From assembly GCF_000003195.3 (NCBI RefSeq), contig NC_012878.2:6514462-6578461 (forward strand): a DNA stretch of 64,000 nt. The letters run 5' to 3'. This DNA comes from Sorghum bicolor (lineage: Eukaryota > Streptophyta > Magnoliopsida > Poales > Poaceae). Below the pieces are notes generated by a model. The model saw nothing but the letters and a program-made list of their open reading frames with translations, had not been told where the DNA came from and did no database searches. Position numbers and translations under genes: made by a program. Shown here piece after piece: positions 1 to 64,000 of the stretch (positions are counted from its first letter, which is position 1; each line of letters begins with the position of its first letter).

Positions 1-120
1 CGGAATTGACGAGACAAATCTTTTGAGTCTAACTAGTCCATAATTAAATAATATTTGTCAAATACAAACGAAAGTACTACAATGTCGATTTTCCAAAAAA
101 TTTTGGAACTAAACAAGGCC
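1..120. mobile_element. Tourist-like MITE, right end (cut by window start)
   Basis: The stretch ends in GGAACTAAACAAGGCC followed by TAA. This is the inverted-repeat end and 3-bp target site of a common grass Tourist (PIF/Harbinger-type) MITE. The preceding bases (TTTTGAGTCTAACTAGTCC, then ATATTTGTCAAATACAAACG) recur nearly unchanged in the second copy at 33049-33290. The left end lies outside the window. It has no coding capacity. Confidence 0.75.
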
Positions 121-123
121 TAA

Positions 124-1850
124 GAAGTGTGACCCCAGCCCACCTTCCCTCTCCCCTGGACCCAGCGCACATGACCCAGCCTGCCACCGGCCCGTCCCCT
201 GCACGCGGATGCTCGATGATAGAAGCAGATCAGTGTGCCCATGGTGCCGCCATGCCAATGTTGTTTCTACCGATGTCGGCCACCACACTTGATGGGGATG
301 GGCCAAGGATCTCCGCCGTGGTGAAGCGCATCTTCTATCACGCTGATCGGGCCCTAGCTAGGACCTGCCTGAGCCACCCTTCATAGGAATCACGCGCCGT
401 CGGACCTCCACCATGGCCTTTGTCACCATTGGGGCTCCGCTGCGCCTTTGCTCAGCGGCACTGCCTGTTTTGGAACCCAAGGACCCATGGGCTCGACTAC
501 GAGTCTTACTATGCTGCCATGGATGCCTTTTCACTAGTCATGGTTGCGTAGGGCTAGAAGGCCTGCCCGAGACCTTTGTGTTGTCTTCTTGAGAAGCGGC
601 AAAGTCATTGGAACCACGCTGAAGCTACGCTCTGCGAGCTCACCACCTGCGAGGCCACACCGGTGCTTTGCCAAGCACCTAGAGGGCAGGTATTTCTCTG
701 CTTTCTCCCTCGCTACACTGATCTTGCAATTGTGTGTCGTGCACCACTCACTCTAAAACCCCACACGCCCTCAGTCCATTGTGGACCAAGTCATGAGTTC
801 ATGGTGCACGAACCCCTTTCCCTACTGTGAACTAGCTGCTGTAGCCCAATAGGAGCCCAATTTGCCATGTGGCTACTGGAGGACACGACACGGGTCTGGG
901 GTGGCCTAGCCGTGTTTGGCCCACAGCTTGCCCTAGTCAACTCGTTAAGAGCCCATATCGGCATGATAAGGACCAATCAACAGTCAACACTGACCTTGAC
1001 CTAGACCCATCTGTTAGTGATTGTAGGAAGACAGGCTATTTGACACTGCCATGTGTTAGCCCCTGGTGTTTCTCTCCCTTTTTTATTTTTTAGAAAAGAG
1101 TTTAACCTTTACATATTCATAGAACATTGTACGTCATAGGCCTGTGTTTGAGTGCATTTGGATCGTTCCCATTTCCTTTGGTTCTTTGTGAACCTATGTA
1201 GCCATCGCTCTTGTGACATGTTTTTCGTTCAATAGCACAAGAGGAGACTCAACTTGATGAGGAGGACCATGAGCACATGGAGGACCGAGGTGACCTTAAC
1301 GAAGGTGCCATGTACCAGCCAAACTCATAGCATCCCATTTAGGCATGCAATTAGTTTCTAGCGCTTTAATTTCTACAATGATCTTATGATAGGCTGCATG
1401 GTAGAAATTGCTAAAGCCCTATCTCACTCATGCATATATATACCCGCAGTTTGGATAGACACTCGCTATTCAATTCTATTACTATTCATTGATATCATGT
1501 AATGTGATTTGTAGTGTAGACCTTCTTGTGTGGTTTAGGCACATGCGTCACTGCTATATGGTGTATTCCCTAGATGAGAGACTTGTAGTATGTGCCTTGG
1601 GTGTGTGGTGAGGGTTGTGTCGACCAAACAAGGTGGTGACTAGTCTCCGAATGATGTCTGCAGGGAGAGTGTGACTTGAGCCTCTCTATGTCAAACTAGT
1701 GGCGAGTATATGTGAGTATGAGGAGTTTTCGTGGGTCTTCGTGGGACGAGTCCCTAGGAAGCGTGGAGGTGCCTATCATGGGCAGTGGAGGTAGAGCTTC
1801 CTAATTGTGGAGATGGCTTGTCTAGCCCTTCTAAGGACTTAGTTGGGAGA
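124..1850. other. Unassigned repeat-like sequence; possible 3' end of a coding exon at about 1235-1330
   Basis: No intact gene is visible. A short open stretch ending at the TAG at 1328-1330 is preceded by an AG acceptor-like site and reads as an acidic tail (QEETQLDEEDHEHMED and so on). It could be the last exon of a retroelement polyprotein or of a captured gene. From 1331 to 1850 the sequence is non-coding and probably continues beyond the elements inserted at 1851 and 3069. I could not name the family. Confidence 0.3.
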
Positions 1851-2973
1851 CACTACTACAAAATTTATTAATCATGACCTTTCAAAATATCCCTCGGAGG
1901 CAGGTAGGATTTGCAACCACCTCGGTTAATGGTAGTCATTAACCGAGGCGGTTATTTTTTATTAACTGAGACAGTTCCAAATAACTGCCTTGGTTAATCG
2001 ATTTACGGAGGTGGGCATTGTAACACACCCGCCTCGGTAAATAACTAACTGAGGCAGTTTACTATAATGCAACCGCCTCAGTAAATCGAGTCCAACCCAC
2101 TAGCCTACACAGCCCATTACTAGCTCTAATCTATAAACCCCATTACCAACAAACCCTAACTCCCTCACTCTATTCCTTAGAGCCGCACCTGCCCTCCCTC
2201 AATCCCTCCCCTCCACCCTCACTCCCCTCCTGAGATCCCCTCCCCTCTGTCCCCTCTACCCTTCACCCTCTCTCGATCCCCTCCCCTTTGTCCATGGTGT
2301 AGGCGGCCTCACTCCCCTTCCGAGCCCCTTCCCTCTCTCTCCCCTCTACCCTCTCCCGATCCTCCTCCCTCTCCATGGCGCGAGTGGCCTAGCTAGCCTC
2401 CCCTGGATGCCTTCATAGCGGCACGTGCGTAGGCGGCAGTCGGACCGTCCTCCCTGGTGCTCCTCCAAGCTTCTCTGACCTCCTCGGTGACAGATCCGGC
2501 CTCCTTGGTGGCAGATCCAGCCTCCCCGGTGGCGGATCCCTCCTCTACGATGACGGCGTTCCCCTCTCTCTAGTGGCACTGGTGGGTGGCGAGGGCCATG
2601 GCGGGGACTGCCTGCGACAACTGTGGCGTGGGTGTGGGCAACGCGGGATGGCAGCGCTCCTTCGACGTGGCTATGGTGGCCGGATCCACGCACATGGTGG
2701 CCGACTGGATCCGATGAATAGCGAGTGGATCCGCAAGCGGCGGTGTGGATACGACGAGCGGCAGTGGCTGCCCATGGATGGGCTCGACGGGCCCATAGAT
2801 GGGCTTGGTGGGCCATCTAGGGTTTTTCCTTTTTTATTTTTATTAACCGAGGTGGGCATCAAACCGTCTCAGAAAATGCTCCATTAACTACGACCTTTCA
2901 TTGGAGGCGGTTGACTAAAACGCCTCGATTAATGCTTTTTTGCCCGCCTCCGTTAATCTTTTGAGTAGTAGTG
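1851..2973. mobile_element. CACTA A: small non-autonomous CACTA transposon, TSD AGA
   Basis: The element begins CACTACTACAAAA and ends TTTTGAGTAGTAGTG, so its termini are inverted CACTA ends. It is flanked on both sides by AGA (1848-1850 and 2974-2976), a perfect 3-bp target duplication. Repeated subterminal motifs of the form AACCGCCTCGGTTAAT lie at both ends (1900-2095 and 2845-2960). A TATAAA at 2132-2137 follows the left array. The GC-rich interior contains only short overlapping open frames with no recognisable transposase, so it would need enzymes supplied by another element. Confidence 0.92.
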
Positions 2974-3068
2974 AGAACCACTCCATAGGAACCACTCATA
3001 CATGACACTCACTTCTGGATGGTCAGGGACGAATGTGATTGAGCTAGGGCAACACCACTACTACTTAG

Positions 3069-5100
3069 TGAAAGGTCCTAATATAGATAGAGGGGGTGAA
3101 TAGCCTATTTAAAAATTCTACGAAGTACTAGAGCAAAAGGTTAGTATAACAAATGGCATAATGCAATTTTGCTCTAGCTCTACAAGAGATGTGAGCCATC
3201 TATCCAAGCAAGTCTAGTTGCTATAATCTCTATGTTCAATCAATGACTAAGTCACTACTTACACTAGAGATCTTCGTAAAGTTTCTATACAAAATACTAA
3301 GCTAGACTACTTTGAAGAAATGTAAAAGAGTGAGATTTAATCTTTATACCATCGCGTAGAGGGGATGAACCAATCATAATGATATGAAATCCAATTCACC
3401 TAGAGAAATCCAATAAGACAATCACAATGGAGATACAAGATTTTTCTTCTGAGGTTCATGTGCTTGTCGACACGCTAGTCCCTCGTTGTGTCGACCAAGA
3501 CTTGGTGGTTTGGCAGCTAAGAGGTGTTGCACGAACCTTGTCCACATAATTGGACACCGCAACAACCTACCCACAAGTGACGTAGCTCAATAACACGATC
3601 AATTTACTAGAGTTTCCTTTGACGCTTCACCAGGGAAGGCACAACACCCCTCACAAGATCACCGGAGGTGGCCAAGAACAATCACCAATTCTTGCCACAA
3701 CTCCACTACTGCTCCAAGCTGTCTAGGTGGCAGCAACCACCAAGAGTAATAAGAAATCTACAACCACAACGATCTCCATGTGCCACTAGATGCAATCACT
3801 CATACAAATACACTTGGAATCACTCCCAATCTTATTATGATGATGAATCAATAACGGAGATGAGTGGGAGGAGTTTTCTTAGACTCATAAGGCTGTCAAG
3901 TATGTCAAAGTGCTAAGGGAGACACCCAAGAGCCGACCACCACATATTAATAAGGGTCCCCAACAAATAGATCCGTTAGGCTCTAAAAACAGCCTCTATC
4001 GAGGGCATCAGACGCTCTGGTGCATAGGCATCGGACGTGCCTCAGCATTCAACGCTGCTTGGCCAGCAACTCTCGATTATTACCATGTGTCCTTAGTTAA
4101 ACGTGACCTGTTAATCTCCAACAGTCACTTAAATGTTAAAGCATTTGGTTAGAAAGTGTCGTACAAGCTAGGTGCCACACACTAGACACACCTACCTCTC
4201 ACCAAACGCAATATAGAGAGTTCCCTAAATGCTCAGAGATGCATTGGATGTGTCCTATGAGGTGCCATCGGATGCTGCCAGCATATGATGCACACACCGC
4301 TCAAAATCCTCGCTCGTGACCCTAACGACATCACTGCTCATAGAACGCTAAATAGTGTTCCAGCCATGTCTGATGCTAGAGCATTGTCAGACACACTGAT
4401 GTAACACTGTGTGCTGTGTCAAAACGCCAGCTTGCATCGAACACTAACCCAACGTCTGATGCTCCCGCAGCCTATGTCCGATGAGTGTTTTTAGTGAGAA
4501 ACACTCCCATGACTTCTCTAAAACTTATCTCTAGCACAATAGAAAATAGGCATTTTATTTCCACAAAAACGCTGAATCCCGCCGAGCAAGCTCGGTAGGA
4601 GGGAGAGAGGATCCCAAACCCCTCTCTATTTCTCAAACTCCACCTCCTTTGTAAATGTGCCAATACCACCATTTGTAAACCATCGTGTGCATGTGTGCAA
4701 AATTATTTTCTTCAAAGGATTTAATTTTAGCTCACTAGGTTCTAAATGCATACACATGAATAATGTCACCTAGAGCACTTGATAGACTGCTTAGGCCAAA
4801 GAATTCTCCTTTTTATAGTATGACTATCTATCCTAAGTGTGATCATACCCTCTATGGTGTCATGATTACCAAAACCAAAACCCTAAGCAATACCTTTACC
4901 TTAATCTCCATAGGGTTTTGTTTTTCTCTTTCTTCTTTCCAAGTTGAGCACTTGGTCATCTTGTGGTAATCATCACCACCATCACCATGATCCTCTAGCT
5001 CCACCACTTGGCATGGAACTTATCATTTCATGTCTACACACTTAGAACAAAGGTTAGTTCCTAGGTTTCATCAATTATCAAAACCAAACTAGGGCTTTCA
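3069..5100. mobile_element. Solo LTR (2.03 kb), TSD CTTAG
   Basis: The segment begins TGAAAGGTCCTAATA and ends CTAGGGCTTTCA, giving TG...CA ends with short inverted repeats (TGAAAG/CTTTCA). CTTAG occurs directly before it (3064-3068) and directly after it (5101-5105), which is the 5-bp target duplication of an LTR retrotransposon. No gag, pol, primer-binding site or second LTR is present. It is therefore the product of recombination between the two LTRs of a former full element. The superfamily cannot be told from the LTR alone. Confidence 0.88.
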
Positions 5101-5105
5101 CTTAG

Positions 5106-6478
5106 GATGTGGGTGATAGCATGAGGGGCTAGGGCATATCCTTTAGTGCTCCCGAGACCCATAGTAATCGCTATCGCCCGGTACTATGTTTCATAGTCTT
5201 AGCATACCGATGGTACTCAAGGCAGGGTTGTGTGGTATCATACAAGTTAGATGGTAGGCTGGTATGAGCTTAGAGGCCGTAGAGCCCTTTGGATGATGGC
5301 GATCTTGTGGGTATATGTGTATATGCTCTACAAATTTGATTGATCTATAAGTATTGTTGTGTCCATGGTTATGGACATTTCCTTCTCGCTTCACTTTGAC
5401 TAGAGAGTGGTGTATTCTTATCTTTCTCTGGGATAGATAAGGATCTAGCTAGAGGCCATTGAGGCAAGGATGAGAGGGGGTTGTCCTTGTTTCTTAGAGA
5501 GCATGGCAGTGAGATGGGAGTGTTGGTGGTGTGTTGTGGTGATCATGGGATGGGATGAGTTTGATGGATGGGATGATACCTCTTGCAAGTGTTTATACCT
5601 TGATTATGAGTTTTGCTTAGAATATAAACCCACAACCAAATAATAGGACCTCTTTCTTACCCTTGCATTCCACTTACCACATAGCAAAGCAGTTGTTGAC
5701 ACATGCAAGGAGCCCAAGTATGACTTCAACAATGATAGTTGGCTAGAGGACTAGGTGGTCTATCTTATTCTCAAGAATTGCTTGTGGAGTTGGAGCCTTC
5801 ACCTTGTTGAGGCGCTACATTCTACTTTGATCCTATTCAATGTGTGTTATTGTACCTGTGTGGTGATGTAATAATGGGTAAACTCTATGATATAACCCTC
5901 TAAACAGGTATTCATAATAATGTATGAACTATGGTACCAGCTAGATTTTGTTAATGTGACAACATGATGTCCTAGAACTATCAGATTATATTGTAATCTG
6001 TGGATTTTCCTTCATGGAAATCATGGATTATATTGTTTTTAGGCAGCGCCATCCTGTCGACCACTGTCCACCGGTTGTCCAAGCATCTAGTTGCACATGT
6101 CCAAATCCCAAATCCCAATCCTTAGGGCTTAGGTAACTGGTAGCACAGTGAGCCCGACCACACGCCCCAACCCAACAGCCCTACATGGTGGAATAGCCCC
6201 CACCCCACACAAGTGACTAATAAAAGGACGGCACGGGCACCCCTAGTCGGTATTTCTCTAATTCATCTTCTCTCATCTCTAGTTTCATGTTTCCAACCCT
6301 TTATAAAGTGTGTAGTTGTATAAATTCACTTGTTGTATGTTACATTCATATTACAAATGCATTGTCAATAAGTGTGCTTATGTTTTATTTATCCCTTTAT
6401 ATATTGTCTAAATTTTGGTGTCATTGATGCGTGGACATGGAAGATACAAACACACTAACTCTATATCCAGCTAGCCAC
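5106..6478. other. Unassigned non-coding stretch between solo LTR and CACTA B
   Basis: This is probably the continuation of the sequence ending at 3068, before the solo LTR inserted. Only short shadow frames are seen. I recognise no domain, RNA gene or transposon terminus. Confidence 0.3.
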
Positions 6479-6481
6479 TCA

Positions 6482-7737
6482 CACTACCAGACTTTTTGGC
6501 TTTGCCGAGTGCATCTGGCACTCAACAAAGGCTTGCCGAGTGCCACACTCGGCAAAGGGCAATCGACAAAAAAGGTGTCGACAAAGTCATCTTTGCCGAG
6601 TGCCGACACTCTGCGGCAAAGATAGAAAATAAAAAAAAATCCAAAAAATAGAGGAAAAAGGAATGTTTTTCACAAGGGGCCTGCGCCCACCTAACTCCAT
6701 CTCCTGCTCAAGTTTTAGAACTTTTCGTGGCATTGCGTCCAATGAGATTCGAACGCGAGACCTCTCTCTCATGTGTCTAACTCTTTAACCAACTTGTGTC
6801 AATATTGCATTTCGGTTTCTCATATATTATACCAAATAACGTGTAAATTGATTATTTGAGGTTCTAAACGATTTCAAATCAAAAAGTTGTCAACTACAAA
6901 GTTTCATAACTTTTTGGGATTTACAATTTTCATTTAGAGAGTTTCTCCATCCGAGGTCGTTTATAAAATTTAAATTTTAAAACTGAGAAATTCAAATGTA
7001 GTTTTTGCATGACAAATAATTCCAAAATAAAAAAGTTGTCAACTTCAAAGTTTCGTTTATTTAGGGAGTTTTTCCATCCGAGGTCGTTTGAAAAATTCAA
7101 ATTTTAAAATTTTCAATTAAAAACGTAGTTTTGCATGACAAAATTAACTCAAATGAAAAAGTTGGCAAATATAAAATTTCATAACTTATCAAGATCTATA
7201 AAATTTATTTTGGTTGTTTTGTTATTTGTCCATCCGATATAGTGATTCTAATATTTTTCATGAATCTTATCTCTCTCTCTTATATGTCAAATTTGTGAAC
7301 AAATTTATTTTGACTTTGTCAAATGAAAAAATAATCAAAATAAATATTGTAGATCTTGAGAAGTTATACAACTTAGTAGTTAAAACCTTTTTGATTTGAA
7401 TTTGTTTAGGGCTTTAAAATTCAATTTGAAATTTTCTTTGCCGAGTGTCAAAAAACACTCGGCAAAGACCTTGCTGAGTGTAAAAAAAATACTTGGCAAA
7501 GAGGCTTCTTTGCTGAGCGTAAAAAAACACTCGGTAAAGAAGGTCTTTGCCAAGTGGTTTTTTGACACTCGGCAAAGAAGCCTCTTTGCCGAGTGTTTTT
7601 TTGACACTCGGCAAAATAGTCTCTTTGCCGAGTGTTTTTCTTTTGGCACTCGGCAAAAGAAGCTCTTTGCCGAGTGCCCGAAAGAAAACACTTGGCAAAG
7701 TATTTAGCACTCGGTAAAGATCCGGATTCCGGTAGTG
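6482..7737. mobile_element. CACTA B: non-autonomous CACTA transposon, TSD TCA
   Basis: It begins CACTACCAGACTTTTTGG and ends CCGGATTCCGGTAGTG, with TCA on both sides (6479-6481 and 7738-7740). Subterminal motifs TTTGCCGAGTG and their complements are dense at the left (6500-6620) and especially the right end (7437-7715). This is a well-known signature of one grass CACTA family. The interior is AT-rich with repeated blocks (a recurring AAAGTTTCATAACTT-type unit) and one tRNA-like module. No transposase is encoded. Open frames at 7380-7741 are translations of the repeats. Confidence 0.93.
6733..6806 (-). other. tRNA-like module (A-box and B-box) inside CACTA B
   Basis: On the minus strand an A-box-like AAGTTGGTTAAAGAG is followed about 35 nt later by a B-box-like GCGTTCGAATCTC. 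The spacing matches an internal RNA polymerase III promoter. The acceptor stem does not pair convincingly, so it is not called as a functional tRNA. Similar modules occur at 36028-36100, 46893-46940 and 57905-57977. Confidence 0.4.
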
Positions 7738-7740
7738 TCA

Positions 7741-8062
7741 CAGCCTAATAGTGTACACATGGTTCTACTTGTCAGCCACTTAAAGAAAACACACATAGTG
7801 GGAGAGAGAGATACGAGCGCACAGCTATTTCCGCTGACAATTGGTATAATGAACTGCGGATGAAAAAATAATTCACCGCTGGTTGGCCGAACCGGCTTTC
7901 ACCAACGGTTTCGTGCTAGCGCTGAAAGTGGTGTGGCTGAAGATAGTTTTAGTAGTGAAAATCTCGAGCTTGTGGGATTTAAGAAAGGTACCTTTTGTCA
8001 TTTCTACCCTCCATCACTTTCCAATCACTATTGTTCATCTTCATAAAAATCATGGGAATTCC
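7741..8062. other. Short unassigned gap between CACTA B and CACTA C
   Basis: About 320 bases of presumed original flanking DNA lie here. No gene or repeat boundary is recognised. Confidence 0.3.
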
Positions 8063-8127
8063 AAACACTACTACAGGCATTGGTCGATGCCCAAAATGGC
8101 CAAAAACCTCGGCCTTTTTGCGGACCG

Positions 8128-8378
8128 GGGTTGAAGGCCCCTTTAAAACCGGTTCGTAACCGGTGCTAAAGGATCCTGCCCAACGGCGTGCTGGGCAGAG
8201 ACCCTTTAGCACCGGTTCGTGTTAAAAACCGGTGCTAAAGGGTCCCCTTTAGCACCGGCTAGTGCCACGGACCGAGGCAAAGCCTTTAGCACCGGTTTGT
8301 AACACAAACCGGTGCTAAAGGGTGACCCTTTGGCACCGGTTTGTGTTCTGAACCGGTGCTAAAGGTCCGGTTTATAGG
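8128..8378 (+). promoter_or_regulatory. Left subterminal motif array of CACTA C with TATA-like box
   Basis: About eight direct and inverted copies of a motif around ACCGGTTCGTRTTA / ACCGGTGCTAAAGG form short palindromic pairs. A TTTATAGG at 8371-8378 follows, then a C-rich leader. In En/Spm elements subterminal repeats bind TNPA and overlap the promoter. That role is inferred here from position. Confidence 0.7.
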
Positions 8379-8864
8379 CCGGCTCCCTCCTCCTCTCTGC
8401 CCATTTGAAACCGAGAGCACCATTGTTGTCCTTGGAGCTTCTTCTTGCTTGTTCTTCATTTGTTCTTCATCTCCAACGTCATTCGTTGATCTTCTTCGAC
8501 TTCGTCATCGTCTCTTCGTGCTTGGTGGTGACTAACTTCAGTCTTTCTTGTCTTTTTCATGTTGTTTTTGGCTTATGATGTTCCCATCATTTTTTAGCTC
8601 AAATCCACTTTGTTATTTTGAATCATTCACATGAATTAGTATCTATATATATGTCATATTTCATGGTTGATCGTATTAATGTAGTTTGCAAGAATGAATT
8701 ATAGTATCTTTTTATGATCTTAGAAAGTAGGATAGTTTAAATTAATTGGTTTGTTAATATCACTTGATTTATTTTTATTACTACATATAATGTCCATTGT
8801 ATCATACATGTTTACTAGTAAATGTAGAATTTATAATTGTTTAAAAATTGAGTATGGATAGTAG

Positions 8865-9387
8865 ATGGCAACCGTGACCGGGTCTTCGGACTTTCAACGG
8901 TTTCAAAAGCGATACCGTCAGGAACTCCCTCTCATTACTTGTGGCAAGTGCGGGCAGAAGATTTTGATGGAGTACAAAGTATCGAAAGAGAGAGTAAACA
9001 AGGGTCGTATATTCTACAAGTGTCTGGATCGTAATGTGAGTTATTTTCAGACATTTGCTTATATATGTGCATATTTTTTTAAATGATATTAATTAAACTT
9101 TTGATTCTCTCTTTTAATTTCAGTGGGACGGTACCGGCGGATGTACAGGTTGGTACTGGGAGGAAGAATACATTGAACACATTAAGAAATCTTTTGCACA
9201 GGTGGTTGAGGCTGAAGGTGGTGAGGCAGTGAGCCGACGAAAGGAGTTCAATGATGTTGATCAAGCGAATGATCTATCTATTATAGTTGGGATCGGACGC
9301 GAACTAATTATGTTGCTTATGTGCATTTTAGTTTTGGTTTTTTTAGTGCTAGTTGCGATTGTATTTGTTGTAGCCAAACTTTCCTAA
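8865..9387 (+). CDS. GRF-type zinc-finger protein with C-terminal membrane segment (two exons)
   Basis: Exon 1 (8865-9035) and exon 2 (9124-9387) join in frame across a GT-AG intron of 88 nt and give about 144 residues. Residues 26-75 fit a GRF zinc finger: CGKCG, then GRIFYKC, then CTGWYWEEEY, i.e. a C-x2-C pair, the GR-F-KC block and a final C before an aromatic-rich W-W segment. A strongly hydrophobic segment of about 22 residues near the C-terminus (LIMLLMCILVLVFLVLVAIV and following) predicts a membrane anchor. GRF fingers bind single-stranded nucleic acid in known proteins, but the role of this short anchored form is unknown. It lies between the left CACTA array and the transposase in the same direction, so it is probably cargo or an accessory gene of the transposon. 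The splice model is inferred from consensus sites and frame continuity. Confidence 0.75.
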
Positions 9388-9482
9388 ATTAATCAACTAT
9401 GTATCTTAGACATGTTGTGCAATAAGATGAGAAACTATATGTGTGCATGGTTTTCATAATATATATGTTATATTTAATGCAG

Positions 9483-12400
9483 ATGGTAACACGTAATTGG
9501 ATGTATAATGCCGATCGGCGCTCCGAAGAGTTCATTAATGGCGTGCACTATTTCTTAAGTGTGGCCGTGAAAAATAAGAGGGACGGTTTCATGTGCTGTC
9601 CATGTGCCGTGTGCAAGAATTTGACGGAATATTGTAACTCAAAAATTCTTCATTCACACTTATTAAAGTCTGGTTTCGTACCAAACTATATTTGTTGGAC
9701 CAAACATGGAGAAAGCGGCATTATAATGGATGAAGGTGAAGAAGAAGAAGAAGAAGAATTGGACCATGCCAATATTATTGCTCAGTACGGTGGCTTCAAT
9801 GATGTTGCAATGGGGGAGATAATGAAGAAGAGGTAGCGGCAGAAGATGATCGGGGCGATGATGCTTTTGGTGATGCCATCCAGAAGATACACCAATATTA
9901 TTGCTCAGTATGGTGATGCACAAAGAGAATGTGAAAGTGATAAAGAGAAAGCCAAGTTCGAGCGCATGCTAGAGGACCACAGGAAATCGCTATATCCCAC
10001 CGCTGAAGAGGGGCAAAAAAAGCTGGGTACCACACTGGAATTGCTGCAATGGAAGGCAAAGAATGGTACATCTGACAAGGCATTTGGGCAGTTATTGAAG
10101 ATCATAAAAAAGATGCTTCCGAAAGGCAACGAATTGCCCACCACTACGTATGAAGCAAAACAGGTTGTCTGCCCTTTGGGATTAGAAATCCAGAAGATAC
10201 ACGCATGTCCTAATGACTGCATCCTCTACCGTGTGGAGGAATACGAGAATTTGGATGCATGTCTAGTATGTAAGGCATCACGGTATAAGATTAGACGAGA
10301 TGATCCTGGCGATGTTGAGGGTGAAGAACGTCATAGGAAGAAAATTCCTATCAAGGTTATGTGGTATGCTCCTATAATACCACGATTAAAACGTCTGTTC
10401 AGAAATAAGGACAATGCAAAGTTGTTGCGGTGGCATAAAGAAGACCGTAAGATAGACAATATGCTGAGACACCCTACCGATGGATCCCAGTGGAGAGCGA
10501 TAGACAGAGAATTCCCAGATTTTGCAGATGATGCTAGAAACTTGCGGTTCGCCTTAAGTACAGATGGTATGAATCCTTTCGGTGAGGAGAGCAGTAGTCA
10601 CAACACTTGGCCAGTTACTCTATGTATCTACAACCTTCCTCCATGGCTATGCATGAAGCAGAAGTTTATTATGATGCCGGTGCTTATCCAAGGACCGAAG
10701 CAACCTGGCAATGACATAGATGTCTACCTAAGGCCATTAGTTGAGGAACTTCAACTTTTATGGAGCAAACCAGGAGTTCGCGTGTGGGATGAGTACAAAC
10801 AAGAGCACTTTGACCTGCGAGCATTGCTGTTTGTAACAATCAATGATTGGCCAGCTCTGAGTAATCTTTCAGGCCAGTCAAACAAGGGATATAATGCATG
10901 CACACATTGTTATGAAGACCTTGACTGTGTATTTTTGAAAAAATGTCGAAAGGTCGTGTACATTGGCCACCGTTGGTTTCTTCCTGTGAACCACCCAGTA
11001 CGAAAGAAAGGCAAGCATTTTAAAGGCAAGGCAGACCACCGGACCAAACCTCTCAATCGAACCGGGGATGATGTACTCGAAATGGTCAAGGATATAAAAG
11101 TGGTATTTGGAAAGAGACGAGGCAGCGAACCTATTCCCAAGGATGCTAAGGGACACGTACCCATGTGGAAGAAGAAATCCATATTTTGGGAGCTACCTTA
11201 CTGGAATGTCCTAGAGGTCCGCAACGCGATCGATGTGATGCATCTGACAAAGAAACTTTGTGTGAACTTGCTCGGATTCATGGGTGTCTACGGGAAGTCT
11301 AAGGATTCTCTTGAAGCACGACAAGACTTGCAGCGCATGAAATAACGAGACAACCTGCATCCAAAAAAGACAGATGATGGACGTCATTACTTAAGCCCTG
11401 CTAGCTACACTCTGAGCAAAGAAGAGAAGGAAAGCATGTTTGAATGTCTTAGCAGCATCAAGGTCCTATCTGGATTCTCCTCCAATATCAAGGGAATAAT
11501 TAATGTGCCAGAGAAGAAATTCCTGAACTTGAAGTCCCATGACTGTCACGTTCTAATGACGCAATTGCTGCTGGTCGTTTTAAGAGGAATTTTACCTCCA
11601 CACGTACGTCTAGCCACCGTAAAGCTATGTGCATTCCTCAATGCAATTTCTCAGAAGGCAATCAATCCAGAGCAACTAGCTACTCTGCAGAATGATGTCG
11701 TTCAATGTCTCGTCAGCTTTGAGTTGGTGTTCCCTCCATCCTTCTTCGATATCATGACACACCTCCTAGTTCATCTGGTCAAAGAGATTCGTATTCTCGG
11801 TCCTGTGTTCCTACACAACATGTTCCCCTTCGAGAGATTCATGGGTGTCCTAAAGAAATATGTCCATAGTCGTTCCCAGCCAGAAGGAAGCATTGCCAAG
11901 GGCTACGGAACAGAGGAGGTCATAGAGTTCTGTGTTGACTTTATTCCAGACCTTGACCCAATTGGCATTCCTGAATCTCGACACGAGGGCAGACTCAGCG
12001 GAAAGGGAACACTTGGGAAGAAAACATATATTGGTACGGGAGACGATTACTTCAATAAAGCACACTACACAGTTGTCCAGAACTCCTCATTGGTGGAACC
12101 ATATGTTGAGGTACACAAAGATTTCCTACGGTCCCAGTGGCCCGGAAAGAATGAAGCTTGGATAATGCGTCAGCACATGGAAACTTTTGGCCATTGGTTG
12201 CGCAAAAAATGTCAAGGTGATGAAAACATTGATGAGCAGCTTTATTTGTTGGCCAGGCAACCATCATGGCATGTCCTCACGTACAAAGGGTACGAGATAA
12301 ATGGTAACACATTTTACACAGTTGGCCAAGATAAAAGGAGCACCAACCAAAATAGTGGTGTACGCGTGGATGCCACGGATCCAAATGGGAACAGACAAAC

Positions 12401-12875
12401 ATATTATGGACGCATAGAAGACATATGGGAACTAGTCTATGCAGCTAATTTTAAAGTTCCTTTATTCCGGTGCCAATGGGTGAAGATGACCGGAGGTGGG
12501 GTAACAGTCGACAAGGAGTATGGGATGACAACCGTGGACCTTAACAATAGTGGGTTCAAAGACGAACCATTCGTCCTTGCTGCAGACGTGAGTCAGGTGT
12601 TCTATGTCAAAGATATGTCTAGAGGAAAAAATGATGACCACTCAATCATCAATGAGCCAAAGCGCCACATTGTCCTTTCTAGGAAAAGAAACATTGTCGG
12701 AATTGAGGGCAAGTCAGACATTTCAGGCGATTACGAAAGGGATGATCGAATTCCGCCCTTCATAGTCAACAAAGACCCAAGCATTTTGTTAAACAATGAG
12801 GATACTCCATGGTTACGGCAGGATCATAACCAAGGGTCATACGTCAAGAAGAAGTTCACTGTTGTGTCGGCTTGA
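9483..12875 (+). pseudogene. TNP2-type CACTA transposase (Transposase_21), disrupted
   Basis: The start is an ATG at 9483, directly after an AG acceptor-like site. The N-terminal transposon-associated domain (MVTRNWMYNADRRSEEF, CPCAVC, HGE) is followed by an acidic linker. The Transposase_21 core at 9900-11345 carries CPNDCILYR, TDGMNPFGE, GPKQPGNDID and IDVMHL. The C-terminal DUF4218-like (SHDCHVLMTQLLL) and DUF4216-like (YKGYEINGNTFYT) parts run to 12875. There are two defects. The frame is lost between 9836 and 9912, where a short insertion resembles neighbouring sequence. A single TAA at 11343-11345 interrupts the core while the downstream frame of 11436-12875 stays the same. Apart from these it is nearly full length for a grass TNP2. 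It is the presumed catalytic transposase of CACTA C, now inactive unless the stop is read through. Confidence 0.88.
9882..9914 (+). repeat. Short insertion resembling copied local sequence, in the TNP2 linker
   Basis: About 30 bp between the acidic linker and DAQRECESD is made of two pieces found nearby. ATCCAGAAGATACAC also occurs at about 10189-10203, and CCAATATTATTGCTCAGTA also occurs at about 9767-9785. The inserted block shifts the reading frame. This looks like filler copied during break repair. Confidence 0.55.
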
Positions 12876-13830
12876 CTTTGTATGAAACTATATTTGAGAA
12901 TTGTGAATTTTGATGTGTGTAACAAACTTTGTATTCATGACTTTTCCAATTGTTAGAGATCATCAAATGCAAAAATTGTCATGACTATATGTGTCAATTG
13001 TGGATTTTCAACTACACCTTCCCAAAACTTTGTCAAATGCAAAAATGGTCTATATATGAAATGTAGATTTTGATGAGTGGAACAATATTGGTATTCATGA
13101 CTTTTCCATTTGAGACCATCTAGGGTTCCGAAACCGCTGCGTGGCTATGAATTCTCTGAAAATGTATTCATGACTTTTCCATTTGGGACAATCTAGGGTT
13201 CGGTCAAAGGGTGTTTTTGTAAAAACCAATGCTTTGACTTTGGTCAAACTTGGTCAAATGGCCCATTTGATGACTTCAAATGAAAAAAGTTTGAATACAA
13301 AGTTGTTACAGATCATCAAGATCTACATTTTATATATTGTCCATTTTTCCATTTGGATAATTTTGAGCCAATCCTAATCACATTTCTATAAAATCCAAGA
13401 CGGGTTTTGGTCAAACTTGGTCAAATGACAAACTAAATTACTTAAAATGAAAATATTTTGAATACCAAGTTGTTAGATATCTTCAAGATCTAAACTCTTT
13501 ATATACACAACTTTTCCATTTGAGAAAGTTTAAGTTAACAATACCCACCAATTCTTGAATCTCACACAAACTATATGAAACTATATGTGTCAATTGTGGA
13601 TTTTCAACTACACCTTTTCAAAACTTTCTCAAATGTAGAAATGGTCTATATATGAAATGTAGATTTTGATGAGTGGAACAATATTGGTATTCATGACTTT
13701 TCCATTCGAGACTATCTAGGGTTCCGAAACCACTGCGTGGCTATGAATTCTCTGAAAATTCAAAATTCAGTGGTTCAAACTTTTCCAAATGGAAAGTTGA
13801 CCATTAGACAAAATGTAGAACTCGATGAGT
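12876..13830. repeat. Spacer of CACTA C with diverged internal direct repeats
   Basis: No gene is seen. A block of about 180 bp at 12984-13163 recurs at 13580-13759 with scattered changes; it includes GTGTCAATTGTGGATTTTC and GGTTCCGAAACCRCTGCG. A second unit with GGTGTTTTTGTAAAAACC at 13198-13330 recurs at 14585-14700. The spacer is interrupted by the LTR at 13836 and resumes at 14539. Confidence 0.7.
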
Positions 13831-13835
13831 GTAAC

Positions 13836-14538
13836 TGTTGACACCGTTTTTGGGCACGTGTCCAGGATGGCAAGATAAGATGACAGTATGTGGTTTACAG
13901 GATGAGTTGCCGATGAGGATGGTTGACGATAAAGGAGAGGTTGGACGTGACTAAAGTTTACAGGTGATGATGTGTCTGTGCCGATGACTATGATGAGGAG
14001 GTCTGCCGATGACCATGGCAAAAGAGTCTGCCGATGATATAGAGGGGGAGTCTGGAGGCTGCTGATCGGGTTGTGGAAGAGTTTCAATTTGTCACGAGGG
14101 ATAGCTGAGTTATTTCCTTATTTGTTTAAGTCGTTTTGTATACGGATTCCGTGATTTGGAATTCGAATTCTGGTCGTGTTTAGCTATAGCTCTTTGAGCA
14201 GGGTATAAATATGGACCCTAGGGCTTTGTAATGAGACATCTATCAATCAATCAAACACAAGTTTTTACTCATATTCCAGCATCTACTTTTCGACGACTTC
14301 GTCATACTTTTTTCCTTTTTATTACGAGTTCTTAGGAATTCGTCGACTTAAGCTCGGCGTATTCTCGAGTTCCGCGTGAGTACCTCTTGGCCGTGACATC
14401 CGGGCGCATCGCTGTTGTCAGGACCAAAGTATTCGAGTTACCACCTTTGCCGATAGTAAGGTCAAATCGGCTGGCACGCCTTAACATTTGAATCGGGTAT
14501 TAGCCTTTTGTGTTTGCAGATCAGCTTTTGCATCAACA
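13836..14538 (+). mobile_element. Left LTR of the Tat element, structurally a solo LTR (TSD GTAAC on both sides)
   Basis: A 703-bp LTR runs from TGTTGACACC to GCATCAACA. GTAAC precedes it (13831-13835) and GTAAC also follows it directly (14539-14543). A proviral 5' LTR would instead be followed by a primer-binding site. By eye it differs from the right LTR (26119-26822) by six substitutions and one single-base indel, so both come from one recent insertion. A TATA box TATAAATA is at 14204-14211. Confidence 0.93.
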
Positions 14539-15133
14539 GTAACAAACTTTGTATTAATGACTTTTCCATTTGGGACCATGTAGGGTTCGGTCAAACGGTG
14601 TTTTTGTAAAAACCAATGCTTTGACTTTGGTCAAACTTGATCAAATGACCCATTTGATGACTTCAAATGAAATAATTTTGAATATAAAGTTGTTAGGAAA
14701 ATTTTTGAATACCAAGTTATTAGATATCATCAAGATCTAAACTTTTTATATACACAACTTTTTATATGACAAATAGATTTTTTATTTGATGAAAATTATA
14801 CCCTACTACCATTCCGAGTAATCAATAACAAAAATAAAAAGTTTAACGTCAATATGATGTGAAAATAAATTTCTAGTTGATTGGATACAGTTTTTGTAAA
14901 TTTATTAGAATAATATATTTTTGCATTAACAAAATACTAAACATTTCTTACAAAATTATTGCAAATTATAAAAATACAGCAAGATATTTAAGGTTAAAAA
15001 TTTTCATGTGTACATTAAAAAAATTACAATATATGTCACTGTTTAAAAAATATTATGCAAAATATTTAATTTACTATACAATTTATAATATAAACTGTAT
15101 ATATAAACACTTTAAAAACCCTAAACTAAAAAA

Positions 15134-15194
15134 CAGAGCCTTTAGAACCGGCCCATAGTGGGAACCGGTGCTAAAGGGTCGACCCCTATATAAG
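15134..15194 (+). promoter_or_regulatory. Internal subterminal-motif pair plus TATA box ahead of the tnpA-like gene (copy 1)
   Basis: CCTTTAGAACCGGCCCATA and GGGAACCGGTGCTAAAGGG are an inverted pair of the same motif that makes up the ends of CACTA C. TATATAAG at 15187-15194 follows and then a GC-rich leader with repeated CGCCGCC/CAGCGCC. The second copy is at 27399-27453. The array was probably the promoter of the second transposon gene. Confidence 0.65.
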
Positions 15195-15459
15195 CGCCGG
15201 TGCGCCCTGGATCTAAAGTCTTCGTCTTCGTCGAGACACACCTGAACCGCCGCCTCCATCACCAGCGCCGCCGCCGTTTCGTCTGCCCGCGCCGTCGTCC
15301 AGCGCCGCCGCGTGGCCGTCTGCAGCGCCGTCGCGGTCATCATCGCCACCAGCGCCGCCGCGGGCGCCATCTTCTCCACCAGCGCCGCCACCAGCGCTGT
15401 CTTTTCTCCGCGGTGATCTTTCTCCACGTCGATCTCCGGCCGGCCGTCGATCTGCTATA

Positions 15460-16234
15460 GCGCGCGCTCTCTCAATGTATTTATCAAGATCGAACTCCGG
15501 CTCTCTGCAAAATGAATGAATATATATTTTTTGCAGATTATATATATATGCAAAATGATGAATGAATGTATATTAGTTTTTAGTATAATATATATATATA
15601 TATATATATAAACTGCAGAATGAATGAATGTATATTAGTTTTTAGTATATTATATATATATATAATCTGCAAAATGAATGTATATTAGTTTTTAGTATAT
15701 TAGTATATTATATATATTAGTAATTAATATAAGTGTAGGGTTGACCTGTTATAAATTATATTATGCTAATATATATTTGTAATGTATTAATTTTATTCTT
15801 GTATTATTATTGTAGTATTTTTTAGTATAAATTATATTATTCTTGTAGTATTTTTAGTATATATTTGTAGTATATTATTCTTGTATTATTCTTGTATCAT
15901 ATTTTATTTTCTAGTGTGTTGTATATATTATTGTTTGTACTGTTATTCTAGTATTGTTTTTTGAGTATATTATTCTAGTGTATTACTTGGCTTAAAAGAT
16001 TCTAGTATTATTTTTAGAGCACTCCAACACTTTTATTTGTAGTAGTACTAGTAGTAGTATATAAGTCTCTAATATATATTCTAGTAGTGTTTAGCCACCA
16101 AATTTATTCTAATAGGGTTTTGTATATATTATTGTTTGTACTGTATTATTCTAGTATTGTTTTTTAGTATATTATTCTAGTGTATTTCTTATCTTATATA
16201 GAATATATATATATATATATATGTATGGTTGCAG
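15460..16234. other. AT-rich probable intron with TA microsatellites (copy 1)
   Basis: An AT-rich stretch lies between the GC-rich leader and the acceptor (TTGCAG) ahead of the tnpA-like ATG. It contains several (TA)n runs and repeated TATTCTAGTATTGTTTTT phrases. The matching stretch at about 27722-28496 differs mainly in run length. Confidence 0.5.
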
Positions 16235-16242
16235 ACATAGAA

Positions 16243-17401
16243 ATGGCTGACCGTCCTCATGATGATCCTGATTATATGGACCTCATGATGATCCTGATTA
16301 TATGGAAGCTGCCATTCAAAATATGATCGACGACGGTAGTCAGTACTTTATTGATTACCACGAGATCATGCAAGGCAATCCGACTAAGCAACAAGAGGGC
16401 AATGCCCCTGAGCAACAAGAGGGCAATGCGCCTGAGCAACAACTTGTCGTGCAACAAGACGAAAATACTGGCGAGGTATATGTAAATGTAAACATATATA
16501 ATTAATGCATCTCTTACATTATGTTTTAGACTTATTACTTGATTATTAATTTAGTATTTTTGTTTCTATATCTACGTGTAGCCTTCTGGATCGACCTCTA
16601 CGGGGAGAAGCGTACCTCCACGAGGGCCACAGAAGCCGTTGGAGGGCCGCTATGTAATCTCTGAGTTTGAGATAGCTACAGGCAGACCACTTGGTGAGCA
16701 TGCAAATAAATATGTTAGTCACTGTGGATATCTTGTGAGAGATCAAATACCGATCAGTGCTCGTGAATGGAGAGAGAAGCGAGGTGCTCCTGAGATCAGT
16801 TTTGTCTCTGATCGTGACAAGGAGTTAGTTTGGAAAGCCGTCACAGACGTTTTCACCTTCGACACCAACGATGAAGAGTTGAAGGTGCGAATTTATGACT
16901 GGACTATGAAGAAGATGGCAGTACTGTTCCAGAATTGGAAGAAGACTTTGTACAATAAATTTGTTAAGAAAAATGAGACTCCAAATTTCAACCTCAAGCA
17001 ATATGTAAAGCTGAGGGCCTTCTGGGATGACTTTGTGCAGTACAAAACATCAGAAGAGGGTAAGGAACGAGCCATTAGAAATAAAGAGAATACAAGTAAA
17101 AAGACATACCACCATCATATGAGATCAGGTGGTTATAAGAGTGCTGTTCCCAAGTGGGACCGAATGGAACAGGAGATGCTTGCTATGGGGGTCACACCCG
17201 AGACAATAGCAAAGAATTGGAGCGAGCGCTCCAAGCATTGGTTCTACGGTCATGGAGGAAGCATGGACCCAGACACCGGGGCGCTAGTTTGGGGCCAAGA
17301 AATATCTAGAGCAGCAGAGAGACTAGTCCGTGCACGAGAGGCGGTTCAGTCTGGTGAGTTCAGGCCTAACAGGGAGAGGCGGTTCAGTCTGGTGAGTTCA
17401 G
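16243..17401 (+). pseudogene. tnpA-like (En/Spm plant transposase) 5' fragment, copy 1, fused to gag
   Basis: Exons 16243-16475 and 16582-17401 repeat the first part of the gene at 28505-32569. The ATG follows a TTGCAG acceptor. The first exon carries a 26-bp tandem duplication (at about 16248-16299) that shifts the frame, with a Gln-rich tract after it. The second exon encodes the conserved tnpA block (LEGRYVISEFEIATG, AVLFQNWKKTLYNKF, WDDFVQYKTSEEG, GSMDPDTGALVWG). It stops at 17401, where a repeated 28-bp stretch joins it to retrotransposon gag. The open frame from 16639 runs through this junction, making a chimeric frame of 536 codons to 18249. It cannot encode a normal TNPA. Confidence 0.85.
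17336..17401 (+). repeat. 28-bp direct repeat at the CACTA/retrotransposon breakpoint
   Basis: The 28-bp stretch starting GAGAGGCGGTTCAGTCTGGT occupies 17336-17363 and again 17374-17401. The first copy continues into normal tnpA sequence, the second into gag (ATCGGTATCGGCG). Copy 2 of the segment (29598-29639) has it only once. It looks like repair-associated filler. Confidence 0.85.
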
Positions 17402-18815
17402 ATCGGTATCGGCGCCAGCAAGAAGATTATCGATGGGAGGAAGAAAGACGCCGACAGGTGTGGAATCGGCATAGAGATCATTGGAACTGCCCGTTCTTCA
17501 TCCATTGTTGGGAGGAAAATATTAAGCTTCCTACTGTCAGAGACTGCCCTGAGTGCAATGGTTATGATCGGTACGACAGGACTGATCGGCGTTATCCTGA
17601 TGACAATCGGCGATTTGATGGGCCGATCAGAGGAAGAGCATCGGTTCATGATCGGCTGGGGGGCAGGCTTAACGTGCACGATAGGCTTGGTGATCGTGTC
17701 CAATATTTTCCCAGGAACCAGGAAGAGCTCGAGGGGATGGCTAATGCACGAATTCCCGATGAGTTTATATTTTGCAGGGATGCTAACACGTATCGTATGG
17801 AGTCAAGGGAGAACCGACGCCCGGCAGCAAGGCAAAAGCCGCTCCCTCCATGGTGTCCTGAAGGGTTGACCAAGACACAGAAAAGGAGATTGCAGCGTGA
17901 AAGGCAAGAGGAGCTAAACAAGGGCGAAAATTCTGGTCAGTCTGGGGATCAGCAGCAGTCACATCATAAGAAAGGAGGTCCATCGGCAGGAGTTAACATG
18001 GTCTTTATGTTACCGATGGAGTTTCTTGCACCATCCAGTGATGATGAGTTGGAATTTTCTGATCAGATAGCTCAGCTGGCTCTGGATCCGATGACAGCTA
18101 TCTTTGAGAAACCTGCCGATGACGAGAGACAGCATCTCAAAGCTCTGTTTGTCAAAGGAAGGGTTGATGGGCAGCCAATGACCAAGATCCTAGTTGATGG
18201 TGGAGCTGCTATTAATATTATGCCATATGCAGTATATCGGATCCGATGACAGCTATCTTTGAGAAACCTGCCGATGACGAGAGACAGCATCTCAAAGCTC
18301 TGTTTGTCAAAGGAAGGGTTGATGGGCAGCCAATGACCAAGATCCTAGTTGATGGTGGAGCTGCTATTAATATTATGCCATATGCAGTATATCGGAAGCT
18401 TGGAAAAGGGGATCAGGACTTGACCAAGACCGATATGATGCTCAAGGATTTTGAAGGAAACGTGTCTCCAGTCAAAGGGGCAATATGTGTGGAGTTGACC
18501 ATCGGCAGCAAAACCTTGCCGACAACTTTCTTCGTAATTAGTGGAAAGGGTGCTTATAACTTATTGTTGGGAAGAGATTGGATTCATGCCAATTGTTGCA
18601 TCCCGTCTACCATGCACCAATGCCTGGTTCAGTGGGTAGGCGACAAGATTGAGATTGTCCCGGGGGATTCTTCTTATGTCATTGCATCGGCAGAGGCGGA
18701 TACCTATGAAAGGACCAAGTGCATTTCAGGAGAAGTTTGGGAGAAAGATTTTCTCAAAGTTGCCGATTACGAAATTCCACCGATCCAAGCAGTCGGTTCT
18801 GACGATGGTTTTTAA
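17402..18815 (+). pseudogene. Gypsy gag C-terminal part and aspartic protease, frameshifted
   Basis: A charged Arg/Asp-rich stretch is followed by a Cys/His block (WNCPFFIHCWEENIKLPTVR then DCPEC), the zinc-finger type usual in this gag family. The protease region follows, with LVDGGAAINIMP as the active-site loop and LLLGRDWIHA as the flap/C-terminal motif. The catalytic loop reads D-G-G rather than D-S/T-G, a form often seen in plant Gypsy elements. A 155-bp tandem duplication (18086-18395) lies in the protease and shifts the frame, so the frame that starts upstream ends at 18249 and another opens at 18246. Gag lacks its N-terminal half. Confidence 0.85.
18086..18395 (+). repeat. 155-bp perfect tandem duplication in the protease region
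   Basis: The stretch 18086-18240 (ATCCGATGACAGC...GTATATCGG) is repeated at 18241-18395 with no difference that I can see. GG precedes ATCC in both, so the joint has a short microhomology. Since 155 is not a multiple of three it breaks the frame. The identity implies a very recent event, or an assembly artefact. Confidence 0.92.
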
Positions 18816-21800
18816 TGGATAGGTTCGCCGATGATGGAAAATTAGGCCAGGGATTCACATCGGCCGATGATTTGGTAGAAGTAGATATAGGTAATGGTGA
18901 TAAACCTAGGCCTACTTTTATTAGTGCTAAGTTAAATCCTGAGTGTAAGTAGCAATTAATCAATTTGTTAAAGGAATATAAAGATTGCTTTGCTTGGGAT
19001 TATACCGAGATACCTGGTTTAGACCGATCAATTGTTGAACATCGGTTACCCATCAAGTCTGGATTTCGGCCACATCAGCAGCCAGCTCGCCGATGTAATC
19101 CTAATATTCTACCTGATATTAAGGCCGAAATCACTAAGCTTATTGAAGCTAAGTTTATTCGGCAGTGTCGGTATGCCGAATGGATTTCCAATGTCGTTCC
19201 GTTTTACAAGAAAAACGGGAAGCTTCGGGTGTGCATTGATTTCAGGAATCTCAATAAAGCTACGCCGATGGATGGATACCCAATGCCTGTTGCCGATCTG
19301 TTGGTTGACGCCACGGCTGGTCATCGGGTCATCAGCTTTATGGACGGCAATGCAGGGTACAATCAAATATTCATGGCAGAGGAAGATATTCCAAAAACCG
19401 CATTTAGGTGTCCTGGTCATGTTGGGTTATTTGAATGGATAGTCATGACCTTTGGGTTGAAGAATGCTGGTGCTACTTATCAAAGAGCCATGAATTTTAT
19501 ATTTCATGAGTTCATCGGCAAGCTGGTAGAGATCTATATTGATGATGTGGTGGTTAAGTCTGGGGATTTCTCAAAACATCTTGCCGACTTACAGAAGGTA
19601 TTAGAGTGCACAAGGAAGCATGGGTTGAAGATGAATCCCAATAAGTGTGCATTTGGTGTATCGGCAGGGCAGTTTCTTGGTTTCATGGTACATCAAAGGG
19701 GGATTGAAATTAGTCGAAGATCTATTGATGCCATCAATAAAATAGTGGCCCCTACCAACAAGACTGAGCTCCAATCCTTGATCGGCAAGGTAAATTTTAT
19801 CAGGAGATTTATATCCAATCTGTCTGGTAAGATTCGTGCTTTCAGTCCTCTCCTTAAGTTGAAAGCCGATCAAGAGTTTATTTGGGGAACAGAGCAGCAG
19901 TTGGCTTTGGATGAAATTAAGAAATATCTAGCGAATCCTCCAGTTCTAGTTCCACCTCAGCCGGGAAAGCCCTTCAGATTATATTTGTCTACCGATGGGA
20001 CGGTTATCGGTTCGGCTTTGATTCAAGAGTTTGAAGGGAAAGAGCGTGTAATTTATTACTTAAGCAGGAGATTAATTGATGCTGAGACCAGGTATTCGGT
20101 CATTGAGAAGTTATGCTTATGCTTATATTTTTCGTGTATTAAATTGAGGCACTATTTATTATCGGCCGAATGCACTGTTGTTTGCAAAGATGATGTGGTC
20201 CGATACATGCTATCTATGCCGATTATGAGTGGCAGGATCGGTAAATGGATTTTAGCACTGTCGGAGTTCGATCTGCGATACGAATCGGCTAAGGCAGTTA
20301 AAGGACAGATTATGGCCGATTTTGTGACTCAGCATTGCGGTATAGTGGAAGCCTTGGAAGTTGTGCCCTGGACACTTTTCTTTGATGGATCTACATGTGA
20401 CCGGGGGGCAGGAATCGGCATTGTATTAGTTTCCCCTAAGGGGAGGAAGTATGAGTTTTCCTTGCCGATTGTTGCTACATCGCCAAATAATCAGGCTGAA
20501 TATCAGGCTCTGATCAAGGGATTGGAGTTGTTAAGAGAAGTTCGTGCCGGTGCTGTTGAAATTTTTGGGGATTCTATGTTGGTTATAAATCAATTGGCCG
20601 GGAGCTACGAATGCCGAAGTGAAGTTCTCATAACTTATTTCGAAAGAAGCATGCAACTGTTAAAGGAATTCAAAGATTTCCGATTAGAGCATGTTCCTCG
20701 GTTGCATAATGAAGAAGCCAATCGGTTAGCTCAGCATGCCTCGGGATATCAGCCTATGATTAATACAATATCGGCAATTGGTGCCGATGATTGGAGGAAA
20801 GAAATTATTGATTATTTGAAAAATCCATCTAAGAAAGTTGAAAGACGGGTTCGATTTCAAGCAACCAAGTATGTGCTCCTCGAAGATGAATTGTATTATC
20901 GAACTATTGATGGAATTCTTCTCCGATGCCTAGGTGATGATGAAGCTAGAAGTTTAATGAGAGAAGTCCATGAAGGAGTGTGTGGAGCACATCAGTCGGC
21001 TTTCAAGATGAAATGGATGATTAGAAGGAATGGATATTTTTGGCCAACCATACTTGAGGATTGCTTTAAGTATTTCAAGGGGTGTCAAGGTTGTCAAAAG
21101 TTTGGTAACATTCAAAGAGCACCTGCATCGGCCATGAATCCTATTATTAAGCCTTGGCCGTTTTGGGGATGGGCTATCGACCTGATCGGCCAGATTTACC
21201 CACCATCTAGCAAGGGGCATAAGTTCATTCTGGTTGGCACCGATTATTTCACTAAATGGGTTGAAGCTATTCCTTTGAAGAAAGTTACCTCGGCCAATAT
21301 GATTGAATTTGTAAAGGAGCACATTATTTACCGATTTGGGATTCCTCAGACAATCACTACCGATCAAGGCACTATGTTCACATCGGGGGAGTTTGATGAA
21401 TTCGCAATTGGTATGGGGATTAAAGTGTTGAATTCTTCTTCTTATTATGCTCAAGCCAATGGGCAGGCCGAGGCGTCTAACAAAGGAATTATCAAGCTTA
21501 TTAAACGAAAGATTGAAGAGAATCCTAAGCGATGGCATACATTGTTAAATGAAGCACTGTGGTCTTATCGGATGGCTTGTCATGGATCAACCAAGGTGTC
21601 ACCCTATCAATTGGTGTATGGGCATGATGCAGTGTTGCCTTGGGAGATTAAGGCTGGATCCAGGCGATTATCTTTCCAGGATCAGTTAACCGCCGATGAT
21701 TATGCCACTTTGATGACCGATGAGTTGGATGATCTAGCAGGGCATCGGTTAAAAGCTTTAATGAGTATAGAAGAAAATAAGAAAAGAGTTGCTAGATGGT

Positions 21801-22048
21801 ATGATAAGAAAATAAAGGCTAAGGAGTTTGCCGATGGGGATTTGGTGTGGAAATTAATTTTGCCAGTCGGGACTAAAAGTGCGAAGTTTGGAAAGTGGTC
21901 TCCTAATTGGGAAGGTCCTTATCGGATAAGTCGATCGGCTCCTGGTAATGCCTATATTCTAGAAACTCTCGAAGGAGTTGAATTTCCCAGAGCATTAAAT
22001 GGAAAATATTTAAAGAAGTATTACCCCAGCATATGGGTTGATGCATAA
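18816..22048 (+). CDS. pol: Gypsy pol: RT, RNase H, archaeal-type RNase H, integrase
   Basis: The main frame is 18965-22048 (1027 codons). Translated sequence continues upstream from 18816 but is cut by stops at 18813-18815 and about 18950. Residues 75-200 are reverse transcriptase (GKLRVCIDFRNLN, SFMDGNAGYNQ with D127, YIDD at 191-194). Residues 335-400 are the usual RNase H, degenerate at its first motif (LSTDGTVIG). Residues 470-590 are a second RNase H (FFDGS D474, NQAEY E512, GDSML D536, EEANRLA with Asn where Asp is canonical). Integrase has the H669/H676/C707/C710 zinc site and D739, D800 and E836 with 35 residues between the last two. The domain order is that of the Tat clade. The catalytic core looks intact, but the element lacks the start of gag and a primer-binding site, so independent movement is not expected. 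Confidence 0.92.
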
Positions 22049-22206
22049 AAGTTTAAATGCCGATAACATTCCTATCGGCTGGATTAGAGTGTATTTGGGG
22101 ATGGACTTAATGTCTCAAAGGATGCCGATAACAGTCCTATCGGCTAGACTAAGACATTAAGAAAGCTGAAATGCAGAAGGGCAAAGGTGTGTTGCCGATG
22201 AGAGCT

Positions 22207-25200
22207 TCAGATGTTCAGTAGCGCTTGGATTGCCGATATGGCGCGCAGCCGGATCTGATTGGCTGTTTCTATCTCTTTGATATCATCATCGGCAGAACCT
22301 TCTATCGGCTTCAACTTCCTTTTCAACTGCAGCGCTTTGCGACCGTGGACATTTCGTTCTTGTTCAAGGTGCTTGATGGTCTCCGGCAGTTGACTCTCTT
22401 CTTGCTGGGCTTGGGACAGAGCATCCTCTACTTGCTTGAGTTCGGCTAGTAGGGCTTCTCTTTTTGCCGATAGATCAGATACTTTCTGCTTCAGTACATC
22501 ACCTGAGGACTTTAAGGTGCCGATGTTCTTATGTTTCTCATCGGCTAAGAGTTTTTCTTTCATCATCTCCTCAGAAAGCTGGATTTGAGCAGCTCTATCG
22601 GCAAGGCGTCGAGTGGCTCTCTGGTACTGTAGCTGGCGGCTTTCTAGGTGTGCAGCCTGGAAGAGGGGTTCTTCAGCATCGGCAGGAATTTGGCCTCTAA
22701 GGGTCTTGAACAGGGCCTTGGCTGGGTCAGAATCGTTGACCAGTTGAGCTGTGTCTTGATGAAGTATGGCCGATAGCTCTTCCAGCTTAGCCCTGGTTTC
22801 TGCCGATACCAACTGCCCGAGAGGAGCTTGCTTCCTCACCTTCTTCTTCGAAGATATCAATGGCGAAGGAGAATAAGCTGTCGGGAGAATCTTGTTCCTG
22901 AAAATGAGGATGAAATAAGTCATTTTTATGGTCAAAGCTTCGGCAGACGATACTGGTGGAAAATTGGATGACTTACTTGCTTCAAGGCGATTTCTTGCCT
23001 TTGACTCAAAGATACCGATGGAGCTACAGGTTGATCGGCAAGTGTTGCCGATGGAACGATATCAGCTGGAAGTTAACAGAAAAGGTCATAAGATCGAAAA
23101 GAAGAAGCTCATCAACAGTAATTTTGAAGAGAGTACGTTACCTTGAGGAGGGATGATACTTCTCTGAAGTGAGGAAACTACCGATAGTATGATTGAGCCT
23201 GCTGGATCGGTAGTTTGATCGCCTACGTCGGCCGGCACATCTTCTGATTGAGGTGCTTCTAACTGAGGTTCTTTTTGCTGGAGTTCTTCCATCTGTGGTG
23301 CTTCCTGCATTGGTTGGGGAGACGGTGCTTGCTGTGTCTGGACTTCTGGAGGAGAAGGAGAAGACTCCACCGGAATTGGAGACACCAGAGGAGGAGAGGG
23401 AGTTGCCACTTTCTGGCGCTTTGTTCCAGCCTTAGCGTTTTTGGTGCCCTTTCTCTTTGGCTGGCTAGACTGGGGGGCATCGGCACTTTGACGCTTGGCT
23501 TTTGCCGATACACCGGTTTGCTGCAACAATGAAAAGGGGTTTATAAGCACAGATATAGCCGATATAAAAATGAAAGAAAAGGATTTAACAAATTGCCTTG
23601 AAAGCCTGCGCTAGAATGGAAGCAGCTACCGTAGGTGATGTCTGAGTTCTCTTGGTGGTGACTTTCCTGAGGCGCACACCCCGATGCATGATGGAAGCCA
23701 GAGTGGGAGCGTTGTGGCCGATTGAGGAACTCGGGCCTGATGGGAACAAGTCGATTGACTTGCCACTCCTGCTAACCGATGGGGGGATGTTGTCAACCTG
23801 CAAAAGGAATACAAGGGTAAGCTACCGATGGGGATAGTATTGAAAAATGAAACATCGGTTTGAAATACTTACAGTATCATTGGGGACTTCATATTCGGGG
23901 TCGATCATGCCGCGGTATGAGAGGGCCGATCTGCAGAATAGATGCTCTTTCCATTCTGCCCACCATAGCTTGTATGCCTGAGTAATAAAGGCAGCTGGAA
24001 CCCATTCTAACAGATCTACATCTGTATCGGCATTTTGTGGTAGCTGGGCTACTCGAGTCCACTCAAGAAAGTTGGTGATGGGTTCTCTGGGTTTTATCAC
24101 ATCGGCATAAGGAAGTGCAATCGGCAATTGGCCGAAAGCTAGCTGACGAGCTAATGCCGATGGATTGTAAAATTCATAGGTTTGGGGAGAGGTTTTTGTG
24201 CTACCAAAGAAATTCACTGGTATGGCACTGGGAGTCACAATTGCCATCATCACTTCACTATCCCTGTCAAGAGCTTCATCAAATGGGTTGAAGGTTAGAG
24301 GGAGCATACTGTCTGGGTCATCATAAGCGAACCATGGTCGTTCATCTCTGGCCAAGCCCTCATACAGAGTCTGGAAGAATCGACCGATCTGATCCGGATT
24401 ACTCCCTGAACCAGGTAGCACTATGGCAGCTTCGCCAAAGTTCAAGGGGGCACGTGTTGCCGATTCATCTTCACCCAACACATGATTTTCGGCTATATCT
24501 CTTGGGAAGTGCTATGTGAACAAGTTGAAGTCAAGGCGCTTATGCAAATGCAAATTGAGCCACATATTAATAAACCACCAAGGGCCTCCCAAGTTGCCGA
24601 TGGACTGGCCAAGCAGGAGTTTCTGGGCTACTTGATGGAGAAGATGGTAAGCAGCGCCGAGCAAGTATCGGCCGAGAGGAAATTGGCCACCGTTAGCCAG
24701 TCTCTCTGCTGCCGATAGATAGACAGAAGTCGGTCCTGCCGATCGACCACAGAACACGAACTTGTCCAGCCACATGTTCAGAAAGGTGGTTTGTTCCTTT
24801 ATGGTGACAGGCCCCTTCCCACGGTACTTCTGAATGTACCCCGACCAACCGCCGATAGCGCGAGTCTCCACTTTGGCACTAGGAGCGGTATCAAAGAAGT
24901 GGGTGCTATCGGCAGAAGAGACGTCTAGACCAGTGAGCATAGCTACATCGGCAAGAGTGGGAGAAACAGGGCCGTGGCCAAAGACGAAAGCATTAAGGGT
25001 ATCTGACCAAAAATAAGACGCAGCTATCAACAGTGATTCGTTCTTGTGCATATCGGCAATAGATAGCCTGATGCATTGGGATAGCTTCCTTTCATCCCAC
25101 TGGACTTCATTCGAATTGCGGACTCTCAAGAACCAGTCTTTCCACCCTACAGTAGGGCTGGGCCAAGAGCGAAAGGTGTCTTTCCACAGATCTAAAGAAA

Positions 25201-25474
25201 AGTTTTCGGCTCTAAAGGGAATCCTGTTGGTTTCTGCATTGATAAGGTCAGTTGGATCTGGATTCCCTAGAGGGCCGAGACATTGGAGGTGTGGTTGATC
25301 GGTGGGGATGACAATTTTGTTGGACAACTCCTAGTGTTTTGGGGAATAAAAATACAAAGAAAAAGGAAAAGGAAGATATTCAGTAAGATGAATCACGGAT
25401 GAACAGGAATGCGAGAAAAAGTACAGGAGATGAGATGGAGATCTGACCTCAGGGACGACGAAGCTAATGGCCAT
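22207..25474 (-). pseudogene. Antisense gene with plant mobile domain (PMD) inside the retrotransposon
   Basis: On the minus strand a five-exon model fits: 25474-25448 (ATG, nine codons), 25330-23873, 23797-23597, 23520-23142 and 22897-22207. The introns have GT-AG borders, except a probable GC donor at 23596. Exon 2 is 1458 nt and encodes a plant mobile domain (FSLDLWKDTFRSWPSPTVGW, AASYFWSDTLNAFVFGHGPV, SPTLADVAMLTGL). Exon 4 is Pro/Gln/Ser-rich and basic, and exon 5 is a long coiled coil (AKLEELSAIL, EMMKEKLLADEKHKN, ALLAELKQVEDALSQAQQEE). A TATA box is at 25628-25635. Antisense frames in this position are known in Tat elements, and PMDs occur both in hosts (MAIN/MAIL proteins) and in transposons. 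A TAG at 24512-24514 interrupts exon 2 in frame, and the last junction does not keep phase, so this copy is probably dead. Its function is unknown. Confidence 0.78.
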
Positions 25475-25627
25475 TTTGTCGTGAAGAGAACGTTTAAGGG
25501 CACCGGAGTTGATGAAGAGGAGTGCTTGTCGGAGGTCTTGAAGGTTGTGAATGGCGTCGTCGCTGGAAAAGTAAAAGTAGGGATGGTGAAATGATGTAAT
25601 GGAGAAGGAGTACCCGAGAAGGAACTA

Positions 25628-25635
25628 TTTATAGG
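25628..25635 (-). promoter_or_regulatory. TATA box of the antisense PMD gene
   Basis: On the minus strand the sequence reads CTATAAATAG, about 155 nt upstream of the ATG at 25474. A pyrimidine-rich leader lies in between. Confidence 0.6.
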
Positions 25636-26105
25636 ATAAAACGGGCAAGGGCAAATCTGACTTATCTCTTTGCCGCATCCGAGAAACCCGAGGATGCTCA
25701 GGTAGATATGGTAACTGTTCGCACGGTAATCAAGAGATTGTGCAGGTGATTTGACGGAGGGCGGTCATTACCTGGAGATATTTTACTGTGCGGGATCTTC
25801 TGGTCGGTCCATCGGCAGCATACTGTAATGGTCATATTGCCGATGGGCGGATAAAGTAAAGGTGGCTATTGGTACGAACGTCCTGATTAGTCCATCGGTA
25901 GATCTTTGTAACAGTAATGTTGCCGATGTGCGGATGAGAAGGAAGTGCCCGTTCAGGAAGTTGAGAATTTCGAGGAATCTGTAGGAGAATAAGATCGGAG
26001 TTGTTTGGATTGAGGTTGTCAGTTACCAGATTAGGAGCATTAATTGCAGGAAAAGGCATCATTACTGCAGAAAATTTCGGAGCATTAATAGTTTCATACT
26101 CCGAA

Positions 26106-26118
26106 ATTGGGGGGCATG
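26106..26118 (+). other. Polypurine tract of the Tat element
   Basis: AATTGGGGGGCATG sits immediately before the TGTTG that starts the right LTR, the expected place for the plus-strand primer. Confidence 0.85.
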
Positions 26119-26822
26119 TGTTGACACCATTTTTTGGGCACGTGTCCAGGATGGCAGGATAAGATGACAGTATGTGGTTTATAGGATGAGTTGCCGATGA
26201 GGATGATTGCCGATAAAGGAGAGGTTGGACGTGACTAAAGTTTACAGGTGATGATGTGTCTGTGCCGATGACTATGATGAGGAGGTCTGCCGATGACCAT
26301 GGCAAAAGAGTCTGCCGATGATATAGAGGGGGAGTCTGGAGGCTGCTGATCGGGTTGTGGAAGAGTTTCAATTTGTCACGAGGGATAGCTGAGTTATTTC
26401 CTTATTTGTTTAAGTCGTTTTGTATACGGATTCCGTGATTTGGAATTCGAATTCTGGTCGTGTTTAGCTATAGCTCTTTGAGCAGGGTATAAATATGGAC
26501 CCTAGGGCTTTGTAATGAGACATCTATCAATCAATCAAACACAAGTTTTTACTCATATTCCAGCATCTACTTTTCGACGACTTCGTCATACTTTTTTCCT
26601 TTTTATTACGAGTTCTTAGGAATTCGTCGACTTAAGCTCGGCGTATTCTCGAGTTCCGCGTGAGTACCTCTTGGCCGTGACATCCGGGCGCATCGCTGTT
26701 GTCAGGACCAAAGTATTCGAGTTACCACCTTTGCCGATAGTAAGGTCAAATCGGCTGGCACGCCTTAACATTTGAATCGGGTATTAGCCTTTTGTATTTG
26801 CAGATCAGCTTTTGCATCAACA
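26119..26822 (+). mobile_element. Right (3') LTR of the Tat element
   Basis: A 704-bp LTR (TGTTGACACC...GCATCAACA) is nearly identical to 13836-14538. TATAAATA is at 26488-26495. GTAAC follows at 26823-26827. Repeated TGCCGATGA phrases occur in its first 250 bp. Confidence 0.95.
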
Positions 26823-29639
26823 GTAACAAACTTTGTATTAATGACTTTTCCATTTGGGACCATGTAGGGTTCGGTCAAACGGTGTTTTTGTAAAAACCAA
26901 TGCTTTGACTTTGGTCAAACTTGATCAAATGACCCATTTGATGACTTCAAATGAAATAATTTTGAATATAAAGTTGTTAGAAAATTTTTTGAATACATCA
27001 AGATCTAAACTTTTTATATAGACAACTTTTTATATGACAAATAGATTTTTTATTTGATGAAAATTATACCCTACTACCATTCCGAGTAATCAATAACAAA
27101 AATAAAAAGTTTAACGTCAATATGATGTGAAAATAAATTTCTAGTTGATTGGATACAGTTTTTGTAAATTTATTGGAATAATATATTTTTGCATTAACAA
27201 AATACTAAACATTTCTTACAAAATTATTGCAAATTATAAAAATACAGCAAGATATTTAAGGTTAAAAATTTTCATGTGTACATTAAAAAAAATTACAATA
27301 TATGTCACTGTTTAAAAAATATTATGCAAAATATTTAATTTACTATACAATTTATAATATAAACTGTATATATAAACACTTTAAAAACCCTAAAGGGCCT
27401 TTAGAACCGGCCCATAGTGGGAACCGGTGCTAAAGGGTCGACCCCTATATAAGCGCCGATGCGCCCTGGATCTAAAGTCTTCGTCTTCGTCGAGACACAC
27501 CTGAACCGCCGCCTCCATCACCAGCGCCGCCGCCGTTTCGTCTGCCCGCGCCGTCGTCCAGCGCCGCCGCGTGGCCGTCTGCAGCGCCGTCGCGGTCATC
27601 ATCGCCACCAGCGCCGCCGCGGGCGCCATCTTCTCCACCAGCGCCGCCACCAGCGCTGTCTTTTCTCCGCGGTGATCTTTCTCCACGTCGATCTCCGGCC
27701 GGCCGTCGATCTGCTATAGCGCGCGCTCTCTCAATGTATTTATCAAGATCGAACTCCGGCTCTCTGCAAAATGAATGAATATATATTTTTTGCAGATTAT
27801 ATATATATATGCAAAATGATGAATGAATGTATATTAGTTTTTAGTATAATATATATATATATATATATATAAACTGCAGAATGAATGAATGTATATTAGT
27901 TTTTAGTATATTATATATATATATATAATCTGCAAAATGAATGTATATTAGTTTTTAGTATATTAGTATATTATATATATTAGTAATTAATATAAGTGTA
28001 GGGTTGACCTGTTATAAATTATATTATGCTAATATATATTTGTAATGTATTAATTTTATTCTTGTATTATTCTTGTAGTATTTTTTAGTATAAATTATAT
28101 TATTCTTGTAGTATTTTTAGTATATATTTGTAGTATATTATTCTTGTATTATTCTTGTATCATATTTTATTTTCTAGTGTGTTGTATATATTATTGTTTG
28201 TACTGTTATTCTAGTATTGTTTTTTAGTATATTATTCTAGTGTATTACTTGGCTTAAAAGATTCTAGTATTATTTTTAGAGCACTCCAACACTTTTATTT
28301 GTAGTAGTACTAGTAGTAGTATATTAGTATATAAGTCTCTAATATATATTCTAGTAGTGTTTAGCCACCAAATTTATTCTAGTAGGGTTTTGTATATATT
28401 ATTGTTTGTACTATATTATTCTAGTATTGTTTTTTAGTATATTATTCTAGTGTATTTCTTATCTTATATAGAATATATATATATGTATGGTTGCAGACAT
28501 AGAAATGGCTGACCGTCCTCATGATGATCCTGATTATATGGACCTCATGATGATCCTGATTATATGGAAGCTGCCATTCAAAATATGATCGACGACGGTA
28601 GTCAGTACTTTATTGATTACCACGAGATCATGCAAGGCAATCCGACTAAGCAACAAGAGGGCAATGCCCCTGAGCAACAAGAGGGCAATGCGCCTGAGCA
28701 ACAACTTGTCGTGCAACAAGACGAAAATACTGGCGAGGTATATGTAAATGTAAACATATATAATTAATGCATCTCTTACATTAGGTTTTAGACTTATTAC
28801 TTGATTATTAATTTAGTATTTTTGTTTCTATATCTACGTGTAGCCTTCTGGATCGACCTCTACGGGGAGAAGCGTACCTCCACGAGGGCCACAGAAGCCG
28901 TTGGAGGGCCGCTATGTAATCTCTGAGTTTGAGATAGCTACAGGCAGACCACTTGGTGAGCATGCAAATAAATATGTTAGTCACTGTGGATATCTTGTGA
29001 GAGATCAAATACCGATCAGTGCTCGTGAATGGAGAGAGAAGCGAGGTGCTCCTGAGATCAGTTTTGTCTCTGATCGTGACAAGGAGTTAGTTTGGAAAGC
29101 CGTCACAGACGTTTTCACCTTCGACACCAACGATGAAGAGTTGAAGGTGCGAATTTATGACTGGACTATGAAGAAGATGGCAGTACTGTTCCAGAATTGG
29201 AAGAAGACTTTGTACAATAAATTTGTTAAGAAAAATGAGACTCCAAATTTCAACCTCAAGCAATATGTAAAGCTGAGGGCCTTCTGGGATGACTTTGTGC
29301 AGTACAAAACATCAGAAGAGGGTAAGGAACGAGCCATTAGAAATAAAGAGAATGCAAGTAAAAAGACATACCACCATCATATGAGATCAGGTGGTTATAA
29401 GAGTGCTGTTCCCAAGTGGGACCGAATGGAACAGGAGATGCTTGCTATGGGGGTCACACCCGAGACAATAGCAAAGAATTGGAGCGAGCGCTCCAAGCAT
29501 TGGTTCTACGGTCATGGAGGAAGCATGGACCCAGACACCGGGGCTCTAGTTTGGGGCCATGAAATATCTAGAGCAGCAGAGAGACTAGTCCGTGCACGAG
29601 AGGCGGTTCAGTCTGGTGAGTTCAGGCCTAACAGGGAGA
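26823..29639 (+). repeat. Duplicated CACTA C segment, copy 2
   Basis: This is the counterpart of 14539-17377. Here the sequence continues without a break into the rest of the tnpA-like gene, so this copy is in its original context. Confidence 0.93.
27399..27453 (+). promoter_or_regulatory. Internal motif pair plus TATA box (copy 2)
   Basis: The inverted ACCGGT-type motifs are followed by TATATAAG at 27446-27453, as at 15134-15194. It lies ahead of the tnpA/Ulp1 gene and is its likely promoter. Confidence 0.65.
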
Positions 29640-32569
29640 AGGATGAACTCACCTATGCGCTTGAAAATCCTGAGCACGGTGGGCGTACGAGAGGCTATGG
29701 GGCAATTCCGTGGCTACAATCATTCCAAGCCGATCAAGATACCTACAGAAGCCGCCAGAGAAAGAAGGATGAGGAGGCAGAGCGGATCCGCCGCCTAGAA
29801 GCTTTTGTTCTGCAGTCAGAAGAGCACAAGAAAGCTCGTGAAGAATGAATGCAGGCAGAGATTCAAAGGCAAGTGCAAGCAGCACTTAGTCAAATGACGA
29901 AAGGGCAAGGTACATCACAGCCTGAGGTCAATGTTAGCCCCCCAGGCCAGTTGAAAAGCAGCTGCGCATCCACGGAAGTACCAACCATTTAGGATGACAC
30001 AAAGCTACACTTCCCCATGGATGATGTCACAGAGGCTTTTACTACCTGTGAGCTGCATGTACTAGATGGGAATGCAAGCAAAAAGGTGGCTATCGCTGTT
30101 GTCAACCCTATCGACCGAACAAGAACTCCAAGAATCCATAATCGACCAGTACCTGGTGGATATGCCAGCGTCTCGGTTGATAGGGTTGAGAAAGGTTGTG
30201 GCAATGTGCCTCTAGACATAGAAGGGGGAGACGGAGAGAAGACCTTAGGTGAAGCTGAGAAGACATTTATTTGTTGGCGCAAGCGCTTCATAATTATTCC
30301 TCAACATAGGTTTGTGTGTGATTTTACTTCTTATATTATTTATTATGTATTGAAATTAAAAAAAGTTTGCTCACAAAACTTGTAATTGTTTTCTTTGCAG
30401 GGACTCCTCCAACCTAAGTCCAGTTCTCTCCCTAGCGCATCATAGTGCTGCGGGCGGTGACAATGCTGGATCTCCTCCAACATCTGCGGCGGCCACACCG
30501 ACCCCGCCACCGCCTCCACCACGGTCTCCACCTCCTCCACCGAGGTCTCCAACTCCTCCACCGCCTGCACCGTCCTCTCCACCGAGGTCTCCAACGCCGA
30601 AAAGATCGGCCCCACCACCTCCACCGCCTGCACCGCCCTCTCCAAAGAGTGCACGGTCGGTCCCCTCGCCTCCAAAGCGAGGTAGTCAGAAGCGGTCCGC
30701 CCAAGAAGGACCGAAGTCATCGGTCCCACCTCCAAAGAAGGCTGCCTCAGCAAAGGGAGCTAAGACGCCAGAAAAATTACCTTACGAAAAGAGTGAAGAG
30801 GAGGTAATTGCTACATCCAAAGCTGAGGTCAAACAATTTTTTGATAAATTGAAGGAGGATAGGAAAAAACTGCTTAATCTAGAAAAGCCGTACTTTTATG
30901 TAAAGCCATCGGAACTGAAGGCAGAAGGTGGCGGACCATCAAAAGAAGCAACGCGAAGCTCAGAAAAAGGCAGCACTTTCGGACTATGAGCGGTCTCTGG
31001 TCAAGTCTTCACAGCCTAAGAAGAGAGTAGGAAAGGGGGTCCCACAGCTCGGAGAAGTATCAAAACTGGTGCCCCCTTTGATTGTGCCAAATCAATACGG
31101 CTCAAATGAAGGCTTGATGCCAAAGAAATCCTTAGCGTTGTCTGAGCTAGACTCGCTTGAGCGTTACTTTGGACAGAGCGGTTTAAATATGGAAGAAATT
31201 GCCGCCATTCTTGGATGCCAAACATTTGAAAAAGCTGAGGTAGTTGATCAATGGAGGGCAAGATATGAACCGGGCAGGAGTCTATTCGACCCTAAGCGTT
31301 TACACGAGCTCGACACACAAATGTTTGCAATAAACAAATGGTGTATTGAGGCGTCTAAAAGGGGAGAGAATTGGATTTCTGTTCGTATTAGACAACATCA
31401 CTACTTCCGTGGAGATGACCTCATATACGTGCAGTTCGAAGAATTGCACCAATTATGTCACCTCGACGCTCTCGACAAATCTCTTGTCAGCTGCTTTTGT
31501 CTGTAAGTATTTTTTTTCTTTTTATTATACTTCTAACTTCTTTAATTACATGTATATAATCCTTACACACTTAGGATTTGTATGTATATATGTAGGCACC
31601 AAATGAGAGAGCTCAGAATGAGAAATGACAATAGTATTGGGTTCGTTGACCCTTATATTGTTTTCAAGGCTCCGCAGGCAGTGTGGACAGCAGATCATGA
31701 GACAAAAATCTGCACCAATCTTATGAGGTTCTTTGTGAACCAAAAAGAAAAACAAAAAATACTCTTCCCCTTCAACTTCGAGTGAGTTATATAGTTATTA
31801 AGTGCATGCATATTTTATTTTACATTATAGGAAAACATATATATATGTGTGTGTAACAGCTTTTACTGGATACTTATGGTCATTGAAATTCCCAAGAACC
31901 GGTTGATAATCTTTGACTCAATGAGAAAACCACAAGAAAATTATCAACAAATGGTAAACATTATTCAAAGGTACGTAATGTCGATCTCAGCTACAAAAAT
32001 ATCATAATATGACTCTGTAATTATTAGTTCACGATCCACAATGGCTGTGTATAGGGTTTGGGAAAGATTCATTGACCGTGAACATCTCAGTGGATGTAAA
32101 GCGCCGCTTAACATAATATATCCACAAGTAAGTTCTACTAGCTAACAAACTTTCGCTAACTTTTAGCCTTCTTATTGTCGTGGTCGTGACTATTTTTATA
32201 TATATATCGTACAGTGGTGTTTAAGACAAGAAGGGGGGAACAATCTATGTGCATATTACGTGTGCAAATTCATGATGACACAAGTCAATCAAACGCCCAC
32301 AGAGACGCTCAGAGTACGTTACATGTCTCTTTTCATTATCTCCTGAATTATATTGAATAACTTAGATAACTAATACATTTTTTATTTATTTCAAATTAAA
32401 GACGGAATGGTTGAGGGAAAAGGTCCTACAACAAGAACGAATCAAAGCTATCCAAGAGACGATAGCAGGATTTCTCCGCGACCAAGTGATCAATCCAAAC
32501 GGCGAGTTTCACTTCAACGGCAATGAAACTCTTATTGCAAACAACGATGATCATTTGTATCGTTTGTAG
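28505..32569 (+). pseudogene. tnpA-like transposase fused to Ulp1 (C48) cysteine protease domain, multi-exon, disrupted
   Basis: A GT-AG exon model fits: 28505-28737, 28844-30309, 30401-31502, 31596-31781, 31860-31970, 32055-32127, 32215-32313 and 32402-32569. The N-terminal part is the plant En/Spm transposase block (SEFEIATGRPLGEH, GSMDPDTGALVWG). A Pro-rich linker (about 30480-30700) joins it to a Ulp1-like domain: FYWILMVIEIPKN, LIIFDSMRKP, LRQEGGNNLCAYYVCKFM. The Cys, Gln and Asp of the C48 triad plus oxyanion site are visible, but the position of the catalytic His before W is Tyr. Breaks are a 26-bp duplication in the first exon, TGA at 29846-29848, TAG at about 29990, and a one-base frameshift near 30925. 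TNPA-Ulp1 fusions are common in grass CACTAs; the presumed roles are DNA binding and desumoylation. This copy is inactive. Confidence 0.85.
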
Positions 32570-33048
32570 ACATTGGGAGAAAAAACTCTACTACAAAACA
32601 AAGATATTGTAGCACTTTCTTGTAACATATTCATCAATATGTTCCTGAGAAATTTCATAGTAACATAAAGTAGTGTGTTACAGACTTCGATTGTAACACA
32701 AAACACTTTTTCTATAAAAATGTGTTACTGACAAAAGTTATAGTATCATAAAACTAATGTTAGAAGCAAAATGTTACAAAAGAGTATTATATTGTAACAT
32801 ATAAATGGAACACATAAAATGTGTTACAAATATATGCCCTGTAGTAACACAAAATAGTGTTACAGTCTAAGTGTTACAAAGAAACATATACATATGAACC
32901 TCCTATTCATAGGCGACACAACATCGCACCTAGGTGTCATCAAGGCTATTAGGCAATCACATCGTGGTCATCACATTAGAATTAAGTAATAATAAATAGG
33001 CAATTTAATATGTTAGTTCAATACCTACGCCTGTTATCAATTTATTAA

Positions 33049-33290
33049 GGCCTTGTTGAGTTCAAAAAATTTACAAAAAAAATCAGATTCCTCATCACAT
33101 CGAATCTTGTGGCGCATGCATTAAGCATTAAATATAAATATAAATAATAACTAATTACATAGTTTGTCTGTAATTTGCAACACGTATCTTTTGAGCCTAG
33201 TTAGTCCATGGTTGGACAATATTTGTCAAATACAAACGAAAGTGCTACATTGTCCATTTTGCAAAAAAAAAAAATTGAACTAAACAAAAA
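33049..33290. mobile_element. Tourist-like MITE
   Basis: The left end GGCCTTGTTGAGTTC is preceded by TAA. The right part (TTTTGAGCCTAGTTAGTCC, ATATTTGTCAAATACAAACG, GAACTAAACAA) matches 1-120. The right tip is degenerate. Confidence 0.8.
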
Positions 33291-33747
33291 ATCTACAAAC
33301 TTGCATGACAATATTTTTTATTAATAGTTTTCCATAAAAAGTTCAAAAGGTATTAACAAAGTGGCACTATATATTATTCATAAATAAATACATCTCTCTC
33401 GCCATAGTTATATGTAATAATGTGAGAATATTTATAGTGGTATATCCACAATCCCACTTGAGTGAGAGAGAGATAAAAGAAGACGTAAGGAAACTCGAGA
33501 CTCTCTCGAGCACTCTAACATGAATAACTCTTTTTAGTGGACGTATGCATGGCTTTAAAACACGAAGCAGGCGATAAATCTTCCCATGCCAACATTTCAA
33601 CTATGAGTTGCAAAAATATGTTTTTTTTATTTTTAAAACAAATATAGTATTTGTTCTAACATGCATTTGAAGATCATATGCAAATATCACTGAAAATGAA
33701 CATATCACAAATATAATGTTTTTTATTTTTATATGTATATAATAGAT

Positions 33748-33929
33748 AATTCTCTCTCCATTCCAAATTACAAGACACATTAGTTTTTACATAGATTTGA
33801 TATGTATCTAAACATGACAATTTTTACATAGATTTGATATGTACCTAAACATATGTTATATCTAGATATATAACAAAATTGATATACCAAAAAATCAAAG
33901 TGATTACAAATTGGAATAAAGAGAATATT
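33748..33929. mobile_element. Stowaway-like MITE
   Basis: The left end TAATTCTCTCTCCATTCCAA and the right end TTGGAATAAAGAGAATATTA are imperfect inverted repeats next to TA, about 180 bp apart. An internal ACATAGATTTGATATGTA unit is present twice. Size and ends fit Stowaway. Confidence 0.7.
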
Positions 33930-34231
33930 AGAGAGCATGTGAAAAAAATCATAGAAATTTTTATTTGCCGCTCGTGAAATGCAAACTAGCGCCCAAATAG
34001 AATTTGAATGTTCTTAAAAACCAGGCGCTTCATTTTTTTCAATTTCCTGCTAGTTTCCCTCCTTCCTGAGATCTGATGCCGCCTCGTCTTCAATAACCGG
34101 GAACGGTTCTTTAATAAAGCCCAGCCCAAAAACACCACGAACCCTAGGTTCAGCCTCCTCCGGCTGCTAGCGCGTCCCGTCCCCAGCCCCTGCGGCCGTG
34201 CACTACTCGAGAGGCGCTGCGCTCGGGATTC

Positions 34232-34257
34232 TTCGGGTCCGAACGTTCGGACCCGAA
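34232..34257. repeat. 26-bp perfect palindrome
   Basis: The centre is GTCCGAACGTTCGGAC and the symmetry extends to TTCGGG...CCCGAA. An imperfect version, GGTCCGAACGGCCGGACC, is at 36391-36408. Confidence 0.85.
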
Positions 34258-34474
34258 CCAGTCGCCGATATTTCCTGCGCGAGGTTGGCATGAGTTTCCC
34301 GCGCGATAGAGACGAGAGCGCGCCATGCTGCCATCAGACGGGAGCCGCGGTTTTTGCATGCCACATGCGAGGACGGGCAGGTTTCTGCATGCCGCATGCG
34401 AGGACGTGCGACGTGGAAAGCCCACCAACACGCATTTCGTATCGTAGACTCGTACTCACTGGTGTCCTATTTTC

Positions 34475-34870
34475 AGATTTTTTTTTTATTTTCCTTTCAT
34501 GTTTACTTTCTTTTTCCTTTTTCATTTTTTTATATATTCTTGTTTCGTTTCTCTTCTTCTTTTTTATTTATTTTTTGTTTCTATGTCTTTTTCATTTTTT
34601 CTTTTCTTTCTTTCCTTTTTATTTTATTTTCTTTGTTTTTCATATTATTCTCTTTTATTTCATTTCATTTTTCTTTTTCTTTTTTTCTTTTTATTTTCAT
34701 TTCTTTTGTTTCTTCTCGTGCTTCATTTTCTTATTTTTGTTTATGTGTTTTTTATTATTCTTTATTTTTAAAGTTCTATGTTTCTTTTATTTCTTTTCTC
34801 TTTTTTACTTTCATTTCCTTTTCTTATTATTTTTTATTTCTCTTCTCTAGTTTAATTTAGTTTTTTTGTT
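34475..34870. repeat. T-rich low-complexity tract
   Basis: Runs of TTTTC/TTTCTT dominate for about 400 bp. The phenylalanine-rich open frames across it are artefacts of composition. Confidence 0.85.
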
Positions 34871-35059
34871 TCATGTGATTTTCATTATTCTTTGAATGTT
34901 TTTTAAGTTATACATTACGTATTTATAGTTTGTTAATCATGTTTTTTTTATATATTTCTTCTTTGTCGTTTTACTCTAATAAAATGTTATATTTTTGTTA
35001 TGTTACTCTAATAAATTTTTTTAACAATTTTTTTTACTTTTTTTTATTTTCTTTTATAT

Positions 35060-35790
35060 ATATATATGTATGTTCACGTAGTGTATATTTGATGTTTTAT
35101 GTTGTGTTATGTTATGTTTATGTAGTACTCTTATAATGTTCTGTGATGTTTTTTATTATTCATCTAGTATATATGTGATGTTTATATAGTATACACGTGA
35201 TGTTCTATGATGTTTTTTTGCGATATTCACTTAGTATACATGGGATGTTCTATGACGTATCCAGTGATGTTCGCGTAATATATACATACATATGATGTTC
35301 TATAATGTTTTATGTGATGTTCGATGGTGTATTTAGTAATGTTCTATGGTGTATTTGGTAATGTTCTATGGTGTATTTAGTGATGTTCACTTAGTACACA
35401 TGTGGTGTTCTATGATGTTTTTAGTGATGTTCACTCAGCACATATGTGATGTTCTATGATGTATTTAGTGTTCACGTAATATATATGTGATGTTCTATGA
35501 TGTATTTAGTGTTCACGTAATATATATGTGATGTTCTATAATTTATTTAGTGATGTTCTATTGTGTATTTAGTAATGTTCACTTACTACACATGTGATGT
35601 TCTATAGTTTATTTTAGGATGTTTAAAAATTATTCATGTGATATTCTTTTAATTTTTCTCTATTTCGTTTTTTTTATGTTTTGATCTATATTTTATTATT
35701 TAAATTTAAGAATATTCAAGTTGTGTAGATGGGATGTTCATGTTGTATACATGTGATGTTCGTGTAGTATACCTATGATGTTATATGATA
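35060..35790. repeat. Degenerate minisatellite built on TGTGATGTTCTATGATGT
   Basis: Many variants of GATGTTCTATGATGTATTTAG and GTTCACGTAATATA alternate. The most regular part, 35445-35567, has three units with a 41-bp period. No coding potential is seen. Confidence 0.75.
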
Positions 35791-36027
35791 TATTTTTAGA
35801 TATTCAAGTATAATTTATTTTCTAATGTTACATGAGTTTTCCCTTTTTGTCTTTTGCTTTTTTTTGATTTATTTTCCTGTTACTTGTTTTTTTAAATGTT
35901 TATTTAAATGTCTTGCGGTATTTTTAGTATAGGAACACTGTTCTTATTGATGTTTGGATTTTTTTGACATTAAATGGTACAACTATTTAATAACGGGACT
36001 ATTATATCATTCGAACACAAACATATA

Positions 36028-36100
36028 TATAGTGCAGTGGTAGTGAGCTATACTACTTTGCACTTAGAAGTGGTAGATCGTGCGTTCGAATCCTGACCTT
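36028..36100 (+). other. tRNA-like module (A-box and B-box) inside element D
   Basis: AGTGCAGTGGTAGTGAGC resembles an A-box, and GCGTTCGAATCCTGAC about 40 nt downstream fits a B-box. The arms do not form a complete cloverleaf. Confidence 0.4.
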
Positions 36101-36262
36101 GTGACAATTTTTTTGTTTTTATTCCCAAGGTTTGTAGCAGCGATGGGCTAGCCAGAGTTGGGCCGGAAGCGCAGGGTGAGAAACTGGGCCTAGAGAGGCG
36201 GATGTAAAGCTGGGCTACGGGCGAGAAGCCAAGTTGGACCGAAATCTCAGAAGCGCGTGGGT

Positions 36263-36373
36263 GGAAAGCTGGGCCTGCACGCGCGACGGCGGGAAAATTG
36301 GAAAGCTGGGCCTGCGCGCGTGATGGCGGGAAAATTGGAAAGCTGGGCCTGCGCGCGCGACGGCGGGAAAATT
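36263..36373 (+). repeat. 37-bp tandem repeat, three units
   Basis: GGAAAGCTGGGCCTG starts units at 36263, 36300 and 36337, each ending in a GGCGGGAAAATT phrase. Two related TGGGCC phrases lie just upstream. Confidence 0.85.
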
Positions 36374-37324
36374 TGCCGGACCAAGGCTACGGTCCGAACG
36401 GCCGGACCTTAATCGCCCCCCGCTGCGCTCGCTAGTCGTCTTCTGCGGCCATGCCCGTCCTCGCGTCGCTCGCCCCTGGTCGCGACTCGCCCCAGCCCTG
36501 CCCTCTGCGCCTCCGCGGCCACCGACCGGCTTCCAATGACGGAGCGAGAAAAAAATTATAGCTGGGGCGAGTTCTAACATGAAGATGAACGAAAAAGCTT
36601 TATGACACAAATCGCACAGTATTCATCGACTACGATTGTAAAAAATATAGCAAAAAAACTAAAATCATAAAAGTTATTGTAAAAAAGGCAGACCAACAAC
36701 ATAAGATGTTGCCTCAAATTTGCAAAATAAATTAAATAACTGGCAAAGCTGCTGCCCCTGCCAAGTTCCGCTTCTCCTACCTCCATCGTTCCTAGCGATG
36801 GCAGTGAGCGGACGAGCAGTGTGCCGCGCTGGCGCCTAGCAGCGGCCGGCGAGGGTGGCGGTGAGCGCGTGGCTGGTTCCTTGCAGCGGGCGGCGGAGTG
36901 AGCCACGGGCGGTGCCTGGCAATGGTGGCAGCATTTGCGTTAATACAAAATTAGGGGTTCGGGAAGCTAAGCATGAGAACCAGACCGTGTTGCTGGATTG
37001 GAGATTTAGAGAGCCAAATTGGACCCTTGTTGGGCCCTTGGGCTAATCTTAACAAAAACAGGCTTAACCCACTACCTAGTGCTTGCAGCTCGCTCTCGCT
37101 CGGCGCCAGTGGTCTTCTTGCGGCGGAGCGGCCTCTCCTCGGTAGCCCGGTAGCCGAAGCTAAGGAAGAAGAGGGAGTTCGGGGGTCTTGGACGACGCCG
37201 TTGGTAGCTGGGGCGGCCGCCCCACCCCGCCGCTAGGGTGGCTCCGTCATTGCTGGCGGCTTCGCAGATCCACCTGGCGCCCTCGTCTCTTGCCAGGGGC
37301 CAGCTTCCCGCCTGAGCCCTCCAG

Positions 37325-37609
37325 ATGGAGTCCGGACTCCACAGCTCCTCACTCTCTCAGCCGATGCAAAGGCCAGAGGCAGGGGCTGATCTTGATGGTG
37401 CGGCCGTGCGGAAGATGCAGCAGCTCGATGGCTTGCCGGCTTGGGATATGGTTGCGGCAGGGGACATGACTGTGACACCGCCGGCAGAAGCGCGGGTGTG
37501 GTGGACACCTGAAGCCTCGGTGTATGTGCCCCATCATCAACCGGTATGTGCCTTTCATGCAGTTGCTGCCCATATACAACAGCTTCTGAGCCAAGGTGAT
37601 ATCCTTTGA
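37325..37609 (+). pseudogene. Unrecognised gene fragment (exon-like, 94 codons) with possible downstream exons
   Basis: An open frame starts at ATG 37325 in GC-rich, codon-like sequence (MESGLHSSSLSQPMQRPEAG, then DMVAAGDMTV, PPAEARVWWTPEASVYVPHH). A GT-like donor lies near its end (GAGCCAAG|GTGATATC). A possible later exon at about 38205-38270 follows a CTGCAG acceptor-like site and is Gln-rich (QQQLAQEQQLSLQQL) but has a TAG as its third codon. I do not recognise the protein. Its position inside element D suggests a captured piece of a host gene. The region 36410-37320 upstream is GC-rich and may be its leader. Confidence 0.4.
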
Positions 37610-39471
37610 TCTCTGCCTTGTTTCCTGCACTCTGAAATTACAGTCATGCAAAAGTGTCGATTTTTTTTTCTGCATTGGTTTGTTCATGCATCTTCACATT
37701 TTCAGGACAGTTATCTATGTCTGATGCATTTTATCTAGATACATGATATAATCTTGATGTCATCATCAGAAAATTGTACTCTGATTTTAGAATCTAACTG
37801 TAAGAAACAATCTTATGAATTCATAGTTGAGTTGGAGAGCCTATTGCCTTTTGAAATGTAGAGTGCCTTGCTCTAATTTGGCAACAAAGAGCGGAAGTTT
37901 CATGAAATTATTTTCTTCACCACCTTATTGTATGAATTGTCAATGAAGATGTACCCAAAGATTGCAGCATCGGCTTTCAGTCAGAGGTGTTACTTAGATG
38001 TTAATAGATACTCTCTTGATTAATTTGTCTCAAGCTCTGTCTGAATTTAAATGCACAAAAGTTCAGTATGCTGAGAGTGGATTTCGGCCTGCTGCTTTTA
38101 CAATGTATTTTTACTGTTTTTAGGCAGCATTGTAGCACGAAAGCTCCCTCTGCTCTTTCACTTTGTGCCAACAGCAGCAGCCATCTCATGTCCCTGATCT
38201 GCAGGTCAAGTAGCAGCAGCAGCTAGCCCAGGAACAACAGTTATCTCTACAGCAACTTTTCGTTCACAAGAGGAGCTGTGCTCTCTCTGCTCTGCTAGCT
38301 GGAGTTTACAGCATTAACCACAGCCCAACTCTGCTTTGTTCTTCGATTTCTTGTGACAAACACATTTTATTTCCTTGCAGTAGCACTAGCAATATCTGTT
38401 ATGTGGATCATCAGCAGGTTGGCACAGCAGGTTGACAACAGCAGAGCTCTCAGGTTTGCACAGCTCTTGTGCACTTGCATTTAGAGTTGCAGGTGTGGGT
38501 TCGGATTATTATGGACTTTGGTTTCAATATTGCTCTTTTGTCTTGGGTGATATGCAGTGGCAAGCATGAGCTTTGGTTTAACTATTGTTCCTTTGTCAAA
38601 TATTTGAGTTGTAGTTATTTGTGTTAGAACAAGCTTAATTGGTTAACAATATATTTTATGTGTTCGCTAGCTGCAGGGTGCATGGTAGTTGTCAGTGCAG
38701 TAAGTTCTTTGTATTTATTTTCGGCAACTTCTAGGCACCTCTCTTGCTTTTATTTGAATCCATGCTTGATAATTAGTGGTTTGGTTAGGCTTCTAGAGCT
38801 ATTTTCAGTGAGTTATCTTGCTTATGTTTATTACTTCTCAATTAGCTCTCAGTTTAATATTTCTCATATTAATTAGAGCTTTGTGAACTTTGAAAAATTC
38901 CTAATTACTCCTAGCGTCGATATATCACTAGTTGACTTGTGTAAACTTGGCAATTAGAAGAGACATGTATTGAGTTATAATCAGGATATAGGCTAAGTTC
39001 TTCTCGGTGAAGACTTTTAGTCGGCTCCCGTTGCAACCCTTTGGTGAGAGTGTTTTTTTAATAACCGGATTGACTTGTAGGCTTGATCATGTAGATTTTT
39101 TTCATGAAAATTTTACTTTTGAATAATTCTGCAAACATATTTGCAAACCAGCTAGTCTTTATTTTAAGATTCCAAATTGCTTACTGTGTCGACTCCATTA
39201 CAATTTTAGTTTACCTGATGCATATACTAATTGTTAATGATTCTTTTCAGGAGCAAGATGAAATTTGAGTTGAGCGCACGATTGATGGGATGATCAAAAT
39301 CAAGGAAACCTTTGCTGCAGTGCTACATAGCTTATTACATTTTGATGTCTTCAAACTATCTAGTGATCTATGTTGGATACCTTATGTGTTGTGTGTGTAT
39401 TATCGATTGAGTTTGACATTGGATGATTTTATTAATGTTTTGTACAACAAGGCACATTTTGGTTTAATAGA

Positions 39472-39546
39472 TGTCTAAATGCGTCATGCATCATATGTAT
39501 ATTGTTCGGTGTCTAAATGCGTCATTCATCATATGTATATCGAGGT
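39472..39546 (+). repeat. Direct repeat of about 37 bp, two copies
   Basis: GTCTAAATGCGTCATGCATC and GTCTAAATGCGTCATTCATC each continue with ATATGTATAT and lie side by side at the edge of the right GTAACAC array. Confidence 0.7.
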
Positions 39547-40414
39547 AAAAGATGGTTTTACCTATAGCAACCATAATGGTTAATGTGGCAACAGAGAGGT
39601 TCTCTCTAGCAACCAAAAAAATATTTTTGTGGTAGCAACCACAAATATAGTGTGACAATAGAGAGGCCACTTGTAACAACACTTTTTGGTCTATTGCAAC
39701 ACTTTTAGGCTGTTGCATAGGAGAAACCTTATAGTACATGTTACGACAAATATAAACAAGTGTTACAAACCATGTGTTCCTTTGTACCATACTGTGCTCT
39801 ACCATAATGTAGAAGTGTTACTAGAACTAAAAATGTGTTACAACATATAATAATTGTTACACTAGGCAAATGTTCCGATAGATAAATAAATGTGTTACAA
39901 ACTATACATTTTATCATGATGTGAAGTGTTACTAGAGCAAAAAAAAGTGTTACAACAAAAATCATTCTAACGCTAGATAAATGTTCCTGTAGACAAGTAA
40001 ATGTGTTACAATAAACTAGTCTATAGTAACATGGCCAATTGGAACACAAAAAAAATATGTGTTACTAAGAGAGCTAGTAACACTTTTTCTAACCTACAGT
40101 AACACAAGTTGGTGTTACTATATCCGTTCTGTGTAGTAGTATGTATATATGTGTTATGAATTTTGTACATATAAAACTATATATATATATAAAGCTTTTT
40201 ACATATCTATTTAATTTTTGATGTGGCCTATTCATTTTATTATAGGCAAAGCTTAATTATTAAGCTAAGCCTATAATTTTCATTTATATATGCTTAATAT
40301 GCATGTAATATAAATATATTATTGTATCAGAAAAACATGTATTGAAAAACCTATTATTATATATTATATAAAAACAATAAACAGAACCGAAGAAGTGAAC
40401 CAAAAAAAGCCCTG

Positions 40415-40592
40415 GCAGGACCCTTTAACACCGGTTGGTATTACCAACCGGTGTTAAAGGGGGGGCTTTAGCCCCGGTTACCCGAACCGAGACTAAAGGG
40501 TGGGTCTTTAGTCCCGGAAGGGCAGCACCGGCTCGGGAACCGGGACAACAGGCCCTTCCCGACCGGTGCTAATGCCCGAACGTGTGGCAGTG
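40415..40592. promoter_or_regulatory. Right subterminal motif array of CACTA C
   Basis: Inverted ACCGGT-centred motifs (ACACCGGTTGGTA, CCAACCGGTGTTAAAGG, GACCGGTGCTAATG) extend to the terminal GGCAGTG. Some motifs vary as CCCCGGTT and CCCGGAAG. Confidence 0.75.
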
Positions 40593-40595
40593 AAA

Positions 40596-41019
40596 ATAGT
40601 GAATGGGGTGGTATATGTTAACCCATTTTACAGCCAAAGAGTTGCAAGTGCCTCGTACTCTTTTGTCTACCCAAAGAAGAAAGTTCATTTTAGGGCCTGA
40701 TAATTATTTGACAAAGTAGCAATTTCATATTCTTTTTGTTCATATGATGTCATCATCCATATATACACAATATGATCGATTGCCTCTCTCTCGTCGTGTA
40801 AATCATGACTAGCATCATACAAGACTATATATGCATATCGGTACATATATACCTTTTATTTAGGCGAAGCAAAACCTTTATTGAGCTTCATAGGAAGTAC
40901 AAACCCTTATTCGGCGGAGATACAAACCAAATATGCATATACACTACTTCTAGCTAAGACATGGGCATCGAAATTTAATTGCCTCCCTTCATGAACAAAC
41001 TCAACAAAACTGAAATCAC
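40596..41019. other. Unassigned flank
   Basis: AT-rich non-coding sequence with no recognised feature. Confidence 0.3.
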
Positions 41020-41245
41020 CACTACAAGAAATTAACTTATACATGACGGTTTGATTCTGTCATGGACAAGCGAAAATCCGTCACGGTTAACTATCTGTGA
41101 CGGTCCATAGGAACGTCATCTATTCCTCGTCATACATTTTTGGACCAAAATAGAACGTCATGGGTTGGTTTTTTTGATCGTCATAGACGAACCAGAGGGC
41201 AACTATAGGAAGAGACTATGGTGATGAACTAAACCGTCATGGTTT
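41020..41245. mobile_element. CACTA E: one-ended remnant of the CACTA G family
   Basis: CACTACAAGAAATTAACTTA followed by TACATGACGGTTTG and further GTCACGG/GACGGTCC motifs closely matches the reverse complement of the right end of CACTA G (61560-61812). No partner end (CTTGTAGTG) is found before 49000, so the element is truncated or the call covers only one terminus. Confidence 0.7.
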
Positions 41246-42397
41246 GGTTTTACTGCCATATCAACACACATAAACTGAAACAAAACTCATAATTGATAAA
41301 TATTGCCCATCATTTTCATTGAAACTTTCAACATTTGTACTTGTACAATATTTCACACGAAATACTAAGGCAATAATCAAGCTACCCTCAAGTATCTACA
41401 AAACTAAGATGTTGGCTTATACAACACATAGCTCGTATGATTTGCTCACACAACAAAATCTTTCATGACTAATCAAAATAGCCACCACGAGCACCTTGAT
41501 CGTCTCGCATTAATGTCAGCTTGCCCTTTCTTCGACCCTCCTCTTCTTCTCTTCCTGGAATTACTTTATCATTTCTTTTGTTTGTTGTTGTTGAGCCTTG
41601 ACAAAGATCACTTGATGTTTATTTCTCCACCACAGGTTCCTTTTCTAGGGACTATCTGCACAATGAAAAAGAAATCGCATAGGGAGCTGTCACAGTACTA
41701 TCGATGATTAGTATAAAAAAAATCACTATATGCGTTTCTACATAAGAATCATCCATGTGTTCCTAGTTAGAAATTTATCTTGGACTCAGTGATGGATGCC
41801 TCGTATGGAGCTAAGTAGATCGACGTCCTCCCTCATAGTGCTCAGTTTCCCCTCGTCCTCCTGCTTCCACGAACGAAGCACCACTAGAGATTAACAAAAT
41901 GGTTCAACGAAACAATAGTGTGAAGAGCGGACTGGAGCCGACCTGCGTGCGAACTCGTGGAGGATGTCGTGGTGGCCACAAGCTCATAGGAGACGGAGAT
42001 GGTGGATCTTGGGGACCTTCAGGCACCTGTGCCGCAACATGCAGAGCGTGGAGACCTTGACCACTCCGTGGACTGGATCTGCCGAGCCCCAGGAGGCCAG
42101 GAGGCCAGATGCACGTGATCTAGTTCTAATTTCCTAAACTATATGTCCATAAGATCCCATGCATGCTAGCTTCCTTCCCGAATACTCATGATGACTCCTC
42201 CATTATCACATGCTTTGCTTGCATGAAGGACTAGATCACTAGCAAAAAGCTCTAGGTCTTCTTTTTGTATGCAATTGCTTCCAGTACCGTTTGAGGTTCC
42301 ATGCGCGCGGTCGGCCTTCAATCACCACGGCAGAGGCACCCACCAGGAATAACTTCCCCGCAACCACAGCTGCTGTGCGAGTGCGACGACTCCCGAA
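41246..42397. other. Unassigned sequence between CACTA E and the SAUR gene
   Basis: No convincing gene is seen. An 80-codon open frame at 41465-41707 is Leu-rich and unsupported. Part of this stretch may be the interior of CACTA E; the final few hundred bases are the 3' flank of the SAUR gene. Confidence 0.3.
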
Positions 42398-42899
42398 TTA
42401 ACTGTATGATCGGGTTCGCGCGAGCTTATTATTAGTCTCTTTGTGCTCACTGATCCTAGCAACCATCGGAGAAGACCTGGGGTTCATCGTCCTGTATTTC
42501 GCGGCGCGGCCCTTGCTGAATCCCCGCAAGCCCCAAATCGGCGGCGGCGACGACACGGCCACGGGGACGATCTCACTGCCGCCGTCGCCGCGGTGCAGGT
42601 GCTCCATGCGCCACAGGACGTCGAGGTACGTGTCGACGTCGCACGGCAGCGCGATGCCCCTCGCCGCGTGCCCGTTACTCGCGCTCGGCGTCGTCGAGGA
42701 GGCGGCGGAAGAGCGGGTGGGAGGCGTCCTCCGCGCGCACTTGGAAGCGCACCCGCTCGGGACCCACGTACACCGGGAAGCACCCGCCGGCGACCGGCAG
42801 CTCCCGTCCAGCGCCGATCCGGTTCAGCCCAGACTTGCACCGCTCCAGGGTTCTTGAAATCAGGCTCGTTCCTGTGGCTCGCTTGCTCGGCGCAGCCAT
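42398..42899 (-). pseudogene. SAUR-family auxin-response protein, frame broken by one inserted base
   Basis: From ATG at 42899 the protein begins MAAPSKRATGTSLISRTLER. It enters the SAUR domain (GGCFPVYVGPERVRFQVRAE, ASHPLFRRLLDDAERE) and hits TAA near 42676. One base out of phase the rest of the domain continues (CDVDTYLDVLWRMEHLH) to a stop at 42398. Removing one A in GAGTAACGG would give about 166 residues, a normal size for an intronless SAUR with a C-terminal extension. SAURs are short auxin-induced proteins; many inhibit PP2C.D phosphatases and so promote cell expansion by acid growth. The GC-rich codons are those of a grass host gene, and this is the best host-gene candidate in the window. 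The extra base may be a true mutation or a sequencing error. Confidence 0.85.
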
Positions 42900-42993
42900 G
42901 CTAATTAAGGAAGATCGATGGTGCGGAAAAGTAACTATGAATTTGTGCATGAAATGCATGTGGGGTTGCTCATGTCATGACAGAGTGTGCAGC

Positions 42994-43001
42994 TACATAT
43001 A
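42994..43001 (-). promoter_or_regulatory. Possible TATA box of the SAUR gene
   Basis: On the minus strand TTTCTATATGTAG lies about 95 nt upstream of the ATG. The flanking sequence in between is leader-like. It is weak evidence on its own. Confidence 0.4.
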
Positions 43002-43087
43002 GAAAGGAGAGGAGGACAACACTGATGAGTATATATATGAATTTGTGTTAATTATAGTCTTAGTCGTCGTGGTCGCAAGTACTTACT

Positions 43088-45319
<2,232 letters not shown>

Positions 45320-45324
45320 AAAAG

Positions 45325-45580
45325 TATGGGATATATATAGTACAAAAATGTGTTGTGCTGGAATCTATGTTTTCAAGTATTTTTCTGGTTTTTTTTAAAT
45401 GAAAGGGTAGTTTGGTAGTGTATAAGTCTCTGTTTAGCAGTAAAAAATCTGGTGCGCGGGCTCTACAACTTATGAAGTGGAATTACCAAACTACCCTTTT
45501 ATTTGGAAAACCTAGAAAAATGTTTGAAAAACATGAGTACTACTGGTGGCCTCGCACATTTTAATATTGAGCTCTTTTAC
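45325..45580. repeat. Imperfect foldback (inverted) repeat of about 250 bp
   Basis: The left arm (AAAATGTGTTGTGCTGGAATC, TTTTCAAGTATTTTTCTGG, GGGTAGTTTGGTA) pairs with the right arm (TACCAAACTACCC, CCTAGAAAAATGTTTGAAAA, CTGGTGGCCTCGCACATTTT). The loop is about 45 nt (TCTCTGTTTAGCAG...). This may be a foldback MITE or a hairpin small-RNA source. Confidence 0.7.
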
Positions 45581-47340
45581 GGTGGTTGAGAGTACTTTTT
45601 GGTTCCTATTGGTTCCTAAGCAATTAATTAGCGTTAATTAATTTTATGAGTGGAAGGTTATTATTGTAATTGCGGCCCCCTCACTCTCCCACGCAACAGC
45701 CCACGCGAACCCCCAGCCCCCACGCCGAAGAGGTACGCAAGGCTGTCGTGCACCTGCAGTGGCCGTAGCCCTACTGCCCTAGCCGGTGCCGCCGCTCCCA
45801 TGTCCCCGCTCGGCGCCGCCACCCTCGCACGAGAGGCCGGTCAGAGGCCGTCGGTCCTCTCTCCTCCCCGACGCCCCCACCAGACGCGAGCGGCTCCTGC
45901 GCCTTTGCCTATAGCGCAGAGGCAGGCCAGCACCGTGTACAAGTTCGCCTCCGATGTCATCCCCGCCGGCCAGCCGCCACTCTCCCTCCTCCCCGGTGCG
46001 CCCGCCTGACGCGAGCTGTCCCAAGGCCAAGATTCGATAGACACGCACGAACTCACCTCTCCTTGGTTCATGCCATTGCCCATTGTCATGAATTTGTTTT
46101 GGAGATTAGAATGTGGTCTGAAACTTGAATTTAGTGTGACTGATTCGATTCTTATCCTATCATTTCTAGTGTATGTCATTTTTCTCTTTGTTTAATCTTA
46201 GACAATCAGATCATTTTATCTTGCTGTAGCAGCTCTGTCAATGAGTTAAAATGTGTTATATTTCCCTCTAATATATTTTGAGTACATGATCACATATTGC
46301 TTTTGATGGGAATCCATGACACAAGTTATCTTACATATCAGTCACAATGTGGTAGTCTAGGACATAACTTTGTTACAAAGTGGATACTCCTTAAACCTAA
46401 TAATCATCAGTTCTAATGTAATAGCTGTAATTATGTAAGTTTAGGGTCTGTTTAAGCTTACCTGAATTAGAATGTCATTCAATTTAATATATCACAACTC
46501 TTTCAGACACTAACTGGAAATGGGTTTTTCCCTTTTGAGTATCAGCTCAAACTAGCCTTAGATATGTTATTTGTCTCCCTGATAATAAAGAACAAATAAC
46601 TTGCTAATGCATCTTCCCCTGCTAGTCAGACACGTATTAACAACTTAAGTGTCTGTTATATCTGATGTGTATGTTTAGAGCCTTAGATTGCCACTTCCAT
46701 TAGTGGACTCCTAGACAAATGGGATTTTCTGAGGAAGTGAAGTAATGGTAAAAATGATTTTACTGCTGGACGTTGCTAGGATGATTCTGCTAAATTTGCA
46801 GATGGTCCTTCTACATGTCAATGCTGGTCCAAATAGTCTAGAAGCCTCTGTAAATAACTGAAAACTGTGAATTGTTAAATTTCTCTATTGTGGTTGGTCA
46901 ACAAGTAGTGGTATCAGCCAGACAGGGTTCAAATCCTGGCTTGCACCGGAAAAGAAACTTGCTTTGCCTCCTCTCAAAAAATAGCCTGGCACCAGCCTGT
47001 GTATTGGTGAGGTCCTACGACCTGGGTAGTGGCAGGATTCGGTGGTTTTCTACAGACAGTTTGGCTGGGGTATATCAGACAGTTGCAGGAAATAGTTGAC
47101 ACACTGCATTCTCCAACAGCTTTCTTTGCATATATCAAATTATGTGAAGATCTTTTAGCTAGGAAGTACCAAATCAGATAGAACTGTTCTGGATTTATCC
47201 ACTATTCCTGCAATTCAACCATACTTTAGTAAAGCACAGTGCGTTTTACTGAATTATGTGTTACCTCTCACATTGTTTGCATCATCTTAATAAATATTTC
47301 AAAGTCTACTTTCGCTCTGCATTGTATTACCATTCCCTAA
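45581..47340. other. Low-copy-looking sequence with a GC-rich exon-like block (45650-46010)
   Basis: 45650-46009 is open for 119 codons on the plus strand, starting MEGYYCNCGPLTLPRNSPRE. It is rich in Pro/Ala/Arg, but the opposite strand is also open, which is typical of GC-rich leaders. I recognise no domain. The rest is AT-rich and intron-like, and it could be a transcription unit that I cannot resolve. Confidence 0.3.
46893..46940 (+). other. Compressed tRNA-like module
   Basis: AAGTAGTGGTATCAGCC (A-box-like) is followed by CAGGGTTCAAATCCTGGC, a B-box in a perfect 5-bp stem (CAGGG... and its TCCTG partner). The distance between the boxes is too short for a tRNA. It may be the head of a tRNA-derived SINE. 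Confidence 0.35.
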
Positions 47341-47344
47341 TTAC

Positions 47345-47826
47345 TTGGACCCGGACCCGAATTACCCGAACCCGAGGTACCCAATCCTAAATTTGGATAA
47401 CGATTTTGATTACCCAAAAATAGTTTGGGTAATTCGGGTAATATCTCCCGGTACCCGAATTACCCAAACATTTGTCTTTGTCTTTGTATTTATCATGTGT
47501 TGTTAGTTAAATATTAGAACTTATCAATTTATTAGAACATAATTCTTTTTGTTTGAACAAGTGATAGTAATATATCATTCTCTACAAAATGCTATTGAAA
47601 TTCTATACAAATTGCTGCTGAAATTATATATAAATTGCTATTGAAATTTTGTGTAGTGTGTTGTTTTCTGAAAATTCGGGTAAATCGGAAATACCCGAAC
47701 CCAAATTATCGGGTACCCGAAATTGCGGGTAGTGTTTTTTCAGGACTAATATCGGGTAACAATTTTCATTACCGAATTTTGAATTACCCGATCCAAAAAA
47801 ATCAGGTAACCCGAATGTCCAAGCTT
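47345..47826. mobile_element. Possible non-autonomous hAT-like element with ACCCGAA repeats
   Basis: TTGGACCCGGACCCGAATTACC at the left faces TTGGACATTCGGGTTACC read inward from the right. Many ACCCGAA/TTCGGGT motifs lie within 130 bp of each end and an AT-rich core lies between. Motif-rich subterminal regions suit hAT elements, but I find no clean 8-bp target duplication. Confidence 0.45.
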
Positions 47827-48848
47827 ACTGGTGAAAGATCAGTCATAGGACAGTACATACTGTCATCTTTTGTTGGAATGGTGATGCTGGATTTGGACTG
47901 TGAGAAAAAAATAGAGAGCCACAATAGACCTGAGAAGCAAGACATGCTCATGTAGGTATTGGCAAGTCTTTGAGATTCTATGCCAACATAGTTGTAAAAG
48001 ATGGACGTGGCTCCGCAAAAATCCAATCCACTTCACTTGGCCAAGGATCAGCTTCAGGCTAAATCAACTTAGTTCCAGAAAAAAGAAACAACATAGAGAA
48101 GGGTTGAGAAAAAGAAAATACATGTGACGTGAGAAGTCTTGGTGAGAAGGAAGAATAGAGAGACACGAGAGGGTTGACGTGATCAGACCCGACAAATACA
48201 TGTGACAAATATACTAATTCAATCATCCCTATATTACTCAAACATTATTTTTTATTATAAATTTACTATTCTACCCTTAATTGTATAAAAGAAATTCAAG
48301 AATAGAATTATCACATCATTTTTTTAGGTGACGATCCCACTATTTTTAGTATGCACTTGGTGCGTATGGTCCCACCATCTAGTATGCACCCAGTGCCTCT
48401 CTAATTGGTTCCTCTCGGTTTCTCTGCCTTTTTAGCCATTGGATTGCTTCTCGTGAGCCGTCTATTTTCCAACAACCATTGTAAAAATTCTCTTTAATAT
48501 TTAGTATATCTATTTGGTATTCTCTTGTAACTTTTCTGCTGTACTTCCTATTTATTTCACCATTCAATATTTACTGATGGACAATATAATTCATATTTTT
48601 GTCAACCACCATGAAAATTTAAAAAAAAAATACTTCGCATCAAATCAGTCCAATAATGAAATAAGGATTCAACTGCTTGTTTGTGTGTGTGAGAGAGAGA
48701 GAGCGCGCGCGCTAGAGTCAGGTGCTACACTTACTGGTTTGAATCTCTGTAAAAATTTGCAGCCTAGCTTGTTTGTCAGTAATAAACCAAAAAATACTTT
48801 TCCGTAAATTCATGCAAGATATGCATACCAAATGTTTATTATGACTTA
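47827..48848. other. Unassigned sequence
   Basis: There is no gene I can support. A (GA)n(GC)n microsatellite is at about 48690-48711. Confidence 0.3.
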
Positions 48849-49013
48849 CTCTCTTCGTTTTTTCAAGTGTCACGTTTGGTTTGTCCTAAGTCAAATATTG
48901 CAATCTTTGATCAACCGTTTTTACAAATCCTTATAGTTTCATAATATATGAATTATATATTATTAGTATTTCTCATAATTAATAAATCTAAAAATATAAA
49001 TCTTATAATATGA
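48849..49013. mobile_element. Stowaway-like MITE, left part, interrupted by CACTA F
   Basis: TA followed by CTCTCTTCGTTTTTTCAAG and then TTTGGTTTGTCCTAAGTCAA is the left end of a common grass Stowaway family (CTCCCTCCGT type). The sequence runs to 49013, where CACTA F starts. The right half is not in the window. Confidence 0.65.
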
Positions 49014-49064
49014 CACTACTACAGGATTGATTAAATGCAACGAGCCCATTTCCATCTCCGTGGC

Positions 49065-49337
49065 GGGCACAGTTTTCGCCCACCACGGTTATTCAACCGC
49101 ACGCAATTACTTCTGGCCATAGGAACGCCCGCTGCGGTAAACGATTAACCCCAGCGGGCAACATAAAATGCCCGCTTCGTTTAATGGTATTAACCGCATC
49201 GGCCAACGTAACATGCCCGCTACGGTTAATGCATTTACCGCAACGGGTATGTTACGATGTCCGCTGCGGTTAACAAATATTAACCGCAGCGGGCTTTTTG
49301 TGTTGACCGCTTCGGTAGTTCGTTGCCTCTATAAATA
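49065..49337 (+). promoter_or_regulatory. Left subterminal array of CACTA F with TATA box
   Basis: About ten direct and inverted copies of a motif around CCCGCTGCGGTTAA are followed by TATAAATA at 49330-49337 and a C/T-rich leader. Confidence 0.75.
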
Positions 49338-49666
49338 GCAGCCAGCCGACCCTCTTCTTCCTCACGGCTGCTCTCTTCCAAAATCGTGGGGGGAGTGGTT
49401 TTGCCCTAAAATTTGACCAAACAATTAAATTGTGGTTTAGAGCCTTGATTTGGTGGAGTAGGACATCATAAGAGGTACATAGGAGCTCCCTCCCCTCTTT
49501 CCCTCCCTCTTTCTCTCACTTTTGAGCCTTCCTCTATGTCTATATGTAGCTCGATCTAGATCTAGTTTCATGGAGGAGAGAGAAAGCTATGTTTTTTTTG
49601 TCTAGATTCTTAATGGATGCATATAAAACCTTCTTTGTTCGATGTGTACGGGTTCGCAGGCACAAG

Positions 49667-52600
49667 ATGGATAGGTCGGAATGGATGTACGGGATGAATC
49701 GGGTGCTTGACCCGCGGTACATTGTCGAAGTGGGAAGTTTATTGCCGCGGCGAAAGCTCACCGTGAGAGATCGAAGCAGACGACAACCATATGTCCATGT
49801 TCTCACTTCAAGAACTTGACTGCCTTCACGAACGATGGTACGGTGCAGTCTCACTTAATTCGGTTTGGTTTTGTGGAGGGTTACACAGTTTCGACTCATC
49901 ACGGTGAAAGAGTGGACCCCAGTGGCGGTGCATCTGGTTTGAGCTCGGCGTCGACGACGATGAACCAAGAACCTAGAGCCCCCATCTCATCTCAAACGAC
50001 TGCATGGCCAGCCTGCGGCAACAATGACAGTGCTCGTGATTACGTCACGGTGGAGGATATACTCAGGGACATGGCAGATGATGTTGCAGATGGCGAGGTG
50101 GCTACTGTGCAGGAACCCAAGGATATCGAGGTGATCGAGGGTTTAGTCAGCCACATCGATGAAGACGACATTGTGTATGGCTCCCCGAAGTGGTTGGAAA
50201 ATTTTAGGGAGATGAAGCAGGCTGCACTTGATCCTCTGTATAAGGACGGCGGCGATTGTCCGAAGGAGTGCATGGTGCTCTGGTTCAACCTCCACATGTT
50301 GATGATGAAGGCCCGGCATGGCTGGTCCGATACTAGCTTCAATGAGCTGTTAAGTTACCTTGCTACCACGTACCCGACGAGTAAGAAGGTCCTCGCGAAT
50401 ACCTACCGTGCGAAGAAGCTGATTTGGCCAGTTGCGATGAAACTTAGAAAGTTTGAGGCCTACCCTAACCACTACATCCTGTATTGAGGCAAGGAGTATG
50501 AGAATATGACGAGCTGTCTGCACTGCAGCGCCAGTCGCTATAAGAGGAATGATGGCTGTTGTGTGGATGAAGACGACGATATGGCCTTGCAGGGTGGTCC
50601 GAAGAGGAAGAAGGGGGCCAAGAAGAGCAGTGCCGCAGCCAATTGCATCTCATCTTAGCAGGATGAGGAAGAAGTGGGTTACACACCGAGGAAAAGTCCA
50701 GCACTGTCGTTGTGGTACCTGCCTGTGACCGACCGCTTGCATGCACTATTCGGGAACCCAGAGGATGCCAAGCTCATGTCCTCGCATGCATCAGCTGACC
50801 GCATGAAGGATGATGGCATGCTGCGGCACCCATCCGATGGCCAACAGTGGAAAGATTTTGACAAGGCGTACCCAGAATTTGGCAAGGAGCCTAGGAACGT
50901 TTGGCTCATGCTAAGTACTAACAGGATGAACCCTTTCGGTGAGCTTAGCAGCTCGCACAGCACCTGGCCAGTTGTACTCACCGTCTATAACCTACCTTCC
51001 CATCTGTGTCAGAGGCACAGGTATTTTATGCTGACCATGCTTATCTCAGGACCGAAGCAGCTCGGTAATGGTATCGATGTCTTCCTAGAGCTGTTGATGG
51101 AGGAAATGCAGGAGCTATTTGATATTGGGTAGAGATGATTGATGCATCCTGCAAAGAGAAGTTCACCCTAAAAGTCATCATCATTGTCACCATCACCGAT
51201 TACCTCGGTCTCTTCTCACTATCAGGGCAGATGAAAGGGAAGATCAGCTGTGTAGTGTGCATAGACGGGACCTGCTACACTTACCTCCAGGGATCTCACA
51301 AGATGGTGTACATGAGGCATAGACGGTTCCTTATCAAGAAGCATAGGTACAGAAGAAGTGTTATGAATCAGTTCTTCGTTGATCAGGAAGAGCCGCAGGG
51401 TGAAGCACCGGCGCAAACTAGCTGGGAGCCAAAGGTGTATGAGATGGTGAAGGATATGGATCACATTGAGTTTGGCAAGAAGAAGAAGAAGAAGAAGAAG
51501 AAGGTACCAGAAGAAGAGGGGACAAAACAAACAAGGAAGCGAAAGCGAGAACGAAGGAGGACGCACCGCATGTGGTCCCCGCTGTCTCTTTCAAGAAGAA
51601 GTCGATTTTCTTCAAGTACTTGTGACACTGGAAAACCCTAAAAACACCCCCATGCCATTGACTGCATGCACCTCGAGAAGAACGTCTTTGATAGCACCAT
51701 CGGTGTCCTATTGGACATCAAGAGCAAGACGAAGGATAGCCTCAAGTCACGGTTGGATCTTGTGAACCAGGGCATTAGGAAGGACCTTCACCCAGGTCTG
51801 ACTCATAACATGCCATTGACTGCATGCACCTCGAGAAGAACGTCTTTGATAGCACCATCGGTGTCCTATTGGACATCAAGAGCAAGACGAAGGATAGCCT
51901 CAAGTCACGGTTGGATCTTGTGAACCAGGGCATCAGGAAGGACCTTCACCCGGGTCTGACTCATAACTGCAAAGTCGATCTACCAGTACCAGGTGCGTCC
52001 TACAACCTAAGGCATGACGAGAAGATTGTTATGCTCAAGTTGTTGAGGGGTATCAAGGTGCCGACCGGTTTCTCTTCTAACATCAAGAGTCTGGTGTCCA
52101 TGAAAGACCTCACACTAGCCGGCTACAACTCACATGACTGTCATGTCATGCTGATGGTGTTCCTTCCAATCGTGATTAGGGCTATTGGTCCAGTGTACGT
52201 GAAGATGGTGGCCACTCGGATGTCATACTTCTTTAACCGTATCACCCAAAAGGTCATTGGTAAGACTGACCTGCCTGCCCTGAAGGAGTTCATTGCAGAG
52301 ACCCTCTGCCAGCTCGAGATGTGCTTTCTCCCATCTTACTTTGATATTATGCCACATCTGATGATGCACATGGTTGATCAGATCGAGCAACTTGGCCCCG
52401 TGTACCTACACCAGATGTGGACATACGAGCGGTTCATGTCCACCCTCAACAGATACGTTCATAATCATGCTTACCTAGAAGGCTCCATGATCGAGGCATA
52501 CACAACTGAGGAGTCCGTGAACTGGTGCATGAGGTACATAAAAGATGGGAGAGCGATTGGGTGCCTGCCCATCAGCACGACGGCAGAACCACAGGTTGGG

Positions 52601-53410
52601 GTGTACTACACGTAAAGTACGCACCGATATACCATACAAAGATGTGGAACAAGCTCATTACAGTATCCTAATCATCAGTTAGTGAGCATGGATAAGTATG
52701 TTGACAGGCACCTAGAAGAGATCCATGCCGCGCATGATGGACAACACATAGAGGAATGGGTCCAAAAAGAGCACAAGAGCACTTTCCTATCCTGGCTTAA
52801 AGAGCAACACATACCCCTAGAAGGTTGCCCTGATGAAGATACAGACACCGTTAAGAAGCTTGTGCTAGGTTCGCCCACCCAAGTCACCACGTGGCAAGGG
52901 TATGATGTCAAAGGGTACCGGTTCCACACGAAAGACAAGGACAAGAAGAGTGCCGCACAGAACAGCGATGTTCGATATGAGGGTGTCGACGAGGCCACAA
53001 ACTCAATGACACAATACTATGGGCAGGTTCGCGTAACCGTCTTCCAGTGCCACTGGGTTAACCCAAAAGCGGTTGTGGTGGACAACTATGGGCTAACCAT
53101 TGTGAACCTCAAAAGTACCAACTACAAAGATGATCAATGGGTACTTGCAACCAATGTCGTGCAAGTGGCGTACTATATCTATCCAGAGGACACAAAGAGG
53201 CACGTGGTCGTGTCGGGAAAGCAACGGATCGTTGGAGCTGACAGGGTATAGAGTCTAGAATAGTACAACAACTATGAAGAGCTCGAGCTATTTTCCAATC
53301 TACCAAAGAAGATGAAGGCCATCGAGGACCGTTGCAACAAGAGTGGAATGAAGCCCTGGACCCGCCACGATGGTGAGGTGCGGTCTGTGAAAGCGCCTGC
53401 ACCAAAATGA
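49667..53410 (+). pseudogene. TNP2-type CACTA transposase of CACTA F, heavily decayed
   Basis: The gene begins MDRSEWMYGMNRV at 49667 after an AG acceptor-like site. Its transposon-associated domain continues in another frame (TVQSHLIRFGFVEGYT, HHGERVD). The Transposase_21 core (50300-51140: HYILY, STNRMNPFGELSSSHSTWPV, GPKQLGNGIDVF), DUF4218-like part (52100-52500: SHDCHVMLMVFLPIV, YERFMSTLNRYVHN) and DUF4216-like part (52880-53250: WQGYDVKGYRFHTKDKDKKS) follow. Breaks include the N-terminal frameshift near 49740-49816, stops at 50485, about 50656 and 51130, a Lys-rich slippage-prone run at 51480-51505, a 158-bp tandem duplication at 51651-51966, and stops near 52613, 53249 and 53261. It cannot make transposase. 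It is related to, but clearly different from, the TNP2 of CACTA C. Confidence 0.88.
51651..51966 (+). repeat. 158-bp tandem duplication in TNP2 of CACTA F
   Basis: 51651-51808 (CATGCCATTGACTGC...ACTCATAA) is repeated at 51809-51966 with two differences (ATTAGG/ATCAGG and CCCAGG/CCCGGG). The length is not a multiple of three, so the frame shifts. Confidence 0.93.
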
Positions 53411-53689
53411 GATGTATAGCACACATCTATGTAATGAAGTAGTGGACAATTGTTGTAATAACACTTTTTAAGACAAGTTTTATAATTCAGCTATTTAAGA
53501 TAAGCTTTTGTAACTTGTTTATAAATATCCTGTTATTTAAGATAAGCTTTTTTTATAAATGTCAATTTAATAATAATCTTGTTTTTAAAATATCAATTTA
53601 TTAATATCCCTGTAGTTAGTAACAAAAGTCAAATTATTAATTTCTTGTTATTCATAAAAAAAATATATTATAAAAAATAAAAAGCTGTT

Positions 53690-53867
53690 TACTGCAGCGG
53701 GCGTTTTAAGATGCCCGCTGCGGTAAATGTTAACCGAAGCGGGCTTCTTAATACGCCCGCTGCGGTAAATGTTAACCACAGCGGGCATCCTTAATAGCCC
53801 GCTACCGTTAATATTTACTGCAGCCGGCGCCCTAGGATGCCCGCTGCGGTTATGTCTGGCCTATAAA
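53690..53867 (+). promoter_or_regulatory. Internal subterminal-type motif array with TATA box, CACTA F
   Basis: Six to seven copies of the GCCCGCTGCGGTAAATGTTAA type motif, direct and inverted, are followed by TATAAA at 53862-53867 and a C-rich leader. The module is the same as at the left end of CACTA F (49065-49337) and lies ahead of the tnpA-like gene. Confidence 0.75.
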
Positions 53868-55001
53868 GACTCGCTCCCTCCGCTGAATTTTTCTAAGTCC
53901 TGTGCATGGTTCTTTCTCACCCTGAAGGGCTGCCAAAATTTTGAACGCCGCCGGCGCCGCGTTCTCAGTCCCCGGCCGTGCCGTCATCGTTGACTCCGTC
54001 CCCTTTTCCCCATGCGGCGGCGCGGCGAGGCCACCGACCGGCCGGCGGGTGCTTCCTCTTCATATCCCGGTGCCCCCGCCCCGCCCGCCTGCCCCATCGA
54101 CCCCCTACGGCAACCGTGCTCCCCCGCCCACGGCCTAGTGAATCCCAGCGCGCCGCCCAGTCGAGTGAGGATTCGATCGCAGCCGCCATCGCACTGCGCT
54201 GGTGCTGCTTGGTCGGTGTTGAGCGGAGCAGGAATCGGACCGGACCCTAGTGTTGCTTGCCAACGCATAAGATAAGCAGCTGAGCATGTAGCTGGACAGT
54301 TGCTTGTGCTCAACGGTATTGGTTCAAAGACTAGACCCAAGCACCAAGCACCATGCTCTTTTAGAATGCTCATGGCTTCTTAGATGTTTGGATTTTTTAT
54401 AGTTCATATACTTATCACTACACGTCGAAGAAAAAGAAGTACTTACTCATTACTGCTGTGTATTGCTCCTTGGTTCTGATGTATGTGATCGCACTTGCTG
54501 CCACTCAAAAATCCTAGCTTGGATGAGTTGTATGTATTTTGGTTAGCTATTTAAAAATAAGGCAGTGTTTATTGAAAAAAAATGTATGGTGTCATTATCG
54601 CTTTGATTATTTAGTACCTTGATGTAGCACTAGGAAAATGATGCACTTTTTATAGCTGCAGGATTGGTTCTTGATTTTCAATACTGCCTGACTGGACTGT
54701 TTATGAATTAATGCACTTTGAAATGTGAAATTTGTTTAATGCTATGGACTGTGCAATTTTTGGAGTAATTATGGTCACCATCAATGTGGTTTTAAGTTTT
54801 TATACAGCATTGTTGTTTGGCTGCAGCCACTATTTTCTTTATTTCCCCTGCTATTTAGAATGCTAATATATAGAAGTCATCAAATGCTAAGATATAGAAT
54901 GCTAAGATACTTCAAGCATTACAGATAACTAACATAATGGCCATAGTTTGTTTTTTATATTTTTTATATTTGTGTTTATATTTGTGTTTGGGCACATAGA
55001 A
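53868..55001 (+). other. Leader and probable intron of the tnpA-like gene of CACTA F
   Basis: A GC-rich block at 53940-54250 is open on both strands and is probably untranslated leader. An AT-rich stretch of about 700 bp follows, up to the ATG at 55002. No separate gene is supported. Confidence 0.4.
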
Positions 55002-55640
55002 ATGGCTGACGACCCGTTCAAGATTTGGAGGGAGCCTACACCTAGCTCATCTTCAACTAGCTATGCAAGTGGCGCGTCCGTGACCCCATCGCAAAAGAAA
55101 CGTCTAACCGAGGACGACGTAGATCCGACGTACAACCTGGCGGATGACGAAGCCCACAGTGCACAGTCTCGCCACCTAGATACCGAATCCGCTCCTGAAT
55201 AGATCCCAATTGTGCCTCGCCAGTTAGACTTCAGGACCAGAGAAGAGAACAGACATGAAGAAGGCCCCACTCCCTCCACGACAACCTCAGAATCCAAGCA
55301 GAAGCGGAGGGGGGGGGGGCAACACGGGAGGCACCAAAGGGAGTTGACCGACGTGGTGCACATGATCCTTAAGGTGGGGCCAGAGGGAAACTCAGTGAGT
55401 CCGCAAGAGGTACTTGGCCGGTTCAGCAACCAAGTGTCCTCCATAGTCAGGGAGAAGGTGTTGATCACTTGGCCGAGCTGGCACAAGGTCCCAAAAGACG
55501 TCAAGGACAATGTATGGGGTGAGGTTACCCGGAAGTTCACTTATCCCGAAGGCACAGACATGGAGAAGTGTTGTGAGTGGGCACTGCACGTGGCGTCCTG
55601 TGCCTTTTCCAACTTCAAGTCGATGCTAGCATGGGACTTT
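55002..55640 (+). pseudogene. tnpA-like gene of CACTA F, 3'-truncated
   Basis: It starts MADDPFKIWREPTPSSSSTS after a CATAGAA context like that of the tnpA gene in CACTA C (GACATAGAAATGGCTGACC). A TAG at 55200-55202 interrupts the frame, which continues in phase from 55212. The conserved DNA-binding region follows (WPSWHKVPKDVKDNVWGEVT, then KFTYPEG, SCAFSNFKSMLA). It ends at about 55640, where the opposite-strand protease of the Gypsy element begins, so well over half of the usual protein is missing. Confidence 0.8.
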
Positions 55641-57675
55641 CTGAAGAAGTGTCGCAGATGGTGTGGGGGAAGGTGGTGTTGTTGATTGTGCATTCAATGA
55701 TTGGAACTCCTGGATCAGCTCTCTTGATTGGAAATGGCTTGGGTAGCATATGATCATTCTCTGTGTTGAGAGCGGTGATTAATTGAGCCGTCTCTGCATG
55801 CTTGGTCTTCCTCAATCTTCTATTGTTCTTCTTCTTCGGCATTGCTTGTTGTTCTTGCTTTCCTTGTTGGTAGAATTGCTTCGGGGCTGCAGGAGCTTTC
55901 AGGACGCGGTTCTTGAATGTGAATCTCTCCTTCTTGTCCTTGATGGATAAGACAATCTTGGCGTGCTCCGCATAGATGATAGCTTTTGTTGTGCATAAGA
56001 ATGGTCTGCCCAAAATGATTGCCTTCTTATCTACTCCTCTCTCCATGACCACGAAGTCAACTGGGACATATGATTGCCCCACTCTAATGACAACTTCTTC
56101 TAGTACTCCCTCAGGGTAGCAAATGGACTGATCTGCAAGCTACAAACGTATATTTGTGTACAACAAGGAATCATTAATATCTTCTCATAAATTACCTTGG
56201 GCATGGTGTTGACACTTGCGCCGAAATCACAGATAGCCTCTGGAAAGTTGTGGCATCCTATAGAGATAGGAATCACAGGTCTTCTAGGGTCTCCCATCTT
56301 CTCTGGTTGAGTGGTCAATCCACTATACAGTTGCAGGCTCAATATAACATTGGGTTGCATTGTGAATATCAACAAGGTTAGCAGTTTCTAAATCTTCTGG
56401 TTGGCCTAGAATCTTGCCTTTTTCTAATGGAGAAACAGCAGCAGCTAATTGTGCTAATTGTGATTCTAGCATTTTATTGAAACTATGCTGATTCTTTATA
56501 GCAGAAGCAAATGTATCCATCCTAGTATGTATATTTTCTAAAGTTTTATCATTCGATGCTAGTTTCCTAGTCATTTGATCTAGCAGTTTGGATTGACTAG
56601 CAACTAATTCTCTTAAAGGCGAAAATTTGTTATTAAAATTATTACCTTGGTTGTTACCTTGGTAATTACCTTGACGAGGTTGTTGATTCCACCCTTGATT
56701 TTGTTGAGGACGATAGTTATTGTTGATGAAGTTCACATCCTCTTGTAGTGTAGGGCAACTAACAGCTGAGTGCCTGTAGTCTCCACATTTTTCACATGTC
56801 ATATGGGAATCATTGATGTGCATGACTTCCTTCTCTCTATATCGAGCTTCTCCATGATGAGGTCTAGCTTGGCAATGACCATGTCAGCTTCCTTGAGATG
56901 ATGGATTCCTCCTCCTTTCTTCCGAGACTGGGTACGTTCTTCATTGCATGTTAAATTTGAGGCCATCTTCTCAACAAGTGCTTTAGCGTCTGAGAGCTTA
57001 AGTGACAGGAAAGCTCCCTCAGCTGTAGCATCAATAGACTAACAGGTACTAGAGACGAGCCCATGATAGAAAGTCTGTATTAACAACCACTCCTCTATCC
57101 CATGATGAGGACAGTCTTCAATATAATTCTAGAATCTTTCCCATGCTTCAGTGAATGATTCATCATGTTGTTGTTGGAAACTTGAAATCTTCCCCCGTAG
57201 AGCATTAGTCTTAGCTACAGGAAAGAATTTTGCCAGGAAAGCAGTCGAGCAAAGGTCCCATGTATTGTGTTTGTCCTTGTTGGTGTAGAACCACTACTTG
57301 ACTTTCCACAATAATGAGAATGGGAAAAGATGGAGTAAGATAGTATCCTTTGGTACTCCTCTGATCGTGAAGGTGTTGTAGATCTCTAAGAAGTGTTGTA
57401 AGTGTACACTTTCATCTTCATGAGCTTTTCCACAGAATTGGCTGGCTTGAACCATGGTGATGAGAGCAGGCTTGAGCTCGAATCCATTCTCCCTAGTGTT
57501 GACTGCTGGTCTAGTCCGAATGTTTGCTGTTGTTGGGGCAGAGAACTCTTGCAGTGTCTTCTCAGCCATATCTTCAAACACAGGAGCTAGGTTTCCTCCT
57601 AACTCTTCTGCTTGTTCTTCTATTTGTCCTTTAAATTCCTCTTCCAATGTTGGAGCTGGCTCCTCTGAAGACCTA
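55641..57675 (-). pseudogene. Athila-like gag and protease (3' part)
   Basis: In minus-strand order, 57647-57294 encodes gag (LKPALITMVQASQFCGKAHE, ESVHLQHFLEIYNTFTIRGV). About 57290-56830 is gag out of frame. 56823-56323 has the zinc knuckle CEKCGDYRHSAVSC and an Asn/Gln-rich stretch (NYQGNNQGNNFNNKF). 56375-56100 has a protease loop (ICDFGASVNTMP). 56082-55641 continues with RPFLCTTKAIIYAEHAKIVL and a second protease-like repeat (TICDTSS). Several frameshifts and stops separate these parts. Gag would package element RNA and protease would process the polyprotein in an intact copy. The gene stops at the breakpoint with CACTA F. Confidence 0.75.
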
Positions 57676-57904
57676 CACTACAAGAAATATCCTTATACAT
57701 GACGGTTTACTCATGACGTTCTAACAAATCATCATAAAATTTGGTCATCTGTGACGGTTCAAACTAAGGTGATAGATGTATGACGAATGGTTAAATAAAT
57801 GGTCATGGTTGGACGTCACAGATTGTTTTGGCACTATATAGTAAATGTATGACGGATTAATAGGGACGTCATGGATCTTACATCGAGCAAAGTCATGCTG
57901 TGAG

Positions 57905-57977
57905 CGTCTTTGCAGCAACCAGGATTCGAACCACAGACATCCTGGTTTCAAGCATAGGTACCTAACCATTGGGATAC
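57905..57977 (-). other. tRNA-like module in the left part of CACTA G
   Basis: On the minus strand GGTATCCCAATGGTTAGGTA (A-box-like D-arm) is followed by GTGGTTCGAATCCTGGTTG (B-box-like T-arm), about 35 nt apart. This is the most tRNA-like of the four modules seen, though no complete acceptor stem forms. Confidence 0.45.
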
Positions 57978-58230
57978 CGTGTTCTTTTGAAACATAACAG
58001 ATCTTTATTGAATAAGTATCTTTTCAATCAAATTCATACTGCTGATTAAGAAATATCTTCGAGACGTTCTCTGCCTCCCCCACGCTGACTCGCAAATCCG
58101 GCCTCCGTGCCCCTGCGCCCGCCTCCCACCGGCTTCTGCGGTCCCGTCCGCTGGTCGCGCAGCTGCGCCTGCAGCCCGTGGCCTCTGCAGCCACCACCGG
58201 TGACCCGCGACCCTGTAGCCTCCGGCTCTC

Positions 58231-58341
58231 CTGACCTCCGGCCGCTCCAGGATCTAGCCATTCGCGTAGGGGGCAGCGCCCCCCGCTCTGCTGACCTCCG
58301 GTCGCTCCAGGATCTAGCCATTCGCGTAGGGGGCAGCGACG
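58231..58341 (+). repeat. 60-bp period tandem repeat, two units, in the CACTA G leader
   Basis: GACCTCCGGYCGCTCCAGGA, then TCTAGCCATTCGCGTAGGGG, then GCAGCG occurs at 58234 and again 60 bp later at 58294 with one visible change. It lies in a GC-rich leader open on both strands. Confidence 0.88.
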
Positions 58342-58576
58342 AGAGCACTACCGCTGTACTCGCTCGCAGCGGTGGCAACGGCGGCAGCGGTGAAGGGGAT
58401 ATTGAGGAGCAGCAGCGATCCATCGCTGCCCACCTGTAGATCTTGCCTCAACTGATTTGGATTGGTATGAATTTGGATATGCAGTTTAATTTAGTGTTGT
58501 TCTTTGTTAGTTGATGATGTAGTGGTTCCAATTGAGGTTAGATTGATTTATATATTTTCTGTAATTTTTTATGTAG

Positions 58577-60738
58577 ATGGACAGACGTTGGATTCATGGT
58601 GCTCAGTTTACGCCTCAGTATATTTGTGGTGTCCGGTCTTTCATGAACTTTGTCAAAGAGAGGTTTACTGAGGCTGAGAAAATTTTATGCCCATGTCAAC
58701 ACTGTCTGAACAATGAATCTCTAGAGCAAAAATGAAGTAGAGAGGCACCTACTGCTCAATGGCATGTCTAGCACATATACCAGGTGGATAGATCATGGAG
58801 AGGATAGCAATATTCATGTTTTGGAGCAACTAGCAGTAGTTGAGGATGCAAATGTTGATTCTTTTGTACCTGAGGACACTAATGATTGTGGACTTGAAGG
58901 GATGTTAGGGGAACTTGTCAGGTCTGAACAACATGGAAATGGGGTTGTACCAGAAGATGGAAATGAGGGTGCTGCGGCATCACATTTCAAACAACTGATT
59001 GAAGATGCTAAACGTGAGCTATATCCTGGTTGTATGAATTTTTCAAGGTTCACATTTGTAATCAAGATGCTCCATGTGAAGTCATACTATAGGATCACTA
59101 ACTCAGCATTTTCTGCAATTTTGAAGATCTTGTCAGAAGCTTTCCCACAGTTTAATACTATTCCAAAATCATATGACGAAACAAAGAAAATGCTACGTGA
59201 ATTAGGACTTGGTTATGAATCAATTCATGTGTGCCCCAACAATTGTGTGCTATTTAGAAAGGCATATGCAGAGAAGGATAGTTGTCCAGTTTGTGAGGCA
59301 TCAAGATGGAAAGGTCCTGAGAGGAAGAAGGTTCCAGCAAAAGTATTGCGGCATTTTCCATTGGTCCCTAGGCTGCAAAGGTTGTTTGTTTCCAAGAAAA
59401 GATCTGAGGAAGCACAGTGGCATAAGTTGAAGAGGAAATACAATGAGAAGGAAATGACCCATCCTGCAGATGGAAAGACATGGGAAGATTTTGACAACCG
59501 CTGGCCTGATTTTGCTGAAGATGCACGAAACATAAGACTTGGACTTGCCACAGATGGTTTCAATCCTTTTAGCAACATGAGTTCATCTTATAGCATGTGG
59601 CCTGTTTTTGTGATTCCATACAACTTACCACCTTGGGCATGCATGGATGAATCTAATTTCATGATGGCTTTGTTGATTCCTGGTCCTCGTTCATCGGGGA
59701 AGGCCTTTGATGTTTTCTTGCAGCCTCTTGTAGAAGAATTACTTGAGTTATGGTCTGGTGTGGATACTCTTGATGCTATCACCGGAAAAGATTTTAAGCT
59801 TCGTGCTGCAGTGTTGTGGTGCATTCATGATTATCCAGCATTAAGTACCCTTTCAGGCCGTACCACAAGTGGTTACTTTGCTTGTCTCCATTGTGACAAA
59901 AATCCTCTGTCATATGCCATAAGGAGTAAGCTATGTTATATTGGTCACTGTCGTTTCCTTCCAAGAGGTCATCGTTTGCGCAGGGCCAGTGAATTTGCAT
60001 CCCTCCATGATAGCAGTGTGAAGCCAACTAGTTTCACCATAGAAGAGCTGCTAGAAGAATTAGAAAAGGTTAGAGATGAAAAGGAAGCGATCGGGCAATC
60101 GTGTGCCAATTTGGGGCAGAAGGAATTGTTTGTGGGACTTACCATAATGGTCATCTCTGAAGCTTAGACACAATTTGGATGTCATGCATATTGAAAAAAA
60201 TGTGTGTGAAAGCCTCCTTGGTACCATTCTAGACATAAAAGGGAAGTCAAAGGACACAGTTAATGCAAGGCTCGATCTGGCTGATTTGGGAATTAGAAAT
60301 GAGTTGCAATTACAGGATAGTGGAGGTTCATATGACATGCCCAAAGCTCGATATACATTGTCCAAGTCAAAAAAGACTCAATTTTGTAATTTCTTGCAAG
60401 AGGCCAAGTTTCCAGACGGATATGCTTCAAATATACAAAGATGCTTAAATGCTGACTCAATCAAGTGGCAAGGTCTGAAAACTCATGACTGCCACATTTT
60501 GTTGCAAAGGATTATACCAGCTGGGCTGAGAGGGCTGTTGGATGATGATATATATCAAACACTTGCTGAGTTCGGCAAATTTTTTAGGGAATTATGCAGC
60601 CAAAAACTTAACAAAGATGTCTTGAGTCGAATGAAGACTGAAATACCAGTCATATTGTGCAAGCTTGAGAAAATCTTCCCCTCTGCTTTTTTTGATGTCA
60701 TGGTTCACCTTGCTGTCCACTTGCTGAGCGAGACTTAG
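58577..60738 (+). pseudogene. TNP2-type CACTA transposase of CACTA G, truncated and frameshifted
   Basis: The start is an ATG at 58577 after a TTTATGTAG acceptor-like site, beginning MDRRWIHGAQFTPQYICGVR. The transposon-associated domain (ILCPCQHCLNNE) is frameshifted at about 58725 and continues MSSTYTRWIDHGED. The core is well kept to 60167: HVCPNNCVLFRK, LATDGFNPFSNMSSSYSMWP, IPGPRSSGKAFDVF. A frameshift and stop around 60115-60160 follow, then NLDVMHIEKNVCESLLG and a DUF4218-like part (HDCHILLQRIIPAGL). The frame ends at 60738 and the DUF4216 region is missing, replaced by an unrelated coiled coil. It belongs to a third TNP2 subfamily, different from those of CACTA C and F. Confidence 0.86.
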
Positions 60739-60749
60739 AACAGGAACTG

Positions 60750-60953
60750 GTGGTGGAGAAACAAACATCAAGTGATCTTAGGGAGGTTGTCAAGGCTCAA
60801 CAACAACAAATGGAAGAAATGATGAAGAAATTTCAGGAATCAGAAACAGCTAGGACTAAGCAAGAAGAGGAGTCGAAGAAAAGGCAAGCTGACATTGATG
60901 CACTTATCAAAACTTTGATGTCCATGGTTCCAGGATGCCAAGCAATGCAGTAA
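60750..60953 (+). pseudogene. Coiled-coil C-terminal tail of a tnpA-like gene
   Basis: Sixty-seven codons rich in Glu, Gln and Lys (DLREVVKAQQQQMEEMMKKF, SKKRQADIDALIKTLMSM) end at TAA 60951. Such tails close tnpA-like proteins in grass CACTAs. It follows directly on the truncated TNP2, so an internal deletion probably joined the middle of TNP2 to the end of tnpA. The following 600 bp is AT-rich 3' sequence with no gene. Confidence 0.5.
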
Positions 60954-61812
60954 TGTTGTCTTGGTTCCCAGCTGGTGCACCTATGTTGGTCGATGATTCT
61001 TTTGTTGATGGATGCATGATCTTTTGTTTGAACACAGTAACTTGTCTTCATGCAATGTTCTGGCAACATGCCCTTTTGTTTGAACATATGCATGGTCTTT
61101 GACCTGTGCAGTTCTGTAAACTTATGTAAGGTCTTATGCATGTTCTGTGAACTTTGTAAGCTCTGATGCATCCTTGTAGTATGCCAAATTTATATGTAAT
61201 TGACAGCTATGCTGGATATTTAGATAGATAGTGGGACCTCTGCCTATTTATGTGATGGTATATTTATATGTATCTGGCTTTGATCTGTGATGATCTGAAT
61301 AGTGTGAATTTAAAATTTAATGTCCTGTCAATTTTAATTTAAAACTGGCATCTATTTAAATTTAAATTTCTGTTATATTATGGTCCACAATGGGCCAATT
61401 CTACTATGAAACTGGACTAGCCCAATAGTACCTACTGTAATATGGGCCTAACTAAAAAAACTACACAAAACATGGGCCTAATTGGTCAAAATGGGCCATA
61501 AAGAGTCTATTGATGATGTGGCAAGATGGAAGCCATGTCAGATCAAACATCACCAAATGACATGCCTATAGCTGACATGGCAAATGAATTGTGACGTTTT
61601 TTTTCGTCGTCATAGCCTCTTCCTATTGTTGCTGACCAATTCATCCATGACGAACTAAAAAACCAATCTGTGACGGTCCACTTCGCCCCAACAAATGTAT
61701 GACGCGGGATACATGACGTTTTTCATGATCGTCATCATGAGTTAACTGTGACGCATTTTCTCTTGTCTGTGACGAAAGTAAACCGTCATGTATAAGGGAA
61801 TTTCTTGTAGTG

Positions 61813-61940
61813 CTAGCTTGAGCAGCAGAGGGTGTTCTTGATGGTGATTCAAATTTGTCCCTTGCTTCTACAAACTTCTTCTTCCTAAGGAGTTTCTCTG
61901 GATCTTCAGTAAAGTTTCTTGGAAGAGCAAAACCATTCAT
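61813..61940 (-). pseudogene. Athila-like gag, N-terminal fragment right of CACTA G
   Basis: On the minus strand from ATG 61940: MNGFALPRNFTEDPEKLLRK, then KKFVEARDKFESPSRTPSAA, up to the CTA duplication. It is the start of the gag interrupted at 57675, and the CACTA insertion separates the two parts by 4.1 kb. Confidence 0.7.
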
Positions 61941-62070
61941 TCATCACCCTGCATAAGATAAGAAAAATGATAATGACGAAGGGTGTACCTGATTGAGTAG
62001 AAATTGATTGGTAATATAACTTTATTCATGCATATATATGTTATCAATATATCCTGAGTTTATTATGCCT
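61941..62070 (-). other. Leader of the Athila-like element
   Basis: Untranslated sequence between the primer-binding site and gag, AT-rich with no feature. Confidence 0.55.
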
Positions 62071-62088
62071 ACCCCGGCAACAGCGCCA
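62071..62088 (-). other. Primer-binding site, tRNA-Asp type
   Basis: The plus strand reads ACCCCGGCAACAGCGCCA, which equals the 3' end of plant tRNA-Asp with one mismatch (A for G). It lies eight bases from the LTR end. Confidence 0.8.
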
Positions 62089-62096
62089 AAAATGCT

Positions 62097-63783
62097 TGTT
62101 GACATTTACTACCGTCATCACTAAAAATAGAGATAAACCCTACTCCTAGTAACAACACCAGAAATGCATGGTATTTAATTAACTTGTTAAATAGTCATAA
62201 ACCACTCAAATATTCCTAAGCACAAAGTAGGTTGTCATCCCTAATTATATTGCTAGGAATTTAATATAGATTCACATGTTCTACTGTAAAGACAGAGAAT
62301 AACAAATATGAATATAATTATAAACTAAATGGGTTCTGCAAGCGGACAGATAATTATACCGTTGTAGCATTTTACCTAGGGAAGTATCCACATTGTCAAT
62401 TTATATTTATACCACTGGGAAGGCTAAGGGTTAAACTATATTCTATTATATTGATAAGAAACTATATAAGATGAATAAATGATATTACCCAAGTCATAAT
62501 ATCTATTTCATATCAGGCAGAGGTCACAAGATAAATAAAGATAAATAATAATGGTAACATAATCATCAAGTATCATAATTAAGGATAATCATTAGAGCAT
62601 CTACTAGTCATAATAATAGTTAGCCAATGGATGAACTAGGGAGTTGGATCTAAGATAATTCTATAACTATGCCAATAAATAACTCTAATTAGTGCAATTA
62701 CATCTAGAAATCATCATTAAGTCAACCCTATATCATAGTTACATGTAAAGAGGCATCAACTAATGAGGGTTTTAAGACGCAACCGTCACCTCATTCGTGA
62801 CTGCGCCCATGCTAGTCCTACGTACGGAGGGTGGACTACAGAGGAACCAACCCAGCTGTCACCTACGCGGACTACCACACGACCCGGCACGTTAGGGGGC
62901 ACTCACAGACAAACAAGATATCTAGACACCATGTCTACATATTGTCTATCATCTACCCAATGATTGATTAGGTAAACGCTATATGAGCAATTACATGAAT
63001 TCAATAAGATCAAACCAACTATCCTAGACATATAATCAAAGTAGACAATGACTAATATAATCAAGAACATATGAATCTATTAAGAATAAAGTCTCCCTAA
63101 TATACAATTGAATACTATAAAGTAAGAACTAGATCTATTACCGAACTCTTGCACTCCACACCGATGCTAGGGGCTCCAGATCCCGATGAAGAACTAGATC
63201 TTCTCTACTTCTAATCTAACTAACTAGAACTATGAACTAGAAGGCTCTTGATGAACTTGAAGGCGCTTGATACTTGATGGCGCTTGATACTTGATGGCTT
63301 GAGGCCTTGATGAACTGATTGATGATTGATTGATTGTCTCCAGGGGGTCTACTCACATATTTATAGTCCAGTGGGATTCGCGTGCGCCGTAGGATCAAAC
63401 CGACTTAACCAAGGGCCGAGATGACTCCTCAAAGGCGGTGGAGGATGCTTCTAGAAGGGTGGAGCAAACCCTAGTAACAGGGGGGCGGCCGACGCTAGAG
63501 TGGGGCCGGCCGGACCCACCTGGCGGCCGCTGGCTCCACCCTCGTGTCGGATGTCTTCTAGAGTGTTCCTGAATCCTCTCGCGCCCTTTCCTGTGGCGGA
63601 TACGTTTCCGAGTTTGTTTTGCACTAGAGTCCATCTTTTTTAGCTTTCCTGAAATTCACCCTGGAAAATACAGAATATACAAGACTCATGGAAATTGTTA
63701 GTTTAAACCCTATACTCGTATGTATTCATGTTCTCCTTCAAGTTTAAAGTTATAATAAAAGTTGACATTATCGACCGTCAACA
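62097..63783 (-). mobile_element. 5' LTR of the Athila-like element (1.69 kb)
   Basis: The plus strand runs from TGTTGACATTTACTACCG to ATTATCGACCGTCAACA, giving TG...CA ends. On the minus strand a TATA box TATAAATA lies at 63365-63358, followed by an ATCAATCAATC-rich region that suits the transcript start. The block around 63245-63310 repeats CTTGATGGCGCTTGATA-type phrases. There is no second LTR for comparison. Confidence 0.8.
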
Positions 63784-64000
63784 ATTAGCATATAAAAGAT
63801 CAGTTCTTTACAATGTAAAGCCCCCAAAAAATAAAAAACATGAAGAACTCCGGTTCTTAGAACAACGAAGAAACCAGATCTGGCATGCCTGCATCTTAGA
63901 TCAAAACATCTCATTAGCTAGGGTTTCGAAACAGAGAGAAAAAATAGGGAAAGAAAGGGGAAAGAGATGGGGAACTCACTTGCTTGGAGTGGGGGGCGAT
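63784..64000. other. Right flank, possibly an exon/intron border on the minus strand
   Basis: The bases after the LTR are AT-rich, then purine-rich. Near the end the minus strand reads CCAAGCAAGTGAGTTCCCC, which contains a splice-donor-like AAGTGAGT. A gene may start beyond the window, but this cannot be judged from here. Confidence 0.25.

What the first reader, a model, noticed from the sequence alone, without database searches (positions are those of the whole stretch)
13831..29639. Three GTAAC target copies and a CACTA segment on both sides of gag-pol: a likely unequal exchange between a solo LTR and a full retrotransposon
The order is GTAAC, LTR, GTAAC plus 2.84 kb of CACTA C, truncated gag-pol, LTR, GTAAC plus the same 2.84 kb of CACTA C continuing to its end. 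A proviral 5' LTR would be followed by a primer-binding site and gag; here it is followed by its own target duplication, as a solo LTR is. Crossing-over between a solo-LTR allele (break in tnpA) and a full-element allele (break in gag) predicts exactly this. The two LTRs (six substitutions by eye) and the two CACTA segments differ to a similar small degree, so insertion and exchange were both recent.
Basis: partly seen in the sequence, partly recalled or inferred. Interest (0 to 1): 0.75.

Follow-up and report, generated by a model that had tools for sequence, protein, structure and literature searches.

The report
Misrepaired retrotransposon with duplicated flank
A retrotransposon that had jumped into another transposon in a sorghum-like plant genome was later rebuilt by faulty DNA repair, which left a lone-looking LTR, a copied stretch of neighbouring DNA and a headless element; it is a clear example of a known kind of genome wear, not a new kind of element.

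Summary
The anatomy is real. GTAAC stands at 13831, 14539 and 26823; the LTRs are 13836-14538 and 26119-26822; 14539-17377 repeats 26823-29639. Joined flanks match other copies of the host CACTA without a gap at the insertion point. The CACTA/gag joint is spanned only here among 40 scored genome places. Five other family members put the gag break 2.43-2.45 kb inside the 5' LTR; that stretch is missing here.

Three things change the interpretation. (1) The joint is not a crossover: 4-nt and 2-nt microhomology flank a 24-nt insert copied from 38 bp upstream. (2) LTR differences are uneven: 5 of 6 lie in the first 91 bp, against 12 of 51 in nine control pairs (p = 0.007), so the left LTR looks like a 5'/3' hybrid. 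(3) Insertion and rearrangement probably differ in age, roughly 1 Myr (wide interval) and 0.16 Myr.

I prefer one event: a broken 5' LTR primed repair synthesis on the 3' LTR, copied 2.84 kb into CACTA, and was end-joined to the gag stump.

The parts
9426..12875 (+). CACTA transposase reading frames of the host element (Transpos_assoc, Transposase_21/tnp2, DUF4218, DUF4216)
   Evidence: Pfam hits above cut-off in three consecutive ORFs
12884..13830 (+). host CACTA DNA left of the insertion: repeat-rich stretch between the transposase gene and the second gene
   Evidence: self-comparison; in other genome copies, clearest in L009, this stretch is an array of 679-bp units
13831..13835 (+). target-site duplication copy 1 (GTAAC)
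   Evidence: sequence; joined flanks align gap-free across this point in 21 of 26 CACTA loci, which are 19 of 23 distinct places
13836..14538 (+). left LTR, 703 bp, solo-like; probable hybrid of the old 5' LTR (at least the first 91 bp) and a copy of the 3' LTR
   Evidence: alignment and polarised differences
14539..14543 (+). target-site duplication copy 2 (GTAAC), directly behind the left LTR
   Evidence: sequence
14539..17377 (+). duplicated CACTA segment (left copy), ends inside the CACTA second gene
   Evidence: 98% identical to 26823-29639; protein homology to CACTA second-gene proteins ends at residue 266 of ORF 16582-18249
17378..17401 (+). 24-nt templated insert, exact copy of 17340-17363, reached through 4-nt microhomology GAGA; joins gag through AG
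   Evidence: sequence
17402..26118 (+). truncated Ty3/gypsy-type interior: gag without its first 2.43-2.45 kb of leader plus N-terminal part, protease, RT, RNase H domains, integrase, 3' region with antisense ORFs
   Evidence: Pfam; five other family members
16582..18249 (+). open frame that runs in frame from the CACTA second gene through the insert into gag
   Evidence: ORF list; native frame on both sides by protein homology
18084..18396 (+). perfect tandem duplication, period 155 bp, inside gag-pol; shifts the frame; spanned only here among the places scored
26119..26822 (+). right LTR, 704 bp, ordinary 3' LTR behind a G-rich tract
26823..26827 (+). target-site duplication copy 3 (GTAAC)
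   Evidence: sequence
26823..29639 (+). original (donor) CACTA segment, continuing past 29639 in the normal second gene
   Evidence: homologous proteins such as P0003 and P0014 continue as the right copy does

Best explanation
A full element (about 12.4 kb in other copies, by LTR spacing) sat in the CACTA element, flanked by GTAAC. A double-strand break arose in or next to its 5' LTR. The left end, its 3' strand ending in LTR sequence, paired with the 3' LTR about 11.7 kb away (on the sister chromatid, the homologue or the same molecule) instead of with its proper partner. Repair synthesis copied the rest of the LTR, the GTAAC behind it and 2.84 kb of CACTA. The nascent strand then came off, slipped back 38 nt at GAGA, copied 24 nt more, and was end-joined at AG to the other broken end, which had lost 2.43-2.45 kb of leader and gag (polymerase-theta-type joining). 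Shown: the end structure, the templated insert, the deletion, the absence of a second such joint among the places scored, and uneven LTR divergence. Inferred: one event, where the break was, the direction of copying, and the enzyme.
For: Donor segment lies close by and starts exactly behind the homologous LTR. The acceptor side lacks 2432-2446 bp against five family members. The joint has a 24-nt insert templated 38 bp upstream on the same strand with 4-nt and 2-nt microhomology; 1 of 40 scored places spans it. The left LTR shows two rates: 5 differences in the first 95 bp, 1 in the next 608; nine control pairs give 12 and 39 (Fisher p = 0.007; p = 0.004 with three further pairs, 0.006 without the pair from a tandem element). 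The distal part shares 11 rare states with the right LTR, the first 95 bp none. Both copies carry their own later mutations. In helq-1 mutant C. elegans, end joining of extended, failed repair intermediates leaves duplications of ~100 bp to 10 kb with microhomology and occasional templated inserts; the authors say such inserts are in the majority in plants, which lack HELQ (PMC8654963, passages). Proximal repair duplications in primates show microhomology, filler and deletion (PMC2671141, section 7).
Against: No read or second accession was seen, so one event versus two cannot be told from sequence. The first 95 bp of the LTR is about twice as variable as the rest in control pairs too (1.4% against 0.7%), which weakens the hybrid argument, and it rests on six substitutions. 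Two of the three right-derived states in the first 91 bp also occur together in one other LTR (L058), though over the first 95 bp L058 is no closer to the right LTR than the closest other copies are (3 differences each). Copying 2.84 kb before end joining is above the ~1 kb median of the C. elegans duplications, which were rare in wild type. The 11 shared rare states could have been inherited from the parent element; six other pairs share 1 to 6 in the same part.
Confidence: 0.5

Rival explanations
1. One reading: a solo-LTR allele broken in the CACTA second gene was joined to a full-element allele broken in gag.
For: Gives the same order and the same hybrid LTR, because a solo LTR is itself a 5'/3' hybrid. 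Solo LTRs exist in this family: 1 of 28 sampled LTRs (L031).
Against: Needs two alleles, two breaks on two homologues and a misjoin. The joint has no homology, so it would be end joining and not crossing-over. No solo allele could be sought here.
Confidence: 0.2
2. Two steps: end joining first made a tandem duplication of gag-to-CACTA (LTR-interior-LTR-CACTA-gag'-interior-LTR-CACTA), then recombination between the first two LTRs removed the first interior.
For: Both steps are ordinary. LTR-LTR recombination in this family is seen as a solo LTR (L031) and a middle LTR of a tandem element (L045), 1 each of 28. Tandem duplications are known products of failed repair (PMC8654963, passages).
Against: Needs two events and an intermediate of about 24-25 kb that is not seen; sequence alone cannot separate it from the one-event model.
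Confidence: 0.22
3. Assembly error: two haplotypes or two repeats joined wrongly.
For: No reads were available; the 0.4% difference between copies is of the size that allelic differences can have.
Against: The window has no N. The joint holds a templated insert with microhomology on both sides, which overlap-based misjoins are not expected to make, and is spanned only here among 40 scored places. Polarised mutations lie on both copies.
Confidence: 0.05

Closest known systems
Solo LTR made by LTR-LTR recombination
   Same: Left LTR with GTAAC on both sides and no primer-binding site; probable hybrid of 5' and 3' LTR
   Different: The 3' part of the same insertion is still present 2.84 kb further on, with a third GTAAC
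Repair-mediated duplication by synthesis-dependent strand annealing (PMC2671141, abstract and section 7 seen)
   Same: Nearby donor, microhomology, filler, deletion at the acceptor
   Different: Priming would have come from an LTR, so the copied tract carries an LTR end and a target duplication with it; the tract is longer than the 619 bp maximum given in that abstract, and the deletion far longer than its 1-15 nt
Polymerase-theta end joining of failed repair intermediates (PMC8654963, passages seen)
   Same: Duplication in the 100 bp to 10 kb range, microhomology, templated insert
   Different: Template was ectopic (the other LTR) and not the allelic sister position; enzyme not tested here; the cited duplications were from helq-1 mutants
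Truncated LTR retrotransposon (illegitimate recombination; recalled)
   Same: Loss of 5' leader and N-terminal gag through a microhomology joint
   Different: The lost part is replaced by a copied stretch of the host CACTA

Membership tests
Ty3/gypsy LTR retrotransposon | RT before RNase H before integrase in one frame | tested here: met
   ORF 18953-22048: RVT_1, RT_RNaseH, RVT_3, H2C2, rve in this order
Ty3/gypsy LTR retrotransposon | 5' LTR followed by primer-binding site and gag | tested here: not met
   Left LTR is followed by GTAAC and CACTA; 2432-2446 bp of leader/gag missing. A remnant of a member, not an intact one
Solo LTR | one LTR with the same 5-bp duplication on both sides | tested here: met
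   13831-14543
Solo LTR | no interior of the same insertion left | tested here: not met
   interior and 3' LTR at 17402-26822, closed by the third GTAAC
Unequal homologous crossing-over | homology at the new joint | tested here: not met
   4-nt and 2-nt microhomology only, plus 24-nt insert
Solo-allele by full-allele exchange | a solo-LTR allele in the population | not testable with these tools
   one genome held
Synthesis-dependent repair closed by end joining | nearby donor, filler, microhomology, acceptor deletion | tested here: met
Synthesis-dependent repair closed by end joining | dependence on RAD51/polymerase theta | not testable with these tools
   needs genetics
CACTA (En/Spm) transposon as host | Transposase_21 (tnp2) gene | tested here: met
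   9837-11345, E 7.9e-88
CACTA (En/Spm) transposon as host | CACTA terminal inverted repeats with 3-bp target duplication | tested here: inconclusive
   no convincing pair between 1-13000 and 31000-42000

The most novel reading that the evidence does not exclude
A further fate of LTR retrotransposons besides intact, solo LTR and truncated: LTR-primed ectopic repair that overruns the LTR, copies the target duplication and kilobases of host DNA, and is closed by end joining. It would mimic a solo LTR beside a truncated element, would mislead LTR-based dating and element counts, and could be a general way in which transposon-rich genomes duplicate flanking DNA (here even making an in-frame CACTA-gag open frame).
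Probability: 0.4. Interest if true: 0.5.

Novelty: new variant of a known kind. Interest (0 to 1): 0.36.

Why it matters
Solo LTRs are usually read as simple LTR-LTR recombination and LTR divergence as insertion age. This locus suggests that both readings can fail: a solo-like LTR can be one end of a larger misrepair, and most of an LTR pair can be younger than the insertion. The signature (target duplication, copied flank, templated joint, headless element) can be searched for genome-wide. I saw no description of this arrangement in the titles and abstract starts listed (one search listed nothing); those searches cover open-licence papers only.

Tried and rejected
Normal family structure (CACTA between LTR and gag as a rule): rejected. 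Of 40 matches scored out of 1726 first-look candidates, 1 spans the joint, and it is this locus. Of 42 homologous proteins (from 7993 scored candidates), 11 match only the CACTA part, 30 only the gag part, and one (P0041, 31%) aligns from residue 257, but its own first 115 residues resemble gag by eye. Conversion of the first 91 bp by another family member: not supported. The differences are private to the left LTR (2) or right-derived (3); two of the latter are seen in 1 and 2 of 36 other LTRs, both in L058, which is no closer to the right LTR over the first 95 bp than the closest other copies. Error burst in the newly made copy: not supported. Polarising 13 CACTA substitutions with up to 26 loci (three pairs of loci overlap, so at most 23 places) gives 5 left-derived, 4 right-derived (one of them, 15200, on 5 of 6 letters) and 4 weak or mixed. 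Independent insertions at the same site: not pursued, since three identical GTAAC and a shared 2.84-kb flank make it very unlikely. No family member was found in viral contigs. CACTA ends were not found. One literature search returned nothing.

Weak points kept: without the control pairs the LTR clustering looked stronger (permutation 32 of 20000) than with them (p = 0.007). The 36 family LTRs are those most like the left LTR, a biased sample. One of the nine control pairs (L045/L046) includes a middle LTR of a tandem element. Three further pairs with other spacing were left out of the control count; with them the control is 16 of 73 (p = 0.004), and without L045/L046 it is 11 of 49 (p = 0.006). 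Target duplications could be checked in 5 of the 9 pairs and match in 4. Genome searches score only the best candidates, so 'only here' is a statement about the places scored.
Full report
Where it is. The window lies at C9:6514462-6578461 of a held 709-Mb genome in 846 contigs.

What is there. GTAAC occurs at 13831, 14539 and 26823. The LTRs are 13836-14538 and 26119-26822. The segment 14539-17377 repeats 26823-29639; over LTR plus segment there are 19 substitutions and 9 gap openings. The host is a CACTA element: its transposase frames at 9426-12875 match Transposase_21 and associated domains. When the flanks are joined with one GTAAC, the result aligns without a gap at the insertion point to other CACTA copies; such alignments occur in 21 of the 26 loci given, which are 19 of 23 distinct places because some loci overlap. 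So this is one insertion, with its target duplication now present three times.

The joint. The left CACTA copy agrees with the right one up to 17377. Then follow 24 nt, identical to 17340-17363 and to 29602-29625. The end GAGA at 17374-17377 matches the GAGA in front of the copied stretch (4 nt; sequence). In four of five family members fetched the gag sequence around the break reads AGATCGG, so the second joint has 2 nt (AG); the fifth aligns only from 17402. In those five, the break lies 2432-2446 bp inside the 5' LTR, so the leader, the primer-binding site and the first part of gag are gone. A relative (P0004) has 472 residues before the homologous point, including the Retrotrans_gag domain. 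A search with 17302-17477 gave 40 matches (40 scored of 1726 candidates): 1 (this locus) spans, 36 end at 17377, and 3 begin at 17400.

The LTRs. Six substitutions separate them, at LTR positions 11, 38, 63, 87, 91 and 677. Within the pair alone, a change point as strong as this is reached in 32 of 20000 permutations (61 of 20000 over the whole 3.5 kb). I then used 36 other family LTRs as controls. Polarised, positions 38 and 91 changed in the left LTR; 11, 63, 87 and 677 in the right. In the distal part both share 11 rare states; in the first 95 bp none. Nine LTR pairs of other elements show that the first 95 bp is about twice as variable as the rest (12 of 853 sites against 39 of 5461). Even so, 5 of 6 against 12 of 51 gives p = 0.007, and the result holds when three further pairs are added or one doubtful pair is dropped. 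I read the left LTR as a hybrid: the old 5' LTR up to somewhere between positions 91 and 677, then a copy of the 3' LTR. The number of differences is small and the control LTRs were chosen by similarity to the left LTR, so this is good but not strong evidence. By number of rare states the right LTR ranks first and the left joint third of 38 LTRs (14, 12), which fits an older insertion but also a divergent parent.

Ages. With 1.3e-8 substitutions per site and year (rate quoted for grasses in PMC7251063, passages), the distal LTR plus CACTA (14 of 3425) gives 0.16 Myr (0.09-0.26) for the separation of the two copies. The first 95 bp gives about 1.0 Myr (0.33-2.4) after correcting for its higher variability, 2.0 Myr (0.66-4.7) without. 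If the hybrid reading is right, the insertion is older than the rearrangement. In PMC7251063, potential conversion tracts were reported in 25% of LTR pairs (abstract), so partial homogenisation alone is common.

Mutations since. Of 13 CACTA substitutions, 14907, 15137, 16112, 16522 and 17092 are left-derived; 14753, 15200, 17283 and 17298 are right-derived (15200 on only 5 of 6 letters); 14697, 14701, 15809 and 16143 are weak or mixed. Both copies have aged, as expected of real DNA of the same age.

Mechanism. All need an end-joined CACTA/gag joint; none is a homologous crossover at that joint. I prefer (a) because it needs one break and one allele, and because the joint looks like interrupted synthesis. 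The model has support from C. elegans helq-1 mutants, where end joining of extended, failed repair intermediates leaves duplications with microhomology and templated inserts (rare in wild type); the same authors remark that plants lack HELQ and show mostly templated inserts (PMC8654963, passages). Primate repair duplications have the same marks, on a smaller scale (PMC2671141, section 7). Sequence from one genome cannot separate (a) from (b) and (c).

Side effects. The joint happens to be in frame: ORF 16582-18249 runs from the CACTA second gene through 7 residues of insert into gag; chance 1 in 3, no sign of function. A perfect tandem duplication of period 155 bp at 18084-18396, about 0.7 kb from the joint, shifts the gag-pol frame; 1 of 81 matches (40 candidates scored of 3043) spans its joint, and it is this locus. 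It could belong to the same repair episode, but nothing ties the two together.

Verdict. Interest moderate.

Noticed in passing
18084-18396: Perfect tandem duplication (158 matching bases, period 155) in gag-pol; among 81 matches from the 40 candidates scored, only this locus spans its joint.
   Followed up: yes
51651-51967: Another tandem duplication, period 158, 2 mismatches in 159 aligned bases; in a different region of the window.
   Followed up: no
L009 (whole), and other CACTA loci: The host CACTA family carries a tandem array of 679-bp units between the transposase gene and the second gene, eight in L009; the LTR element sits in one such unit.
   Followed up: partly
L045 (G000:C7:60088117-60088818): LTR with a G-rich-tract end on one side and a primer-binding-site start on the other: probably the middle LTR of a tandem LTR-interior-LTR-interior arrangement, a sign of unequal LTR recombination in this family.
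   Followed up: partly
G000:C4:47602492 and 47626295; C8:9895879 and 9922062; C4:21716909 and 21743109: LTR pairs with unusual spacing: 23.8 kb (same outer 5-mer ACTCT on both sides) and twice 26.2 kb.
   Followed up: no
L028 (G000:C1:25921000-25930000): A related element (LTR about 80% identical) has its 3' LTR, with interior in front, inserted in another copy of the same CACTA family at a different place.
   Followed up: partly
22207-25764, minus strand: Antisense open frames in the 3' interior; 24515-25330 matches the plant mobile domain PF10536, E 6.5e-16; three others tested match nothing in Pfam.
   Followed up: partly
18953-22048: pol frame matches two kinds of RNase H (RT_RNaseH and RVT_3), a mark recalled for the Tat/Ogre group of Ty3 elements.
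   Followed up: no
41020-61812: CACTACAAGAAA at 41020 and TTTCTTGTAGTG at 61801-61812 with inverted ends (221 bp at 76%): probably a second CACTA element; a further CACTACAAGAAA at 57676.
   Followed up: no
16582-18249: In-frame fusion of the CACTA second gene with gag, 555 codons.
   Followed up: partly
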